A DNA stretch of 64,000 nucleotides from an uncultured Paracoccaceae bacterium. GTDB lineage: Bacteria > Pseudomonadota > Alphaproteobacteria > Rhodobacterales > Rhodobacteraceae. Below the pieces are notes generated by a model, which saw only the letters and a list, made by a program, of their open reading frames with translations, was not told where the DNA came from and did no database searches. The position numbers and the translations under genes were made by a program. This document shows, one piece after another, positions 1 through 64,000 of this stretch (position 1 is the stretch's first letter; each line of letters begins with the position of its first letter). The stretch lies in contig CANLVD010000004.1 in assembly GCA_947494445.1 (NCBI GenBank), positions 124,001 to 188,000 of the forward strand, in the 5' to 3' direction.

Positions 1-1
1 A

Positions 2-166
2 CTTGGCGGAAACGAAAGCTACCCTGAGGTTTTTGCACCGTTTGGTGGCTTTGCCGACACGGTTAAAGTGGAAAATGGCCGTGTCGGCCTGCCAGATGTG
101 CCGGGGATCGGTTTCGAGCGCAAACAGGCACTGATAGACTGCATGCGTACTGCAACCGAAACCTGA
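2..166 (+). CDS. C-terminal end of an enolase-superfamily (mandelate racemase/muconate lactonizing type) dehydratase
   Basis: Only the last 54 codons are inside the window; the frame is open from base 2 to a TGA at 164-166. The visible end reads ...PFGGFAD...VENGRVGLPDVPGIGFERK..., the usual closing segment of sugar-acid dehydratases of the mandelate racemase subgroup, where PGIGFE-K-L packs on the capping domain. The tail resembles tartrate- or galactarate-type dehydratases most, but the catalytic lysines and metal ligands lie outside the window, so substrate cannot be assigned. The next gene is convergent. Confidence 0.6.
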   Translation, partial: LGGNESYPEVFAPFGGFADTVKVENGRVGLPDVPGIGFERKQALIDCMRTATET

Positions 167-236
167 GTGGTCAGCCCGGTTTCGAAGGGGCAGAATGCCC
201 TGCCCCTTTGATAGAAACTGTTTCCAGTAGTGCGCT

Positions 237-1145
237 TCAGAAGGGGGCGAAACCGTCACTTTGCGCAGCAGGAACGCTCCAGCGCTCACGCGGTGAAACC
301 TCGGTGTATGGCGCACCGGATGCGGGCACCTGACCCTGATCCCCATACAGCCACAGAATGATATTGGACCGCTCGCCGCTGGTGATCGGCATGGATTCGT
401 GGGGCACACTGCCGTGGTGGATCAACGCCGTGCCGGGGGCAAATGTCAGTTCACTGATCTGGCGCGTTTCCCGGTCGAAGAACTTCACGCCCGAGCCTGA
501 AAACGCCTCGCCCGGAAGGTTCAGGTTCAGGTTCAACGTCACCGACGATGCATCTGTGTGTGCGCGCAAGGAGGCGTCCTTGTCCGGCTGCCACTGAATG
601 GAGAAGCCGAAGGTTTGTGTGTCGTATCCCACGATATCGGGAAACAGCAGGCGCGAGATCGGACGCATATAGGTGTTCATCAGATCACGATAGAAAGCCT
701 GAAAATTCGGCGCGGCGAGATAGCCTTCCGATCTGGCATCCAGCATGGCTCCACCACGATTGAGCGAAATGCCGTAAGGCGGGCGCAAGGGGATGTCAGC
801 ATCCGCCGCTGCTTTCAGATAATCCCGCAGGACAGACAGCTGCGCAGGGTCGAAGAACTGGGCTTCATAGACGCCCGGAAAAACCTCTTTCCACAGATCC
901 TTGACCGAAGCTTCGCTGGCAGGGTCCGCCCATGCCTGCTCGACCGCCCTGCGCAGTTGAGGGTCGAAAAGGCTGTGGTCCAGATCAGCAATCTGGGGGT
1001 TTTTGTCTTCCCATTGTCTCCACGCGTCCTCAAACAGAGACGTGTTCCGGTTCCAGAAAGTGTATACGGAAGGCGCGCGCTGCAGGATCGCGTCCCGAGT
1101 GGGCCGCTCCACTGCACGGGCGCGGTCAAGTGAGTTCAGTTCCAA
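237..1145 (-). CDS. 2-oxoglutarate/Fe(II)-dependent oxygenase (prolyl-4-hydroxylase-like)
   Basis: 302 residues, cytosolic. The C-terminal half is a double-stranded beta-helix oxygenase core: an HxD pair (H196, D198 in AHTDASSV), a distal iron histidine at about 249 in SVPHES, and R259 in GERSN, placed to bind the 2-oxoglutarate carboxylate. The fold and the GERSNIILW segment match the 2OG-Fe(II) group that includes prolyl and lysyl hydroxylases. The start is a TTG; it is chosen because AGGAG lies 9 bases upstream and no better ATG exists. It stands just downstream of an SDR and a CmcJ-like oxidoreductase on the same strand, suggesting a small oxidative-modification group. Substrate unknown. 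Confidence 0.75.
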   Translation of the reverse strand: MELNSLDRARAVERPTRDAILQRAPSVYTFWNRNTSLFEDAWRQWEDKNPQIADLDHSLFDPQLRRAVEQAWADPASEASVKDLWKEVFPGVYEAQFFDPAQLSVLRDYLKAAADADIPLRPPYGISLNRGGAMLDARSEGYLAAPNFQAFYRDLMNTYMRPISRLLFPDIVGYDTQTFGFSIQWQPDKDASLRAHTDASSVTLNLNLNLPGEAFSGSGVKFFDRETRQISELTFAPGTALIHHGSVPHESMPITSGERSNIILWLYGDQGQVPASGAPYTEVSPRERWSVPAAQSDGFAPF

Positions 1146-1216
1146 TTTGAAATGCTCCTGATGTGTCGTGCTTGGGCACGTCTGTCTGTGATGTGGTGTT
1201 CTGCGCTTTGCGGGGA

Positions 1217-2005
1217 TTAACCCAACTTGGCGACAACCTCCCTGATCGCTTGCATCACCTCTGTTCGGTGCCCTGCATCAAGGGCCGCGGCATGAGGTTG
1301 CGCAAAACGGCCGGTGTCATTGTCGAAATACTTGCCAGAGGCTGACGCAAAGGATGCCCCCAAGGCGGCTTCCCGCAGAATATCAGCCCCGATCTGCAGG
1401 TCACTGCCTGCGACGCCAAAGCCCTCCTTGACCATTTTGGACGCAAGCAGCGAGCCGGGATTAACGGCCACAACGACCGGCCCGTTTGGCAAATCCCTCG
1501 CCATTTCCTGCGACCAGATCGTGATGGCCAGCTTGCTTTGTGCATAGGCTTCCATGTCCCCAAGCGGCGCGCGGCCCTGCAAGGCGGCCAAATCCACTGG
1601 GGCTTGTGCCGCGGAGGACAGGTTCACAACACGACCACTGGGTGCGATGATCGGCAGAAGCTCAAGGGTCAGCACATAAGGCGCAAAGGTGTTGACCATG
1701 AAACGCGCATCATAGCCATCAGCAGTCACCGCATCCTTGATCTTGAATACGCCCGCATTGTTGATCAGCGCGTCTATCTGCCCGTGAACCTTGCGAATTT
1801 CTGCAACCAATGCATGGACATCAGCCATACGGGACAGATCGGCAAGATAACCTTCGGACGCTCCGCCAACTTCCTTGAGTGCTGCATCAAGCTTGGACGC
1901 ACTTCGACCATGAAGAAGGATCCTGTGCCCCTCGGATGCAAGGTTTTTGGCCGTCAGCAAGCCAATGCCATCGGTCGATCCCGTGATGAAAATGGTTTTG
2001 GACAT
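1217..2005 (-). CDS. Short-chain dehydrogenase/reductase (classical SDR)
   Basis: 262 residues. A Rossmann TGSTDGIG motif at 8-15 binds NAD(P); NNAG at 82-85, S130/131 and the YxxxK pair Y154/K158 complete the catalytic set. The HGRS stretch after beta-2 (residues 32-35) suggests NADP preference. The start ATG follows AGAGGAA. It lies between the 2OG oxygenase and the CmcJ-type gene on one strand with gaps of about 70-80 bases, so co-transcription is plausible. The substrate cannot be read from the sequence; the family oxidises or reduces alcohols and ketones. Confidence 0.85.
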   Translation of the reverse strand: MSKTIFITGSTDGIGLLTAKNLASEGHRILLHGRSASKLDAALKEVGGASEGYLADLSRMADVHALVAEIRKVHGQIDALINNAGVFKIKDAVTADGYDARFMVNTFAPYVLTLELLPIIAPSGRVVNLSSAAQAPVDLAALQGRAPLGDMEAYAQSKLAITIWSQEMARDLPNGPVVVAVNPGSLLASKMVKEGFGVAGSDLQIGADILREAALGASFASASGKYFDNDTGRFAQPHAAALDAGHRTEVMQAIREVVAKLG

Positions 2006-2083
2006 GGTATTCCTCTTTGATGTCTGCGGTCGCGTTTCAGATCAGCAGTGATCCAGGGCGCCAAATGCGTGGTTGTCGGACTA

Positions 2084-2863
2084 TCAAAAGCGAACCAGTG
2101 TTCGGCTCTCTATGCTTTTACGGACAGTGTGAATGTTGGGATCTTCGACCATATCCAGCGCGCTGTGCCCGATGGAAGGGCGACCGCGATTGTCGAAGAT
2201 GTTGAAATAGGCGACCTCATCACGGGTCATGCTCGACATATAGATCCACTGGTGGTTGGGGTTTGCTGCCAGACCCATGATCTGACCCTTGCGGTCCGGA
2301 TAGATCAGATCGAGCAGGATCCAGTCTTCTTCCGCCACACTGTCGGGAAGGATGAAACCAAGTGGGGCCGAGTTGATGGGTGCTTCAGTGGGGCGCCACA
2401 CATTGATGAAGGCATAGTGTCCGGCACTCCATTCGGCAGCCTTCTCTGTGCCCAGAATATCAATAAGGCGTTGTTTGGCGCCGTTCAGGCTGTAGTCGCT
2501 GTGCACATTCCGCGCCGGTTTTCGATCGGCATCGGAATCGTCTACTCGAACGGTATGATCAAAAATCACGACCTCCTTGGCGTCCACTTCTGCGGTCAGT
2601 AATTCCATCAGTTCCGCATCATAAATGCGGCGCCAGTCCCGAACATCGTCAAAAGATGGAATCTGGGTCGGGAAAGTTCTGAACCCGACTGAAGCCGCGT
2701 TGAAAGTGGTGGCCGTCCTGGCAGAGCGTTGGTCTGAAACCTCAACCTTTGTAGTGGCCAGTTCAGGGGCAACGAGATTGCCAATGATCCCGCCGGCATC
2801 AAGCTCAAACGCCTGCCGCTCTGGTTTGTGCACATGGTAATTGACTGTCGCAGTCCGGGTCAT
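2084..2863 (-). CDS. CmcJ/NvfI family oxidoreductase (non-heme Fe/2OG-related hydroxylase or methoxylase)
   Basis: 259 residues. The segments VVIFDHTVR, a histidine pair in ARNVHSDYS (the HxD-like metal site near residues 140-142), AFINVWRP and the late DEVAYFNIFDNR are characteristic of the CmcJ/NvfI family, known from cephamycin methoxylation and fungal GA4-desaturase-like enzymes. Bacterial members are mostly uncharacterised. The start is preceded by AGGAA. A LysR gene diverges 98 bases away and is the likely regulator of this gene and the SDR and oxygenase behind it. Reaction inferred only as oxidation of a small molecule. Confidence 0.75.
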   Translation of the reverse strand: MTRTATVNYHVHKPERQAFELDAGGIIGNLVAPELATTKVEVSDQRSARTATTFNAASVGFRTFPTQIPSFDDVRDWRRIYDAELMELLTAEVDAKEVVIFDHTVRVDDSDADRKPARNVHSDYSLNGAKQRLIDILGTEKAAEWSAGHYAFINVWRPTEAPINSAPLGFILPDSVAEEDWILLDLIYPDRKGQIMGLAANPNHQWIYMSSMTRDEVAYFNIFDNRGRPSIGHSALDMVEDPNIHTVRKSIESRTLVRF

Positions 2864-2896
2864 CGGGTGTTCCTGTTTCTATCTTGAAGCTTGAAT

Positions 2897-2914
2897 TATC
2901 ACTTCAAAATGATA
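2897..2914. promoter_or_regulatory. Candidate LysR-type operator between cmcJ-like gene and lysR
   Basis: TATCA-N8-TGATA forms an inverted repeat in the divergent intergenic region. Size and spacing fit the T-N11-A rule for LysR-type recognition sites, and the site lies about 50 bases from both start codons. Seen directly; function is inferred. Confidence 0.45.
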
Positions 2915-2961
2915 TAAAAAGCGGCACTCAGTGATTTCAGTATTCCGAAAAACTATATAAT

Positions 2962-3879
2962 ATGGACACTCAAAGCCTTCGCCTGTTTGTTCTGGCCTGT
3001 GAAACCCTCAACATCAGTGCGGCGGGGCGTGCGCTTGGCATGGCGCCCGCGGTGGCCAGCACGCGCATAGCCAAGTTGGAGCGTCTGGTGGGTGCAGAAC
3101 TGCTCCATCGCTCAACCCGTAAAGTGTCGCTGTCGTCTGAAGGGCAGGATTTTCTGCCCTACGCCCGCGAGATCATCGCCCAGGAAGAAGCCGCCATGGC
3201 AGCGCTTGGCGCAGGTCAGGCGCATATCAGGGGCACACTCCGCTTTGCCGCTCCCAGCTCGTTTGCGCAGCTTTACATCGCTCCGCTTTTGCCGCTGTTC
3301 ATGCAACACTATCCTGATCTGACCCTCGACTTGCATCTGTCCGACACCCAGTTCGATCTGATCGAAGGCAGCTATGACCTTGCTCTGCGCAATTCGGTTC
3401 TCGAGGACAGCAGCCTGACCGCCCGCAAGTTGGCGGATGACAAGCGCATCCTGTGCGCTTCACCCGATTATCTGAACCGGCAAGGCACCCCGAAAACCCC
3501 CGCGGATTTGCGGACGCATCGATTGATCGCCTTTCGCGACCTTGAACCAAGGGGCCTTGTCGGACCTGACGGTGCAACGTCCGATTTTGATCCCAAGCGC
3601 GCAGCCCATCGATTGGTATTGAATGACGGCATGACGCAAAAGCAACTCACCCGCGACGGGGCTGGCATTTCGGTCAATTCCCTGTGGCTCGTTCACGATG
3701 ATCTGACACATGGCAGGTTGCTGCACGTGTTGCCGGAATATGCGCTTGCAGAACAACCGTCGCTTTGGCTGATCTACCCCAAAAGCAACGTGGTCTCAGC
3801 CAAGGTCCGGGTCTTTATTGATTTTCTGATCGACCACATCGGCCGGGCTCAGTTCCAGCGGCAGCCTTACTCGAAGTAG
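2962..3879 (+). CDS. LysR-family transcriptional regulator
   Basis: 305 residues: N-terminal winged helix-turn-helix (about 1-60, with LNISAAGRALGMAPAVAS as the recognition helix region), then a periplasmic-binding-like effector domain (about 90-295). It diverges from the CmcJ-like gene, the common arrangement for LysR proteins that control the neighbouring operon and themselves. No clear Shine-Dalgarno is visible before the ATG, which sits in an A/T-rich stretch, so a leaderless or weakly translated message is possible. Its last 13 bases overlap the convergent GntR gene. Effector unknown. Confidence 0.9.
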   Translation: MDTQSLRLFVLACETLNISAAGRALGMAPAVASTRIAKLERLVGAELLHRSTRKVSLSSEGQDFLPYAREIIAQEEAAMAALGAGQAHIRGTLRFAAPSSFAQLYIAPLLPLFMQHYPDLTLDLHLSDTQFDLIEGSYDLALRNSVLEDSSLTARKLADDKRILCASPDYLNRQGTPKTPADLRTHRLIAFRDLEPRGLVGPDGATSDFDPKRAAHRLVLNDGMTQKQLTRDGAGISVNSLWLVHDDLTHGRLLHVLPEYALAEQPSLWLIYPKSNVVSAKVRVFIDFLIDHIGRAQFQRQPYSK

Positions 3880-4553
3880 TTTCGATGCGTTGTGTAAAGC
3901 GCATCAACCGTTGGTGTCAGACGTTCAAGATGTGTCTGCAACACGCCTACCCCGGTTTCGGCATCGCCCGCAAACAGGGCGTCCAGCAAGGCCACGTGAT
4001 CCGCGTAAAGCGTCTCCATCGTGGATGTGCTGGTCAGTGAGAGCATACACAACCTGTCGACCTGCGCTTTGTTCGCGGCAATGATGTCGAAAGCAAATTC
4101 CTTGCGGGACGCACGACACAGCAATTTGTGAAACTGATAGTCGCTTGCATGGAACGCATCTGCATCTTCGCGAGTGATTGCCTGACGCTGTTGTCGCAAG
4201 TTCGCCTTGAGTTCCGCGTCCACGGCCTTGTCACGGTCCTGTGCTACAGTTCGGACGATCTCCATTTCAATGGCGGCGCGGATGAATCGTGCATTCGAAA
4301 TCAGCTCCCGCGAGAATGGACGCACAACCGTCGCACGTTGAGGACGGATTTGAAGCAGATTCAAGTTGGCAAGGCGGGTGAATGCCTCCCGCACCGGCTG
4401 GCGCGAAAACCCAAAGGATTTGGCCACTTCAGTTTCCGAAATCTTGGTTCCCGGCAACATCTCAAGACTGACGATCTGATCAAACAGTGTCTCAAATACA
4501 AAATCGGTTCCGGTTTTTCTGTCATGGGCTTCCGCAACAGCAGTCATCAGCAT
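3867..4553 (-). CDS. GntR-family transcriptional regulator, FadR/FCD subfamily
   Basis: 228 residues: N-terminal winged helix (about 10-75, with SETEVAKSFGFSRQPVREAFTRL) and a helical FCD ligand domain (about 85-215) with histidines near HASDYQFHK typical of the metal/effector pocket. An AGGA precedes the ATG. It is transcribed away from the SDR-TRAP operon that begins at 4743, so it most likely represses that operon in response to the transported substrate or a catabolite. Confidence 0.9.
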   Translation of the reverse strand: MLMTAVAEAHDRKTGTDFVFETLFDQIVSLEMLPGTKISETEVAKSFGFSRQPVREAFTRLANLNLLQIRPQRATVVRPFSRELISNARFIRAAIEMEIVRTVAQDRDKAVDAELKANLRQQRQAITREDADAFHASDYQFHKLLCRASRKEFAFDIIAANKAQVDRLCMLSLTSTSTMETLYADHVALLDALFAGDAETGVGVLQTHLERLTPTVDALYTTHRNYFE

Positions 4554-4687
4554 TCCTATCCTTGCAACAGGGCCAATGTGACAAAACTTGCGGGGAAAGT
4601 ACAGACAGTTCCGCGGTTACTAGGTTTTCAGAATCCTATAAAATTCAATGATTTGACCGAAATGTAGTTTCCGTCAGTAATTTTTAG

Positions 4688-4702
4688 TTGACTAGTATCC
4701 AA
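4688..4702. promoter_or_regulatory. Candidate GntR (FCD) operator upstream of the SDR-TRAP operon
   Basis: A 15-base imperfect palindrome, TTGACTAGTATCCAA, matches its own reverse complement at 10 of 15 positions. It lies in the gap between the divergent gntR and SDR genes, about 40 bases before the SDR start. FCD-type GntR sites are short TTG...CAA palindromes, which fits; binding is inferred. Confidence 0.35.
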
Positions 4703-4742
4703 GTTTACGAAAACCTTTAACCTCAATCGAGGGAGGCTCGCA

Positions 4743-5531
4743 ATGAACATTGAACTGGCTCGGAAGACAGGATCCGCCGCTCTGTTGCCACTTGAGGGCA
4801 AGGTCGCACTCGTCACGGGTGGGGGCCGGGACATTGGTCAGGCCTGCGCATTCAGTCTGGCCAGAAAGGGAGCCTCGGTCGCGATCAGCTATCACGCCAG
4901 CGCACAAGGTGCGGAACAGACCGTGGCACAGATCGAAGATGAGGGCGGCCGGGCCATGGCCATGGGTGCCGATCTCTCGAAACCCGACAGTGCCAATGCC
5001 TTCGTTGAAGCGGTTGTCGCCCAGTATGGCCACATTGACATTCTGGTGAACAACGCAGGCGGCCTTGTGGCACGCAAGACGATCCTTGAGATGGACCTGG
5101 CCGACTGGCATGCGGTCATGGACCTGAACCTGACCTCTGTCTTCACGATGACCAAGGCCTGCCTGCCACATATGCGGGCTGGTGGAAGCATTGTGAATCT
5201 TGCAAGCCTTGCCGGTCGCGACGGCGGTGGCCCGGGTGCTGTGGCTTATGCCACATCCAAAGGCGCGGTGATGACAATGACCCGGGGGCTCGCCAAGGAA
5301 CTTGGACCTGACATCCGGGTCAACGCCCTTTGTCCCGGCATGATCGATACCGATTTCCACAATGTCTTCACCAAAGATGAGGTCCGCAACAAGGTCGCGG
5401 CCTCTACACCACTGAAACGCGAAGGCGATCCGCAAGAAATCGGAGAGATCGTCGCGTTTCTGGCGACAGAAGGCGCCGGATTTATCAACGGTGCTTGCAT
5501 CGACGCAAATGGAGGCGTCTCGTTCTCGTAG
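4743..5531 (+). CDS. Short-chain dehydrogenase/reductase, FabG-like
   Basis: 262 residues. TGGGRDIG at 25-32 is the cofactor loop, NNAG at 103-106, and the catalytic S155, Y169, K173 triad is complete; the C-terminus (INGACIDANGG) is typical of 3-oxoacyl-ACP reductase-like SDRs acting on sugars, polyols or hydroxy acids. GGGAGG lies 8 bases before the ATG. It is the first gene of a set reading into dctPQM, so it probably oxidises the substrate brought in by the TRAP carrier. Exact substrate unknown. Confidence 0.85.
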   Translation: MNIELARKTGSAALLPLEGKVALVTGGGRDIGQACAFSLARKGASVAISYHASAQGAEQTVAQIEDEGGRAMAMGADLSKPDSANAFVEAVVAQYGHIDILVNNAGGLVARKTILEMDLADWHAVMDLNLTSVFTMTKACLPHMRAGGSIVNLASLAGRDGGGPGAVAYATSKGAVMTMTRGLAKELGPDIRVNALCPGMIDTDFHNVFTKDEVRNKVAASTPLKREGDPQEIGEIVAFLATEGAGFINGACIDANGGVSFS

Positions 5532-5603
5532 AACAAACCCCATTATCAACCCTGCGGCCCCAAGGTCCGTGGACATGACCCGAACTTGAACTGGGAGGAT
5601 AAA

Positions 5604-6587
5604 ATGTTCAATTTCTCACTGAAAACACTCGCCGCAGCAGCGGTTATCGTCAGCGGTGTTTCTGCCGCAAACGCGCAGACAACCCTGCGCGGTGCGAGCA
5701 TGTTCGATGAAGAACATGCCTTCACCAAAACCCTGCGTGAGTTTGAACGCCTTGTTGCCGAGAAATATGAGGGCGATGTCACCTTCGATCTGCGCCTCAA
5801 CGGAGAACTGGGCGTTGAATCTGACTATGTGACCTATCTCAATCAGGGCGTTGCGGTCGATTACACCATTCTGGCACCGTCAAACATGGCTGTGTTCTCT
5901 GAATCCATTCCGTTGATGGACATGCCGTTCCTGTTTCGCGATCTCGACCACTGGAATGCGGTATTGTCGTCTGACGCACTCGCCCCCCTTGAGGATGATC
6001 TGCGCGAAAAAGCAGGCATCGTGATTGTCGGCTACCACGGCGGTGGTGTCCGCAATCTGGCCTCAGCCGAGCCGATCACCAATATGGAAGAACTGGCAGG
6101 TCACCGCATGCGTGTCATGGGTGCGCCCATTCAGGCACAGACGTTTTCTGCTGTTGGTGCCGCGCCTTCTGCGATCGCCTACAACGAGGTCTACAACGCC
6201 ATTCAGACCGGTGTGATCGCAGGGTTTGAGAACGAAGCGGCCTCAATCCAGAACCTAAAGTTCTACGAGGTTGCCCCGCATATCTCGCTCACTCAGCACA
6301 CGATCACGGTGCGGCCAATCGTGATGTCCGCCAAGATCTTCGACGGCCTGCCCGCAGATCTGCAGGCTGCAATCAAGGCCGCGGGCGCTGAGGCCGGCGC
6401 GTTTGGTCGTGCGCTGGAAAGCGGTCAGGACGGCGAAAAACTGCAAGCCATGTCAGACGCCGGCCAGGTTGTGGTGCATCCGTTCAGCGGTCGTGAAAAG
6501 ATGCTTGAACTGGTGCAGCCGGTTCAGGATGCCTACGCGGCAGAACTGGGTGCAACGGAACTGCTGGAAAACATCCGCGGAATGTAA
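5604..6587 (+). CDS. dctP: TRAP transporter solute-binding protein, DctP type
   Basis: 327 residues with a Sec signal peptide ending near ANAQ (about residue 24) for export to the periplasm. The body is a DctP family binding protein: the conserved segment GVRNLAS, the arginine region around RVMGAPIQ that clamps a substrate carboxylate, and NEVYNAIQTGVIAGFENE. The start at 5604 is preferred over an in-frame ATG 18 bases upstream because GGGAGG precedes it. Followed by the membrane subunits dctQ and dctM. Ligands of this family are mostly carboxylates; this one is not defined. Confidence 0.9.
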   Translation: MFNFSLKTLAAAAVIVSGVSAANAQTTLRGASMFDEEHAFTKTLREFERLVAEKYEGDVTFDLRLNGELGVESDYVTYLNQGVAVDYTILAPSNMAVFSESIPLMDMPFLFRDLDHWNAVLSSDALAPLEDDLREKAGIVIVGYHGGGVRNLASAEPITNMEELAGHRMRVMGAPIQAQTFSAVGAAPSAIAYNEVYNAIQTGVIAGFENEAASIQNLKFYEVAPHISLTQHTITVRPIVMSAKIFDGLPADLQAAIKAAGAEAGAFGRALESGQDGEKLQAMSDAGQVVVHPFSGREKMLELVQPVQDAYAAELGATELLENIRGM

Positions 6588-6599
6588 TCCGATCACCAC

Positions 6600-6633
6600 A
6601 AGGGGCGGCGCGCACATTGCTCGCCGCCCTTTT
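6600..6633 (+). terminator. Intercistronic hairpin after dctP
   Basis: AGGGGCGGCG pairs with CGCCGCCCT (one bulged G), followed by four T. It lies between the binding-protein gene and dctQ. In transporter operons such hairpins reduce read-through or protect the upstream message, so that the binding protein is made in excess. Seen directly; the effect is inferred. Confidence 0.55.
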
Positions 6634-6668
6634 GATGCACAAGAAGACTAACCGGGGAGGCGCATCAC

Positions 6669-7163
6669 ATGATTGGCAACGCGCTGGAATTTTTCTGCAA
6701 GGGCTTGCGCATATTGCTCGGCGTCCTGATGGGCGCCCTCGCTGTGCCGGTCGCCATGCAGGTGATCTCTCGCTACACCGGCCTGATCCCCACCTATCTT
6801 TGGACAGAGGAACTGGCGACCTTCATTTTCGTCTGGATTGTCATGATCGGATCAATGGTCGCCGTCTGGGATGGAACTCACTTCGACGTGCGGGTGCTGA
6901 AAGATGCAGCATCTCCGCTGATGCGCCTTGTGCAAAACGGAGTGGTCCATGTCGGGATCATGATCTTCGCACTTCTGTTTCTGATCTACGGCTTCGAATA
7001 CGTCGCTTTTGGCAACAACCAACGCTCCGTCATGATGCGCGCAAATCTTGCGGTCACCTATGTTTCGGTACCCATCGCAGGCGCGGTCTGGCTCATTTTC
7101 GCCAGCTACCGACTGACCGAAGAGATCGCGGCGTTCCGTAACAGATCGGTCCCAACACAATGA
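6669..7163 (+). CDS. dctQ: TRAP transporter small membrane subunit, DctQ type
   Basis: 164 residues with four hydrophobic segments (about 15-35, 50-70, 90-115, 130-150) and the conserved WTEELATFIFVW motif between helices 1 and 2. GGGAGG precedes the ATG. It forms the membrane complex with DctM; its stop overlaps the dctM start (ATGA), indicating translational coupling. Confidence 0.9.
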   Translation: MIGNALEFFCKGLRILLGVLMGALAVPVAMQVISRYTGLIPTYLWTEELATFIFVWIVMIGSMVAVWDGTHFDVRVLKDAASPLMRLVQNGVVHVGIMIFALLFLIYGFEYVAFGNNQRSVMMRANLAVTYVSVPIAGAVWLIFASYRLTEEIAAFRNRSVPTQ

Positions 7164-8467
7164 TCCTGGATACCGCCACCGCAAGCAGCATGCTGATCTG
7201 CGGCTTTCTTGTGCTTGTCCTGTTGCGCATCCCGGTCGCATTCGCGCTTGGCTTGTCGACGATCCCGGTTGTTCTGCTGGAACTGCGTTTGACGCCCTTC
7301 ATCGTGTTGGACCGCATGTTCCAGTCCTACAACTCCTTCATCTTGCTGGCTGTGCCCTTCTTCCTGCTGGCGGCCAACCTGATGAATTCCGGCAAGGTCA
7401 CGGACCGGTTGATCGAGCTTGCCCGTGTGCTGACAGGCTGGCTGCCCGGTGGGTTGGGCCACGTCAATGTGGCTGTGTCCATGCTGTTTGCCGGCATCTC
7501 GGGCTCCTCCACGGCTGACGCTGCGGGCATCGGCAAGATCCTGATCCCGGCCATGCAGAAAGAGGGATATGACACCCGGTTTGCCGTTGCGATCACCGCC
7601 TGTTCTTCCGTGATGGGGGTGATTATACCGCCCTCCATCCTGATGATTGTCTGGGGCGGCGTGATGCAGGTCTCCGTTGGGGCGCTTTTTCTGGGTGGGG
7701 CAATCCCGGGCCTGATGATCGGACTGGCTCTGATGGCAACGGTCTATGGTTTTGCCAAGGTCCGAAACTATCCGGTCACGGCAACCCCGAATTGGGGGGA
7801 GTTCTGGGCCGCGTGGAAAGGCGCTGCACTTGCCCTGCTCACACCGATTTTCGTCATCGGCGGCATCGTCGGCGGCATCGTTACGCCCACCGAAAGTGCC
7901 ATCATCGCGGCAGGCTATGCGCTGATCCTCGGCATGTTCGTCTATCGCACCGTGAAACCAAAGGATCTGGGCTTCATCCTTTTCGACACCGCGCGGTTCG
8001 CCGCGATCTCGCTTTTTGCCATCGGCACTGCATCCGCCTTTGGCTGGCTGTTGTCCTTCTACAATGCGCCCCGGCTGATCGTCAGCCTGATCACAGCGTG
8101 GGAGTTCGGACCCTTCGGGACGGCAATGATCATCGCGCTGCTGTTCCTGATCTTCGGGCTTTTCATCGATGCGATCCCAACCATCATCATTCTCGGGACC
8201 GTGCTCATGCCCGTGGCACAGGCCGGTGGAATTGACCCCATCGCCTTTGCGATCATCGGCATCGTGTCGCTTGCGTTCGGGCTGGTGACCCCGCCTTACG
8301 GGCTCTGCCTGTTGATTTCGGCGGCCATTGGCGGATTGAACGTGGTGCAGGTCCTCAAGGAGGTTGCGATCATTCTCGCACCGATGCTGTTGATCCTGGT
8401 CCTGTTGGCCGCCGTTCCGGAAATCGTCTTGTGGTTGCCGAAGCTGGTCATGCCGCAAAGCTTCTGA
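7160..8467 (+). CDS. dctM: TRAP transporter large permease subunit, DctM type
   Basis: 435 residues, about 12 membrane segments, with the family signatures FAGISGSSTADAAGIG (about 110-125), IPPSILMIVWGG (about 155) and LTPPYGLCLLI-like VTPPYG (about 377). It is the Na+-driven translocating subunit. The gene ends directly against the convergent Rieske gene (stop codons abut at 8467/8468). A long reverse-strand open frame across this gene is an antisense shadow of GC-rich coding DNA. Confidence 0.93.
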   Translation: MILDTATASSMLICGFLVLVLLRIPVAFALGLSTIPVVLLELRLTPFIVLDRMFQSYNSFILLAVPFFLLAANLMNSGKVTDRLIELARVLTGWLPGGLGHVNVAVSMLFAGISGSSTADAAGIGKILIPAMQKEGYDTRFAVAITACSSVMGVIIPPSILMIVWGGVMQVSVGALFLGGAIPGLMIGLALMATVYGFAKVRNYPVTATPNWGEFWAAWKGAALALLTPIFVIGGIVGGIVTPTESAIIAAGYALILGMFVYRTVKPKDLGFILFDTARFAAISLFAIGTASAFGWLLSFYNAPRLIVSLITAWEFGPFGTAMIIALLFLIFGLFIDAIPTIIILGTVLMPVAQAGGIDPIAFAIIGIVSLAFGLVTPPYGLCLLISAAIGGLNVVQVLKEVAIILAPMLLILVLLAAVPEIVLWLPKLVMPQSF

Positions 8468-9547
8468 TCAGCCGTCTATCGCTTCGCGCATCCAGCGTTG
8501 CAGGTGCATGACGGGATGCTCCGAATTCACGCCGCCTTTGGGGTCAACAACCAATGGCCCCGGAACATAGCCACGGGATTTAAGGCCGCGCTGGACGGAT
8601 TCAACCAGACGGATATCCTCTTCCACCGTCGTTTCCCGATCCTGAACGGCCAGTTGCCGGATCTTGGGGTCGTCCACGCCACCCACCGAGTACCAGCCGC
8701 GCCAGACCACGACGCTGTCGGCATCAGCTGCCCGCCAATGATAGGTGTTCAACACGTTGCCCGGGTAGACCTGAAACGAAAACATCGGCCACAGGAACCA
8801 ACTGGAATATTCGTGACTGTGGGCAAAGCCTGAATTTATGTCATAGGTCATCTGATCCAGCGCCTGACACTCCGTTGTGTGGCGCAGGCACTTGCCTTGA
8901 GGTTGGATGTCATAGGTTTCGGGCTTGACGACACCATTGGCAAAGGTCGGATGGTTCAACGAGCAGTGATAGCATTCCGAGTAATTTTCGACCGAAACCT
9001 TCCAGTTGCACTTTTCAGGGATGCTCACCCATTCCAGCGGCTTCAGGTCAACCCAGTTTGGCACCCATTCCTCAAGCTCGGCGCGCGCATCTGGAAACCA
9101 CTCCTCCATTGGTGCTGCGTCAGGGTCCAGATTGACGAAGACAAAGCCCAGGAACGCCTCAGCCCTCACTTCGGTCAGGCAAATCTCCGACGCATCAAAG
9201 CCCTCTACAGCTTTGATATTCGGCCCGGCACGCAACTCACCAGTCAATTCATAGGTCCAGGCGTGATAAGGACAGACCACAACGCGGGTTGTGCCCATTC
9301 CGGTGACCAACTGATGTGCGCGGTGCTGGCAGACGTTGTAGAATACCCGGATCCTGTCATCGCGTCCGCGGATTGCAAACAGGCTCTCTCCGGCAATCTC
9401 GAAAGTGGCATAGTCGCCAACATTGGCCACTTGCGACGCATGGCACCCGAATTGCCAGGTCCGGGCCAGAAGCCCTTCAGTTTCCAGCCGGAATACTTTT
9501 GGGTCGGTGTAATACCGTGCAGCCAGCGAGCGGACGGGTCCGGTCAT
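8468..9547 (-). CDS. Rieske non-heme iron oxygenase, alpha subunit (CntA/betaine-demethylase-like)
   Basis: 359 residues. Rieske [2Fe-2S] ligands C73-x-H75 and C92-x2-H95; the mononuclear iron region ENYSECYHCSLNHP gives H194 and H199 with E191 as the probable bridging residue, an arrangement known from carnitine monooxygenase CntA and related quaternary-ammonium oxygenases rather than naphthalene-type enzymes. Length fits CntA. It is in an operon with the upstream rpiR gene (ATGA overlap). With the DMGDH-like gene next door it most likely demethylates a betaine. The reductase partner it would need is not in the window. Confidence 0.85.
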   Translation of the reverse strand: MTGPVRSLAARYYTDPKVFRLETEGLLARTWQFGCHASQVANVGDYATFEIAGESLFAIRGRDDRIRVFYNVCQHRAHQLVTGMGTTRVVVCPYHAWTYELTGELRAGPNIKAVEGFDASEICLTEVRAEAFLGFVFVNLDPDAAPMEEWFPDARAELEEWVPNWVDLKPLEWVSIPEKCNWKVSVENYSECYHCSLNHPTFANGVVKPETYDIQPQGKCLRHTTECQALDQMTYDINSGFAHSHEYSSWFLWPMFSFQVYPGNVLNTYHWRAADADSVVVWRGWYSVGGVDDPKIRQLAVQDRETTVEEDIRLVESVQRGLKSRGYVPGPLVVDPKGGVNSEHPVMHLQRWMREAIDG

Positions 9548-10431
9548 TTCTCCCCCGCATGGTACAGCCCCAATTGGTGGCGCCGTTTGTGAAAGGTCTC
9601 GACCCGATCAACGATCTCATCACTTGCCACCGCAATCACGAAAGACAACAGCGTTTCAAGCAAGGCAATTATGCTGACCGATGAGGGGAAGAATTGTGGC
9701 GTGTCGCAGGAGATGACAAAGCCATGGTCTGCTGCCCGGATGATGGGACTGGCCGGACTATCCGAGATTGCAATGATCTTCATTCCCTGCTCATGCGCCC
9801 GTTCCACCGCCTCCACGACCTCAGCCCTGTAAGGCCGGCAGGTAATCGCAATCAGCGTGTCGGCCTTGTCGGCCCAGGCCAAATCATCAATGGCGTTTGA
9901 GCCAGCACGCGGGATCGCATGAAACCGGACCATCCCGGTTGAGGCAAGATATGTGAAATTGCGCGCGCTTGAGTTGTTCACCCCCACGCCCAGCGTGAAC
10001 ACATTGTTGGACTGCCAGATCGTCTCGGCCGCAACCTTCAGATCCTCCGCTGAAATGCCTGCGAAGGTGTCCTCGATGTTGCTCAGCGCGCCTTGGACCA
10101 TATCCGCATAAAGCCTGCCAAGCTCGCCGGATTTGGAGATGTCCTGCAACCACCGCGCCCGGTCAGGAAAATCCGCCGCACCGCGTCGGATTGCATCGCG
10201 GAACGGCTCGCGGAAATCGTCATAGCCCTCAAAACCGACCTGACGTGCCATACGGACCAGAGTGTTGGGTTTGACCTTCGCAGCCTCGGCGATCTCACGC
10301 ACGGTCGAGACACCCACATCTCGCGGGTTTTCCAGCACATAGGTCGCAGCTTTGCGCGCCTCAGGCGTCAGCTCGGGCAGCTCGTCGGCAAGGCGGTCCA
10401 GAATCGAACTTGATACATTTGTCCCAATCAT
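9544..10431 (-). CDS. RpiR-family transcriptional regulator (HTH_6 + SIS)
   Basis: 295 residues: N-terminal helix-turn-helix (about 1-80, VSTVREIAEAAKVKPNTLVRMARQVG) and a C-terminal SIS phosphosugar-type domain (about 130-270). It is transcribed divergently from the FAD demethylase (68-base gap) and is first in an operon with the Rieske gene, so it is the likely switch for both directions. RpiR proteins near amino-acid and betaine catabolism genes are common in this clade, so the ligand need not be a sugar phosphate. Confidence 0.9.
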   Translation of the reverse strand: MIGTNVSSSILDRLADELPELTPEARKAATYVLENPRDVGVSTVREIAEAAKVKPNTLVRMARQVGFEGYDDFREPFRDAIRRGAADFPDRARWLQDISKSGELGRLYADMVQGALSNIEDTFAGISAEDLKVAAETIWQSNNVFTLGVGVNNSSARNFTYLASTGMVRFHAIPRAGSNAIDDLAWADKADTLIAITCRPYRAEVVEAVERAHEQGMKIIAISDSPASPIIRAADHGFVISCDTPQFFPSSVSIIALLETLLSFVIAVASDEIVDRVETFHKRRHQLGLYHAGEK

Positions 10432-10499
10432 GATTGACGATGGTACTTTTGTTCGCTTAGCGTGTCGAGAGAAAAGGCTAACCGAAAAGGATCATTCCC

Positions 10500-12944
10500 G
10501 TGGCAACAGAATTCCCGACCCATGCCCGTGTTGTCATCGTCGGCGGTGGCGTCATGGGTGTGGGTTTGGCCTATCATCTGGGCCACGAAGGCTGGGGCGC
10601 AGATACGGTTCTGCTGGAAAAGGCCGAACTGACATCCGGCAGCACGTGGCACGCAGCAGGTCAGATCACCCATTCCACTTCAAGCTTCGGCCTTGGCAAA
10701 TGCGTGGATTACAACATCGGTCTGTATTCCGGCGGGCTGGAAGCTGAAACCGGGCAGCCCGTCACGTGGCACGGCTGCGGGTCGTTTCGGCTGGCATACA
10801 CCGAGGATGAAATGGACTGGCTGCGCCATACCCTGTCCGTCGGCCGGGCGCTTGGGTTCAACATCGATCTGGTAGGCACCAAAGACATCGCAAGACTGCA
10901 CCCGTTTTACAATCTCGACGGGGTTCTTGGCGCATTGCACACCCCTGATGACGGCCATGTGGATCCGACCAATGTGACAATGGCGATGGCTGCTAGCGCA
11001 CGGCAAAAGGGCGTGCGGATCATCCGGCGCTGCAGGGCTACGAACATCACGCAACTGCCGTCAGGCGAATGGCAGGTTGAGACGGAGAAAGGCATTATCA
11101 CCTGCGAGCATGTGGTCAACGCAGGCGGCACCTATGCGCGGCAAATGGGCGAATGGTCAGGCCTGCAACTGCCGATGACGTCGATGACCCATCACTACTT
11201 CGTCACCGAGCCCGTGCCTGAATTCGAAGTACTTGAGGCAGAATTGCCGGTGATCCGCGACGACAAGAAGGTGTCCGGCTACATCCGCATGGAACAGAAA
11301 CGCGGCCTCATCGGGATCTACGAGAAGGAAAACCCGAACTCCGTCTGGCACGATCATTGCCCGTGGGACTATGAGAACTGGCTGTTCGATGCCGATTACG
11401 ACAGGGTCATGCCCTATCTTGAGGAAAGCCTGAACCGCATGCCGATCTTTGCCGATCTGGGCATCCAGCGCGAAGTGCACGGCGCAATCAGCCACCCACC
11501 CGACGGAAATCCGCTGATCGGTCCCGCACCCGGCGTGCGCAACTACTGGTGCTGCTGCGGCACGCAGATCGGCATCGGCTGGGGGCCGGGCCTGACCCGT
11601 GAACTGGCCCGCTGGATGGTGTATGGCGCGGCCAACATATCGATGCGCGACTATGATCCGCGCCGCTTTGGCAGCTACGCCACTAAAGATTGGCAAGTGG
11701 TGAAGGCCGAAGAAGACTACTGCCTGCGCCACGAAATCCCGTTTCCGCATTTCAACCGCCTCGCTGGACGGCCTGTAAAACCCTCCCCGCTTCATGATTT
11801 GCTGAAATCCAAAGGTGCCGTGCACGAAGAGGTCTACGGCTTCGAACGCCCGCGCTTCTTTGCACGCGGCATCGCGCAGGAAGATCACTACACGTTCAAC
11901 CGCTCACCTGTAGATGACATGGTCGCAGCCGAGGTCAAAGCCGTGCGCGAGACCGTGGGCATCATGGATGTCACCGCCTTCACCAAGGTGCTGGTGGAAG
12001 GACCCGATGCCTATGCCCTGCTCGATCGGCTGACAGCGAACCGGATGCCGCGGAAAGTGGGCTCGATCACCCTGACCCACATGCTGAACCGCGCAGGCCG
12101 GATCGAGTTGGAAACGACCATCGTGCGCATGGCCGACGACCAGTTCTATCTCGTTTGTGCCGCCTTCTTCGAGCAGCGTTTGCTGGATCACCTGAACCAC
12201 CAGCGAAGTGATGAGACTGTCACGATCACAGCCCTGTCCTCAGACTGGTCTGCCCTGTCCCTGAACGGCCCCAAATCACGGGAAGTTCTTGCCGCCTGCA
12301 CCAAAACTGATCTGTCAAACGCCGGCTTCAGGTGGCTGTCCGCCCGACAAATCACCGTTGCAGGTCACAACATCTGGGCCTTCCGCATGTCCTATGCCGG
12401 TGAGTTGGGCTGGGAGTTTCACATGCCCAATGCCGCCTGTCTGGATGTCTACACCGCCCTTTGGGCCGCCGGGCAAGCCTGCGATATCGCGGACTACGGG
12501 TCCTTCGCGATGAACGCGATGCGCATGGAAAAGGGCTTCAAAGGTGCCGGAGAGCTGACCAACGAGGTCACGCTGGCAGAGGCAGATGTGCTGCGGTTTG
12601 CGCGCACCGACAAGGATTATCTGGGCCGCGACCAGACCCTGAAAACCGATCTGCCCTGGGTCTGCGCCTATCTCGAAATCGAACCTGACGGCAAGGCAGA
12701 CGGCCATGGCGGCGAAGCAGTGCTTATGGACGGCAAGCTTGTGGGATCAACAGCCTCTGTCGCCTTTGGGCCGAGCGTTGGAAAGATCCTTGCGTTTGCC
12801 TACATCCACCCGGAAGCAGCCAAGCCGGGCACCAAATTAGAGGTCGTGATCCACAGTAAGCCGCGCGCCGCGCGAGTTCTTGGTGAACCCGCATATGATC
12901 CGCAAAGTTTGAGGCCGCGCACCGATGTGTTGGTGCCAGCATGA
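10500..12944 (+). CDS. FAD-dependent dimethylglycine/sarcosine dehydrogenase-like demethylase with GcvT-like domain
   Basis: 814 residues, GTG start. N-terminal DAO domain with the dinucleotide motif GGGVMGVGLAYHLG (about 15-28) and SGSTWHAAG, in which H51 is at the position of the covalent 8-alpha-histidyl-FAD link of DMGDH. The central FAO_M linker is about 370-430 and the C-terminal GcvT and GcvT_C domains about 435-805 for tetrahydrofolate capture of the released one-carbon unit. The reaction expected is oxidative N-demethylation giving methylene-THF. Divergent from rpiR and followed 37 bases later by an enolase-superfamily gene. Full length for the family. Confidence 0.88.
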   Translation: MATEFPTHARVVIVGGGVMGVGLAYHLGHEGWGADTVLLEKAELTSGSTWHAAGQITHSTSSFGLGKCVDYNIGLYSGGLEAETGQPVTWHGCGSFRLAYTEDEMDWLRHTLSVGRALGFNIDLVGTKDIARLHPFYNLDGVLGALHTPDDGHVDPTNVTMAMAASARQKGVRIIRRCRATNITQLPSGEWQVETEKGIITCEHVVNAGGTYARQMGEWSGLQLPMTSMTHHYFVTEPVPEFEVLEAELPVIRDDKKVSGYIRMEQKRGLIGIYEKENPNSVWHDHCPWDYENWLFDADYDRVMPYLEESLNRMPIFADLGIQREVHGAISHPPDGNPLIGPAPGVRNYWCCCGTQIGIGWGPGLTRELARWMVYGAANISMRDYDPRRFGSYATKDWQVVKAEEDYCLRHEIPFPHFNRLAGRPVKPSPLHDLLKSKGAVHEEVYGFERPRFFARGIAQEDHYTFNRSPVDDMVAAEVKAVRETVGIMDVTAFTKVLVEGPDAYALLDRLTANRMPRKVGSITLTHMLNRAGRIELETTIVRMADDQFYLVCAAFFEQRLLDHLNHQRSDETVTITALSSDWSALSLNGPKSREVLAACTKTDLSNAGFRWLSARQITVAGHNIWAFRMSYAGELGWEFHMPNAACLDVYTALWAAGQACDIADYGSFAMNAMRMEKGFKGAGELTNEVTLAEADVLRFARTDKDYLGRDQTLKTDLPWVCAYLEIEPDGKADGHGGEAVLMDGKLVGSTASVAFGPSVGKILAFAYIHPEAAKPGTKLEVVIHSKPRAARVLGEPAYDPQSLRPRTDVLVPA

Positions 12945-12981
12945 AGCGCGCACCCATTGATCAGCCGCGCACGTCAAGGGC

Positions 12982-14085
12982 ATGAAAGTTTCGCGCATCA
13001 CTCTTTGGTCTGTGGACCTGACAAGCCATGAAACTTACTACATGGCTGAGGGGAAAACCTGTGCAACCGTCAAAACCCACGTGCTTTGCCTTGAGACGGA
13101 CACTGGCTTGAAGGGTTGGGGCGAAGTTTGCCCGATCCCCCACTATCTGCCTGCCTTCGCCGATGGTGTGCCAAGTGCCATCACCGAACTGGCAGCGCAG
13201 ATTCTGGGCATTTCGCCCTTTGGCATCGACGCACCGATGCGCAAGCTGGACGGGTTCCTGCCCGGACACGCGCACGTAAAATCCATCGTTGATATCGCAC
13301 TTTGGGACCTTTTCGGGAAAGCCACTGATCAACCGCTCTACGCGCTTTTAGGAGGGCGGACGCGCGCTGACATGCCGCTTTATCATTCCATCACCTGCAT
13401 CGAACCTGATGAGATGGCGCGGATCGCGCGCGAAGCCTATGCCACGGGCATTCGGCAGTTTCAGGCAAAACTGGGCGCGGATGCAGATTGGAAGGCAGAC
13501 GCCGAGCGCTTGATCAAAGTGCGCGAAGCGGTCGGGGATGGACCAATTGTCTATGGCGATTGGAATTGTGGAGCATCCAAGCTTCATGCCACGCGCACTG
13601 GGCGCGCCGTTGCGCATTTGGATGTCATGCTGGAACAACCATGCAAAACACTGGAAGACTGTGCCGCTGTCCGCAATGCCACTGGGCTTGCAATGAAACT
13701 TGACGAGAGCACCCATGACATGGCGACACTTCTGCAGGCCCATGCATTGGGTTGTCTCGATGCGGTGGCTTTGAAACTCTCTAAATTTGGCGGGCTGTCC
13801 GCGATGCGCCGGGCGCGTGATCTCACTGTGCACCTTGGGGCCGAAATTTGCGCCGAATGCACATGGGGGTCGGACATAGTCACAGCGGCTTCACTGCATT
13901 TCGCAGCCTCAACCCCGCAGGCCTCGCTGCTCAATACCTGCGATCTGTCCGGTTATGTGGCTCCCCGTCTGTGCCCAGACGCACCCGTCAGATCGCATGG
14001 GCGCATTGCCCCACCCGAAGGACCCGGCCTTGGCATAACCCCTGACATGGACGTACTTGGAAAACCGATTCTGGAACTGACTTAG
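12982..14085 (+). CDS. Enolase-superfamily enzyme, similar to hydroxyproline-betaine epimerase / cis-3-hydroxyproline dehydratase
   Basis: 367 residues. The barrel carries K163 (QAKLG) and K265 (LKLSKFGG) as the two opposing catalytic lysines, with Mg2+ ligands D193, E219 and D241/E242. This two-lysine pattern is that of 1,1-proton-transfer members (epimerases) and related dehydratases; the motifs resemble 4R-hydroxyproline-betaine 2-epimerase and cis-3-hydroxy-L-proline dehydratase. It follows the DMGDH-like gene on the same strand, which fits betaine catabolism by epimerisation then demethylation. No symbol is given because substrate cannot be read from sequence. Confidence 0.75.
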   Translation: MKVSRITLWSVDLTSHETYYMAEGKTCATVKTHVLCLETDTGLKGWGEVCPIPHYLPAFADGVPSAITELAAQILGISPFGIDAPMRKLDGFLPGHAHVKSIVDIALWDLFGKATDQPLYALLGGRTRADMPLYHSITCIEPDEMARIAREAYATGIRQFQAKLGADADWKADAERLIKVREAVGDGPIVYGDWNCGASKLHATRTGRAVAHLDVMLEQPCKTLEDCAAVRNATGLAMKLDESTHDMATLLQAHALGCLDAVALKLSKFGGLSAMRRARDLTVHLGAEICAECTWGSDIVTAASLHFAASTPQASLLNTCDLSGYVAPRLCPDAPVRSHGRIAPPEGPGLGITPDMDVLGKPILELT

Positions 14086-14327
14086 CTTTCGCAAAAATTC
14101 ACCACACGGTCTGAATGGATCGACCGCGCCCGCGCCGTTTTGCGCCAGCTGCCAGATGGGGTGACCATCTTTGCCAATAACGCCTGAGGGTTCGAGCTTG
14201 CCGAAACGGGCTTTGCATTACCATGTTTCACAGTTCGCAAAGCTCAGGCTGCAGCTTATAGAGAGCACCAAGGGCCATGGCTTCAGTCAGCGAAACCCCG
14301 AGCTTCTGCCTCTGTTCCGCCTTTTCT

Positions 14328-15815
14328 TTACACCAAAGCTGCCAGCTTGAGCCGTTGGATCTTTCCCGAGGGCCCCTTGGGCAACTCCGTCATGAAATGA
14401 ATGCAATCGGGCGATTTGAATTTGCCGAGGCGTTGCCTGCAAAGGTCGATCAGTGCGGCTTCTGACAATTCTGATCCGGGTTTGACGCTGACCGCAGCTT
14501 CCACCGTTTCGCCGTAGCTGTTGCATGGGCGGGCGAATGCCGCCGCTTCGATGATATCGGGTTCAGAGTACAGAACCTCGTCGATTTCGCGTGGAGCGAT
14601 GTTTTCACCACCCTTGATGATCAGCTCCTTCAGACGACCTGTCACGAAAACATAACCGTCTTCATCTATGTGACCCAGATCCCCGGTGCGCAGCCAGTCC
14701 CCGGCAAATGTATCAGCCGTTGCTTCAGGATTGTGCAGGTACTCGACCATGACATTGGGGCCGCGAACGGCAATTTCTCCCTCCTGCAAAGGCGGTGCAG
14801 GGGTCAGATCCGGTGTCAGTATGCACACCTCATTGCCATAGCCTATTCCCGGCGATCCGATTTTTCTGACAAGCGGCGGCAAAGGGTTTGACAGGATTTG
14901 AGCTGCAGTTTCTGTCAGCCCCATGGTCTCAATTATCGGAACTTTGAAGCGATTTTCAAACGCCGACTGCGTTTCTACAGCAAGCGCAGAAGATGCAGAA
15001 CGACCGAAGCGCAAGCGATCACAGCTCCCTGCGCTTGGTTCAATGTCGCTGTGCAGCAGATGGCTGATGATCGTAGGAACGACAGAGAACCATGTAACCT
15101 TTGCAGTATCGGCATGTTCCCAGAATTTGCTGGTGGAGAACCGCGACGACATCGCCAGCGATCCACCCGATACAAGTGCCCCCATCATCGTCACGCAAAG
15201 CCCGTTGATGTGATAGATCGGCAAAACACAAAAACCACGATCAACGGGTGAAAGGTCATGTGCGATGGCTGTGGTCCATCCGCCGGCCAACAGGCTGGAA
15301 TGGTTGTGGACCACTCCCTTTGGCTGACCCGTCGTTCCCGAAGTATACATCAACAGAGCATGTTGATCGGGTCCGAAATCCCGCAAGGCCACTCGATGCT
15401 GCAACATGTCATCTGTCAGAATGGTCAGCACGGATGGCGCAATCCTTTTGATCGCCTCGGTCTGGGCATCATGCACGAAAGCAAAGCGGGCACCACTGTG
15501 GTCGAGCGCATAGGCAATCGCGTCCGGACCCGCAGCCAAATTGATCATCGTAGCCCGAAATCCACCATAGAGGGCCGCATAGACGGCCAAAACGCCGTCC
15601 TTTCCATTGGGGTGAGCGATCGCAACGCTTTCGCCTTGTTCAATCCCCAGACCAACCAGACCCTGCGCCATGGCGCTTGCGGTGTCGCGCAAACTGCGCC
15701 AGTCAATACTTTCCCCGGTTTCCGGAAAGATCATCGCGGTATCACTGGTCGCCGCACGGGCATCAAGCCAGTCCTTCACGGTGCCTTCAGGTGGCGTTGC
15801 CTTGTCAACGATCAT
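14328..15815 (-). CDS. sauT: AMP-forming acyl-CoA ligase, probable sulfoacetate-CoA ligase (SauT-type)
   Basis: 495 residues. P-loop-like adenylation motif YTSGTTGQPKG at 157-167, A5 motif GLTETA near 298, A8 hinge region GDLGHIDEDG..GRLKELIIKGGENI (about 377-405), and the C-terminal catalytic lysine in GPSGKIQR (about 484). It is directly coupled to the upstream aldehyde dehydrogenase gene (ATGA overlap). The pairing with an acylating dehydrogenase of SauS type is the argument for sulfoacetate as substrate: SauT makes sulfoacetyl-CoA, SauS reduces it. A ligase for another short acid is possible. Confidence 0.7.
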   Translation of the reverse strand: MIVDKATPPEGTVKDWLDARAATSDTAMIFPETGESIDWRSLRDTASAMAQGLVGLGIEQGESVAIAHPNGKDGVLAVYAALYGGFRATMINLAAGPDAIAYALDHSGARFAFVHDAQTEAIKRIAPSVLTILTDDMLQHRVALRDFGPDQHALLMYTSGTTGQPKGVVHNHSSLLAGGWTTAIAHDLSPVDRGFCVLPIYHINGLCVTMMGALVSGGSLAMSSRFSTSKFWEHADTAKVTWFSVVPTIISHLLHSDIEPSAGSCDRLRFGRSASSALAVETQSAFENRFKVPIIETMGLTETAAQILSNPLPPLVRKIGSPGIGYGNEVCILTPDLTPAPPLQEGEIAVRGPNVMVEYLHNPEATADTFAGDWLRTGDLGHIDEDGYVFVTGRLKELIIKGGENIAPREIDEVLYSEPDIIEAAAFARPCNSYGETVEAAVSVKPGSELSEAALIDLCRQRLGKFKSPDCIHFMTELPKGPSGKIQRLKLAALV

Positions 15816-17215
15816 TGACCAGCCTCGCGCCAGTAGTCGTCAAAGATGTTCGACAGCGTGGGTTCATTGGCTGGTATTTCGCGCACGATCTTCGTGGTTT
15901 GCATGAAGTGCCGCCAGTGGAGATTGGTATCGATGGAATTACCCCCCCACGATCCACACCCCATCGAGAGAGAAAACGGCATGCCATTGGTAAACGACCC
16001 GCCTGTCGCAAAGGTGTGCGCCTGGTTCACGATAACGCGGCTTGTCGGGATTGCCTTGGCAAGTGTGAGGGGACGGTCCTGCGTTTGCGTGTGCAAGCCA
16101 ACGGAATGACCCGCCCCCTGATACATCTCGATATCATGGGTGATGCGAACAGCATCATCGAAATCACGGGCGCGGTAGACCGTCAGGACACGACTGAGTT
16201 TCTCTCCCGACAACGGGTGATCAGCGCCGATGCCGTTCGTCTCGACCGCAAGATAGGCGGTGTCGGCTGGAACCTCACCTGTCAGGCCAAGAGCCGCGAT
16301 CATTTTATCTGCGTCTTGGGCGATGGCTTGCGGATTCAAATGGCCCTTCACCCATAGCTTTGAAGTAACCTTGCTTTCGTCAGTGATCAGTGCGCCGCCT
16401 GTACGCGCCATCTCGGCCGCGAAGGCGTCGTAGATTTCATCGACGACAACGACTGCGTTTTCGGAAGAACAGGATGTGGCATTATCAAAGGTCTTGGAGG
16501 CTTTGATTTTGTCCGCTGCGGCTGCCAGATCAGCCGTTTCATCCACGATAACAGCGACATTTCCCGCACCAACAGCCAGAGCGGGTGTACCGGATGTATA
16601 GGCGCGTTTGACGTTGTTCTGACTGCCGGTAACCACGATCAAATCGGCGATTTCAAGCAGGCGCTGGGTCTTCTCCTTTGATCCGCGACCGGGGATCATC
16701 TGGACCAGATCGCGGTTGATCCCCAGTTTGTCAAATTCGGCATGAATATAGCCCAGAAGCGCTTCACATGTGGGCACGCCCTTGGGCGAGGGTGACACCA
16801 CGATTGCATTGCCACATTTCAACGCATTGATGATGTTGTTTGCGGGCGTGGCGCCGGGGTTTGTCGATGGGACAACCGCGCCGATCACACCAATTGGACG
16901 GGCGATTTCAGTGATGCCGGTCGCGGGATCTTCACTGATGATCCCGTAGGTCTGTGCATCCCGAATATCGCGCATCAGACCAAGAGTTTTCCGATGGTTC
17001 TTAGTGATCTTGTCAGGCACATTTCCAAGACCTGTGGTCTCGACTGCGAGTTCTGCCAAGTGACGATTGCGGGCAGGTTCCATGATTGCCCAGGCAGCGG
17101 CCTGTGCTGCGCGGTCATATGCCTGCTGTGATCCATTGCGTTCAAAGGCGCCTTGTGCGGCACGCGCACGCGCAACGATGGCTTCAACCTCTGCAATGGG
17201 ATCAACCGTGGTCAT
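15812..17215 (-). CDS. sauS: Acylating (CoA-dependent) aldehyde dehydrogenase, probable sulfoacetaldehyde dehydrogenase (SauS-type)
   Basis: 467 residues, an acylating aldehyde dehydrogenase of the acetaldehyde/propionaldehyde dehydrogenase branch. The nucleophile is C249 in NATSCSSENA; PSTNPGATPANNIINALKCGNAI (about 116-137) and VTGSQNNVKRAYTSG are branch signatures. The overall sequence and its ligase partner resemble SauS of sulfoacetate degradation, which reduces sulfoacetyl-CoA to sulfoacetaldehyde with NADPH. The next enzyme, sulfoacetaldehyde acetyltransferase (Xsc), is not in the window. It is 57 bases downstream of the tctC-type binding-protein gene, after a perfect hairpin. Confidence 0.75.
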   Translation of the reverse strand: MTTVDPIAEVEAIVARARAAQGAFERNGSQQAYDRAAQAAAWAIMEPARNRHLAELAVETTGLGNVPDKITKNHRKTLGLMRDIRDAQTYGIISEDPATGITEIARPIGVIGAVVPSTNPGATPANNIINALKCGNAIVVSPSPKGVPTCEALLGYIHAEFDKLGINRDLVQMIPGRGSKEKTQRLLEIADLIVVTGSQNNVKRAYTSGTPALAVGAGNVAVIVDETADLAAAADKIKASKTFDNATSCSSENAVVVVDEIYDAFAAEMARTGGALITDESKVTSKLWVKGHLNPQAIAQDADKMIAALGLTGEVPADTAYLAVETNGIGADHPLSGEKLSRVLTVYRARDFDDAVRITHDIEMYQGAGHSVGLHTQTQDRPLTLAKAIPTSRVIVNQAHTFATGGSFTNGMPFSLSMGCGSWGGNSIDTNLHWRHFMQTTKIVREIPANEPTLSNIFDDYWREAGQ

Positions 17216-17237
17216 GGGAGTATTCCTGTATGGAGAT

Positions 17238-17265
17238 GCGCAGCACCAGATATTTGGTGCTGCGC
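17238..17265 (-). terminator. Perfect intercistronic hairpin between tctC and sauS
   Basis: GCGCAGCACCA and TGGTGCTGCGC form an 11-bp perfect stem with a 6-base loop. No T-run follows in the direction of transcription, so it is more likely an mRNA-stabilising or processing element behind the binding-protein gene than a full terminator. Confidence 0.6.
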
Positions 17266-17272
17266 AATGTGT

Positions 17273-18244
17273 TTAAAGACCTGCCAGCAGCTCTTCGAGA
17301 GTTGACTGACGCGCAGCCCACATTTCCAGAACTTCATCGCGTGTCATGATGTGCATCGGTGATCCACCTGCAGCCATACGGCTTTGAACCCGGCCATTTT
17401 CGAACATCGCAGGCACTGTTGCGGCCAGCTTGTCGATGATGGGCTGCGGTGTGCCCTTGGGCACCATGACACCGCGGAAGTTCACGGAGGCGTTGTCGAT
17501 GTCATAGCCCTGCTCCATCATGGTTGGCACGTCTGGCAGGAATTCTGCGTTCCGCTCCAGATCGAAAACGCCAAGGATCTTGACGTTGCCAGCAGCTTGC
17601 GCTCGGAACGCATCGGAAAGGTTGTTCACACCGCCCAGAACTTCACCCGCGATCACAGCACGCATCGCGCCTGCACCACCTGAGTTGTTGGGAATATAGG
17701 CCATCTTCACACCAGCGGCCTTTTCAAGCTGCAGGGCGGCAATGTGGTGTCCAACAAAAAGACCCGCGCCTGAGAAAGTCAGACCGCCAGGGTTTTCCTT
17801 GGCATAAGAGACCACGTCAGCCATCGAGTTGAAATCGCTGTCCGCTGCAACCACGAAGACAGCCGGATCGGCACCCCAGTTTGCAATCGGTTCAAAGCTG
17901 TCGGACGAATAGGAAACACCACCTTCGATCGACTGGGCGATGAAATGCGGGATGTTGTATGCGCCAAGAGTATAGCCGTCCCCTTCGGCCTCGGTTGCGA
18001 ACCAGTTCCAGCCGACGCGGCCACCGGCACCTGGGCGGTTAACGATGGCAATCGGCATGCCAAGCGCATCTTCGTTGCCCGCCGTCATGGTCACGATGCG
18101 TGCCTGAAAGTCGGTAGCGCCACCAGCACCGTAGCTGACCATCAGCATGATTGGCCGCTCGGGATAGCTGTCGTGACCATCCGCGAGCGCCGGTCCCGTC
18201 ATTGCGGTCAGGGCCAGTGCAGCCCCTGCAATCCATTTCTTCAT
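17273..18244 (-). CDS. tctC: Tripartite tricarboxylate transporter solute-binding protein, TctC type
   Basis: 323 residues with a clear Sec signal peptide (about 1-21, ending ALA-D). Family features: YPERPIMLMVSYGAGGATDFQAR near the mature N-terminus, RPGAGGRVGWNWF, and a central NNSGGAGAMRAVIAGEV ligand loop. Periplasmic receptor for the TctAB membrane pair. It is encoded after tctB and tctA and before the SauS/SauT pair, so it probably binds the substrate those enzymes use. Confidence 0.9.
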   Translation of the reverse strand: MKKWIAGAALALTAMTGPALADGHDSYPERPIMLMVSYGAGGATDFQARIVTMTAGNEDALGMPIAIVNRPGAGGRVGWNWFATEAEGDGYTLGAYNIPHFIAQSIEGGVSYSSDSFEPIANWGADPAVFVVAADSDFNSMADVVSYAKENPGGLTFSGAGLFVGHHIAALQLEKAAGVKMAYIPNNSGGAGAMRAVIAGEVLGGVNNLSDAFRAQAAGNVKILGVFDLERNAEFLPDVPTMMEQGYDIDNASVNFRGVMVPKGTPQPIIDKLAATVPAMFENGRVQSRMAAGGSPMHIMTRDEVLEMWAARQSTLEELLAGL

Positions 18245-18282
18245 AGTATCCTCCCTAGGGTTATATCTGTCGCCTTTGCGAT

Positions 18283-18747
18283 TCAGAAAAAGATCTCTCG
18301 CGGTGTGAAAACATTCAGCAATTGCGCAAAGAGACCGTACATGACCGCCATGAATCCAGCGGTGATCAGGATCCGTTTGCCCCAGCTTTTGATGTCCGAA
18401 TGCGGGGCCGGATCATAAAGTGAAAGCAACACGAAAAACGCGATGGTGGTTGCGGTGTAGAAGCCAAGCGACTTGGCTGCCCAATAGACGTAGATGATTG
18501 TCACAATCAAGCCGGGCAGCATGTTGCGCATGGCCTGGCCGTTGATGCCGTTGCCGACCTTGGTGCGGCCCAGAACGGCTTTGACGAAGGTCCAGATTGC
18601 CAGAACCGCAAAGACCGATGAAATCAGGCGCGGAAAAATGAAAGCGTCCGCGGGTTCCTGTGTAAAACTGATATAAGCAATGCTGACGCCCACACATGCA
18701 ATCAGGCCCGAAGCAATGATATGTTGATTGCGTGGCAGATCGGTCAT
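18283..18747 (-). CDS. tctB: Tripartite tricarboxylate transporter small membrane subunit, TctB type
   Basis: 154 residues with four hydrophobic segments; poorly conserved in sequence as usual for TctB, but identified by size, topology and position. Its start overlaps the tctA stop (ATGA), so translation is coupled. Confidence 0.85.
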   Translation of the reverse strand: MTDLPRNQHIIASGLIACVGVSIAYISFTQEPADAFIFPRLISSVFAVLAIWTFVKAVLGRTKVGNGINGQAMRNMLPGLIVTIIYVYWAAKSLGFYTATTIAFFVLLSLYDPAPHSDIKSWGKRILITAGFMAVMYGLFAQLLNVFTPREIFF

Positions 18748-20273
18748 GGCAGAGCCTCTTCCTTTGCGACGGCATCATCTTTGGTGGTGTACCGACGTGC
18801 CATAATCTCCATCCAGACCGAATAGCTGATTGACGCCAGCACGATCAGGATCAACAGCCAGTTCAGCCACCCGGTGAAGAAATACGTGCCGGTCCCGACG
18901 GTTGCATTGGCGATCATCGAGCCCTGAATGAAGTTCGCTTCGGCAATCGGCCCAAGGATCAGACCCAGCACGAGCGGCGCTGCTGAAAAGCCGAAACGCT
19001 CCAGAAAATACATGGCCAGCCCCAGCGTCGCCATGACATAGACGTCGCCCATCGAGTTTTGGACGGAGTAGCTGCCAAACACCGCCAGCCCCAGCACGAT
19101 TGCAGCCATCACTGCATGGGGAACACGCGCAACACTGGCGGCCAGCCCGGCGATATAAAGTCCGAAGATACACATCAACAGCTGACCGATCAGCATGCTG
19201 TCAATGAATGTCCAGGCCACTTGCGGGTAGTTCATGAACAGGTCGGGGCCGGGGAAAATTCCATGAATCAAAAGACCGCCCAAGAGCACCGCAGCCGTAG
19301 GGGAACCCGGGATCGACAGTGTCAGAAGTGGCACCAGCGACGGGCCGACCATCGCATTGTTCGCACTTTCCGCCGCGATCACGCCTTCGCTGTGTCCAGT
19401 TCCGAACTTCTCACTTTCCTTGCTGAATTTCTTTGACTGGTCATAGGCGACAAGCCCGGCGATCTGCCCGCCCACACCGGGGATCAATCCAATGATGGAG
19501 CCTGTGATTGTGCCTATGGTCAGGGCCATCTTGCGCTTGAACACTTCGGCAAAGGCAAATCGGATCGGGTGCTTCTTCACATTGATGATTTCGGCATCAT
19601 CGCTTGAACGTCCCTTGGTAAACATCGTGATCACCTGCGGGATCGCGAACAGGCCGATGAGCGCGGGGATTACATTGATCCCACCACTCACCGCGGGGTG
19701 AAAGATGAACCTCTGCGCCCCCATGATGTCATCAAAACCGATGGTCGCGAGCCACAGGCCAATGCAACCAGACAAAAGCCCTTTCACAACCGAGCTCGAA
19801 TCCAGCGTCCCGATCACGGTGACGCCAAGGATCGCAAGCCAGAACAGATGCGAGGGCCCGAAGGCCAGCGCCCACTGGGCCAGAACAGGGGTCAGAAAAA
19901 TCAAAAGGAACACACCGAACAGGCCACCAATCGCGGAGGCGATGAAGGACAATTGCAATGCCTTTGCCCCTTCGCCCTTTGTCGCCATCGTATGCCCGTC
20001 AAGCGTTGTGGCGATGTTGGCAGGCGCGCCGGGTATCTTCAGCAAAATCGCGCTGACCGCGCCTCCGGCCACCGTCGATGTGTAAGCTGCGCCAAGCAGG
20101 ATCAGGCCTTGTTGTGGCTCAAGCTGGAAGGTGAACGGGATCAGCAGGGCAACAGCCATCGTAGGTGAAAGCCCCGGCGTTGCTCCAAGGATCAAGCCCC
20201 CGATGGTGCCCAGCAGAAGCAACCCGAAATTGATCGGGGTGAACACGTCGCCCATGTAGAACAGAAAATCCAT
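18744..20273 (-). CDS. tctA: Tripartite tricarboxylate transporter large membrane subunit, TctA type
   Basis: 509 residues, about 12 membrane segments. Signatures ATPGLSPTMAVALLIPFTF (about 33-50), ILLKIPGAPANIATTLDG (about 77-93) and LIPGVGGQIAGLVAYDQSKKFS (about 262-283) are diagnostic for TctA. First gene of the tctABC-sauST transcription unit; a LacI gene diverges 99 bases upstream. Confidence 0.95.
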   Translation of the reverse strand: MDFLFYMGDVFTPINFGLLLLGTIGGLILGATPGLSPTMAVALLIPFTFQLEPQQGLILLGAAYTSTVAGGAVSAILLKIPGAPANIATTLDGHTMATKGEGAKALQLSFIASAIGGLFGVFLLIFLTPVLAQWALAFGPSHLFWLAILGVTVIGTLDSSSVVKGLLSGCIGLWLATIGFDDIMGAQRFIFHPAVSGGINVIPALIGLFAIPQVITMFTKGRSSDDAEIINVKKHPIRFAFAEVFKRKMALTIGTITGSIIGLIPGVGGQIAGLVAYDQSKKFSKESEKFGTGHSEGVIAAESANNAMVGPSLVPLLTLSIPGSPTAAVLLGGLLIHGIFPGPDLFMNYPQVAWTFIDSMLIGQLLMCIFGLYIAGLAASVARVPHAVMAAIVLGLAVFGSYSVQNSMGDVYVMATLGLAMYFLERFGFSAAPLVLGLILGPIAEANFIQGSMIANATVGTGTYFFTGWLNWLLILIVLASISYSVWMEIMARRYTTKDDAVAKEEALP

Positions 20274-20320
20274 CCGCCCTAGCTCCTCCCTGCTCTAGGC
20301 TTGACCAATCACGCTAAGCG

Positions 20321-20348
20321 ATGAAAATAGTTTTGCAAATGTTTTCAT
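20321..20348. promoter_or_regulatory. Candidate LacI-family operator between tctA and lacI
   Basis: ATGAAAA (20321-20327) and TTTTCAT (20342-20348) form an inverted repeat around an A/T-rich core holding TTTTGCAAA. It is 25 bases before the LacI start and about 50 before tctA, the usual place for an operator shared by divergent genes. Binding is inferred. Confidence 0.4.
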
Positions 20349-20372
20349 AAATTCGATGGAATCGAGGCTTAT

Positions 20373-21410
20373 GTGTCTGATAACAGGTCAAAAAAGGCAG
20401 ATATCATTGCGGTCGCAAAGTCCGCAGGCGTGTCGCCCTCGACGGTATCGCGATACTTCAATCACCCGGAGTTGCTCAAACCCGCAACTCGCAAGCGGAT
20501 TGATTCCGCCGTGCGCCGCACGGGCTATATCCGCAACCGAGCAGCACAAACGATCCATGGAATCCGCTCCGGTACCGTAGGTGTTTTGATCCCTACTCTC
20601 GATCACGCCATTTTCGCTGAAGTCGTTCAGGCATTCTCTGACACCGTCGCGGCGCAAGGCTTCACGATCCTGCTGGCGTCCCACGGATACGATCTGCAAC
20701 GCGAATACGCGATTTTGCGCAAGTTTCTGGAGCACCGCGTTGATGGGGTCGTCCTGACCGGTCTGGATCACGATGAGGCCGTCTTTCAAATGCTCGACAG
20801 TCAGAAAATACCATGCATTCTGATGTGGAATTACGCCGAGCACTCTCGCTATCCATCCATAGGCGCGGACAATGAGCAGGCAGGTAAATTGATCGCCGAG
20901 CACGTCCTTGCCTTGGGTCATCGACGCATTGCGTGCATGTTTCCCCCGATCAACGGCAATGACCGCGCCTTTGCCCGACGAGATACCATCATTCGGACCC
21001 TGCAATCAGCCGGCGTCGAAGTTCCTGACGAATGGATGCTGACAACCGTCTACAGCATATCGGAATCCAAACAGGACACGAAACGTCTGTTTTCTCAAAC
21101 AGACCGCCCCACGGCCTTGATATGCGGCAATGACATTCTTGCAACCGGGGCACTTTACGGGGCGGCGGCAAGCGGTCTGGTCGTGCCCGATGACGTCACA
21201 GTGGTGGGCATCGGTGACTTCAAAGGATCATCAGAAATCGAACCGCCGCTGACAACGGTACGTCTTCCTGCACGTCAGATCGGATATGAAGCCGGACAGG
21301 CACTTTCCTCGGCAATCATTGATCCCGCATCTGGTCCCGGGACAAGCCTACACTGCGCACCGGAACTCACCTGTCGGAAGTCGAGCGGTCCGCCCCCTGA
21401 ATTTGAGTGA
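20373..21410 (+). CDS. LacI-family transcriptional regulator
   Basis: 345 residues from a GTG start (GAGG a few bases upstream; an ATG two bases earlier is out of frame). Helix-turn-helix with hinge helix at about 8-60 (DIIAVAKSAGVSPSTVSRYFNHPELL), then a two-lobed periplasmic-binding-like effector domain (about 65-335). It diverges from tctABC-sauST and is the likely local regulator of that operon. Confidence 0.92.
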   Translation: MSDNRSKKADIIAVAKSAGVSPSTVSRYFNHPELLKPATRKRIDSAVRRTGYIRNRAAQTIHGIRSGTVGVLIPTLDHAIFAEVVQAFSDTVAAQGFTILLASHGYDLQREYAILRKFLEHRVDGVVLTGLDHDEAVFQMLDSQKIPCILMWNYAEHSRYPSIGADNEQAGKLIAEHVLALGHRRIACMFPPINGNDRAFARRDTIIRTLQSAGVEVPDEWMLTTVYSISESKQDTKRLFSQTDRPTALICGNDILATGALYGAAASGLVVPDDVTVVGIGDFKGSSEIEPPLTTVRLPARQIGYEAGQALSSAIIDPASGPGTSLHCAPELTCRKSSGPPPEFE

Positions 21411-21565
21411 TGCTATGTGAGGAAAAGCCATTAGGCGGTTCTCTCCGTTTCGATGATGATATTCGGCGGCGATACTGACACCAATGGCGGGGAGGTCTTA
21501 CACGGCATCCTAGACGGGGCAAATACTCTCAAGGGCGCGTTGAGTTCGTAGGTCTCGTGGTCAAG

Positions 21566-22190
21566 CTACTGCGGTGCAGCGGTGGAAAACGGCAGCATGG
21601 CATAGGTGAAATGGTGCTGGCCTTGATCCGCCGTTGGATCTGGCGAGGTCGCAGATTTTATCAACGTGATACGGATGCATCCGCCAAGGACATCATAGCC
21701 ATATTTGCAATCATCTAGAACCGCGAAGCCCTGATCTCCTTCGCTGACAGATGCCCATTTCTGTGCCGGAACCTCAAGCCGCGCCGTATCAAAACCTGCA
21801 TCGCGACGGGTACTGCGGCTGACCCTCCCCCATTGGGTATCAAAGGTCGCTTCATCAGACTGCAAAGTTGTCAGAAACGCTGCCTTGAGCAGTATAAGGT
21901 GTTTGTGCCAGTCGACTTCAGTGACAAAATCCACACGTCTGGAATGGGCACGCAGTTGGATGCACTGTGTGATGGTGCTGCTGCGCCACGTTGTCTTGAA
22001 AGTCACAGCAACACGCAAAGGGCCTTTTTCTGATTTCGCTGCGTGTGCCACCTTGGATGGTTTCACACTTCTCCTCGTAACTGGGATCGATATCCCACGC
22101 ATCCCAACAGATCGGCCGATCCTCGAACGCATCAAGCGTATCGCTGAGGCTACTGAACCGGAACAGCGGCATACCAATCATGGATTGAAA
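21566..22190 (-). pseudogene. Remnant of a GH38 alpha-mannosidase (C-terminal part, frameshifted)
   Basis: Two frames carry pieces of a class II alpha-mannosidase C-terminal domain: one holds CWDAWDIDPSYEEK (about 22070-22120), the other RRVDFVTEVDWHKH, DCKYGYDV, SPDPTADQGQHHFTYA down to a stop at 21566. The switch falls around 22030. No catalytic domain is present; the region upstream is cut off by the IS3-family remnant at 22270. A gene that was probably interrupted and is now decaying. Confidence 0.7.
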
Positions 22191-22269
22191 GGCCTGAGCC
22201 TTGGCGAGCAGGTCTTCCGTCGGGCCACCACCGCCTGCTCAACCCCAACTGAGTGGGCCAATTTGATTG

Positions 22270-22713
22270 TTAGTGCATGATCGGCCGTTGGTCCATCTGG
22301 ACAATGGTTTCAGGGGCCAGAGGACGGTAGCCCAATGCGCTGTATGGTCGTTTGGTGTAGTAGTGTTTCCTCCATTCTTCGATCGGGATTTGGGCCTCGC
22401 GCAGGCTGTAGAAGATTTCGCAGTATCCTTTCTCCCATGGACTGCCTGGTTCAATGCAGGCCGTTTTTGCACCGACGGCGTTGATCCAGTCCCGTACTGC
22501 CTGGGCGACGAACTCTGGTCCGTTATCTGAACGAATGAACGACGGCATGCTGCGCAGGATGAACAAGTCGCTCAGGGCATCGATCACGTTGCCTGAGTTC
22601 AATTTTCTGTAGACACGGATCGGCAAACATTCCCGGCTGAATTCATCGATGTTGTTGTTGACGCTTGCGGCGTTGACACCAGTAGCTACTTCTACCGCCT
22701 TTTCCGTCGGCAA
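22270..22713 (-). pseudogene. IS3-family transposase OrfB remnant with internal deletion
   Basis: 147 residues of the rve/DDE core. The second catalytic Asp is in IRSDNGPEF, and GSPWEKGYC runs straight into EIFYSLREAQ, whereas intact relatives carry about 14 more residues (around ESFNSKLRDELLNG) at that point. The N-terminus and OrfA are missing. Inactive. No terminal repeats could be identified around it. Confidence 0.8.
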
Positions 22714-23024
22714 TACGGAACCACGCCGCGTCGCTATCGGCTCAAAAAACCTCAGGGATCCCTTTTAGACCAGACCGGCTGGTTGAGAGAGGCAAAGCCA
22801 ACTTGCGAGAATGGCAAGTGACGGTCTGGATCATGTTTGTTCACACAGACAGCACAGTGTCCGTCGCTGGGGTCACTCTCAGGTCAGAAATGATCGCCGA
22901 TCTCTTCGCCCATCACCCCTTCGCGGCGCATCCGATCCACTCGCTCTGCTTTCTCAACTGTGGTAATCAAAACGAAGACCCCTTTATAAAGAGCTGTTTG
23001 CGCTCGGATGGATCGACCAAGAGG

Positions 23025-23912
23025 ATGGACAAGCTTTCTGTCATGCAGGCCTTCCGCCGCATCGTGGAACGAGGAAGTTTCGCGCGGGCTGCGGATGATC
23101 TGGGCGTCTCCTCGGCGCTTTTGAGCCGTGAGATCAAGTTGCTGGAAGAAAGTCTCGGCACGACGTTGCTGACCCGAACAACTCGATCCATGTCCGTGAC
23201 GGACGCTGGGCGGCTCTACTATGATGAAGCTACCGGAATTCTCGACGCCGTGACAAAGGTCGAGACGCGCATCCGCGAAGGTGCCGGGGCCGTGCGCGGA
23301 CATCTCAAAGTGAACGCATCCAGTTCCTTTGGGCAAACGGTCATCGCTCCCATGTTGCCCGAGTTTCTCAATGCCCACCCCGATCTTCGTTTTTCACTCT
23401 CCATGGACGACAGGATTATCGACATGGTCGAAGGCGGGTATGATGTATCGATCCGCATCCGTGCAGCCATGCCAGACTCGGCCCTTGTCGCGCGCAAGCT
23501 CGGAACACTGCGTCAACGGATTTATGCAGCGCCCTCCTTTATGGAGAAGGCCGGAGAACTGAGTAGCCCTGAAGACATTCATCGACATCCGGTGGTCGGG
23601 TTCCTGCTTGCGGGCCACCTGACTTCATGGGAGTTGCAAGGTCCCTTGGGCGAAAAGACAATTGATCTCGATCCAAAAACCCGTGTGAGCAACAGCCTTG
23701 TCCTTCGCGATCTGCTCATTGCGGGACAAGGCATTGGCACCCTGCCGGAATTCGTCTCAAACCAACCCGAAGCAAGCGGCGCACTTGTAAGGGTTCTGCC
23801 GGATTGGGAATTGCCGGCGCCCGAGATTTTTGCCGTGACGGCCTCACGGCTGGGTATGGATGCAAAGGTGACCGCGTTTCTCGATCACCTGCGCACAGCG
23901 CTGCACCCCTGA
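23025..23912 (+). CDS. LysR-family transcriptional regulator
   Basis: 296 residues from the ATG at 23025. The frame is open further upstream, but the 74 extra residues do not look like a LysR protein, and 296 is the family length. Winged helix at about 1-60 (GSFARAADDLGVSSALLSREI), effector domain about 90-290. It is followed on the same strand by wrbA, a truncated DsbA-family gene and an EamA transporter, which it may control. Confidence 0.88.
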   Translation: MDKLSVMQAFRRIVERGSFARAADDLGVSSALLSREIKLLEESLGTTLLTRTTRSMSVTDAGRLYYDEATGILDAVTKVETRIREGAGAVRGHLKVNASSSFGQTVIAPMLPEFLNAHPDLRFSLSMDDRIIDMVEGGYDVSIRIRAAMPDSALVARKLGTLRQRIYAAPSFMEKAGELSSPEDIHRHPVVGFLLAGHLTSWELQGPLGEKTIDLDPKTRVSNSLVLRDLLIAGQGIGTLPEFVSNQPEASGALVRVLPDWELPAPEIFAVTASRLGMDAKVTAFLDHLRTALHP

Positions 23913-24019
23913 TATTATTCAACCAGAGTAAAGACTGAAGTGACAGCGGGCGGCTTATTCTAACACGCAAAACCCCCGATCTTCCCAGGCACCGAAACAG
24001 TCAGCTTTGAGAGGATCCC

Positions 24020-24643
24020 ATGACCTGCGTTCTTGTTCTTTATTACTCCAGCTATGGCCATGTCAGGGCGCTGGCAAACGCTGAAGCCGAAGGTGCAGGC
24101 AGTATCCCTGGTGTTTCCGTCGATCTGCGCCGTGTTCCCGAGACCGTTCCCGCCGACATTCGGAAAAGGGCCGGGTTTGCAGTGGACACCACGCGCGAAG
24201 CCATTCCGGCGGACCTTGAAGCCTATGACGCAATCATTTTTGGCACGCCAACGCTCTTTGGCATGATGGCAGGGCAGATGAAGTCATTTCTCGATCAGGC
24301 AGGCGGGCTTTGGGCGCGCAACGCGCTTGTTGGCAAGGTTGCTGCAGTTTTCGCCTCCACCGGCTCGCAACATGGAGGGCACGAGGCGACGCTCCTCTCC
24401 ACCCAGATCCCACTGCAGCATTTCGGCATGCTGATCGCCGGAATGCCCTACAGCTTTGCCGGTCAAACAACAGCAGATGCGATCATAGGCGGCTCTCCCT
24501 ATGGCGCGGGCACCATTGCCGGAGCCGATGGGTCACGAACGCCAACAGCGACTGATCTCGCTGGCGCACGCTTTCAAGGTGCCTATGTCGCCAGAATTGC
24601 TGCGCGGCTTGCCGGGGCCAATCTGCATTCGGAGGCCGCGTGA
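24020..24643 (+). CDS. wrbA: NAD(P)H:quinone oxidoreductase, WrbA type
   Basis: 207 residues, flavodoxin-like. YYSSYGHV near residue 10 binds the FMN phosphate; FGTPTLFGMMAGQMKSFLDQ (about 75-95) and TGSQHGGHEATLLS (about 115-128) are WrbA signatures. Two-electron reduction of quinones in the cytosol protects against redox cycling. AGGATCCC precedes the ATG. Its stop overlaps the start of the next, truncated gene. Confidence 0.93.
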   Translation: MTCVLVLYYSSYGHVRALANAEAEGAGSIPGVSVDLRRVPETVPADIRKRAGFAVDTTREAIPADLEAYDAIIFGTPTLFGMMAGQMKSFLDQAGGLWARNALVGKVAAVFASTGSQHGGHEATLLSTQIPLQHFGMLIAGMPYSFAGQTTADAIIGGSPYGAGTIAGADGSRTPTATDLAGARFQGAYVARIAARLAGANLHSEAA

Positions 24644-24927
24644 TGGCACGTCTTACCATCGACTTCTTTCATGACGTCGTTTGCGACTGGTGTTTCAATC
24701 TGTCGTCACGCATGCGAAGACTTTCTGCGGAACTCGATCTGAAATTCCGGCACAGAACAGTTTTTCCCAGATGGATAGGCTTTGGGGCCGACCGGCATCA
24801 TGCCCGCACGCATCATGTCCGCTCCGTCTCGACGCTGGTCATCCGCAAGACCGGCTCCCGCATCGTCAACTTACCACGCGAAGACCTTTTCACACAATTG
24901 CGAACTGCCCAAAGCCTTGTTGTCTGA
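24643..24927 (+). pseudogene. Truncated DsbA-family (FrnE-like) oxidoreductase
   Basis: The first 40 residues (IDFFHDVVCDWCFNLSSRMR, with the CxxC C-D-W-C) match the N-terminus of FrnE/2-hydroxychromene-carboxylate-isomerase-type thioredoxin-fold proteins, which run to about 210-220 residues. After about residue 40 the homology is lost and the frame ends after 95 codons. No continuation is recognised in the other frames, so both a frameshift and a deletion are likely. Confidence 0.6.
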
Positions 24928-25050
24928 TCCCAGATTGGCGTGAACCTGTTCTACTGCAGCACCATCTGTAGCCTGTCGTATTGCCCACAATCGGCCCCGA
25001 TCTCCATCACCCTTCACCTGTTCTGAAGAGCCTGTCCGAGAGGATGACCC

Positions 25051-25950
25051 ATGTCACGCACCACAGATATTCTGATCACAGCTCTCGCCCCGGCCGTTTG
25101 GGGCAGCACATATCTCGTCACGACCGAAGCGCTGCCCGCAGGCTACCCGGTGACGATGGCCGCATTGCGAGCCTTGCCCGCTGGGTTGCTGCTGCTTGCG
25201 ATCACGCGGTGTCTGCCACCACGCATCTGGCTTGGTCGTGTGTTTCTGCTTGGCAGTTTCAACTTTGCACTATTCTGGGTCCTGTTGTTCGTGGCCGCCT
25301 ATCGGCTTCCTGGTGGGGTTGCAGCGACCCTGGGCTCGGTTCAGGCAATGATTGTGATTTTGATGGCCCGCGGTTGGCTTGGCACCCCAATAACTGCGGG
25401 GGCCGTTGCAGCTGCGGCAGCGGGTGTGATTGGCGTTGCATCTTTGCTCGTCGGCCCGGATGCCAGGCTCGATACCATAGGCATACTTGCCGGATTGGGT
25501 GGCGCGGCCTCCATGGCCGCTGGGACCGTCCTGAGCCGGAAATGGCAACCGCCAGTCTCGGCCCTCAGTTTCACCGCTTGGCAACTGACCGCCGGTGGTC
25601 TGATCCTGTTGCCACTGGCACTGATACTAGAACCACCGCTTCCCGCGCTCACCGTGGCAAACTTTGCTGGCCTCCTCTGGCTTGGTCTGATCGGTGCGGC
25701 CGCAACATATGCGATCTGGTTCCGAGGCGTCGTCCGGCTTGAGCCGGGAGCGGTGTCCATGCTGGGAATGATGAGCCCAGTTACAGCTGTGATCCTTGGG
25801 TGGATGTGGCTGGATCAGTCACTGTCTCCAATGCAAGGTCTCGGGGCTGCCATCGTTCTGGTCTCAGTCTGGGCGGGACAGCGCGCAAACCGCCCGGGGA
25901 CACAGAAATCATCAACCCAATCCAGTCCAATACCGGCAAAGGCTGCCTGA
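25051..25950 (+). CDS. EamA/DMT-superfamily transporter
   Basis: 299 residues, ten predicted membrane helices in two EamA repeats (about 5-135 and 150-285), with APAVWGSTYLV at the start and the second-repeat motif SPVTAVILGWM. Likely an exporter of small metabolites. AGAGGATG precedes the ATG. Confidence 0.85.
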   Translation: MSRTTDILITALAPAVWGSTYLVTTEALPAGYPVTMAALRALPAGLLLLAITRCLPPRIWLGRVFLLGSFNFALFWVLLFVAAYRLPGGVAATLGSVQAMIVILMARGWLGTPITAGAVAAAAAGVIGVASLLVGPDARLDTIGILAGLGGAASMAAGTVLSRKWQPPVSALSFTAWQLTAGGLILLPLALILEPPLPALTVANFAGLLWLGLIGAAATYAIWFRGVVRLEPGAVSMLGMMSPVTAVILGWMWLDQSLSPMQGLGAAIVLVSVWAGQRANRPGTQKSSTQSSPIPAKAA

Positions 25951-25999
25951 CTATCAGTCATGACCGAAATATCCGGATGGTCAATCCTACCCCGCCACT

Positions 26000-26598
26000 C
26001 TAGATCGCCAGTGGCTTCTTCAACAGAAGAACATCTCCGGTTTGGTACGGCGGGCACGGATGCAATCGGACAGGCTCGCTGGCAACTTGCTTGTAACCAT
26101 GGCGATCGTAAAGCTGCGCGGCCTCTGCGTTTTGGCCATAAACCTGAATGCTCATCTCATCCAAACCATTGGACCGGGCAAGGTCTTCAGCAGCTGACAA
26201 CAGCTGTGTTCCAATGCCGTGATTTTGCTTCTCACCATAAACCGCAAGCGCGTTGATGAACCATGTATCTACAGATAGTTTTTCCAGCGCCACAAAAGGC
26301 GCGATTGGTGCCGGCAAATCGTCCGGGTTATCAGTTGGTGCTTCAGTGATGGCATAGCTCAGGACCATGCATGCCGTCTCGCCGTCAAGCTCAGCGATCA
26401 ACGCATTGGTGTAAGAGAATCCTCCGCTACTACGCTGGGCACGCTCCATCCCGACTTCCAGGGGTTTTGACCGTCACCGCAAGCGCGTGCCCAAAGCCAG
26501 TTGGGGATGCCTTCACCAGCCAGATTAATCAACTCGGCAAGGTGCCTTGCGTCTGAAGTTTCAGCCTGACGAAGTGTTGCGTTGGCGCGAGTATTCAT
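26000..26598 (-). pseudogene. GNAT acetyltransferase gene with a single-base frameshift
   Basis: Residues MNTRANATLRQAE... from 26598 give the N-terminal GNAT strand and helix to ...CGDGQNPW; the protein then continues in another frame as EVGMERAQRSSGG... to a stop at 26000, including the acetyl-CoA loop KQNHGIGTQLL. One missing G in the TGGAAG stretch near 26460 accounts for the break. Either a recent pseudogene or a sequencing error; an alternative is a shorter protein starting at the M of MERAQRS (26449). Confidence 0.65.
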
Positions 26599-26701
26599 AG
26601 TGAAGGTCCCTTCATGAATTCTATGACTGAAATTCAAGCGGCCGGTTGGGGTGATGATGTGCCTTGCGATGTCGGAAATGCAATGGCCACCATTCAAATC
26701 A

Positions 26702-27931
26702 TCATGACATTTTTTTCCGCAAGATCTCGGATTTCTTCTCAAGCCACATTTGCGAAGGACGATCTCTGCACAGGGAAATCGCCTTTGCATAGACCTCAGC
26801 GGCGTCTGCCGTGCGCCCCAAGGCGGCCAGACAATGGGCGCGTACAGCGTAGAAAGGCTGGTAGTTCTCAAGCCCGTCATAGTCGATCAGGTCGAGCATC
26901 TTTAAACCCTCAACAGGGCCTGCATCCTCAGCCACGACTGCTGCCCGGCTGACAGCCCCCCCGATGGAGGGATAGGCACGCATAAGGCCCTGATACAGCT
27001 GCGACAGCGCCCGCCAATCGGTTTGCCCTGTGACGGACCGGGCCGCATGGACAGATTGGATCGCGGCCTCAAGCTGGAAGCGCCCGGGCATGGCATTGGG
27101 TGCGCACCGCAATGAGGCTTGAGTTAACATACTCACGGAATGTTCGATGAGTTGGGTGTCCCAAAGCTCAACGTTCTGTTCTGGTACTGGAACCAGAACA
27201 CCGTTTTCGATGCGCGCGTCGCGTCGGGACTCGATGAAACCGATGAGCGCTGTCAGACCCAGAGCTTCAGGATTATCCGGGGCCAGTTCGACAAGAATGT
27301 TGGCCAGAAAGTATGCCTCATGGCTCAGATCCCCGTCGCCTTCCAACCAGTCCACGGCATATGCGCCATAAACCGCTTCCAACACTGCGCCCATACGGTC
27401 CGGATAAGCCTCGGGTTCAGGCACCACAAACGGGATGCCTGCGGTCTTGATCTTCTTTTTGGCCCGGACCAGCCGCTGCGCCATGGCTGTGGGAGAAACC
27501 AGAAAGGCCCTCGCGATCTGGTCAGCCTCAAGTCCAAGAACTGTTTGCAGCATCAAGGGCGTGCGGATGCCTTCATCGATGGCGGGATGCGCGCAGACAA
27601 AGAGAAGCTTCAGCCGCTCGTCCAGTGGTGCTTCTTCAGTGTCGTTTGCATGTGCGTCGGCCATGTCATTTGCCTTGTCGGTTATGACCAGACGGGCATC
27701 ACGGCGCGCCTGATCGGTGCGTCTGTTTTTGGCTACGGTCAAAAGCCAGGCCTCGGGTTTGTCGGGAATGCCACGCTCAGGCCATGTCTTTAGCGCGGCA
27801 ACAAAGGCATCGGCAAGCGCATCTTCAGCGGCGATGATGTCGCCCGAGCGGCTCGCCAGCATCGCAACAAGCTTGCCGTAGGCAGCACGGGCGACATGTT
27901 CCGCCCGCGCTTGTGCGTCGCTTCCGGTCAC
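26702..27931 (-). CDS. ECF sigma factor, ECF42 type with C-terminal TPR-like extension
   Basis: 409 residues from a GTG at 27931 that overlaps the stop of the DGPF gene (GTGA); longer upstream reading would run through that gene. Sigma-2 (about 10-75) and sigma-4 (about 110-165, ADQIARAFLVSPTAMAQRLVRAK) are followed by a helical extension of about 230 residues (DUF6596) ending in tetratricopeptide-like repeats (AVRAHCLAALGRTADA). ECF42 factors lack an anti-sigma gene and are encoded with DGPF/YCII proteins, exactly as here. Confidence 0.88.
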   Translation of the reverse strand: MTGSDAQARAEHVARAAYGKLVAMLASRSGDIIAAEDALADAFVAALKTWPERGIPDKPEAWLLTVAKNRRTDQARRDARLVITDKANDMADAHANDTEEAPLDERLKLLFVCAHPAIDEGIRTPLMLQTVLGLEADQIARAFLVSPTAMAQRLVRAKKKIKTAGIPFVVPEPEAYPDRMGAVLEAVYGAYAVDWLEGDGDLSHEAYFLANILVELAPDNPEALGLTALIGFIESRRDARIENGVLVPVPEQNVELWDTQLIEHSVSMLTQASLRCAPNAMPGRFQLEAAIQSVHAARSVTGQTDWRALSQLYQGLMRAYPSIGGAVSRAAVVAEDAGPVEGLKMLDLIDYDGLENYQPFYAVRAHCLAALGRTADAAEVYAKAISLCRDRPSQMWLEKKSEILRKKMS

Positions 27932-28281
27932 ACGCTGTCCATGGCGGACGCGCGGATTTCGACCTTCCCGTAATGGACCGCCGGGCATCTCTCGGCCCAT
28001 TTCAGCGCCTCGTCCAGGTTCTCCACATTGATAGCGAAGAAGCCCCCAAGCGTTTCCCTGGTTTCGGCAAACGGTCCATCCTGGACCCGCTTTTCGCCAC
28101 CCGCCAGTGTGATGGTCGTCGCCGTGTCGGCAGGGTGCAGCCAGTCAGTGTCGATGAAGACGCCAGCTTCCTGAAGCGCGCCAATATACGCGCCAAAAGC
28201 TTTCTTGGATGCAGCCCAATCCTCTTGGGTCATATGGGCGGCCATGGAAGCATCAGAGTACAGAAGAAATGTATAACGCAT
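27928..28281 (-). CDS. YCII/DGPF-domain protein (ECF42 partner)
   Basis: 117 residues with the DGPF motif in VQDGPFAETRE (about 68-78), the family hallmark, and a ferredoxin-like YCII fold. Biochemical role is not established; genetic association with ECF42 sigma factors is well known. Coupled to the sigma gene by a GTGA overlap. Confidence 0.9.
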   Translation of the reverse strand: MRYTFLLYSDASMAAHMTQEDWAASKKAFGAYIGALQEAGVFIDTDWLHPADTATTITLAGGEKRVQDGPFAETRETLGGFFAINVENLDEALKWAERCPAVHYGKVEIRASAMDSV

Positions 28282-28310
28282 TGTTTTAGGTCCTGTGTTG
28301 ATTGTTGGGA

Positions 28311-28823
28311 TTAAGCGGTAACGTCAGCGATGTTGGCAAGGCCACGCTCAAAGTTCGAACCGATCATGCCGTCCATGAACAGGCCCATCACACGAAAGAG
28401 CGGGTTAATTCCCAGATCCATGTCCATGCTCCAAGTTACCTCTGTCGCACCGTCAATGGTAACGGCCGAGATCGCCTGTGTCGGCTGTCCAAGCGGGCCA
28501 AGATCAATGTCAAAAATCACCCGACCGGGTTCCACTGCCGCAACCGTTTGCTGGCCAGCACCGTCCTTGCTTTTGAAAGAGAAGCCAGAGCCGACACCCG
28601 AAGAGGGGCCGAACATCACAACCTGAAGGTCCGGGTCGAGGTCTTTGTAAGGGTTGAAGGCCTGGTACCCGGAATTGGAAGCCGCCAGTGCGATCACAGC
28701 CTCAGGTTCGGCATCGATCATAGCAGAGCGTTCGACGTTCACGTGGCGCGGGAGAGCCAAGGTTGCAGCTGTTGCAACAGTCAACACGGCTACTGCGCCA
28801 AGTGCGATTTTCTTGAAGTTCAT
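28311..28823 (-). CDS. SRPBCC-family protein with N-terminal signal/anchor
   Basis: 170 residues. Hydrophobic segment at 6-24 (signal peptide or anchor), then a START/SRPBCC hydrophobic-pocket fold (MIDAEPEAVIALAAS, WSMDMDLGINPLFRVMG). It is the first gene of the set with the DGPF protein (29-base gap) and ECF42 sigma factor. SRPBCC proteins bind hydrophobic ligands; no catalytic residues can be named. Confidence 0.8.
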   Translation of the reverse strand: MNFKKIALGAVAVLTVATAATLALPRHVNVERSAMIDAEPEAVIALAASNSGYQAFNPYKDLDPDLQVVMFGPSSGVGSGFSFKSKDGAGQQTVAAVEPGRVIFDIDLGPLGQPTQAISAVTIDGATEVTWSMDMDLGINPLFRVMGLFMDGMIGSNFERGLANIADVTA

Positions 28824-28899
28824 GGGTCTGTCCTCTCATGTGTTTTGAGAAGGGCGTTCTTGCCTCTTCACCCACACGACGGATCAGGATCACCTCAAT

Positions 28900-29490
28900 C
28901 GACATTCAGGAAAATTTTTTTTGCGGGCCATGTTGGTCACTGGCATTTTCTGTACTCGTTGCGGTGTGGTTGTCAGAAAGCGAACAATCCATCTGGCTAT
29001 GAGATGTCCGCCTCTCCTCTCCATCAGCGGGCGGGGTTTGTGTGCCGTTTTCTCGATACAGGCCCCGGTGCATCCGCCAAAACGTGGTTCGGCAAAGTCT
29101 GCATGCTATCGAAGTATGGCGGAGCCGGATGATCTGCGCCAGAATGCTTCCCTCGATACTTAGAGCTGCACCAGATCCCTCAAGTCACCAAGAGGACCTG
29201 CGGAATAGTCCTAGCAGCAAAGACAAGCGAAGATTTCTTCCGGAGGCTGAGGGCGTTTTGGCAAGTCAAAACTGCGATGGCAGAGGATCAGGCGCATCTG
29301 AGCGATCTCGAAACTAGTAACCAAGGCTGGCATAAGCTGCGTCGCAAAATGAGGTCAAACAGAGTTCAAAACACTCAGCGTTGGAATTATTTGCAGCTAC
29401 CGGCATTGGCGGCATACCTTACTGTCCATCACGGTTTCTGGTTTGGGGCGCAGTTGTTCCTCCTGTTGTGTCGTAGGCACAAATGCGCGA
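28900..29490. other. Intergenic stretch with no recognised gene
   Basis: About 590 bases between the SRPBCC gene and the decayed regulator. Short frames exist on both strands, but none has a recognisable domain, a good ribosome site or coding-like composition. It may be decayed sequence belonging to the pseudogene corridor that follows. Confidence 0.4.
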
Positions 29491-29502
29491 GAAATGATGG
29501 CA

Positions 29503-31027
29503 ATGCCTGAGCAAAGTGCCAAGATCATCGGCTTTCGGTCATTCGAGATCGACCTGTCCCGATGGGAACTGCGCGACAACGGAGACCCAATCGACATCGA
29601 ACCTCAAGTCTTGGATCTCATCGCCTATTTTGCGCAGCATCAAGGCAGAGTGCTAAACCGTGACGAGATCATTGACGCAATCTGGGGCGGGCGCATTGTG
29701 TCCGACGCCGCGATTTCAACCAAGATAAAAGATTGCTCGCAAAGGGTTTCTGTTCGTCCCCGACGTCGTCATTGGACATCAACCGGTTGACGCAGGTCTT
29801 GCTGATGCAAACCGGACTCCAGCCGATACGGGTCAAAGGCCGTCGATTGTCGTTCTTCCGTTCAAGAACCTCTCTGGCGACCCTGAGCAATCCTATTTCT
29901 CCGATGGGATTGCCGAGGATGTTATCACGGATCTTTCGCGCTATTCCGAACTTTCGGTCATTGCCCGTCAATCCGCCTTTGCATTTCATGAACGTGCTGG
30001 AGCCGCTCTTGATTTTGCGACTGAACTGGGCGTTGCATATATGGCCGAGGGCAGCGTGCGCCGGTCCGAGAACAGAGTACGGACTACGGTTCAACTCGTC
30101 GACGTCTCAACTGCTGAAACCCTTTGGGCCGAAAAGTTTGATCGGCGGGTTGAGGACGTCCTAGACGTCCAGGAAGAAGTTGCAACCGTGATCGTCAACA
30201 TTCTCGCGGGCAAAGTGCAGCAGCGCCATTATCGACGTGTGCTTGGTGACGGAGAACAATCAACCTCTGCCTATGATCATGCGCTGAAGGCCCAACAACA
30301 CCTGTGGCGTTTCTCAAAAGTTGGCATGATGTTGGCCCGACAGGAGGCGGAAAAGGCGGTTCAATTGGACCCTCTTCTGGCACGCGCGCATGCCACCCTG
30401 GGCTGGGCATACCACATTCAGGCGACGAACGGATGGCACCCCAACATCGAAGAAGTGTTCGAGCGCGCCTTGACATCCGCTGAGGCCGCCATCGCCGCCG
30501 ATGGCAATGAACCCTGGGCGTACAATATTCTGGGCCTGTCCTTTTGGAGGAACAGCACCGAACCTGATTTCGACCGGGCCAACGATGTGATTAGGCACTC
30601 GATCCGTCTCAATCCCTCGAACGCCCACTTCTTCGCGCATTTGGGCGCGATGCTGCCCTATATGGGCCGTGGCAATGAAGCGCTTGAGGTGCTGGATCGC
30701 GCAATGCAGCTTAACCCGCTATATCCTGCCATGTACCTCGAACACCGGTCCCGCGCCCATTTTGCAGAAAGCCGTTATGAAGCATCGCTTGCCGAAGCTC
30801 AGCGCGCTGCGGTTGAACTGCCGGGACTGACGAATATTCAGGCGTTGCTTGCAGTTGGTTACGAAAAACTGGGACGTCATGCGCAAGCAGCAAAAACCGT
30901 GGCCGAGCTTGAAAAGGTCAGCCCAAGTTTCAGTGTCAGCTTTTTCCGGCGCACCGTGCCATATGCGCAAGATATACATCGCGACGCGATTTGTGACCTG
31001 CTGGCCAGCGCTGGGTTGGCGGAATAG
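29503..31027 (+). pseudogene. Winged-helix/TPR transcriptional regulator (CadC/cyclase-associated type), broken by an internal deletion
   Basis: The N-terminal OmpR-type winged helix (IGFRSFEIDL...AQHQGRVLNRDEIIDAIWGG) runs to about 29735. A deletion then removes roughly 20 residues of the wing and shifts the frame; the protein resumes as KGFLFVPDVV (about 29743), RPSIVVLPFKNLSGDPEQ (TolB-N-like), a helical linker and TPR repeats to 31027. An ATG at 30041 could still give a 328-residue TPR protein without DNA-binding domain. Intact relatives are about 500-550 residues. Confidence 0.75.
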
Positions 31028-31281
31028 ACAATCGACCACCCTACTCGACACCTGGCGAGACACGGACACCTGTGTGTTTGCCGTTTTGCCCACCATCGCG
31101 AGAATCGAGTGCTGAAAAAATGATGTAAAATTAGAGCCTTAGCACAATATCAGAAAAAGTCAGGAAAACATCAAGGTAAGATCAAGCGGCGCATTCCGGT
31201 CTCCGTCAAATTCCTCTCACCACAAACACGCTGCCTCCAGCAATCAATGCGACAGCGGCAAATGAGCGAAAGGAATTTAAA

Positions 31282-31872
31282 ATGACACTTTCAGTCATCG
31301 GTCTGGGATTTGGGCGCACCGGCACCGAGTCACTCAAGAAGGCGCTTGAAATTCTGGGCTGTGGCCCGTGCTACCATATGTTTGAAGTTCTGCCACATCA
31401 GGACCGCGTTGATGAATGGGTCTCTCTTGTTCAAGGCAAGACACCTGACTGGGACAAGACATTCGCGGGTTATCACGCAAGCGCCGATTGGCCTGGCGCT
31501 TTTTTCTGGCGCGAACTTGCGACCCATTACGCGGATGCGAAGTTTGTCCTTACGACACGGGACCCCGGGGTGCTGGTACGACAGCATGGCAAAAACGATC
31601 CTGCCTTTGCTATGCCAGTCTGCGAAGGATCCAAACTCTCTGGGCAGCCAAATGTACATCGAACGCACCTTTGGCGGTAACATCGATGACCGCGACCATG
31701 TGATCGAGGTTTTCGAGCGGCACAATGCGGCCGTAGGGACGCAATTCCGCAAGAACAGCTCCTGGAACTGGAAGTCGGAGCTGGCTGGGAAACCCTGTGC
31801 GCCTTTCTGGGTGTCGATGTGCCGGACATCCCTTATCCATGGGGCAATCGTCCCGACGAATTCGACGTCAAC
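31282..31872 (+). pseudogene. Sulfotransferase-family protein, multiply frameshifted
   Basis: The N-terminus is intact (GLGFGRTGTESLKKALE, the PAPS-binding P-loop variant, residues 7-23) through LTTRDP. The protein then jumps between all three frames: WYDSMAKTIL, YASLRRIQTLWAAK, MYIERTFGGNIDDRD, and finally AIPQEQLLELEVG...LGVDVPDIPYPWGNR in the first frame. At least four indels, so not a single sequencing error. The tail runs without a stop into the OsmC remnant. Confidence 0.75.
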
Positions 31873-32338
31873 GTCGAAGCCCTCGTGGGCGCGCGCGAAG
31901 CGTTGACCAAGGCGCCACCTGCGGCGCAGTTCACCTGGTGCGCGAACTGCGATTGGGTCGATGGGGCGTACAGTCGCTCAACCATCGATGGGCTCTTTGG
32001 TCTTGGCGAAGAGCAAACCCGCGATCTGGGTTTTACTGTTGAAAGCGACCACCCGGCACTGTTCGCGGCCTCGGACAAAGCAGCCACGCCTTTGGACATT
32101 GTTCTGGCCGCATTGGCCAGTTGTCTGACCGGCGGTGTCGCGTCCATTGCGCAACATCGCGGCGTGCAATTGAATTCGGTGCAGGTCGAGGTTGAAGGCG
32201 ACATGGACATGTCTGGTGTCCTTGGGATCGACCCGGACATCCGCAACGGCTTCAGCGCCATTCGAGTCAAATTCCACATCGACGCCGATGCAGCGCCCGA
32301 TGAAATCGCAGGCATCGTTTCACAGTCGCAGATTGCTG
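31873..32338 (+). pseudogene. OsmC-family protein remnant, fused at both ends
   Basis: About 155 residues of an OsmC peroxiredoxin-like domain (VEALVGAREALTKAPPA, the cysteine in FTWCANCDW, LDIVLAALASCLTGGVASIAQH with the redox cysteine). It lacks a start of its own, being open from the sulfotransferase tail, and the last 25 or so family residues are missing where the frame meets a flavin monooxygenase. An ATG at 31819 could initiate a chimeric 186-residue product ending at 32379. Confidence 0.7.
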
Positions 32339-33414
32339 ACACCAAACCGGATGAACACCCTTCCCGGACTGCCATATGACGGTCCGGACGCTGATGGGTT
32401 TATGAGCGTGTCTGAACTGGTCGCGCGCTTCGACAGATGTCTCAAAAGAACAACCTTCCCGATCCAACTGGGCACCACAGTGCTCCTGGTGGAGCCTCTG
32501 TCATCGGGCTACCTTGTGCAAACAGACCAGGGCACCATCGAAGCAAAGTTTGTCGTCATGGCAACCGGTGCCAACGTTCACCCCAAAACCCCCGCCTTCG
32601 CGCTTAACGCGCCAGGGGACATCGTCCAGACAAACCCACTTTGTTACAAGCGACCATCCGATCTGCCTGAAGGTAAGATGCTGGTGGTCGGGGCTTCAGC
32701 CTCTGGCCTGCAGCTGGCCAAGGAGTTGCAATGTTCCGGTCGGCAGGTGACCTTGGCGGTGGGCAACCACACGCGAATGCCACGGCGTTATCGAGGGTCA
32801 GACATCTTGGAATGGATGGCACGGATTGGCGTCGCGACCACTCTTTTTCTGACGTGCCCGATATCGACAGGGTCAGGCGTCTTCCATCTCCCTCGCTAAC
32901 CGCCGAAAGGACTTTGGATCTGAACAGGCTTCAAGACCTCGGCGTTGAACTTGTTGGTCGTTGCGTCGGCCTGGACAATGGCCACGCTCAATTTTCCGGT
33001 AACCTCGCAAATACCTGGGCAACCGCGGATTTGAAAATGGCGCGCTTGTTTGCATCGATCGATGCCCATGCAAGCATGCACATGCCCGATGGGTGCATCA
33101 GCGCATTGCCTTCCATGACGCCGACAAAGCTGCCTGATGATCCGAGGCTCAGCATCAACCTTGTGCAAGAGGGCTATACATCCATCCTCTGGGCGACGGG
33201 GTTTACACCGGACTTCAGTTGGCTGCGCGCTCCACACTTTGACCGCAAAAACCGTCTCCTCCATGACGGTGGGGTCGTGGCTCAGGGTCTCTATGTGATG
33301 GGACTTCCCTACATGCGCTACCGACGCTCTACACTTCTTCAGGGTGCTTGTGATGACGCGCGTGCATTGGCAGACAACATGCTGCGCGGATTGGGGCATT
33401 CCAACGCTGCATGA
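32325..33414 (+). pseudogene. Flavin-containing monooxygenase-like gene, N-terminus deleted and frameshifted
   Basis: Starts abruptly at SRRLLTPNRMNTLPG, one frame off the OsmC remnant, so the FAD-binding first 60 or so residues are gone. The NADPH motif VVGASASGLQLAKEL is present (about 32690). At the T5 run 32844-32848 the frame shifts by one base and the protein continues as SDVPDIDRVRRL...TSILWATGFTPDFSWL...GLPYMRYRRSTLLQG to 33414. It cannot make a functional flavoenzyme. Confidence 0.75.
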
Positions 33415-33570
33415 TTGCGGTGACCGCAACATGGTAGAAATTGCTGTCGTGCGATGATCAACGGCAGCATTTCACTTGCTTCTGGACTTCGGTGCAAGAC
33501 GATCAATTTCACTGTTCTGGCGCAATATCCTCAGCTACGAACTCGGACAGGCGCGTGAAGGTGTTTTTGG

Positions 33571-34209
33571 TCATGTGCGCGTTTGCGACACGCCGTATGC
33601 CGCCCCATGGGTCTTGGGGTCGGCGATGGCATCGATCAGGAAATGTGCAAGTGCCAACCGGGAAACAGCTGTTCCGTTTTCGGGAAGAGCACCCTTTTGG
33701 GCACGGTAAGTCGCCACGCTCGTGTTATTGAGGAATCCCGCGCGGGCCAATGTCCAGTCGAGGCCTGACCCTCTCAGGATATCCTCCATCCGACCGGCGC
33801 TGCGCACAACGTTTGGCACAACAATACGAAGCAGCTTTCCCAGCAGCGTTTGGTCTGGAAACAGCAATGCCGTCGTTGTCACTAGGACCCGTTTGAGACC
33901 GGCCCCGTCCGCAGCGTCAACGATGGCGGTCGCAGATCGAAAATACACTGATGTGGCGATTTTTGTCGGCAGCCGGCCACCCAGAGTGGATATTACGGCG
34001 TCATGGTCGCGAAACACTGATGCGAGGACCACAGGGTCACAGGGATCGCCGACAACAACATGCAATCTTGCATGTTGAAGCTTAGGTGCTTTGTCAGCAG
34101 AGCGAACGACCGCTGTGACGTGCATATCCTTTGCAAGTGCAGTCTGGAGCACAAGCTCACCAGTCCGGCCGTTCGCGCCCAGAACAACAAGTTTCAAAGT
34201 CTTTTCCAT
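33571..34209 (-). CDS. NAD(P)-binding NmrA/atypical-SDR protein
   Basis: 212 residues. Rossmann motif GANGRTGELV at 12-21; atypical SDR fold without the YxxxK active site, of the BVR-B/flavin reductase-like or NmrA-like group (VISTLGG, RVLVTTTALLFPDQT, LDWTLARAGFL). Probably an NAD(P)H-dependent reductase or redox sensor. Terminates convergent to the flavin monooxygenase remnant. Confidence 0.8.
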   Translation of the reverse strand: MEKTLKLVVLGANGRTGELVLQTALAKDMHVTAVVRSADKAPKLQHARLHVVVGDPCDPVVLASVFRDHDAVISTLGGRLPTKIATSVYFRSATAIVDAADGAGLKRVLVTTTALLFPDQTLLGKLLRIVVPNVVRSAGRMEDILRGSGLDWTLARAGFLNNTSVATYRAQKGALPENGTAVSRLALAHFLIDAIADPKTHGAAYGVSQTRT

Positions 34210-34238
34210 TCAATCGAGGAATGCGCTTTCGGCCTGCC

Positions 34239-34595
34239 TCAGGCAGAAAGGCAAATCTTGTTCCTGTCGAGATCCCTGACATAGGCCGAGAAGCGTGGTC
34301 CACGTTGGTTCGGTTCGCCGTCGCTCGAGCCACCAAGCTCGATGGCCAAAGCGTGCAGCCTTTTGACCTCTTCAATCGACCCGACGCTGAAGCCGACCAT
34401 GGTTCCGTTGCCATTCGTGGCGGGGTTATCGTTGAACGGGATGGCGGCTGAAAAGGCAAAGTCAGGTCCGAGCCAGTATGTCATTCTTTCGGTGGGTGAG
34501 ACGCGCTCCAATCCTGATTGCCCAAAAAACTGATCATAGAAATGCGTTGCGGCGGCCATGTCGTTGGTCCCGACGACGAAGTAGTTCATAAGCAT
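34239..34595 (-). CDS. VOC-family (glyoxalase/bleomycin-resistance fold) protein
   Basis: 118 residues from the ATG at 34595, chosen because AAAGGACA precedes it; a longer frame begins at 34622. Two beta-alpha-beta-beta-beta modules, with the closing YVRDLDRNKICL strand holding the metal-site region. Substrate unknown. Follows a second VOC gene on the same strand by 40 bases. Confidence 0.8.
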   Translation of the reverse strand: MLMNYFVVGTNDMAAATHFYDQFFGQSGLERVSPTERMTYWLGPDFAFSAAIPFNDNPATNGNGTMVGFSVGSIEEVKRLHALAIELGGSSDGEPNQRGPRFSAYVRDLDRNKICLSA

Positions 34596-34635
34596 GGTGC
34601 GATGTCCTTTGAGATTGCGCAAAGTGTTGTGGGCG

Positions 34636-35073
34636 TCACTGACCTGTCAGGCTGAAGAACTCGATCAGCTGACCGTTGGGATCGGTGATCTTGAGCAGGT
34701 GGATGCCCGGCTCTTCGATGATCTGCGGCGCGGTCACACCGGCGGCGGTGGCGCGGGCGTGCAAGACTTCCAGATCGGCGGATTGCAGATAGGGAACCGC
34801 GCCCGAACCTGCCTCGGACCCTGGTGCGTATTTGTCCCGTGACACGATTGCGAACCAGCCGCCAGCCACGTCAAAAGCCACAAAGTCCGGCAGTCCGATT
34901 GCGGGGGCCCTGTCGAACAGGGCGCGGTAGAAGGCCTCGGAACCTTTCATGTCGTCGGTTGGAACATAAGCGCCCATGGCCATGATCGGCGCCGTTCCCC
35001 GCTGCTCCGTCGATTCTGCAACGAGTGCTGTTGGCAGAACAGCGGCGAGGGTTATGGCTATGAAACGTCTCAT
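34636..35073 (-). CDS. Exported VOC-family protein
   Basis: 145 residues with a signal peptide (1-19, ALVA-E), unusual for the family and implying a periplasmic location. The VOC fold follows (AFYRALFDRAPAIGLPDFVAFDV; closing strand LLKITDPNGQLIEFF with E at about 138). It is immediately downstream of the inverted repeat at 35117 and faces the WYL regulator. Confidence 0.78.
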   Translation of the reverse strand: MRRFIAITLAAVLPTALVAESTEQRGTAPIMAMGAYVPTDDMKGSEAFYRALFDRAPAIGLPDFVAFDVAGGWFAIVSRDKYAPGSEAGSGAVPYLQSADLEVLHARATAAGVTAPQIIEEPGIHLLKITDPNGQLIEFFSLTGQ

Positions 35074-35116
35074 ATTCTGATCTCCTTTTTGTTGTCTTTC
35101 CCGCTTCTACCGCGCC

Positions 35117-35142
35117 TATGCTGACAGCGTGTTGTCAGCATA
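35117..35142. promoter_or_regulatory. Perfect 26-bp inverted repeat, probable WYL-regulator operator
   Basis: TATGCTGACA (35117-35126) and TGTCAGCATA (35133-35142) are perfect 10-base arms around GCGTGT; a third TGTCAG copy lies at 35144-35149. It sits midway between the divergent VOC gene (start 35073) and the WYL regulator (start 35179), so it is a strong operator candidate. Binding is inferred. Confidence 0.65.
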
Positions 35143-35178
35143 GTGTCAGTATGATCTGTTTCATCAAAAGGAGATCAC

Positions 35179-35883
35179 ATGAGGCGTGGCGACAGGCTAT
35201 TTGAAGTCATCGAGATCCTGAGACGTGCCAAAGGGCCGATCTCTGCCCAGTCCATTGGTGAAGAATTGGGCGTGACCAAACGCACGGTGTATCGAGATGT
35301 TGCTGCACTGATCGGTCAAGGCGTGCCAATCAACGGCGAGGCCGGGGTCGGCTATGTGTTGGAGCCCGGCTTTCACATGCCACCGCTGATGCTGACCCCG
35401 GACGAGATCGAAGCCGTGACACTTGGCGTGCTATGGGTCCAGACCCGAGGCGAACCCGAGCTTGCGCTGGCAGCCGAGAAACTGATCACCAAGCTGGAAG
35501 CTGTTGCTCCTGACAAGTACCGGACGTCGTTTCTTCAACCGTCTGTCAGCGTCGCGCCCGTTGCTCAGCCGGATGAAGTACTCGGCGCCGCGGCCATTCG
35601 TCTGGCCATTCGGCGCCGCAAGAAGATAGCTCTGAAATACTCTGACAACTCGGGCCAAAAGACCCGTCGGGTGATCTGGCCCATACTTCTGGGTTATCGC
35701 GACACCAGCCGCATCATCGCTGCATGGTGCGAGATGCGCGAAGGCTTTCGCTACTTTCGCACAGAACGGATCCTTGAGGCGGAGGTCCTTGAAGACAGTA
35801 TTCCTCGGCGAATGGACCTGCTCCGCGCGAAATGGCGCAGTGCGGCGGATGAAGAACGCAAGCGCTATGAAGAGGGGGCATAA
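35179..35883 (+). CDS. YafY-type HTH/WYL-domain transcriptional regulator
   Basis: 234 residues. N-terminal DeoR-like helix-turn-helix (about 4-60, SAQSIGEELGVTKRTVYRDVAAL) and a WYL domain (about 140-205, KKIALKYSDNSGQKTRRVIWPILLGY). AAAAGGAG lies 8 bases before the ATG. Divergent from the two VOC genes, which it presumably controls. Confidence 0.9.
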   Translation: MRRGDRLFEVIEILRRAKGPISAQSIGEELGVTKRTVYRDVAALIGQGVPINGEAGVGYVLEPGFHMPPLMLTPDEIEAVTLGVLWVQTRGEPELALAAEKLITKLEAVAPDKYRTSFLQPSVSVAPVAQPDEVLGAAAIRLAIRRRKKIALKYSDNSGQKTRRVIWPILLGYRDTSRIIAAWCEMREGFRYFRTERILEAEVLEDSIPRRMDLLRAKWRSAADEERKRYEEGA

Positions 35884-36371
35884 GACGGGTGGCACCACCT
35901 TCGGGAAGCGACAGCAAAGCGCTGTTTAAGCAAAGGCAGGTTTTGGGGCGCTTCTGAATAGCGGCTTTCTCGAACATATCCCACAACCGTTTCATCGCGG
36001 CTATGTCACAGGCATGAGTGTTCTGTGTTCCCTTTCCGACCGGACCTACCGCTTCCACCCTACCGTTATACCATCGGCGTCCTGATCATCAGCCAACAGA
36101 TCAAGCGCATCGCACGCCTTCCGCTGGTGGTGATCAGCGATGTGGCTGACGAACCGGGATGACAGACAAAAACCCCAACATCCTCGCGGCCCGCAGTGGC
36201 CACTCGGTCCTGCAATTCGTAAGCAACATCAACTATGCCAGCTTGCTCTGTGAATATGCAGTATTTGCGCCGTAACCCTCAATCCAGTTCATATTGTCGA
36301 ACCTGATTGTCTTCAGACCGAGGTTGCAGCCTAGACTTGCGACAAACACGATCCGGCCTTTGCATTCGGCG
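35884..36371. other. Degenerate intergenic stretch
   Basis: About 490 bases with only short, unconvincing frames. A plus-strand frame around 36040-36160 looks mildly coding (…IGVLIISQQIKRIARLP…) but ends in a stop and matches no family I recognise. Possibly the decayed upstream half of the AraC remnant. Confidence 0.35.
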
Positions 36372-36515
36372 ATGCGCCTGAGCAATGCCACGACGGGCAT
36401 CGCCGAAGGAAAGACAGTGTACGAGGCGGCCTTGGACGCAGGGTATCAAAGCTCATCTCGATTTAGCCGCGAGTGCCGGCGGATGTTCGGCCAGTCACCC
36501 CGGCATTGGAGCCAA
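36372..36515 (+). pseudogene. Fragment of an AraC-type helix-turn-helix domain
   Basis: About 48 residues (EGKTVYEAALDAGYQSSSRFSRE, then FGQSP) match the second helix-turn-helix of AraC/Ada-type regulators. There is no effector domain or convincing start, and the frame runs on as non-homologous sequence over the convergent cytochrome gene. Confidence 0.5.
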
Positions 36516-36532
36516 AGTGGCACAGGTGAAAT

Positions 36533-37057
36533 CTATACAGGCAGCTTTCCAGTCATGCTCTCTAGCACACCGTCGCGCCGGGTGACCTTGTGCCACAGCG
36601 CCCCAGCAACATGGGTCAGGATGAGGACCGGCAAGACGGTCAACGCGGCTTCGTGGATGTCAATCGTCATATTGATGAAGGCATCACCCAGGACAGGAGA
36701 CGCATAGGCGTATGCAATGGCAAGACCTGTTCCGACTATGGTGAAGACCGCTCCATAAAGGCCGCAGTGAACAGCGCGTGATGCCACGTGTTCCCACGAC
36801 GGCGCTTCTTGCGGCAAGCGTGTCGCCCCACCGATTTTCCGGGTCCAGAACAATCGGAACGCAAACAGCAGCCCCATGCCTGACGCAAACAACACTTCAA
36901 ACAGGAACTAGGCAGGGTCGGCCAGTTGGTTCACATTGTCGAGGCCTTTGGAATAGCCATAGGCAATCATCAGGATCGACAGCCAATGGATGCCTCGCGT
37001 GACAAAGCCATGGGGTTTGGCGATTGGTTTTGCACTTGATGCGGCAGGAGATGTCAT
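36533..37057 (-). pseudogene. Cytochrome b561 (bacterial type) gene with an in-frame amber codon
   Basis: Reading from an ATG at 37057: MTSPAASSAKP..., RGIHWLSILMIAYGYSKG, then TAG at 36910-36908, then FLFEVLFASGMGLLFAFRLF... in the same frame to 36533. Four membrane helices and the heme-b histidines (H in RGIHW, H in ASRAVHCG, H in IDIHEAAL, H in ILTHVAG) are all present, about 174 codons in total, normal for the family. Everything but one codon is intact, so a point mutation or error is likely; a GTG at 36895 could restart. Confidence 0.75.
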
Positions 37058-37081
37058 GGGGATGCCTATCTCTAGTCTGGA

Positions 37082-37279
37082 CTAGGCTGAGACTTCGGCG
37101 TCGGCCGGCTGCTCATTTGTCACGAAGGGGGCGGCAATCATTGCCACCCCAATGGCCAGCAGCCCGAACAGGGCAAGCGTGCCCACAACAGCAAACCCGA
37201 TGCCCGCCATGACGACGGCGGCGGCGAACAGAACGATGTTGGTCAGGGCATTGGCGAGTTTGTTGATCAGATTTGTCAT
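37082..37279 (-). CDS. Small two-helix membrane protein of unknown function
   Basis: 65 residues with two hydrophobic segments (about 14-32 and 34-50) joined by a glycine. GGAGA precedes the ATG. It lies between the histidine kinase and the cytochrome b561 gene on the same strand, so it may belong to that redox module. No family recognised. Confidence 0.6.
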   Translation of the reverse strand: MTNLINKLANALTNIVLFAAAVVMAGIGFAVVGTLALFGLLAIGVAMIAAPFVTNEQPADAEVSA

Positions 37280-37357
37280 TTGGGTATCTCCGGTTTCATC
37301 TTGTGTTTCGATGATTTGAATATGGAGATGCGGATTTACCCCTGCCTGACCGGAACC

Positions 37358-38632
37358 TTACAAGTGTGTAAAGTTGATTGCGACCTTGAGCCCCTGTGGA
37401 TCATTCACCGCAAGTTCAAGCTGCGCTCCATGTCGATCCGTAACCGCCCTGACCAGAGCAAGGCCAAGCCCTGACCCGTGCGTGCTGCGGGCTGCATCAA
37501 GGCGAACCATCGGTTTGACAATGTCGGCAAAAGCGGCGGGGTCTACGCCTGCTCCATTATCTGCCACACCAATAGTGCGGCCATGAGCGAACAGCGTGAT
37601 TTGATCGCCACCATGGACCAGCGCATTCTGGATCAGGTTTGCAATGGCCTGCACCAGCATCCCGCGATCCCCTTGCACGACGGCAGGCGCTTTGACATCC
37701 AGCGTCAGGGCCTTGTTCTCATCCTCGACGACCGGGCCAAAGGTTTCGGCCAGATCTTCCGCCAGCTCTGCCAACGGCACCTCTTCAAACCCGTCGCGCC
37801 CTTGCCCTGCTTCAATCCGGGCCACGCGCATGATGGTGTCAAATATGTCCGACAGGCGGCTGGCTTCTTCCAATGCAACACCACGTTCCTCACCATCCGG
37901 CAGCATCTCAAGCTGTGCGCGCAGTCGCGCCAAGGGTGTGCGCAGATCATGGGCAATACTGGCGCTGAGATGGCGTGTTTGCGCGACGAGCCGCTCCAGC
38001 TCAGCCGCCGTTTGGTCGAGGGTCTTCGCAATGTCGTCAAGGTCGTCCTTGGACCGCGTCAGGCCAGTGCGCGCTGTCAAGTCACCCGCCGACAACTGAC
38101 CCAAGGTTGCATTAATGCGCAGCAATCGACGCTGGGCGATCAAGCCGGCCCAGAGTCCAATGGCGAGGGTCACAACGACGACAACGCCGGCAGTCGACCA
38201 GAGAATTTGTGCAAGAAGTTCCTGCGCATCTTCATTTTCTTCGATTGGAACAGCCGCAAAGACCGGGCTTCCAGCACCGTCTTGCGCGACAAGAACCCGC
38301 CACGTGTCTGAACGCATCAGATCGTCGCGAAGCCGCACTACACCCCCTCCGCGCGAGACCACACGCACAAACGGATCAGGCAGCCCATCGAGATCATCCA
38401 AGGGCCGCAAGATCAGTGCGGCGCTGTCCAAACGGGTGTCCGCAATCGCTCCGCCCAGTGCAATCGTCGAAAGAGTGGCATCCAACCGTCGCTCGTTCGC
38501 CCGTTCCCCCAGGGTGAGGGCCACAAAAATAGCGACCACGAAACCAAGTGCAAAGATGCCCGACAGCAATGCCGCCAAGCGCAGTGTCGACGAGCGACGC
38601 AGCCACCTGAGTTGATGCACCCACCTATGCAC
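37358..38632 (-). CDS. Sensor histidine kinase
   Basis: 424 residues from a GTG at 38632 that overlaps the response-regulator stop; an upstream in-frame start would lie inside that gene. Two membrane segments (about 19-40 and 144-165) bracket a periplasmic sensor of about 100 residues; HAMP follows, H228 in ASIAHDLRTPL is the phospho-acceptor, and NLIQNALVHGG, VADNGAG and GSGLGLALV form the ATPase domain. Partner of the adjacent OmpR-type regulator. Confidence 0.92.
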   Translation of the reverse strand: MHRWVHQLRWLRRSSTLRLAALLSGIFALGFVVAIFVALTLGERANERRLDATLSTIALGGAIADTRLDSAALILRPLDDLDGLPDPFVRVVSRGGGVVRLRDDLMRSDTWRVLVAQDGAGSPVFAAVPIEENEDAQELLAQILWSTAGVVVVVTLAIGLWAGLIAQRRLLRINATLGQLSAGDLTARTGLTRSKDDLDDIAKTLDQTAAELERLVAQTRHLSASIAHDLRTPLARLRAQLEMLPDGEERGVALEEASRLSDIFDTIMRVARIEAGQGRDGFEEVPLAELAEDLAETFGPVVEDENKALTLDVKAPAVVQGDRGMLVQAIANLIQNALVHGGDQITLFAHGRTIGVADNGAGVDPAAFADIVKPMVRLDAARSTHGSGLGLALVRAVTDRHGAQLELAVNDPQGLKVAINFTHL

Positions 38633-39308
38633 CAAAGACGTAGCCTTCCCCACGCCGCGTGCGCAGCAAGGCGACATCAAACGGTTTGTCGATTTTGGCA
38701 CGCAGCCTGCTGATGTGGGTCTCGACCACGCTGGTCGTCGGATCAAAACTCATGTCCCAGACCTGCTCCAGAAGCATGGTGCGGGTTACAAGCCGACCGG
38801 GCCTGCGCATCAGGTATTCCAAAAGTTTGATCTCCTTTGCCATCAGGTCAATCTGCTGGCCTTGCCGCGTGCAGGTGCGCGCCAACAGATCAAGCGTGAG
38901 GTCGCTGTGGCGCAGGACGGTTTGCGTCGTCTTGGTGGGGTCCGCACCCTCCCGTCTGCGCCCAAGGGCACCGACACGCGCCGACAATTCAGCAAAGGCG
39001 AAAGGTTTGGTAAGATAGTCATCGCCTCCCGCTTCAAATCCTTCTACCCGTGCCTCGACTTCGCCCAAGGCGGTCAGGAACAAGGCAGGAGTGCTGTCTT
39101 TGGACGCGCGCAAAGATTTCAGAACCGCCAGGCCGTCCAGCCCCGGCACCATGCGATCGAGGATAAGAAGATCGAAATCCTGCCCCATGGCGGCAATCAG
39201 CGCATCCTTGCCATCGTCAAAGTGATCGACAACATGGCCTTCTTCACGCAATCCATTTGTGATCCACGGTCCAAGCTGGGCGTCGTCCTCCAAAAGCAAG
39301 ATGCGCAT
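38625..39308 (-). CDS. OmpR-family response regulator
   Basis: 227 residues from the ATG of MRILLLEDD. Receiver domain with acidic pair E7-D8-D9, phospho-acceptor D51 (LLILDRMVPG), T in LTALG and K in YLTKPF; winged helix at about 130-225 (VVETHISRLRAKID). QseB/PmrA-like subgroup by sequence. Downstream of a PepSY gene and coupled to the kinase gene. Confidence 0.93.
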   Translation of the reverse strand: MRILLLEDDAQLGPWITNGLREEGHVVDHFDDGKDALIAAMGQDFDLLILDRMVPGLDGLAVLKSLRASKDSTPALFLTALGEVEARVEGFEAGGDDYLTKPFAFAELSARVGALGRRREGADPTKTTQTVLRHSDLTLDLLARTCTRQGQQIDLMAKEIKLLEYLMRRPGRLVTRTMLLEQVWDMSFDPTTSVVETHISRLRAKIDKPFDVALLRTRRGEGYVFGA

Positions 39309-39396
39309 GGTGTTCCTTAGCGTGATTGTCAAACGGCGCCAGACCGCCATTCCGGCAGCCTAGCGCGCTAATCCTCAAGACGAAAACCGATTTCGA

Positions 39397-39726
39397 TCAG
39401 GCTTCGTCATCATCATCATCGTCATCACCCTCGCAATCGGAGCTTTCCGCTTCAACCTTCAAAATCTCGCCGGTGTCAGCGGCAATGTAGATCTCCATCT
39501 CGTTGCCATCGGAGCCGAGGACCTCGACCTCAAAAATGGATTTGCCACGGCGACGTTCTTGTTCGATCTCGGTCACTTCGCCGGGAACTTCCAAAAGCGC
39601 GATTTCAATAATCTGTTCCTTGGTCAAACCAGTCTGGTCTGCCGCCGATTGTGCAGAAACCATGCCCGTAATTCCGCCTGCCAAAACCAGACCTGTGAGT
39701 GCGCCTGCGAGATATTTGGTGTTCAT
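39397..39726 (-). CDS. Exported PepSY-domain protein with poly-aspartate tail
   Basis: 109 residues. Signal peptide 1-26 (VSAQ), one PepSY domain (about 33-94, LTKEQIIEIALLEVPGEVTEIE..FEVEV..GEILKVE), then an acidic tail of seven consecutive Asp (DDDDDDD-EA) after a cysteine. PepSY proteins next to QseB/PmrA-type two-component systems and cytochrome b561 are a recurring set. The tail could bind metal cations; that is inference. Confidence 0.85.
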   Translation of the reverse strand: MNTKYLAGALTGLVLAGGITGMVSAQSAADQTGLTKEQIIEIALLEVPGEVTEIEQERRRGKSIFEVEVLGSDGNEMEIYIAADTGEILKVEAESSDCEGDDDDDDDEA

Positions 39727-39795
39727 GTCTTTTCTCCGTTTTCATGTTGGGGACGACTTCGCTGCCGTCCGATGAAACAGAAATAGGAGGCCGCT

Positions 39796-39833
39796 CTTAC
39801 AGACACTCATCACGTAGCTTACATTTTGGTAAG
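39796..39833. promoter_or_regulatory. Candidate response-regulator site upstream of the PepSY gene
   Basis: CTTACA occurs at 39796 and again at 39818, 22 bases apart (two helical turns); the second copy is also the left arm of an inverted repeat CTTAC-N6-GTAAG (39818-39833). It is 70-107 bases upstream of the PepSY start. OmpR-family proteins bind such direct repeats; here inferred. Confidence 0.4.
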
Positions 39834-39983
39834 GTTGCGAAATGGACGAACACCTCGCGCTCACACCCCAAAGGATCGTCACTTCTGCCCCTTAATTCTC
39901 AGCCCTGAGCGGCAATGTGACCTGCACCTCTGAAAAAGTACTCGATTTGAGGTTAGCCTGTTCTCCAACTTAGGAGACAGACG

Positions 39984-40291
39984 ATGAAGAGAAGCGAATT
40001 CAGCGAAGACCAGATCATTCACAGCCCGGAAGGGTAATGCGAAGCAATGTCCCGAGAGGGGTGATTTAGAAGGAGCATCAGGCTGGGCTTGGCGCGAAGG
40101 AGCTGTGCCGCAAGCATGGGATCAGCGATGCGACATTTTACAAATGGCGCTCGAAATATGGCGGCATGGAAGTTGCCGATGCACGACGCTTGAAGACACT
40201 GGAACCCGAGAACACCAAACTGAAGAAGATGCTGGCCGAGCAGATGATGGATGTGGCCTCGCTGAAAAGGATGCTCGGAAAAAAATTTTAG
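39984..40291 (+). pseudogene. IS3-family OrfA (HTH) remnant
   Basis: Begins MKRSEFSEDQII, then a frameshift or stop within 20 codons; resumes as LGAKELCRKHGISDATFYKWRSKYGG...ENTKLKKMLAEQ to a TAG at 40291. This is the helix-turn-helix plus leucine-zipper OrfA of IS3-family elements, inactivated near the N-terminus. Confidence 0.8.
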
Positions 40292-40319
40292 GCCCGGTTC
40301 GAGGAGGAATGCTGGGGAC

Positions 40320-41069
40320 TGAGTCATGTAGACCAAGCGCTACGCTCAACGCCGCGCCTGTGCGTAGGCCGGGATCGATCCGCACGTGTATCGGCATCGG
40401 TTCGGCTACCGGCGTCTGCACATCCTGCTGAAGCGCGAGGGATGGCAAGCGAACTGGAAGAAGCTGTACCGGCTCTACCGCGAAGAAGGGTTCACCGTCC
40501 GTAAACGCAGCGGGTGCAAGCGGGCAGTCGGCACCAGAACACCCATGACGATCCCGCAGGGGCCGAACCAGCGATGGTCGCTCGACTTCATGTCGGACGC
40601 GCTGGAGGATGGGCGCAGGTTCCGCGTGCTGAAGATGATCGATGACTTCAGCCGGGAATGCCTGGCCGCTGTGGTTGATACGTCCATCGGTGGTGCGCGT
40701 GTCGGCCGTGAACTGGATCGGATCGCTGATTTGCGCGGGGATCCTTGCATGGTTGTCTCGGACAACGGCACGGAACTGACGAGCAACGCGATGCTGAAAT
40801 GGCAGTAAGACCGCCAAGTCAGCTGGCACTACATCGCGCCCGGCAAGCCCATGCAGAACGGCTTGGTGGAAAGCTTTAACGGAAGAATGCGCGAAGAATG
40901 CCTCAACGAACACCTGTTCCCATCTCTGCGCCCCGCCTGCCGCACGATTGCGGCTTGACGCGCCGACGAAAATCACAACCGGCCTCACTCTAGCCTCGCT
41001 GGCCTGACGCCATACGAATATGCCAACCGGTCAAAAGAAGACCAAAACCTGAACAGAGCTAACTTATAA
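40320..41069 (+). pseudogene. IS3-family OrfB (DDE transposase) remnant
   Basis: Pieces in one frame: RHRFGYRRLHILLKREGW, RWSLDFMSDAL (first Asp), MVVSDNGTELTSNA (second Asp), then TAA after KWQ at 40806-40808, then [20 protein letters not shown] (Glu), a TGA after RTIAA, and NRPHSSLAGLTPYEYANRS to 41069. Two in-frame stops make it inactive though all three catalytic residues remain. Confidence 0.85.
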
Positions 41070-41152
41070 ACGCGGGTTCTCAGGGGAGCAGGTCACTTTG
41101 ATGCTGGAAAACCGCGATCGAGTATCATTCTGACGGCAGGGATGAGTTTCCT

Positions 41153-42043
41153 CTACTCGGTCAAGGGCACGCAGCTTTCTGTGAGTGCGTCCATCATTGC
41201 CCTCATGCGCCTGTTTAGGCGGCGTTTGCTGCTGTGAACCAAGTAGATGCCGTAGTCGGCGTGCTTAAGATGCGGCAGCACAGATACCAAGTTACCGTTT
41301 TGAACCTCGCTTTCTACGACGAACAGTGGCAACCGGATAATCCCGCCATCATTTAACGCTGCATCCAGCAGAAATGTCCCGTAGTTGGATCTCAAGGCGG
41401 GGCGAAACCTGACCGTTTTTCGTTTACCGTCCTGCTCAAAAGCCCAAGTCGCGCGGCGTTCCGATCCATAGTGCAAGAGTGGGTGGTCTGACAATTCCTC
41501 GAAGCTTTCTGGCAGCTGGTGGGTCGCCGCGTATCCTTGGCTTACGAACAAACCATGCTGCGTGGTGCCGAGCCGATGGCAGTGCAGACCGTGTAGTTCA
41601 GTAGCTGTTACGCGCACCGCGAGGTCATAATTCTCATTATCTAAATCGATGGTCCGATCATCGAAGTCTATGGTCAGGTCGATGTTGGGGTGATCCTGAG
41701 CGAACTTGAACAACGTCGGTTTGAGGTACGCCAGTCCGAACTCACGGGCGATGGTGATGGACATCGGCCCCTTGAGCGTATGGCCCACTTTTAAAAAGTC
41801 GGAATCTAGTTCGTCGACCTCAGCCACCATGTGGCTGGCGCGTTGGTAAAGCTCTTGTCCGGCGCTCGTGATTTCCCACACGCGGGGTTGGCGGTCGATC
41901 AGGCGGACGGAGTAGCGGTCTTCCAGCTGGGCCAACCTGCGGCTGACCGCTGATTTGGCGATGCTCATCTCTTCTGCTGCACGGGCGATCCCGCCTCTTT
42001 CTACGATTTTCACGAAAAGGCGGAGGTCTTCGATCTGGCCCAT
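41153..42043 (-). CDS. LysR-family transcriptional regulator of the redox gene cluster
   Basis: 296 residues from the ATG of MGQIEDLRLFV at 42043; an upstream extension of 25 residues is possible but atypical. Winged helix about 3-60 (GGIARAAEEMSIAKSAVSRRLAQLED), effector domain about 90-290. It diverges from a tight six-gene set beginning at 42225 with a near-perfect 19-base palindrome between them, so it is the likely regulator. Confidence 0.9.
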   Translation of the reverse strand: MGQIEDLRLFVKIVERGGIARAAEEMSIAKSAVSRRLAQLEDRYSVRLIDRQPRVWEITSAGQELYQRASHMVAEVDELDSDFLKVGHTLKGPMSITIAREFGLAYLKPTLFKFAQDHPNIDLTIDFDDRTIDLDNENYDLAVRVTATELHGLHCHRLGTTQHGLFVSQGYAATHQLPESFEELSDHPLLHYGSERRATWAFEQDGKRKTVRFRPALRSNYGTFLLDAALNDGGIIRLPLFVVESEVQNGNLVSVLPHLKHADYGIYLVHSSKRRLNRRMRAMMDALTESCVPLTE

Positions 42044-42134
42044 AGTTCGGCTCTCCCGTTCATTTGCGCGGATGCGCATGCCGCTTGGATACAACGGAGC
42101 ACCCAAAACGGGAAGCACAATGGTGTTCTCATTT

Positions 42135-42153
42135 TGCGACCCCTGGGGTCACA
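42135..42153. promoter_or_regulatory. Near-perfect 19-bp palindrome, candidate LysR operator
   Basis: TGCGACCCC-T-GGGGTCACA: nine-base arms around one central T with a single mismatch; the inner 13 bases are a perfect palindrome. It lies 92 bases upstream of the lysR start and 71 bases before the first gene of the redox cluster. Seen directly; regulatory role inferred. Confidence 0.55.
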
Positions 42154-42224
42154 TTTTTCCGACTAGAGAGATTTCTGGCAACCCGTAGCTTGCAGGCTGT
42201 CACATCGCAAACCCGGAGAAACCA

Positions 42225-43442
42225 ATGAGACTTACGAAATCTATTCTAACCGCAAGCGCTTTGGCGCTGATCGTGGCGAGCGCAGTTCAGGCGCAGTCGC
42301 TGTCTTCAGCAGGCGCGTTGGCTTTCGACGACGCGGACACCCTCTTTGTGGGCGATGCCAAAGCGGGGCTGGTTCATGCCTTTGATCTTGGTGACGCGCT
42401 TGCCGACCAATCCGGCTATCAGCTTGGCCGCGCACAGACCTTTGAAGGGCGCACGATCTTCAACAACCTTGATGTGGAGATTGCAGCTATCTTGGGTGTT
42501 GAGCCAGAACAGGTCGTGATCAACGACATGGTGGTTCACAAGCCCAGCAAGCAGATTTTCCTGTCGGTGCATCGTGGGCATGGACCGGATGCCGAAGCAG
42601 TAATCGTGTCGGTCAATAACGGCGCGCTTGAGCTGGTCGATCTGGCGGCAGCCGATCATTCGTCAATTTCTGTTGGGCCAGTGCCAACCTCTGCCACGCT
42701 CGAATTCGGGCAACCGCTCAACACGCTGGCCATCACGGACATCGACTACTACCAAGGTGAAATACTGGTGGCGGGTATCTCGAACGAGGAATTCAGCTCC
42801 AAGCTGCGGCGGATGCCATTCCCGTTCACCGACGATATCAGCACGTCATCCATTGAAATCTGGCACGCTGTTCACGCGCAATATGAGACCCGTGCGCCGA
42901 TCATCACCCAGACGGTGGCCGAGTTGGATGGTATTGTGACCCTGATCGCGATCTATGCCTGTACGCCCATCGTGAAGATCCCGTTGTCCGAATTGACAGA
43001 CGGTGCAGAGGTTAAGGGGACGATGATTGGCGAGATGGGCTTTGGCAACACGCCACTGGACATCGTGCCGTACGTAAACGCGTGGGATGGCAGCAGCAAT
43101 GTTGTGGTGACCAACACCAACCGTTCTGCTGCGTCACTGAGCCTTGCCGGTCTCGCCGACGCAGGGGCAATGCCAGAGGGAGAAGGCGTCCAGCCGGTGT
43201 TCTCTGTCGCAGGTGTGGAGCAGTTTCCGCTGCCAATGAGCGGGACGATGCATCTGGATACGTTGGATGAGAACTACGCTGTGGTGGTGCGCACCAGCCC
43301 CGAGGACCCGCGCAACATTCAGCTTCACACGATCCCGTTGCCGTTCTTCTTTGATCGTGCGGATCACGTGGTGGAAATGAATTTTGAAGGCAGCCCCGAT
43401 CCGTTCGGCTACAAGGCAGCGCCTCCTCTCGAGTTCAACTGA
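42225..43442 (+). CDS. Secreted protein of unknown function (possible beta-propeller)
   Basis: 405 residues. Signal peptide 1-23 (AVQAQS). The rest is rich in short beta-strand-like repeats such as ALAFDDADTLFVGDAKAGLVHAFDL and IFLSVHRGHGPDAEAVIVSV, compatible with a beta-propeller, plus the motif TNRSAASLSL. Only one cysteine is visible after the signal peptide and no metal motif is obvious. First gene of the cluster; the next gene starts at the last base of its stop codon (TGATG). Confidence 0.65.
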   Translation: MRLTKSILTASALALIVASAVQAQSLSSAGALAFDDADTLFVGDAKAGLVHAFDLGDALADQSGYQLGRAQTFEGRTIFNNLDVEIAAILGVEPEQVVINDMVVHKPSKQIFLSVHRGHGPDAEAVIVSVNNGALELVDLAAADHSSISVGPVPTSATLEFGQPLNTLAITDIDYYQGEILVAGISNEEFSSKLRRMPFPFTDDISTSSIEIWHAVHAQYETRAPIITQTVAELDGIVTLIAIYACTPIVKIPLSELTDGAEVKGTMIGEMGFGNTPLDIVPYVNAWDGSSNVVVTNTNRSAASLSLAGLADAGAMPEGEGVQPVFSVAGVEQFPLPMSGTMHLDTLDENYAVVVRTSPEDPRNIQLHTIPLPFFFDRADHVVEMNFEGSPDPFGYKAAPPLEFN

Positions 43443-44512
43443 TGCGGGCGGTGAAGCATTTGGTGCGGCAGGCTTTGCTTGCCGCATTCATCGCGCTGCC
43501 TTTGCCCAGCTTGGCGGAGGTTGCTGCGCGCTTTGATCTGGTGTCGGGAGCCGTCGTAGTGACAGGCCTTGAGGGTGCAGATCGCGCGGCATTGCTGGCA
43601 AATCCTGAGCTACTGCGATTGCAAGTCGCGAGCTTAGACAGCACGCGCGGCATGCTCGTCACCCTTCAGGATCAAGGTGCAAACCTTATCATACAACCGC
43701 GTTTCGATCTGAAGTCGGGGACCGTTTACACACTTGACCTGAATGGTACGGCCCTTGAAATTGTGCCCCCAATTGCAGAGGCAACGGTCCCGCGTTTGGT
43801 TGGTTTCTCCCCGTCTCAGGCGGTTATTCCGGCCAATACATTGCGGCTCTACCTCCATTTCTCGGAGCCCATGGCGCGCGGGCAGCTTCGTGAAGCTGTG
43901 CATCTGATTGGCCGGGATGGCACTGAGGTGCCAAGCCCTTTCCTCAGCCTTGAAGCGGAACTTTGGGACCCCACCCAAACCCGCGCAACGCTGCTGCTCG
44001 ATCCCGGGCGGATCAAGCAAGGCGTGGGACCAAATACGCAAGGTGGTGCACCTTTGATGACGGGCGAGGCCTATCGGCTTGTCGTCGCTGAAGCGATGCA
44101 AAGTGCGGCAGGTGCCCCTCTTGGACAAGAGGCCTCGGTGGCCTTTCGGGTTGGTGAAGCAGAACGGCAGGCGATTGTACCTGATGGCTGGCAAATCCTT
44201 CCACCACCTGTGGGCAGCTATGCACCGGTGACTGTTGCCTTTGACAGGATCATCGACAGCGGAGCCGTCTTGCGGTTGCTCACGGTGGAAGATCCGCAAG
44301 GGGTCCCTGTTCGCGGTCAACTCGAAACCGATGGCGGTGGGTGGAGCTTGATCCCAGACCAACCGTGGCAGAGGGGCACTTACAAACTGATCGTCGATCC
44401 TGAACTCGAGGACGTTTCAGGTAATACGATCGGGGCAGCTTTTGACGCGGTTGCTGGCACCATCGGGACCAAACAAGAGCCTGTCACTGTTACTTTCAAT
44501 ATCACGCAATAG
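43442..44512 (+). CDS. Exported protein with Big_5/SbsA Ig-like domains
   Basis: 356 residues with a signal peptide (about 1-26, PSLAE). PRLVGFSPSQAVIPANTLRL-YLHFSEPM (about 116-145) is the start of a Big_5-type Ig-like domain, and a second begins at YAPVTVAFDRIIDSGA (about 258). Such domains are adhesive or structural and bind partner proteins or substrate. Translationally coupled to the preceding secreted protein, which suggests the two act together outside the cytoplasm. Confidence 0.65.
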   Translation: MRAVKHLVRQALLAAFIALPLPSLAEVAARFDLVSGAVVVTGLEGADRAALLANPELLRLQVASLDSTRGMLVTLQDQGANLIIQPRFDLKSGTVYTLDLNGTALEIVPPIAEATVPRLVGFSPSQAVIPANTLRLYLHFSEPMARGQLREAVHLIGRDGTEVPSPFLSLEAELWDPTQTRATLLLDPGRIKQGVGPNTQGGAPLMTGEAYRLVVAEAMQSAAGAPLGQEASVAFRVGEAERQAIVPDGWQILPPPVGSYAPVTVAFDRIIDSGAVLRLLTVEDPQGVPVRGQLETDGGGWSLIPDQPWQRGTYKLIVDPELEDVSGNTIGAAFDAVAGTIGTKQEPVTVTFNITQ

Positions 44513-44530
44513 ACACGCAGGAGGCATATC

Positions 44531-45526
44531 ATGGGATTGCTGCAAAACGGGAAGTGGGTCGACCAATGGTACGACACGAGGTCAACTGACGGACGCTACA
44601 TGCGCAAACCATCCGCCTTTCGCAATTGGGTAACCGCCGATGGCAGTGCGGGGCCTTCGGGTGTGAGCGGGTTTAAGGCAGAAGCCGGGCGCTATCATCT
44701 ATATGTGTCTCTCGCCTGTCCTTGGGCGCATCGCACGTTGATTTTCCGGGCGCTGAAAGGCCTTGAAGATTTGATCGATATCTCGATTGTGCATTGGTTC
44801 ATGGGGCCGAATGGCTGGACCTTTGCGCCCGGCGATGGATCAACCCCGGACCCGATCAACAATGCCGCGTTTCTGCATCAGGTCTACACTGCGGCCAAAC
44901 CTGATTTCTCCGGTCGGGTGACTGTGCCGGTCCTGTGGGACAAGCAAGTGAACACCATCGTTTCTAACGAATCCGCTGACATTATTCGCATGTTCAACTC
45001 GGCTTTCGACGCTGTCGGTGCAGCCCCCGGCGATTTTTATCCTCAAGCTGAGCAACAGGAGATCGACGCGCTCAACGCCCGTATTTACGACACGGTCAAC
45101 AACGGGGTCTACAAAACGGGTTTCGCGACGACACAAGCCGCATACGAAGAAGCACTTGATCCGTTGTTTGAGACGCTCGACTGGCTAGAGGAACGTTTGT
45201 CCACAAACCGCTATCTGATGGGGGATCATCTGACCGAGGCGGATTGGCGCTTGTTCACAACGCTGCTGCGGTTTGATCCGGTCTATGTCGGACACTTCAA
45301 ATGCAACCTCCGTCGTATTGCCGATTATCCGAACCTCTCGGGATATGTCCGCGATCTCTACCAACGCCCAGGCGTCGCGGCGACCGTCGACATCGCCTAC
45401 ATCAAAAAACACTACTACGGCAGCCATGAGACGGTGAACCCGACCCGCGTTGTCCCGAAAGGGCCGCTTGTCGACTATGCCGCCCCACACAACCGCGCCG
45501 CTTTGAACAAGGAAGCTTCTCTATGA
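44531..45526 (+). CDS. Glutathionyl-hydroquinone reductase (omega-class GST-like, YqjG/EcM4 family)
   Basis: 331 residues. Thioredoxin-fold active site CPWAHR with catalytic C63; the family body WFMGPNGWTF, TVPVLWDK, NESADIIRMFN, NNGVYKTGFAT and FDPVYVGHFKCN matches glutathionyl-hydroquinone reductases, which remove glutathione from glutathionyl-hydroquinones in the cytosol. CAGGAGG precedes the ATG. Its stop overlaps the next start (ATGA). Confidence 0.92.
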   Translation: MGLLQNGKWVDQWYDTRSTDGRYMRKPSAFRNWVTADGSAGPSGVSGFKAEAGRYHLYVSLACPWAHRTLIFRALKGLEDLIDISIVHWFMGPNGWTFAPGDGSTPDPINNAAFLHQVYTAAKPDFSGRVTVPVLWDKQVNTIVSNESADIIRMFNSAFDAVGAAPGDFYPQAEQQEIDALNARIYDTVNNGVYKTGFATTQAAYEEALDPLFETLDWLEERLSTNRYLMGDHLTEADWRLFTTLLRFDPVYVGHFKCNLRRIADYPNLSGYVRDLYQRPGVAATVDIAYIKKHYYGSHETVNPTRVVPKGPLVDYAAPHNRAALNKEASL

Positions 45527-47052
45527 CTCAATCCGTTCCCATCATCGCCGCCAAGGCCTCCGCAAAAGTCGATCTCGAGGCTGGCAAAGACTATTTCTGG
45601 TGCCGCTGTGGACGATCAAAGAGTCAGCCGTTTTGCGACGGATCTCACGCCGGGACCGGGATTGAGCCGCTGAAATTTACGGCCGACAAGGATGGCTCGG
45701 CAGCCCTTTGCCAATGCAAATCTAGTGCTAATGCGCCGTTTTGCGATGGATCGCATACTCGCCTTGGCGAAGCCGCGGTTGGGGATGCGGCACCTGCGCC
45801 AAAGTCCGATATCCCTCAGGCCACACCAACCCCCGAAGAACCCACAGTTGCGCGTATCCATGCACTGGCGAAAGACGGGCTGAGCAAGCTGGGCCATCAC
45901 GGCGAAATGGGCTCCATGGGCGTGCCGCGCAAGGACTTGCCGCATTGGGATGACATTCAGGTGTTGCCTGCGCAGATGGCCCGCAAACCACTTCTTGATG
46001 ACGCGTCAGTGGCGACCTCGGTCATCATTGGACCTCGAGCGGCCAAGCCTTTGCAGATCGATATCCCGCTTTTTGTCTCCGACATGAGCTATGGCGCGCT
46101 GTCCGAAGAGGCCAAAACTGGATTGTCGCGTGGGGCGCAGATGGCTGGGACTGGTATTTGCTCAGGCGAAGGCGGGATGCTGCCCGAAGAGCAGGCCGAA
46201 AACAGTCGCTATTTCTACGAACTTGCTTCCGCTGGTTTCGGCTGGTCATTGGATCATGTCGAAAAGGTGCAGGCCTTCCACTTCAAGGGCGGCCAAGGGG
46301 CCAAGACCGGCACTGGCGGGCATCTGCCCGGCGACAAGGTGCAAGGCAAGATTGCTGAGGTACGTGGGTTGGAGCCGGGCCAGTCTGCGATTTCGCCGTC
46401 AACGTTCCCTGACCTGCACACACCTGCGGACTTCAAGCGGATCGCTGATCAGGTGCGGGAACGTTCGGGGGGCATTCCCATCGGGTTCAAACTATCCGCA
46501 AATCATATTGAGGATGACATCGACTTCGCGCTAGAGGCCAGCGCGGACTACATCATCTTGGACGGCCGTGGCGGTGGCACGGGTGCAGCCCCACTCATAT
46601 TCCGCGACCACATTTCGGTACCGACGATCCCGGCACTGGCACGCGCACGCAAGCATTTGGATGCGCGGACAGGACGCGAGGTGACGTTGGTGATCACCGG
46701 CGGGCTACGCGTCGCTGAAGACTTTACCAAAGCATTGGCCTTGGGCGCGGATGCAATCGCCGTCAGCAACTCCGCCATGCAAGCCGTCGGATGTATCGCG
46801 GCACGGATGTGCAACTCCAACAACTGCCCTGTCGGTGTGGCCACGCAGAAACCAAAACTGCGCAAACGGCTGGACGTGCAGACTGGCGCGGAACGCCTGG
46901 CGCGTTATTTTGGGGCAAGTGTGGAACTGATGCAGGTTCTGGCTCGCGCCTGCGGCCATGACAGCCTGTCTGGCTTAACACAGCGCGACATAACGACATG
47001 GAAGCGCGAGGTCGCAGAGCTGAGCGGTATTCGCTTCGCTGGCGTGTGCTAG
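45523..47052 (+). CDS. Fusion of two CDGSH iron-sulfur domains with a glutamate-synthase-like FMN domain
   Basis: 509 residues. Two N-terminal CDGSH motifs with full [2Fe-2S] ligands (C27, C29, C38, H42 and C63, C65, C74, H78), a proline-rich linker (about 90-110), then a GltS-type FMN barrel (about 130-500): DMSYGALSEEAK, GEGGMLPEE, GGQGAKTGTGGHLPG, GRGGGTGAAP. The [3Fe-4S] cysteines C424, C430, C435 are retained. No amidotransferase domain, so it is not a glutamate synthase but a multi-cluster flavoprotein; electron flow from CDGSH to FMN is inferred. Confidence 0.88.
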   Translation: MTQSVPIIAAKASAKVDLEAGKDYFWCRCGRSKSQPFCDGSHAGTGIEPLKFTADKDGSAALCQCKSSANAPFCDGSHTRLGEAAVGDAAPAPKSDIPQATPTPEEPTVARIHALAKDGLSKLGHHGEMGSMGVPRKDLPHWDDIQVLPAQMARKPLLDDASVATSVIIGPRAAKPLQIDIPLFVSDMSYGALSEEAKTGLSRGAQMAGTGICSGEGGMLPEEQAENSRYFYELASAGFGWSLDHVEKVQAFHFKGGQGAKTGTGGHLPGDKVQGKIAEVRGLEPGQSAISPSTFPDLHTPADFKRIADQVRERSGGIPIGFKLSANHIEDDIDFALEASADYIILDGRGGGTGAAPLIFRDHISVPTIPALARARKHLDARTGREVTLVITGGLRVAEDFTKALALGADAIAVSNSAMQAVGCIAARMCNSNNCPVGVATQKPKLRKRLDVQTGAERLARYFGASVELMQVLARACGHDSLSGLTQRDITTWKREVAELSGIRFAGVC

Positions 47053-47131
47053 GCACATACCCGCCCTGCCAAAGTCCCAACTTGTGCACGCCCAATGGCA
47101 CCCCCAGATGGGATCGGAAAGGAGACATCCA

Positions 47132-47698
47132 ATGCTCGATACATATACCATCCGCCAAGACGAAATGCCCCAAGAGATGCGGTTTCTCTTGGATCAGTAC
47201 CCGCGCGACGCATGGGACGCGCATCCCGGCTTCAAAGAGAAGACCCGTCATTGGCTTGGCGCGCATCAGATGTTCCGCCGGGTGTCTGAGCGGGTCCGGT
47301 TGGATGCTGAGGCGCTGTTGAACAAAGATATGGCTCTCGACGATTATGCCGGGCGGCTCTCCTACTATGGTGGCAATCTGGTCGGGAACTTGCATGGACA
47401 TCATGGCTGGGAAGATCACAGCTATTTTCCAGAATTGTCCGCTGCCGACCCGCGTTTCGAAGCAGGGTTAGAGGTGTTGGAAAAGGATCATGCCGATCTG
47501 GACAAGGTGCTGGATGACTTCACCCGACAGGCCAACCGCGTGATCAAACTGACGCATCTCGATGCAGCGCAGGCGCTTGAAGAGGCGGCTGACGTGCATC
47601 AAACCAGTGCGGTGATCGAGGCTTTTTTGAAACGCCATCTTGGCGATGAAGAAGAACTGGCCGTGCCAATCATCTTGCATCACCGGCTGAGAGGGTGA
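47132..47698 (+). CDS. Hemerythrin-like (HHE) cation-binding protein
   Basis: 188 residues, ATG at 47132 with GGAGACATCC before it. Four-helix layout with histidines and acidic residues spaced as in HHE proteins: LGAHQMFRR, GNLHGHHGWEDHSYFPEL, LEKDHADLDK, FLKRHLGDEEEL. Expected diiron or other cation site for O2, NO or redox sensing. Sits between the CDGSH fusion and the second GST-like gene. Confidence 0.85.
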   Translation: MLDTYTIRQDEMPQEMRFLLDQYPRDAWDAHPGFKEKTRHWLGAHQMFRRVSERVRLDAEALLNKDMALDDYAGRLSYYGGNLVGNLHGHHGWEDHSYFPELSAADPRFEAGLEVLEKDHADLDKVLDDFTRQANRVIKLTHLDAAQALEEAADVHQTSAVIEAFLKRHLGDEEELAVPIILHHRLRG

Positions 47699-47708
47699 AG
47701 GGTCTCGA

Positions 47709-48728
47709 ATGACCAAAAACACCGCGACTGAAGAAGACCAAACCAAAGCCAATGAACGCCGCGCACAGGGTGAATTTGTGCGCGGCGTCAGTGGCTTTCG
47801 CGCGTGGATCGGTGATCCGGACTTCCCGCCAGAGCCGGGGAGGTACCATCTGTTTGTGGCGCTGAATTGCCCGTGGTGCCACCGGGTGACCTTGGCCCGT
47901 GCTGTGTTGGGGTTGCAGGACAGCATCACGATGGATGTGGCCTTTCCCAATCGCACAGATGAGGCTGACCCAGTTGGTCCAAACCTGTGGGAGTTCGCGC
48001 CAAACCGAATTGCATCGCTCACCGGTGCAAGGCTGCCCGAGTGCACACCAGAAACCGGCACGGGTGAAGGGTTGCGCTTGGCCAAGGAAATCTATCAGCG
48101 TGAAGGTTCGGACGAGCAATCAGTCCCGATCCTTTACGACAAAATCGCGCGCCGCATCGTCAACAATGAAAGCGCCGAGATCATCCGGATGCTGGACCAA
48201 CACTCCGAAGCTCTTGGTGGCGCAGCGCATCGTCCGATCCTCGTGCCGGACGATCTGGTGCTGCAAAACGATATGGATGCTCTGAATGAGCGTATCTATG
48301 TGACGATCAACAATGGCGCCTACAAAGCTGGGTTCTCGTCGGATCAGGCGATCTATGCTGAGGCTTACCAAGCCTATTTCGAAACCCTCGCGTTTCTCGA
48401 AGAGTTGTTGTCCGATGGTCGTGCGTTTCTGACTGGTGATGCCTTTACCGAGGTCGATCTGCGGCTTTTCCCGACGCTGTATCGGCACGATCCCGTGTAC
48501 TATCTCCGTATGAAGTTAAACGGCGCGCGAATATTGGACTACCCGCATTTGTGGCGGTGGCTCTGCCGAGTCTATGCGCTCGGTGGAGTTGCTGATGCCG
48601 GGTCGCTGATCCATTGCCGTCAGGGCTACTTTGGACGGTCGTGGAATGGCGTGGTGCCGTTGGGGCCACAAATGCCGATGAGCTATCCCGAAGCGTATCG
48701 GCATCCAAACTTGGGTCAAAGCACCTAA
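47709..48728 (+). CDS. Second glutathionyl-hydroquinone-reductase-like GST
   Basis: 339 residues, active site NCPWCHR with C54 and an extra C57 giving CxxC where the first paralogue has CPWA. The rest follows the GS-HQR pattern (VPILYDK, NNESAEIIRMLD, NNGAYKAGFSSDQ, RHDPVYYLRMKLNG). The CxxC may give thiol-disulfide activity as well. Starts 11 bases after the hemerythrin gene; last gene of the cluster. Confidence 0.88.
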   Translation: MTKNTATEEDQTKANERRAQGEFVRGVSGFRAWIGDPDFPPEPGRYHLFVALNCPWCHRVTLARAVLGLQDSITMDVAFPNRTDEADPVGPNLWEFAPNRIASLTGARLPECTPETGTGEGLRLAKEIYQREGSDEQSVPILYDKIARRIVNNESAEIIRMLDQHSEALGGAAHRPILVPDDLVLQNDMDALNERIYVTINNGAYKAGFSSDQAIYAEAYQAYFETLAFLEELLSDGRAFLTGDAFTEVDLRLFPTLYRHDPVYYLRMKLNGARILDYPHLWRWLCRVYALGGVADAGSLIHCRQGYFGRSWNGVVPLGPQMPMSYPEAYRHPNLGQST

Positions 48729-49040
48729 TCTGAGCCACCGCAATTCGATCTCAGGAGCATCATGCAAACGCTAAAGCGGCCATTTGAGCATCTGCAGCGA
48801 ATTGGCGCTTGTCCGCGTTATTTGAGTACGGCCCGCATCAGGTCTTGCTCGTGCGGTGAAAGTCCGCAATGCGGGCTGCACACGCAGAATTCCGGAGCCC
48901 TGTCCTAAGTTACCTATTGGCCGCGAGTATTTTCGCACGTCGCTTTCGCGCAAATTGCCAAGAACTCTGCACCTCCGGTCATGCTTCGAAAGCGTCAGAT
49001 CGGCGACAAGTCCTGCATCAACAACTCAGGACATGAACCA
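48729..49040. other. Intergenic stretch without recognised gene
   Basis: About 310 bases. Short frames only; no terminator-like hairpin with T-run or RNA gene was found by eye. Confidence 0.4.
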
Positions 49041-49487
49041 ATGATACGTGATTTCGAAACCAAAGATACCGACGCGGTCGTGACGGTCTGGTGCGCTGCG
49101 ACTCAAGTCGCGCATCCGTTTTTAGCCGACGACTTCGTGGAACAGGAGACTGAGAATCTTCGCAATATCTACCTCGTCCACGCCTCGACGCGTGTGCCCG
49201 AGAAGGATGGCCAGGTCGTGGGCTTCATCGCCATGATCGGCAATGAGATCGGCGGATTGTTTCTTGATCCTGCCTTGCACGGAAACGGACTCGGGCGCGG
49301 ATTGGTCGACGATGCCGCTCGGAAACTCGGCAGTCTTGAAGTCGAGGTGTTCGAGCGCAACGCCGTTGGCCGCCGATTTTATGACGGTTATGGTTTTCAC
49401 CCTGTCGGATCATCTACCCATGAGGCGACAGGCGAAACAGTTCTGCGACTTGCCTGCCAGGCGGCGAAGGAGGAGGCAGTGGTATGA
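49041..49487 (+). CDS. GNAT-family N-acetyltransferase
   Basis: 148 residues from the ATG at 49041. GNAT fold with acetyl-CoA pyrophosphate loop LHGNGLGRGLVDDA (about 85-98) and the C-terminal NAVGRRFYDGYGFHPVG signature. Substrate unknown. Its stop overlaps the start of a small membrane protein gene (ATGA). Confidence 0.88.
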   Translation: MIRDFETKDTDAVVTVWCAATQVAHPFLADDFVEQETENLRNIYLVHASTRVPEKDGQVVGFIAMIGNEIGGLFLDPALHGNGLGRGLVDDAARKLGSLEVEVFERNAVGRRFYDGYGFHPVGSSTHEATGETVLRLACQAAKEEAVV

Positions 49488-49834
49488 CCTACATCGTGTA
49501 TCCCTTCGCCACTGTAGGGTTTGCCGCCGTTATTCTGCTGACCACCGGCCTTTGGTTGGACATCAGTGATTTCGACAAAACCAGCGGCGGGTATGAAGCG
49601 CACTATGAGGGCGTTACCGGTGAGCCGGTCGACTGGTTTGCAATGGACCGGACCGCCACTGGGATTGCCAAGCGCGGATACGTTGTGAACGTCCTTGTAG
49701 ACGCGACCACCGGAATGATCACCTTCGAGATTTTCAGGCTGAAGATCCCATTCCGCCAGTTTTCTGGCCGGGCGCTGGTTGTTCACAAACCTCACGAGGC
49801 TTTCACTGCCATGGGGTTTGAGCCGGGCTTTTGA
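49484..49834 (+). CDS. Small membrane-anchored protein of unknown function
   Basis: 116 residues: one N-terminal membrane helix (about 5-25) and a soluble C-terminal part without known motif. Translationally coupled to the GNAT gene and followed by a good terminator, so the pair is a two-gene operon. Confidence 0.6.
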   Translation: MTYIVYPFATVGFAAVILLTTGLWLDISDFDKTSGGYEAHYEGVTGEPVDWFAMDRTATGIAKRGYVVNVLVDATTGMITFEIFRLKIPFRQFSGRALVVHKPHEAFTAMGFEPGF

Positions 49835-49852
49835 ATAAAGTCTCTTCCTTAG

Positions 49853-49881
49853 AAAGGGCGTGCTGTCAGCGCGCCCTTTTT
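49853..49881 (+). terminator. Rho-independent terminator
   Basis: AAAGGGCG and CGCCCTTT enclose a short loop, followed by further T residues. Directly downstream of the GNAT/membrane-protein operon. Confidence 0.75.
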
Positions 49882-50012
49882 CGTTGCGATGTCGATCTGC
49901 GCGATCGGTCAAATCTCGCGCGCGGCCCGTCAATCACAGCCGCATCGACCGGTCCTAGGGTTGGGTCACCAGCGCGATCACGCGTCTTTCAAACAAAAGG
50001 ATACACAGACCC

Positions 50013-51199
50013 ATGCCTAACAAATATCTCATTATTGGCGCCACAGGCGCGATCGGACATGCCTTCGCAACAGCCCTTCAGGGGGCAGGCGAGCAGGCCA
50101 CGCTTCTGGTGCGTGACCGCCGAAAGGCCATCGCGAATTTTGACGACACGCGCGGCTTCACTATCGTGGAGGGCGACGTGAATGATACCTCGCTTCTCAA
50201 GAGTATCGCGGAAGGAACCGAGTTTATCTTCCATGGTGCCAACTTATCCTACGAACACTGGGCGGCGGCGATGCCGATCATGACCCAAAGCGTGATTGAG
50301 GCCGCAGAGCATTCCGGCGCTACCGTGATCTTCCCCGGCAACAACTATAACTTTGGCCAAACCGACCAACCCATAAGTGAAATCACACCGTTCCATCCCT
50401 CGGCACCGCTGGGCAAGGTTCGGGTCGATCTGGAAAAAATGCTGCAACGCGCGACCGATCAGGGCCGCATTCGCACGCTCGTCATCCGGATGGCCGAGAT
50501 TTGGGGGCCAAACGTCACCAACAGACAGTTTGCCCCCGTGTTTGAAAATGCGCTCAAGGGCAAGGCGATGCCGTGGTTGATCTCGACCGAGCCTGCGCAG
50601 CAGTTGCTCTATGCGTCCGACGCGGGTCGGGCGATGGTTGCCTTGACGCAAGATCGCGAGCGCAACGCCTACGAGGTGGTCAACGTAGGTGGTACACTCG
50701 TGCCGTCTGTGCAGCCTGGCTGGAGCAGATTGCAGATGTTGCTGAAGTACCGACTAAAATCAGCGTGACCCCGAAGCTGATGGTGTCGGCTCTGGGGCGG
50801 GTTATTCCGGTGATGCGGGAAGTCGCGTCGCTATCCTACATGTACGAGACGACGGTGGTTTTGAATGACGCCAGGTTCCGCCACGCGCACCCCGACTTTG
50901 TGCAGACGCCGATGCGTAAGGCGATCGCCGAGACGCTTGCCTGGTTCAAGGCCCATGGGGAGGATGCTCCTGTCAAACGCAAAGCACGCAGAAAGGACAG
51001 GATCGACGGTGCCGTCCGCTTTGCAGTCGATAACCTCGCCATCGGCGTATTTCCAGCGATCCTCGCATTCGTCGCCATGCAATTGCCTGTACTGGAAGGC
51101 TTCCTGCCGTATCTGGCCGTGGCCGCTGGCATCTACTGGACCCCGGGACTGCACAGCCAGACAAACCGGTTGCGCGAAAGTAACACCAAAGTTGCTTAG
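50013..51199 (+). pseudogene. NAD-dependent epimerase/dehydratase-like gene with a frameshift
   Basis: N-terminal Rossmann domain with GATGAIGHAFA (8-18) and the SDR-extended fold to NVGGTLVPSV near 50705; the natural continuation AWLEQIADVAEVPTKISVTPKLM... lies one frame over and runs to 51199, ending in two hydrophobic segments. A single-base change around 50712-50720 restores about 395 residues. As written the protein ends at 50768 (251 residues). Recent mutation or sequencing error. Confidence 0.7.
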
Positions 51200-51510
51200 G
51201 CATTGGACGCTCTGAAGTCGCTCGGTGTCTGGCCGGTCCACTTCTTGAATGACCGCGAAAAGACTGACACCTCGGAGTACCCCAGGAGGTAGGCAATCTC
51301 GTCATTGCCTACCTCTCCGGCCTTCAGGAATTCCTCGGCCAGATCGCGCCGTGCGTCGGCAAGAACGTTGGAATAACTGGTTTGCTCGTCCGACAGTCGT
51401 TGCTGCAACTTCCGAACGCTGACCACCAAATCTGCCGCGACCCGTTCGACGCTCGGTGCTTCCCCCTTCAACGCGTCAGGTGACTGCATGAGAAACGTCC
51501 GTAAATCCAT
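51196..51510 (-). CDS. Short AraC-type helix-turn-helix protein (DNA-binding domain only)
   Basis: 104 residues (ATG at 51510; a TTG at 51528 is also in frame). The two helix-turn-helix units are complete (VERVAADLVVSVRKLQQRL; DEIAYLLGYSEVSVFSRSFKKWTG), ending TPSDFR as in full AraC regulators of the arabinose-binding type, which carry about 230 more N-terminal residues. Either a truncated gene or a stand-alone domain. Confidence 0.65.
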   Translation of the reverse strand: MDLRTFLMQSPDALKGEAPSVERVAADLVVSVRKLQQRLSDEQTSYSNVLADARRDLAEEFLKAGEVGNDEIAYLLGYSEVSVFSRSFKKWTGQTPSDFRASNA

Positions 51511-51588
51511 CTTCGCTTGCCTTAACAAATGATAATGCGGGTGAATTCGTCTGAAGGCATGTGTGGCACAGGTGTAGGAGTTTACAGA

Positions 51589-52146
51589 ATGACGGACAGA
51601 ATACTGTCAAAACACATTGGAATGATTGCGATTGGCTCAGGAATGATTGCTGCTTTGATCTACTTGCTGATGATCAATGTCACGCTCGCCCATATCGAAA
51701 TGGTCTCGGGACATGTGCCTTTCGACATGCGTCCCTTCGGCTATGGGCCGACTGAGGCCACGACGCTTCTTGAGGCGCTAGGGGTGGAAGGGCGCAAGTA
51801 TTACCTCAGTCACCAGATAACCTTGGATACACTATATCCTGCCATACTCGCGTTGACTTTGATCGCAACGATTTGCTGGTTTGGACAACACATTCCAAAC
51901 ACCAGGCTTCTCCGCATTGGCATCGTCCTTTCGATTGGCACTGCTCTGTTCGACAATGTTGAGAACCTTGGTATCGTGGCAATGATCTGGAGCTGGCCAG
52001 AGGTTTCTGTTCCTCTGGTGTACGCCGTCAGCACAGCCACAAATCTCAAGTCCGTTTCAACAACTTTGGCGGTGCTGTTCCTTCTTCTCGTGGGTTTTAT
52101 TTGGACCCGGCTATCCAAAAGCAAACCTTCAACCAAAGCTGGGTAA
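51589..52146 (+). CDS. Four-helix membrane protein of unknown function
   Basis: 185 residues from the ATG at 51589, selected for AGGAG 9 bases upstream. Hydrophobic segments near 10-30, 80-98, 108-130 and 150-172. The loop around MRPFGYGPTEATTLLEALG is conserved-looking but no function is recognised. Divergent from the short AraC-type gene. Confidence 0.65.
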   Translation: MTDRILSKHIGMIAIGSGMIAALIYLLMINVTLAHIEMVSGHVPFDMRPFGYGPTEATTLLEALGVEGRKYYLSHQITLDTLYPAILALTLIATICWFGQHIPNTRLLRIGIVLSIGTALFDNVENLGIVAMIWSWPEVSVPLVYAVSTATNLKSVSTTLAVLFLLLVGFIWTRLSKSKPSTKAG

Positions 52147-52266
52147 CGAAAGCTTTTCCCGCAGAGCGGTCATCTAGGCTTGAGTTTGGCCTGCCGCAGC
52201 GCTGCCAGTCCGGATTGGACGGAATGCGGACCTTCGCTACGAGTGATGGGTCTTTCCGAGTTTGTA

Positions 52267-55110
52267 TCAATCACCTGCATCAGAATAGTGTTCCATCGGA
52301 GGGCAACTGCACGTCAGGTTTCTGTCGCCCCAGACGTTATCGACCCGGTTTACCGGTGCCCAGTACTTGTCCACCCGGAAAGCGCCCGGCGGAAAGCATC
52401 CGGTTTCGCGCGAGTATGGTCTGTCCCAGTCCTTCACGAGGTCCTCCATGGTGTGAGGCGCATTTTTCAGCGGATTGTTCTCAGGGTCGACCTTGCCGTT
52501 CTCTATGTCTGCGATCTCGGCCCGGATTGCGAGCATGGCATCGCAAAATCGGTCAAGTTCGGCCTTGGTCTCAGATTCTGTAGGTTCGATCATCAAGGTG
52601 CCTGCCACGGGCCAGCTCATCGTGGGGGCATGGAAGCCACAGTCGATCAGCCGTTTGGCGATGTCATCCACGGTGATATGAGCGCTGGTGGCAAAGGGCC
52701 GAGTGTCAATGATGCATTCATGGGCGACCCGACCTGTTGGCCCCTTGTAAAGGACGTCAAATGCCCCTTCGAGCCGCTTGGCTATGTAGTTAGCGTTCAA
52801 TATTGCAACGCGCGTCGCCTGCGTTAATCCATCGCCGCCCATCATCAGGCAATAGGCCCAGGAAATTGGTAGAAGTGATGGTGATCCAAAGGCCGCCGCA
52901 GACACTGCTCCTTCGCCAGATGTCGGGTCGCCGGGCAAATGCGGAACGAGATGGGATTTGACGCCAATTGGCCCCATACCGGGACCGCCACCACCATGGG
53001 GGATGCAGAACGTCTTATGCAGGTTCAAATGACTCACATCGCCGCCCAAATCACCAGGCCGCGACAGTCCGACCATGGCATTCATATTGGCCCCGTCGAT
53101 GTAGACCTGACCGCCGTGGTCATGCACGATCTTGCAGACATCGATGACAGTTTCTTCAAACACGCCGTGAGTGGATGGATAGGTGATCATACAGCCTGCA
53201 AGATTGTCCTCATGCTCCTTAGCCTTGGCGCGGAAGTCATCCAGATCAATGTCGCCGTTAGCGGCTGACATGATTGGTACAACCTTCCAGCCAACCATCT
53301 GGGCCGAGGCCGGATTGGTCCCATGCGCGGACATTGGGATCAGGCAGATGTTGCGGTGACCTTGGCCGTTCGCGCGGTGATAGCTCGCAATTGATAACAG
53401 ACCTGCGTATTCACCCTGCGCGCCCGAGTTGGGCTGCATTGATACCGCGTCATACCCTGTCACATCACAGAGCTTGGCGGACAGATCATCGATCATTTCC
53501 ATGTAACCCGACGCCTGATCGCGGGGAATGTAGGGATGCAAAAGCGAGAATTCATCCCATGACACCGGCATCATTTCAGCGGCTGAATTGAGCTTCATCG
53601 TACAGGACCCCAGCGGGATCATAGCACGATCAAGGGCAAGGTCGCGGTCAGCCAAGCGGCGCATATAGCGCATCATTTCGGTCTCGGCGCGATTCATGTG
53701 GAACACCGGATGGGTGAGGTATTCCGTGGTGCGGATCAGTTTTTCCGGCATATGATAATGCGGCGTATAATCTTTGTCTTGGCGGTCGATTCCAAAGGAC
53801 CGCCAGACGGCCTCTATCGTGGCAGGGCGAGTGCGTTCGTCCAGCGTGATGCCCACTTGGGTGGTGCCAACGGCCCGCAGGTTAATGCCTTCATCTACCG
53901 CCGATTTCATTACGGCAGCTTGCAGCGGGCCAACCTCGACGGTGATCGTGTCAAAAAACGTGGCGGGACGCACGTCAAAGCCCGCGTCTTTGATCCCCTC
54001 GGCCAGTCGTGCGGTCTTGCGATGGATCCGCTGGGCAATCGCCTTTAGGCCCTCAGGGCCATGAAACACACAATAGAAGCCCGCCATGACGGCCAATAGT
54101 GCCTGCGCTGTGCAAACGTTCGACGTCGCCTTTTCGCGGCGGATATGTTGCTCGCGGGTTTGCAGCGACAGACGATAGGCGCGGTTGCCGTGGCTGTCGA
54201 TGGACACACCAACAAGCCGCCCCGGCATTGAACGGGCATAGCTCTGTTTGGTTGCCATATAGGCGGCATGAGGGCCGCCGTAGCCGACAGGCACACCAAA
54301 CCGTTGCGTGCTGCCGACCGCAATATCAGCGCCCATCGCACCGGGTTCTTTGAGCAACGTCAGCGACAGTGGATCGGCGGCAATTATGCCGATGGCTTTA
54401 CTGTCATGCAGTTTGGCAATTTCTGGGGTGAAATCGCGCAGGTGTCCGAAGGTCCCGGGATACTGGAAGATCGCGCCGAAAACGGCTGTGGCGTCCAGAG
54501 CATCCGGCTTGCCTACAGTAATCTCGATCCCCAAGGGCGCTGCGCGTGTTTTCATAACCGCGATGTTTTGCGGATGGCAGTTTTCGTCGATGAAGAACCC
54601 ATTAACTTTCGTTTTGGCGACCCGCTGCGCCATGGTCATCGCCTCGGCACATGCCGTCGCCTCATCGAGCAAAGAGGCGTTTGCAATCTCCAATCCGGTC
54701 AGGTCAGAAACCATAGTTTGGAAATTCAAAAGTGCCTCAAGCCTTCCCTGCGAAATCTCCGGCTGGTAGGGGGTATAGGCGGTGTACCAGGCGGGATTCT
54801 CAAAGATATTCCGCTGGATTGCTGGCGGCGTGACCGTCCCGTGATAACCTTGCCCAATCAACGAAGTCAGAACCTTGTTCTTGGACGCCGTGACCTTCAT
54901 GTGATGCAGCAACTCACGCTCTGACATCGGCTTGCCAAAATCCAGCGGTTTGGCCTGCCTGATCTTGGGAGGAAGTGTGTCAGAGATGAGCGCATCCAGA
55001 TCCTCTGCCCCCACAACTTTCAACATCTCCGCCATTTCGGCGGGCGATGGTCCGATGTGACGCCGATTGGCGAAATCATAGGGCAGATAGTCTGTGGGGG
55101 TGAAGGTCAT
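52267..55110 (-). CDS. gcvP: Glycine dehydrogenase (decarboxylating), P-protein of the glycine cleavage system
   Basis: 947 residues, full length for the fused (N+C domain) P-protein. PLP lysine in [17 protein letters not shown] near residue 700 and the glycine-rich loop after it; N-terminal half carries [15 protein letters not shown] and [16 protein letters not shown]. It decarboxylates glycine and passes aminomethyl to the lipoyl arm of GcvH. Last gene of gcvTHP. Confidence 0.97.
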
Positions 55111-55125
55111 GGCAGGCTCCGAAAT

Positions 55126-55485
55126 TTAGGCGATCAAGGCGTTATAGGCGGCTTCGTCCATCAAGCTGTCCATCTGCGACGGGTCAGTGGGTCTAATTTT
55201 GAAGAACCAGCCAGCACCAATCGCATCTTCATTTGCGAGTCCGGGATTGTCGGCAAGCGCGGCGTTTACCTCTACGATTTCTCCGTCAATAGAGGCTGTG
55301 ATATCAGAGGCAGCTTTGACACTTTCGATCACAACGACCTCTTCGTCTTTGGTCACCACGGTGCCGACTTCGGGCAGTTCAACGAATACTATGTCGCCCA
55401 ATTGGGTTGTTGCGTGTTCCGTAATGCCCACCACGACAACGTCGTTTTCTGGGCGTAGCCATTCGTGCTCTTCAGTGAATTTCAT
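55126..55485 (-). CDS. gcvH: Glycine cleavage system H protein
   Basis: 119 residues; lipoylation lysine K57 in VIESVKAAS, N-terminal FTEEHEWLRPE. Shuttles the aminomethyl group between P-, T- and L-proteins. 15 bases upstream of gcvP; AGAAGACAT-type leader before the ATG. Confidence 0.96.
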   Translation of the reverse strand: MKFTEEHEWLRPENDVVVVGITEHATTQLGDIVFVELPEVGTVVTKDEEVVVIESVKAASDITASIDGEIVEVNAALADNPGLANEDAIGAGWFFKIRPTDPSQMDSLMDEAAYNALIA

Positions 55486-55502
55486 ATGTCTTCTCCGTCA
55501 GT

Positions 55503-56624
55503 TTAGCGTTTGAAATTAGCGGGTGTGAAAGGAAGTGATGTTATGGTCATCGGCAGGCGCTTGCCGCGAAGTTCACCATAGACCGTCGCACCTTCAATGG
55601 CTTGTTCTGTGGGCAGATAGCCCATCGCGACAGGTGCCCCGATTGTGGGTCCAAAGCCACCAGAGGTGATCTTTCCAATCGGCGTGGCATCGTCAGCTTG
55701 GGCAAAAAGCGGCACGCCTTCACGCATGGGCGCGCGTCCTTCAGGCAGTAGGCCAACACGTTTGCTGGCGGCACCTTGGATCAGTTCAGTCAAGATAACA
55801 TCCGCCCCGGGAAACCCGCCCATGCGGTCGCCGCCAATGCGCCGCACCTTTTGGATCGCCCAGTTCAGTGAGGCTTGGGTCGGCGTGGTTTCAGTGTCGA
55901 TATCGTGTCCGTAAAGACAAAGCCCGCCTTCCAGACGCAAGCTATCGCGTGCTCCAAGACCAATGGGGGCGACATCTGCATGGGCCAATAGCTCTTTTGC
56001 CAGTGTATCGGCCTCCGCAGCAGGCACTGAAATTTCAAAGCCGTCTTCGCCCGTATATCCTGACCGCGATACCCAACATTCGGCTCTGGCAAGCGAAAGG
56101 GTAGCCACATCCATAAACCGCATGCTTGCGGCTTTTGGATCAAGCGCAGACAGGACTGCTTCGGAAGCTGGACCCTGCAGCGCAAGCAGCGCGCGATCGG
56201 TAATCTCGGTGACTGTGACGCCGCTTAGGTTAGCTTTCATATGGGCAATGTCATCGGCCTTGCGGCCTGCGTTCACGACCATAAAAATATGGTCACCACG
56301 ATTTGCCAGCATCAGGTCGTCTAAAATGCCACCAGCATCGCCGGTGAAAAAACCGTAGCGCTGGCGATCTTGATCCAGTCCAAGGATATCAACTGGTATC
56401 AGCGCCTCCAACGCGGTTGCCACTGTCTGGTAATTATCGCCCTTTATGACCACTTGCCCCATGTGACTGACGTCAAAGAGCCCGGCTTTGTTGCGGGTAT
56501 GCAGGTGTTCCTGCAAGACACCCATCGGGTATTGAACGGGCATGGCGTAGCCCGCGAAAGGCACCATTTTGGCGTCAAGAGCGAGATGAAGGTCATGCAG
56601 CGGCGTATGAAAAAGTTCAGACAT
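55503..56624 (-). CDS. gcvT: Aminomethyltransferase, T-protein of the glycine cleavage system
   Basis: 373 residues from the ATG at 56624 (AAAGGGG upstream). The frame is open 104 codons further, but that extension is the glycine riboswitch, not protein. LHLALDAKMVPFAGYAMPVQY, LFDVSHMGQV, SRSGYTGEDGFEI and the C-terminal GYLPTEQA barrel are typical. Transfers the methylene group to tetrahydrofolate. First gene of gcvTHP. Confidence 0.95.
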   Translation of the reverse strand: MSELFHTPLHDLHLALDAKMVPFAGYAMPVQYPMGVLQEHLHTRNKAGLFDVSHMGQVVIKGDNYQTVATALEALIPVDILGLDQDRQRYGFFTGDAGGILDDLMLANRGDHIFMVVNAGRKADDIAHMKANLSGVTVTEITDRALLALQGPASEAVLSALDPKAASMRFMDVATLSLARAECWVSRSGYTGEDGFEISVPAAEADTLAKELLAHADVAPIGLGARDSLRLEGGLCLYGHDIDTETTPTQASLNWAIQKVRRIGGDRMGGFPGADVILTELIQGAASKRVGLLPEGRAPMREGVPLFAQADDATPIGKITSGGFGPTIGAPVAMGYLPTEQAIEGATVYGELRGKRLPMTITSLPFTPANFKR

Positions 56625-56711
56625 CAAATGGCCCCTTTCTATGACGGGCCGTTCGGACAATGAAACATCCTGCGGCACCACTTGGACGCGAAAGCGTAGG
56701 CTTTCACGCGT

Positions 56712-56868
56712 GATGCCCCCTCTGTCCATGCGCCTGAGATTGCTATCCCTTCGGCGAGCACAAATTGCCGTGCCTCTCTCCAGAGTCTTGGTATCGGCGT
56801 CGGTCCGGTTGCCTGAGAGTTTCCGGGGCGGTTGCTCCTTCGGCACCAGTTGATCTGGTTCTCCCAAC
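56712..56868 (-). promoter_or_regulatory. Tandem glycine riboswitch upstream of gcvT
   Basis: On the minus strand, two glycine aptamers in series. First: GGGAGAACC..., GCCGAAGGAGCAACC and AACTCTCAGGCAA. Second, after a short linker: CTCTGGAGAGAGGC, GCCGAAGGGATAGCAATCTC, AGGCGCATGGACAGAGGGGG. These are the conserved cores of the Rfam-type glycine aptamer (GCCGAAGG..., CUCAGGC). It lies 88 bases before gcvT and is expected to switch the operon on when glycine is high. Confidence 0.92.
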
Positions 56869-57100
56869 GTCGATCTGAGTGAATTTTGAAGAGTTCGGGT
56901 GCTGCTGGCAAGCAGTTTGTCACCGCGCCCGCTCAAACGTGATCCTTAATGCTGCCTGTGATTATTTCTGCACAGCTCTGGGGGCCGCCATATCAATTGG
57001 AAATCGGTCTGTTTCCCGGCGCGGAAAATGTCCTTGAGCTTCTATTGCGCAGATTTCGGTCTTTGGCGAGCTATGCACAGGATTTGCGCATGGTGCAGTG

Positions 57101-57270
57101 TCACGACCGTTTTTCCCAACCGCCGTTGAATGTCGCACAGCCGAACCGATCAAACAGAGTGAGTTTGGTGGACTTGCGCCGACACGTCGGGCAGAGAAAG
57201 CGTTGTCCGCCCAGATGTTGATCGGTCCAGATCAGCTTTGTGAATGTCGACCGCCCCCCATCTTCTTTGA
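57101..57270 (-). pseudogene. Fragment of a phage/island zinc-ribbon-like protein
   Basis: The piece WTDQHLGGQRFLCPTCRRK...LFDRFGCATFNGGWEKRS resembles the cysteine-rich core of small proteins found in integrative elements (LHFGG-R-CP-C-R...F-C-YQSQ pattern). It is joined in frame, without its own start, to the end of the integrase remnant, so it is a deletion junction. Confidence 0.4.
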
Positions 57271-57327
57271 GCACAACGAGCCAGAGATATTGGCAGATCG
57301 AAAAGGATCTCTCGCCGTGTGCGCGCA

Positions 57328-57662
57328 ACCACCGGCCATTCTTTCCATCGCCCTTAAGCGAGGCCTTCAGGCTTTCGAATGCGTCCTGAGTGACGTCGTT
57401 CAGACTGCGAAGGTTGCGGATCTGCATGCTACGCTCATTGATCCGTGCCTTGATCGGATCAGTGCCGGCCTTGGCGAGCACGCGACACCGTTCCGCCTGC
57501 GCACGAGCGTCTTTCAGTCCAACAATAGGATAGCCACCCAAACCCATTTCCCGACGGCGACCATGCACGGTGATGAAACCAAAGCCCGCCACCATCAGCA
57601 TGCTTTCCACGTGGCAGGGATTTCACTAACAGACTGGTCAACCGGTTCAAAAACCGCGCCAT
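57328..57662 (-). pseudogene. Tyrosine-recombinase (P4-type integrase) N-terminal remnant at the tRNA-Thr gene
   Basis: MARFLNRLTSLLVKSLPRGKHADGGGLWFHH from 57662 is the DUF4102 arm-binding domain; after a small deletion it continues in a second frame as TVHGRRREMGLGGYPIVGLKDARAQAE...TDPIKARINE...LKGDGKNGRW to about 57328. The catalytic domain is gone. It starts 114 bases from the 3' end of the tRNA-Thr gene, the classical place for an island integrase. Confidence 0.8.
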
Positions 57663-57775
57663 CTATCCACCCTAAGGATATGGGGCAAATAGAGGCCATC
57701 TTGGACAGTGAGTGTCATAAAAACATAGGTAATTAAGAGAACTCAGAATTCATGAGGCAGCAAGATATGGAGCTA

Positions 57776-57851
57776 TGGTGCCGCTGATAGGACTCGAACC
57801 TACGACCCCATCATTACGAATGACGTGCTCTACCATCTGAGCTACAGCGGC
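57776..57851 (-). tRNA. tRNA-Thr(CGT), CCA encoded
   Basis: Cloverleaf read on the minus strand: acceptor GCCGCTG/CAGCGGC, D arm GCTCAGATGGTAGAGC, anticodon stem CGTCA-TTCGTAA-TGATG with anticodon CGT (reads ACG), T arm GTAGG-TTCGAGT-CCTAT; discriminator A, then CCA encoded at 57778-57776. Structure and T-loop are canonical. Confidence 0.97.
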
Positions 57852-57929
57852 AATGTGGGAGTGATTATCCTGTTGCCCGGGCGGGTTCAATAGGCATCGG
57901 AACACCGCCCTGACCAGATGTCGTCAGTT

Positions 57930-58400
57930 TCACCGGGCGGCTTCGGCAGCGATTGTGGCAAAGATTGCATCCAGTTCCATGGCCAGTTGCGCCACGCCCT
58001 CACCGCCTTCATCCACGTAGGGCGCAAACACCAAGGTCGGTGTCTTGTAGGACAGGGTGGCGGTGCCGTCGGCCTCTTCGGTGACATAGATCCGCACCGG
58101 CGCCTCGATCATGGCAGCCACCGACATCTCCAGCATCTTGACCGCATAGACATTGTTGAACACGCCGATGACCCGGTTGCCGGGGATCTCAACGCCGCGC
58201 GATTTCGCGGCCTGGGTCGGTCCGGCCTGTGTGACCACACCCATGCCCGCAGCCTTCACCGCCGCCTTCACGTCGTCGATCAACTGTTCATAGCTTTTGC
58301 CGGTTTCCAGCACTTCCCAGCCGGGCCTTGGCGTGACCGATTGGGACAGGGCCGATGTGGCCCAGATCAAAGCGATGGCGGCGAGAAGAATGTGGCGCAT
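57930..58400 (-). CDS. Exported DUF302-domain protein
   Basis: 156 residues from the ATG at 58400 with signal peptide (1-19, ALSQ). The DUF302 core includes VIGVFNNVYAVKMLEMSVAAMIEAPVRIYV (about 80-110). Function of the domain is unestablished; structures suggest a small ligand-binding fold. Immediately downstream of the tRNA boundary and GC-rich like its right neighbours. Confidence 0.82.
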   Translation of the reverse strand: MRHILLAAIALIWATSALSQSVTPRPGWEVLETGKSYEQLIDDVKAAVKAAGMGVVTQAGPTQAAKSRGVEIPGNRVIGVFNNVYAVKMLEMSVAAMIEAPVRIYVTEEADGTATLSYKTPTLVFAPYVDEGGEGVAQLAMELDAIFATIAAEAAR

Positions 58401-58502
58401 GGAGCCTCTCCTGTTGAGTATGACAGGCCCAGACCATACCGCGCCGCCTCGCACGCGAAATGCACGCTTGCGTGAACGGCAGGTGTTCTTGCGGATTTCC
58501 GC

Positions 58503-59726
58503 TCAGATCACGCCAGCCAGCGCCAGCATGGGTCCGGCACCCGCGCCCATCGCAATCAGCGTGGTCATCGGCAGCGCGCGCCACAGCGCCAACGCTCCAA
58601 GGCTCAGCAACAACGCGATTTTCGGCCATTCCGGTGCCTCCAGCCCCACAGGAAAGAGCGCCGCTGTCCCCAGATAGACCGCGAGGTTGAGCACAACCCC
58701 CACCACGGCTGCCGAAACACCGGCCAGCGCCTTGCGGATCCAGCCGATCCGCTGCACGGTCTCGACCATGGGCGCGACGCCCAGGATCAGCATGAAACTC
58801 GGCGCGAATGTGTAGAAACAGGCAAGTGACGCGGTCAGAACACCACTCCAGCCTCCCATCGGCCAACCTGCGAAAAACCCGGCGTAAACCGTCACCAGAA
58901 TAAGCGGCCCCGGCGTGCTTTCTGCCAGCGCCAGACCATTGAGCATCTGCGGTGCCGTCAGCCAGCCATAGCTGTCCACCGCCCGGTCCGCGACATAGGG
59001 CAACAGCGCATAGGCCCCGCCGAAGGACACGAATGCGGCAGAGGTGAACAGCGTCGCGATCCCGTCAAAGGGATCGGTTCCGAAGACCAGCCGCACGGCG
59101 ATATAGACCAGCAGGATCAGCCCGAGCCCGGTGCCGACAACCCGTACAAGACGCCGCATCTGACCGGGTGCCGCTGGTGTGCTTTGCGCAGGCGTCTCGA
59201 CCCGCAGAAACAGTCCCGCCACTGCCGCCAGCAGCACAATCAGCGGAAACGGCACGCCCAGTGCCCAGATGCCGACAAAGGCAAGCCCCGCAATCACCCA
59301 GCGCGGCCATGCCACAAGCGAGCGTCTGGCCAGCGCCCAGAGCGCGCGCACCACCACCACCAGAACCGCTGCCTGAATGCCGTAGAACACAGCTGCCACC
59401 CAGCGTGCCTCGCCATAAGCCGCCGAAATCCACGCCAGCGCAATCATCAGCGCCGCCCCCGGCAACACAAAGGCGAGCCCCGCGAGCATACCGCCTGCCA
59501 CACCGTGCAACCGCCACCCCAACCACGTCGCCAGTTGTTGCGCCTCCGGCCCGGGCAGCAACATCGCCACGTTCAACCCGTTTTGAAATGTCTGGGACGA
59601 CACCCAGCCCCTGCGCTCCACGATCTCTTCCTGCATCAGCGCGATCTGGCCCGCCGGTCCGCCAAAGGACAAAAGGCCGATGCGCAGATAGCTGGGCCAG
59701 ACATCGCGCACTCCCGGCCCACTCAT
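58503..59726 (-). CDS. chrA: Chromate transporter, ChrA family (two-domain)
   Basis: 407 residues, about 10-12 membrane segments in two CHR halves. SFGGPAGQIALMQEEIVERRGWVS (about 16-39) with LPGPEAQQLATWLGW is the first-domain signature; FVSFGGAYALLPYVADRAVDSYGWLT and LAESTPGPLILVTVYAGFFAG mark the second. Exports chromate, or sulfate-like anions. Start overlaps the upstream rhodanese stop (ATGA). Confidence 0.93.
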   Translation of the reverse strand: MSGPGVRDVWPSYLRIGLLSFGGPAGQIALMQEEIVERRGWVSSQTFQNGLNVAMLLPGPEAQQLATWLGWRLHGVAGGMLAGLAFVLPGAALMIALAWISAAYGEARWVAAVFYGIQAAVLVVVVRALWALARRSLVAWPRWVIAGLAFVGIWALGVPFPLIVLLAAVAGLFLRVETPAQSTPAAPGQMRRLVRVVGTGLGLILLVYIAVRLVFGTDPFDGIATLFTSAAFVSFGGAYALLPYVADRAVDSYGWLTAPQMLNGLALAESTPGPLILVTVYAGFFAGWPMGGWSGVLTASLACFYTFAPSFMLILGVAPMVETVQRIGWIRKALAGVSAAVVGVVLNLAVYLGTAALFPVGLEAPEWPKIALLLSLGALALWRALPMTTLIAMGAGAGPMLALAGVI

Positions 59727-60061
59727 CGCTTTTCCCTCATTTCGACCGTCTCCATACCGGCCTCCACCAGCGCCTCGAACCCGCCCAGAACATAGCGCGC
59801 CCGGCAGCCCGCAACCATCGCCATTGCGGTGGCATATTGGCTAACCTCATGGCCATGCACACAGAAAAACACCAGTTCCGTGTCAGTTTCGAGACAGCGA
59901 TGCGCCAGATGCAGATCAAAGGGATCAACCCGCTCAACCCCGGGCACCTCAAGGCCCGAGGCCAGCACAGCCGCCGGTTTTCGCACATCGATCAAGGTAA
60001 GTGCATCGCCTGCCTGAACACAGGCCTCGGCAGACAGAAATGGAAGGGCAAATTCAGACAT
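59723..60061 (-). CDS. Rhodanese-domain protein (ChrE-like)
   Basis: 112 residues from the ATG at 60061 (GGAG 10 bases upstream). LTLIDVRKP near residue 26 and the active-site loop FFCVHGHEVSQ with catalytic cysteine (about 67). Single-domain sulfurtransferase. Coupled by overlap to chrA; rhodaneses beside chromate transporters (chrE) are known. Confidence 0.85.
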   Translation of the reverse strand: MSEFALPFLSAEACVQAGDALTLIDVRKPAAVLASGLEVPGVERVDPFDLHLAHRCLETDTELVFFCVHGHEVSQYATAMAMVAGCRARYVLGGFEALVEAGMETVEMREKR

Positions 60062-60200
60062 CAAGAAGCGCTCCCCGAATGGATCTGGGTCACGCGATGC
60101 TTGGGCTGATGCCGGGGTCCGGGGGATCGCTTGCCCCGCAACAGGACCCTAGCTTTACAAGGGCTTGCCAGTAAAGAGACAAATTGCTAGCGATTGTGCA

Positions 60201-60830
60201 ATGTCTCTTCTGATTGATCACTTTGCCCTCGTGACCGCCGATCTTGATGCGGGAAAATCCTGGATGTCAGACGCGCTCGGCTGCCCACCCGTGGGCGGTG
60301 GCGTGCACAGCCAGATGGGCACCCATAACGCGCTCTGGCGGATCGGCGATGTCTATCTTGAGGTGATCGCGATCGACCCGGCGGCAGATCAGCCGCCCTA
60401 TCCCCGCTGGTTCGGCCTCGACAGTCCCGACATCCCGACCACACCCCGTCTGGCGGCTTGGATTGCGCGCAGTTCAGCCCTTGTGACCGACATGACGCGC
60501 TCGGCCCATCCGCTGGGCCGGATCATGAGCCTTTATCGCGATGATCTGCAATGGCAGCTGACCGTGCCGGATGATGGCATGCCGGTGCAGGGTGGCGTCT
60601 GGCCGCATCTGATCGTTTGGCCCGAAGGCATGACACCGCCCGGTGAGACGCTGACAGACACCGGCCTCACTGTGGACAGTTTCACGCTTGCAGCGCCAGA
60701 GGCCCTGCGCGATGAGCTATCAACCTTTGGTGCACTCAAGCTGTTCACGGATGTCTCGACCGCCGCCGCACCCGCCATGTCGCTCAGCGTCCGGCGGGCC
60801 GATGGTCAGGTCGTGCGCTTCGATCAGTAG
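60201..60830 (+). CDS. VOC-family protein (Glyoxalase_3-type domain)
   Basis: 209 residues from the ATG at 60201. IDHFALVTADLDAG opens a glyoxalase-like module; HNALWRIGDVYLEVIAIDP matches the Glyoxalase_3 pattern (metal or substrate site near H and E). Substrate unknown. Overlaps the convergent yggT gene by 7 bases. Confidence 0.82.
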   Translation: MSLLIDHFALVTADLDAGKSWMSDALGCPPVGGGVHSQMGTHNALWRIGDVYLEVIAIDPAADQPPYPRWFGLDSPDIPTTPRLAAWIARSSALVTDMTRSAHPLGRIMSLYRDDLQWQLTVPDDGMPVQGGVWPHLIVWPEGMTPPGETLTDTGLTVDSFTLAAPEALRDELSTFGALKLFTDVSTAAAPAMSLSVRRADGQVVRFDQ

Positions 60831-61111
60831 AAGGCGGCTGCGTTGTTATACAGGATGATCCGCGCGGCATAGAGGCCGATGATCACCACCAACGGTGTCA
60901 GATCGATGCCGCCCATGGCAGGCAACAACCGCCGGATCGGGCCATAGATCGGTTCCAGCACGCGTTCCAGCACCATCCAGATCTGGGCCACAATGGGCTG
61001 ACGGATGTTGAGCACCTGAAAGTTCAGCAACCAGCTCATGATCACATGGGCAATCACGAAGAACCAGATGACGTCCAGCACCAGAAGCAGGATCTGTAAC
61101 AGGGATTGCAT
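60824..61111 (-). CDS. YggT-family membrane protein
   Basis: 95 residues from the ATG at 61111 with the family pattern LLNFQVLN, RVLEPIYGPIRRLLP and GGIDLTPLVVIIGLYAARIIL. Two membrane helices. YggT proteins are linked to cell division or osmotic response in other bacteria; role here unproven. Confidence 0.9.
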   Translation of the reverse strand: MQSLLQILLLVLDVIWFFVIAHVIMSWLLNFQVLNIRQPIVAQIWMVLERVLEPIYGPIRRLLPAMGGIDLTPLVVIIGLYAARIILYNNAAAFY

Positions 61112-61258
61112 GTGAATGGGCCTCGCTTGACTCTCTTGCGCTCGGCCATCACCTAATGCGACCAGCCCCGCCTTGCAAGCATATCGGCTCTGCACAATGC
61201 CCGATTGCATTGCCGGGCCTTGCGGCTATGTAGAACTCAAAGCCTCCGGATCCCAGAC

Positions 61259-61801
61259 ATGTACCCTTTTCTCGGCGTCGCCATACGCGGCCTTCTAGCC
61301 TCCCGCCAGCCCGGCCTCAAACCGGAAGAGCGTCAAACCTCCCACTACATCTGCAAGCCGTGGGATCTTGATCACTGGGGCGAGATGAACCACGGCCGCA
61401 TCATGACCCTGTCGGACATGGCGCTTTTCCCTTTTGCTGTGCGCACCGGGCTGTTCCGCATCCTGATGAAGCGGGGCTGGGCACTGACCATGGCAGGCTG
61501 CACCGTGCGGTTCCGCAAGCGCATCCGTCTCTTTGAACGACTGGAATTCACCGCCACCTGTCTGGGCCATGACGAGCGGTTCTTCTATCTCTACGTCATC
61601 GCCAGCCACAAGGGCGTGGCCAAATCCGCAGTGCTCTATCGCGGGGCCGTGCGTGGCAAGGACGGTGCAATTCCCTTTGATGAAGTGCTCAGCGCAGGCG
61701 GCGTGGAAAACACCCTGCCGCCCCTGCCCGACTGGGTCAAAGCCTGGATCGCGGCCGAGGATCAGCGCCCCTGGCCGCCCGCACCGGGCCTCTCGGCATG
61801 A
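61259..61801 (+). CDS. Acyl-CoA thioesterase-like hotdog protein (4HBT family)
   Basis: 180 residues from the ATG at 61259. Hotdog fold with DLDHWGEMNHGRIMTLSDMALFPF (about 37-61), the segment that carries the catalytic Asp/Glu-His region in 4-hydroxybenzoyl-CoA thioesterase-like enzymes, and VRFRKRIRLFERLEF. Substrate unknown. Coupled by ATGA overlap to the EamA gene. Confidence 0.8.
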   Translation: MYPFLGVAIRGLLASRQPGLKPEERQTSHYICKPWDLDHWGEMNHGRIMTLSDMALFPFAVRTGLFRILMKRGWALTMAGCTVRFRKRIRLFERLEFTATCLGHDERFFYLYVIASHKGVAKSAVLYRGAVRGKDGAIPFDEVLSAGGVENTLPPLPDWVKAWIAAEDQRPWPPAPGLSA

Positions 61802-62673
61802 GCGTCACTGACCGCGACAACCTGATCGGGGCTGCCTTCATGACGCTGTCCATGGCAGGCTTTGCGCTCAATGACACGCTGATGAAATCCTTCTCGGGCG
61901 ATCTGCCCCTGATGCAGGTGATCTTCCTGCGGGGCATTTTTGCCTGTCTCTTTGTCGGCGCGCTTGCTGCCGCCACCGGTCAGCTCAAACCCAAACCGGT
62001 CGGGCGCGACACGCGGCTGTTGATCTACCGCTGTCTGGGTGAGGCAGGCGCCACCGTGTTTTTCCTCACGGCGCTGTTCAACATGAACCTCGCGGACGCC
62101 ACCGCGATCATGCAGATCCTGCCGCTGGCCATCACCATGGCCGCCGCCGTCTTTCTGGGCGAGGCCGTCGGCATCCGCCGCACCATCGCCGCCGCCGTGG
62201 GCTTTGTCGGCGTCATGATCATCATCCGCCCCGGCGGAGAGGAGTTCACGATCTACTCCCTCTTCTGCCTGACCGCCGTGATCGCGCTGGTCTTTCGTGA
62301 CCTGACCACGCGCATGATGTCAGGCGGGTTGCCGACGCTCTTCATCTCGCTCCTGACCGCGTTCTCGGCCATGCTCACAGGCGCCATCGGCACGCTTTTG
62401 ACAGGCTGGCAGCCGGTCACGCTCTCGCAGGTCGCCCTGATGGCCGGGTGCGCCTGTTTCCTGCTGATGGGTTACATCTTCGGCGTGCTCTGCATGCGCC
62501 GGGGCGAGGTCAGCTTCACCTCGCCGTTTCGCTATTCCATTCTGCTCTGGGCGATCTTTCTGGGCTGGCTGATCTTCGACGAACGCCCCGACGGCTGGAT
62601 GATGCTGGGCAGCGCCATCGTGGTTGGCGCGGGTCTGTTCACCCTGCGGCGCGAAGCACTTCTGAAATCCTAG
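61798..62673 (+). CDS. EamA/DMT-superfamily transporter
   Basis: 291 residues, ten predicted helices in two EamA repeats (about 10-140, 150-285). [29 protein letters not shown] is the opening signature. Overlaps the upstream thioesterase gene and ends 4 bases into the convergent VOC gene. Confidence 0.88.
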
Positions 62674-63038
62674 CGGTGTTGGTCAATCAGCACCGGATAG
62701 CCATCGGGATCAACCACCACGAAACTGCCCGGCCCCGCGTCCCCGCCCTGTTCCTGACTAACCTCCAACCCCTTGGCCCGCACCGCCGCTTTCAGGTCGC
62801 GGACATCCGTGAACGGGTTCACTTCACCCGCCGACTGGTCCCAGCCCGGGTTGAACGTCAGCATCGGCCCCTCGAACATGCCCTGAAACAGACCGATCAG
62901 CGTCTCGCCGTTTTTCAGGATCAGATATCCATGATCCGCCTCGCCCGCGAAAACCTCAAAGCCCAGCGCCTCGTAGAACACCCGTGAGGCCGCCAGATCC
63001 TTCACCCCGAGACTGATGGAAAACGCGCCAAGCTGCAT
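62670..63038 (-). CDS. VOC-family (glyoxalase fold) protein
   Basis: 122 residues from the ATG at 63038 (CAGGAGGG upstream). [23 protein letters not shown] starts module 1; [14 protein letters not shown] closes module 2. The missing usual C-terminal Glu of metal-dependent glyoxalase I suggests a different role. Confidence 0.85.
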
Positions 63039-63162
63039 GATACCCTCCTGTTTCAATGGCCCGAGCCTAGCACAATCCCCCTCCTCAAGCAGATGTGATT
63101 TGGCCCGTGCGCACCTGCCCGTCGATACATGACCCCAAAGGCCAACCGCCACCGGAGGGACC

Positions 63163-63651
63163 ATGAAAAAGAACCGCAAGAAGACCACCGCCAGAAAATC
63201 GGCACAGGCCCCGGCGCCCAAACCCGATCAGGGCCGCCGTGATGTCCTGCGTCTGGCCCGCAATCTGGCCATTGCCACGCCCGTGGTCCTTGGTGCCGGC
63301 ATCCTGACAGTCAGATCGGTCTCCGCGACAATCTGCGAGGCAGACCTGACCAAGATCGGCAACGGCAAACCCGCGATCGTCCAGATCCACGACCCCAACT
63401 GCCGCCTCTGCCAGACCCTGCAAAAACAGTCCCGCCGCGCGCTGAAAGCCTTCGATGACGAACAATTCACCTTTCTGGTTGCCAACATCAACACGCCGCA
63501 GGGACGCGATCTGGCACGTGAACACCGCGTGCCCCATGTGACCCTGCTTCTCTTCGATGCACGCGGTCAGATGGTGCAGGTCGTTCGCGGCCCCACTGAT
63601 CAGGACACGCTTGGCGCAATCTTCGACGCCCATCTGAGCGCGCGCAGCTAG
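63163..63651 (+). CDS. Membrane-anchored thioredoxin-like protein with CxxC
   Basis: 162 residues. A basic N-terminus ([14 protein letters not shown] at 24-26) and a hydrophobic stretch (about 34-52) give a signal anchor, possibly Tat-like; the thioredoxin fold has C80-R-L-C83, the cis-Pro region [11 protein letters not shown], and ends near LSARS. Predicted periplasmic thiol-disulfide function. Confidence 0.8.
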
Positions 63652-63868
63652 GCGGCGTCTGCATTTACCAGACAGCCCCAGTTTCAGTCCAAAATTGCTC
63701 GGTTCCAGGCATTTGAGCGCAGGAGTAGTGATCTACTTCAAGCTCAAATAACGCAGAAATGGGCATTTTTGGCGAAATCCGTTCCGAGACGCGGCCTAAA
63801 GCGGCCCTTGCCAGTCCCAGCCCAAGCCGCCAAGATCGCGGCAAAGGCGACAGGCAGGACCAGCAGAC

Positions 63869-64000
63869 ATGACCACCGACCGCGCATCTCGCAGGGGCAT
63901 CTTCGGCTGGATGCTGTTCGACTGGGCCAACCAGCCGTTTCACACGCTGATCATCACCTTCATCTTCGCCCCCTATTTCGCGGCCTCCGTCGCCTCCGAC
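63869..64000 (+). CDS. MFS transporter, UMF1/Atg22-like family (5' end only)
   Basis: 44 codons reach the window edge: MTTDRASRRGIFGWMLFDWANQPFHTLIITFIF... The GWMLFDWANQPF motif and first helix are the start of UMF1-type permeases. A short gap separates it from the thioredoxin-like gene. Confidence 0.8.
   Translation, partial: MTTDRASRRGIFGWMLFDWANQPFHTLIITFIFAPYFAASVASD

Follow-up and report, generated by a model that had tools for sequence, protein, structure and literature searches.

Positions 4743-14085 of the window, by which we mean the whole 64,000-nucleotide stretch analysed from an uncultured Paracoccaceae bacterium, hold two unrelated gene sets that abut and not one island. On balance we think it probable that the first is a GntR-SDR-TRAP unit of hexuronate type, and the second the core of a roseobacter cluster acting on an N-methylated, betaine-type amino acid. 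A preliminary description had combined the TRAP, SDR and GntR genes with those for a Rieske oxygenase, an RpiR regulator, a flavoprotein and an enolase-superfamily enzyme in a single island for betaine-type catabolism. ORF calls confirmed that all of these genes are intact in or adjoining this interval, and the family assignments hold; the GntR gene is real but lies just outside the interval (3867-4553, minus strand). The grouping itself does not stand, as none of the relatives examined has both units at one locus. TRAP, SDR and GntR genes occur near the enolase in 0 of 40 other loci (identity >45%) and in 0 of 65 full-length loci (identity of at least 50%). Weaker SDR matches (30-37% identity) were seen in a few loci and left out of the counts. 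The units meet at convergent ends, with the DctM stop at 8467 and the Rieske stop at 8468. Betaine-type catabolism is retained for the right half, where N-demethylation is the best reading, and withdrawn for the TRAP/SDR/GntR half.

The GntR-SDR-TRAP unit

The left unit begins with the GntR/FCD regulator (Pfam FCD and GntR). It continues on the plus strand with an SDR oxidoreductase (4743-5531; Pfam adh_short_C2), a TRAP solute-binding protein, probably for hexuronate (5586-6587; 515 bits to PDB 4nx1/4ovp), the small permease DctQ (6669-7163; Pfam DctQ) and the large permease DctM (7160-8467; Pfam DctM, TIGR00786). Among 10 relatives read, the SDR accompanies TRAP in L181, L182, L183 and L185, in each case together with GntR, and the three occur together weakly in L189. 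In L185, one of three relatives with ORFs listed, UxuA (mannonate dehydratase) lies between SDR and TRAP. The binding protein is 71-75% identical to 4ovp over the mature protein; 4nx1/4ovp is the TRAP protein of Sulfitobacter sp. NAS-14.1 (EFI-510292), whose ligand is presumably a hexuronate. Given this identity and the mannonate dehydratase neighbour, the left unit probably serves hexuronate uptake, a reading based on that presumed ligand and the one UxuA gene. The GntR-SDR-TRAP set would import a sugar acid of hexuronate type and carry out one redox reaction on it.

The Rieske, RpiR and flavoprotein genes

Many marine roseobacters have in common a cluster whose core is seen in the right half (8468-14085). 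This core comprises a CntA/GbcA-like Rieske oxygenase, the proposed first N-demethylase (8468-9547, minus strand), an RpiR/SIS regulator (9544-10431, minus strand; Pfam HTH_6 and SIS), a DMGDH-like FAD/folate-domain flavoprotein, the proposed second N-demethylase (10500-12944, plus strand), and the enolase-superfamily enzyme (12982-14085, plus strand; Pfam MR_MLE). The RpiR and Rieske genes overlap by 4 bases, and adjoin in relatives. The Rieske protein carries the CxH...CxxH and ECYHC...H motifs, and the earlier description of it as CntA-like is borne out by its best PDB match, carnitine monooxygenase CntA (6y8j, 207 bits). Its nearest NCBIfam model is GbcA (NF058607), although its 152.3 bits fall far below the equivalog cut-off of 670. 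The window holds no gene for an electron-transfer partner next to the Rieske gene. The flavoprotein (Pfam DAO, FAO_M, GCV_T and GCV_T_C) matches DMGDH 4pab with 472 bits. Its H51, already singled out in the preliminary description, lies within SGSTWHAAG at the position of the flavin-linking histidine, and a covalent link is predicted. Because the Rieske oxygenase is nearest to CntA and GbcA, the flavoprotein is nearest to DMGDH, and both are linked to the enolase, we favour a betaine-like compound as the target of N-demethylation. The right unit is best read as a catabolic set for a betaine-type, N-methylated amino acid that would be demethylated, altered at the alpha carbon and deaminated.

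The divergent start of the RpiR and DMGDH-like genes carries a conserved 42-bp element (10413-10454, plus strand), the proposed RpiR operator and promoter. It is present in 102 of 102 extracted regions including the window (75 distinct sequences), in an alignment anchored on TTGAC and its flank, a choice made after viewing the sequences. The element consists of an imperfect inverted repeat and a TTGAC hexamer; as its left part overlaps the first RpiR codons, some of the conservation may be coding. With a scoring matrix derived from these very regions, the window copy reaches 71.8 bits and is the single site at the scan threshold, both in the window and in the genome. L066, where no RpiR was found, scores 14.7 bits, and the most divergent full cluster (L198) has no element. 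From this site RpiR would control both divergent operons.

Conservation of the cluster in roseobacters

A crude gene caller picked antisense ORFs, so locus counts were made with tblastn. Among 295 genomes from the family, 45 encode a member of the enolase clade. Across 40 loci besides the window, the genes near the enolase (identity >45%) were Rieske in 33, RpiR in 33, DMGDH in 35 and aminotransferase in 38; of 44 orthologues, these are the 40 fetched wide (all but G236, G139, G099 and G115), and several of them end at a contig edge. The 65 full-length loci are those reaching 17,000 bases among the best 80 of 357 stretches, and hence near relatives. They gave, at an identity of at least 50%, Rieske in 57 (the count extends to the 8-kb flank and would miss any such gene farther out), RpiR in 65, DMGDH in 64 and aminotransferase in 63; the threshold for cupin and GFA in this count was 30% identity. 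Loci from other families keep the set in four of six cases, and the remaining two have the enolase without the demethylases. The order in roseobacters is (CMD/ALDH)-Rieske-RpiR / DMGDH-(MDR)-(DddQ-like cupin)-(two more enolases)-enolase-aminotransferase, where brackets mark optional members; four core enzymes (Rieske, DMGDH-like, enolase and aminotransferase) and one regulator hold a fixed arrangement.

No transporter recurs among the annotated recurrent neighbour groups (c7, c9, c12, c13, c15, c16, c19, c21 and c22 left out, several of which we take for antisense ORFs). By eye, an ABC-type pair was seen in 21 and 19 flanks, with one each in the 40-locus set. Haem genes lie downstream of the cluster, also by eye, in 20 and 16 loci (one each in the 40-locus set); we read these as probable synteny of one genus, not as a hint of a HemL-type aminotransferase.

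The split cluster of this genome

In relatives, a class-III aminotransferase gene directly follows the enolase. Here that place is taken by a remnant (14092-14226, plus strand), truncated and with an internal deletion and a premature stop, which was absent from the earlier account. An intact aminotransferase lies 92 kb away, side by side with CMD, and MDR is further along the same contig; the 42-bp element is found in neither of these distant regions. PF16867, for the DddQ cupin, has no match in this genome. Seven other enolase loci were found here, and the best three, on which the comparison was run, hold no close match to the two accessory enolases. The lost aminotransferase, the scattering of the cluster over one contig, the missing DddQ and the lack of accessory enolases at those three loci would fit a window copy that is decaying and without pathway function in this strain, but we consider this unlikely. 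The four ORFs for the Rieske oxygenase, RpiR, the flavoprotein and the enolase keep their full length, with catalytic motifs checked in three, the control element is retained at its 71.8 bits, and aminotransferase, CMD and MDR are intact elsewhere in the genome.

The link to DddQ

The cupin inside the cluster of Ruegeria lacuscaerulensis scores 284 bits to DddQ 4la2, and cupin matches of at least 30% identity occur in 32 of the 65 full-length loci; the cupins tested as DMSP_lyase were those of L039 and L105. DddQ, the 'DMSP lyase', is an optional member of what is probably an N-demethylation cluster. Searches of the open-licence literature listed no paper that connects DddQ with a pathway of Rieske or enolase enzymes; one listed paper, PMC5068391 on methanesulfonate genes, contains both terms. 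In the extracts of PMC5395565, DMSP induces dddQ and mutants in this gene produce less DMS, by 97% in R. pomeroyi and 20% in R. nubinhibens, so that DddQ at least may well have a sulfonium role. Most DddQ enzymes also cleave DMSOP (extract of PMC10686828). Together with the cupins, these data would suit a DMSP/DMSOP cluster in which homologues of N-demethylases have sulfonium substrates and the presence of DddQ points to the true one. This we regard as quite unlikely, since DddQ is optional and PF16867 is without a match in this genome, the Km of DddQ for DMSP is 22 mM (extract of PMC5395565), an E. coli mutant remained sensitive to acrylate when given MDR028 from the dddQ cluster of R. nubinhibens (extract of PMC3338564), and the core enzymes resemble N-demethylases.

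The enolase and the hydroxyproline-betaine pathway

The window enolase, a proposed alpha-carbon racemase, epimerase or dehydratase, has the MR/MLE fold. Its two acid/base lysines, K163 and K265, are as previously described, and the metal-ligand positions D193/E218/D241 are present. The predicted structure (pLDDT 90.8) has its top Z of 50.7 to 4mgg, tied with 4izg (50.3), and 49.8 to 4e8g. In the tree, its clade stands apart from HpbD, cis-3-hydroxyproline dehydratase and the accessory enolases; it is separate from HpbD (4e8g and 2pmq) with 100/100 for each clade, although a warning from the tree program notes that these two long branches meet. Position 320, presumably the cation-pi position of HpbD, is Trp in both HpbD sequences and Cys in 11 of 11 window-clade rows, while 7 ENOL6 rows keep Trp. 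On the separate clade and the Cys we reject an HpbD orthologue. Identity with cis-3-hydroxyproline dehydratase is rejected on the separate clade and a score to its model (NF043002) of 320.3 bits, below the cut-off of 500. A Cys at position 293 was dropped as a family mark, as some members have Asp. The enzyme is best described as a member of its own clade, without an assigned family.

The preliminary description had likened the enolase to the hydroxyproline-betaine (Hpb) epimerases, and here we depart from it. A catabolic cluster for Hpb or proline betaine exists in Paracoccus and Pelagibaca (extracts of PMC4113996 and PMC5144071). The window shares with that system the enolase subgroup and its same two lysines, the structural Z of 50.3 and 49.8 to 4izg and 4e8g, and, by enzyme type, the linkage of the enolase gene to those of a Rieske oxygenase and a demethylating flavoprotein. 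However, it is very unlikely that such a pathway operates here, with the enolase as an epimerase of HpbD type that works ahead of demethylation: the clades are separate, Trp 320 is replaced, the Z to 4mgg is tied, and the 4-hydroxyproline enzymes in the extract of PMC4113996 are absent from the annotated conserved cluster members, among which a class-III aminotransferase is conserved instead. Least credible is a single betaine island across 4743-14085 with TRAP as the betaine importer. In its favour is the adjacency of the two halves, seen in this genome only. We reject it on the absence of TRAP, SDR and GntR, at the thresholds used, from all 40 and all 65 other loci; a TRAP unit that stands by itself in relatives (once with UxuA), convergent DctM and Rieske ends, and no second RpiR element in the window at the scan threshold are further against it.

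Proposed pathway

To the computed gene content, linkage, 42-bp element, catalytic residues, separate enolase clade and split cluster we add a pathway in which we infer all reactions, their order, their regulation and the substrate class. The Rieske oxygenase, with an assumed reductase encoded elsewhere, would hydroxylate an N-methyl group of a quaternary amine with release of formaldehyde, and the DMGDH-like flavoprotein would move further N-methyl groups onto tetrahydrofolate. The enolase would abstract an alpha proton, leading to 1,1-proton transfer or to beta-elimination as in cis-3-hydroxyproline dehydratase, and the freed amine would be removed or moved by a class-III PLP enzyme whose gene lies at another site of this genome.

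A further reading that came into consideration is the homarine pathway, mentioned in PMC13390433. It is possible, though doubtful, that the cluster encodes a marine pathway not described before, with an N-methylated beta-amino-acid betaine as its substrate, and that DddQ is native to this pathway and not to DMSP. As a guess, and a highly improbable one, we name the DGTA head group, 2-(hydroxymethyl)-N,N,N-trimethyl-beta-alanine, from an algal betaine lipid, because it would fit each enzyme class. It would offer a chiral alpha carbon to the enolases, a beta onium group like that of DMSP to DddQ and N-methyl groups to the Rieske and DMGDH-like enzymes, and would become a beta-amino acid for the class-III aminotransferase. 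If this were true, DMS release by DddQ would be a side reaction. With the substrate identified, three enolase clades would gain an assignment, including two that have solved structures but no function in the titles of these. It would also become testable whether DMSP or a nitrogen analogue is the compound for which DddQ evolved.

Comparison with known systems

CntB, the reductase of CntAB, is encoded beside the oxygenase CntA, whereas the neighbours of the window Rieske gene are DctM and RpiR. Work on HpbD reportedly dates from 2013, that on proline betaine from 2014 and that on the Labrenzia dehydratase from 2015; DddQ is said to have been discovered in 2011 and the cupin DMSP lyases reassessed in 2018. 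The dddQ neighbourhoods of Ruegeria pomeroyi and Roseovarius nubinhibens have a linked MDR gene (SPO1593 and ISM_14095; extract of PMC3338564), as may the clusters of relatives. With DddQ-type clusters the window copy shares the orthologous core Rieske-RpiR-DMGDH-enolase, without DddQ, MDR and the accessory enolases. In relatives, the accessory enolases belong to the clades of PDB 2qdd and 2rdx, and one scores 733 bits to 3eez of Silicibacter pomeroyi.

By sequence, cis-3-hydroxyproline dehydratase is closest to the window enolase (261 bits), and by structure it is tied with HpbD (Z 50.7, 39% identity). Both enzymes have Asp at position 321, but residues differ at 25, 27, 54, 135, 138, 139, 194, 196, 320 and 329, and the clades are separate. 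Compared with the Hpb cluster, the window cluster has a different enolase clade, a DMGDH-type folate flavoprotein and RpiR control; clusters of its type have a conserved class-III aminotransferase and no 4-hydroxyproline enzymes among the annotated members. The gene content of the Paracoccus and Pelagibaca Hpb clusters and that of the window have in common a two-lysine enolase with Rieske oxygenase and flavoprotein genes linked to it, and a chemistry, proposed for the window, of epimerisation plus N-demethylation.

Gene content and linkage of the two units

Translation of the main ORFs within 1–20 kb of the window, followed by family scans, confirmed all the genes named in the preliminary description. 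The Rieske protein contains both cluster motifs and ECYHC...H, and carnitine monooxygenase is its nearest match (207 bits), as the CntA-like label had implied; the GbcA model gives 152 bits, far below its cut-off of 670. The flavoprotein, whose closest match is dimethylglycine dehydrogenase (472 bits), comprises DAO, FAO_M, GCV_T and GCV_T_C domains and has the proposed H51 within SGSTWHAAG. The enolase retains the two lysines (K163 and K265), together with D193, E218 and D241.

The same description had placed these genes in one island with the TRAP, SDR and GntR genes, which the relatives do not bear out. The window enolase clade (59–84% identity, with a clear gap below it to about 40%) occurs in 45 of 295 family genomes, this genome counted. 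Wide stretches were taken for 40 of the 44 other carriers, together with 80 loci (the best 80 of 357), and genes were mapped on both sets by tblastn. Near the enolase in the 40 loci besides the window (identity >45%) lie the Rieske (33), RpiR (33), DMGDH-like (35) and class-III aminotransferase (38) genes; across 65 loci of 17 kb from the best 80 of 357 (identity ≥50%, or 30% for the cupin and GFA), the respective counts are 57, 65, 64 and 63. At these thresholds, GntR, SDR, SBP, DctQ, DctM and SauS were found near the enolase in 0 of 40 and 0 of 65 loci. The region is two units, GntR–SDR–TRAP (3867–8467) and Rieske–RpiR/DMGDH-like–enolase (8468–14085), not one island.

Optional members in the same 65 loci are MDR (48), the accessory enolases ENOL6 (51) and ENOLb (29), and a cupin (32), with CMD (23), ALDH (10) and GFA (7) rarer. 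Carriers among the best 80 of 357 include Ruegeria, Shimia, Tateyamaria, Aliiroseovarius, Lentibacter, Planktomarina (MAGs) and Sulfitobacter. Some clusters enclose a 94-residue ORF (eight loci; e.g. L136:6617–6901) weakly resembling (R)-mandelonitrile lyase (26 of 140 bits), and some have sulfotransferase-like and arylmalonate-decarboxylase-like genes on the Rieske side (e.g. L039:274–1828). At class level, 8 of 385 genomes carry the enolase clade at ≥61% identity, this genome counted, six of them from other families. Four of these six loci keep the Rieske, RpiR, DMGDH and aminotransferase genes (L193, L195, L196 and L198, the last at 37–57% identity), L194 lacks the demethylases but has the enolase plus an ENOL6-like gene, and L197 has the enolase alone.

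The left unit is read as a putative sugar-acid uptake system. Its TRAP binding protein matches 4nx1/4ovp with 515 bits and 71–75% identity, an entry we take to be hexuronate-binding, and 13 of 198 family genomes, this one among them, encode relatives of this protein (E up to 1e-100). Among ten relatives' stretches, GntR, SDR and TRAP genes occur together in L181, L182, L183 and L185, and weakly in L189; in L185 the SDR and SBP genes are separated by one for a UxuA mannonate dehydratase.

Several neighbouring genes were also identified. A CmcJ/NvfI family oxidoreductase (2084–2863, minus strand; 246 bits) is surrounded by an SDR, an OGFOD2-like protein and a LysR regulator. A sulfoacetate-type operon (14328–20273, minus strand), absent from the other clusters in both locus sets, encodes SauS, the acylating sulfoacetaldehyde dehydrogenase (676 bits, cut-off 600), a CoA-ligase-like protein, TctC, TctB and a 509-residue membrane protein (by eye TctA). 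Folate one-carbon genes, glycine cleavage P protein (947 residues) and a 477-residue T-protein-like ORF, lie at 52267–56936 (minus strand), 38 kb from the Rieske–enolase cluster. At 57776–64000, GC rises from ~0.55–0.59 to 0.61–0.64 past tRNA-Thr, and the genes include a chromate transporter, a glyoxalase-like protein and an EamA transporter.

A minimal, split cluster with a conserved 42-bp element

In the window, the cluster takes a minimal and split form. Downstream of the enolase lies an aminotransferase remnant, in which residues 2–18 are joined directly to ~69–101 and then a stop. An intact aminotransferase is located elsewhere on the contig (C4:230516–231784; 73% identity to the L034 copy), with a divergent CMD match (80% identity) adjoining it. 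In relatives with both, these genes lie on opposite flanks of the cluster, so the pair looks like a cluster with its middle moved out, and from this gene order we infer relocation of the cluster middle. The MDR gene (74% identity) is at C4:317711–318790; beside it (L085:6207–10791) are a 560-residue ORF without a Pfam or NCBIfam match, a DUF3726 protein and an Ldh_2 dehydrogenase. In the one other same-genus genome searched, the aminotransferase match reaches only 37% and no enolase was found at 1e-60.

At the divergent RpiR/DMGDH start, a 42-bp element is present in all 102 extracted regions including the window (75 distinct sequences, none scoring below 49.4 bits), with a best centre of symmetry scoring 5.17 against 3.39 for the next. 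The window copy (10413–10454) scores 71.8 bits, and no second was found in the window at a scan threshold of 8. A genome-wide pattern search allowing ≤3 mismatches returned one site (control 0). When the regions around the distant aminotransferase and MDR genes (L084 and L085) were scored, no site reached a threshold of 4. Three non-family clusters were scanned, giving 53.3 bits for L195, 39.7 bits for L193 and none at threshold 8 for L198.

Enolase clades and the predicted pathway

The enolase, proposed to resemble the hydroxyproline-betaine epimerase (HpbD) class, lies on a separate branch from it in a tree of 34 rows, which resolves into five groups: HpbD; the window clade; ENOL6 with 2qdd; cis-3-hydroxyproline dehydratase with 4mgg; and ENOLb with 2rdx. 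Aligned position 320 is Trp in HpbD and ENOL6, Cys in the window clade, and Thr in the dehydratase and ENOLb. Asp occupies position 321 in the window clade, dehydratase and ENOLb. Trp 320 is presumably the cage for the quaternary nitrogen; if so, ENOL6 would act on the quaternary form and the window enolase on a less methylated one. The window enolase model (pLDDT 90.8) has 4mgg (Z 50.7) and 4izg (Z 50.3) as its best and equally good matches, so structure does not settle dehydratase against epimerase. The Labrenzia dehydratase is described as catalysing both reactions (PMC5144071).

The Rieske oxygenase probably demethylates a quaternary amine, after which the flavoprotein would carry out a folate-coupled demethylation, the enolase would perform chemistry at the alpha-carbon, and the class-III enzyme would remove or shift the amine. 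Conservation of the class-III aminotransferase would favour a beta- or omega-amino product and disfavour plain proline-type substrates.

Relation to DddQ and known systems

The right unit is a cluster of the DddQ type. At the R. lacuscaerulensis locus (L105), the cupin scores 284 bits against DddQ (4la2); this genome has no match to PF16867. R. pomeroyi dddQ and R. nubinhibens dddQ1/dddQ2 are reported to have an MDR028 gene as a close neighbour (SPO1593, ISM_14095), and ISM_14095 failed to relieve acrylate sensitivity in an E. coli mutant (PMC3338564). The relatives' clusters carry an MDR gene too, a likeness by gene type. The Km of DddQ for DMSP is given as 22 mM; on the other side, dddQ is reported to be induced by DMSP, and DMS production to fall by 97% (R. 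pomeroyi) or 20% (R. nubinhibens) in dddQ mutants (PMC5395565). For most DddQ enzymes, activity is described as higher with DMSOP than with DMSP (PMC10686828). The cluster family frames a testable question on DddQ and three enolase clades without assigned function. Compared with known systems, the cluster is a variant within the betaine-demethylation kind, partly visible already in the dddQ literature.
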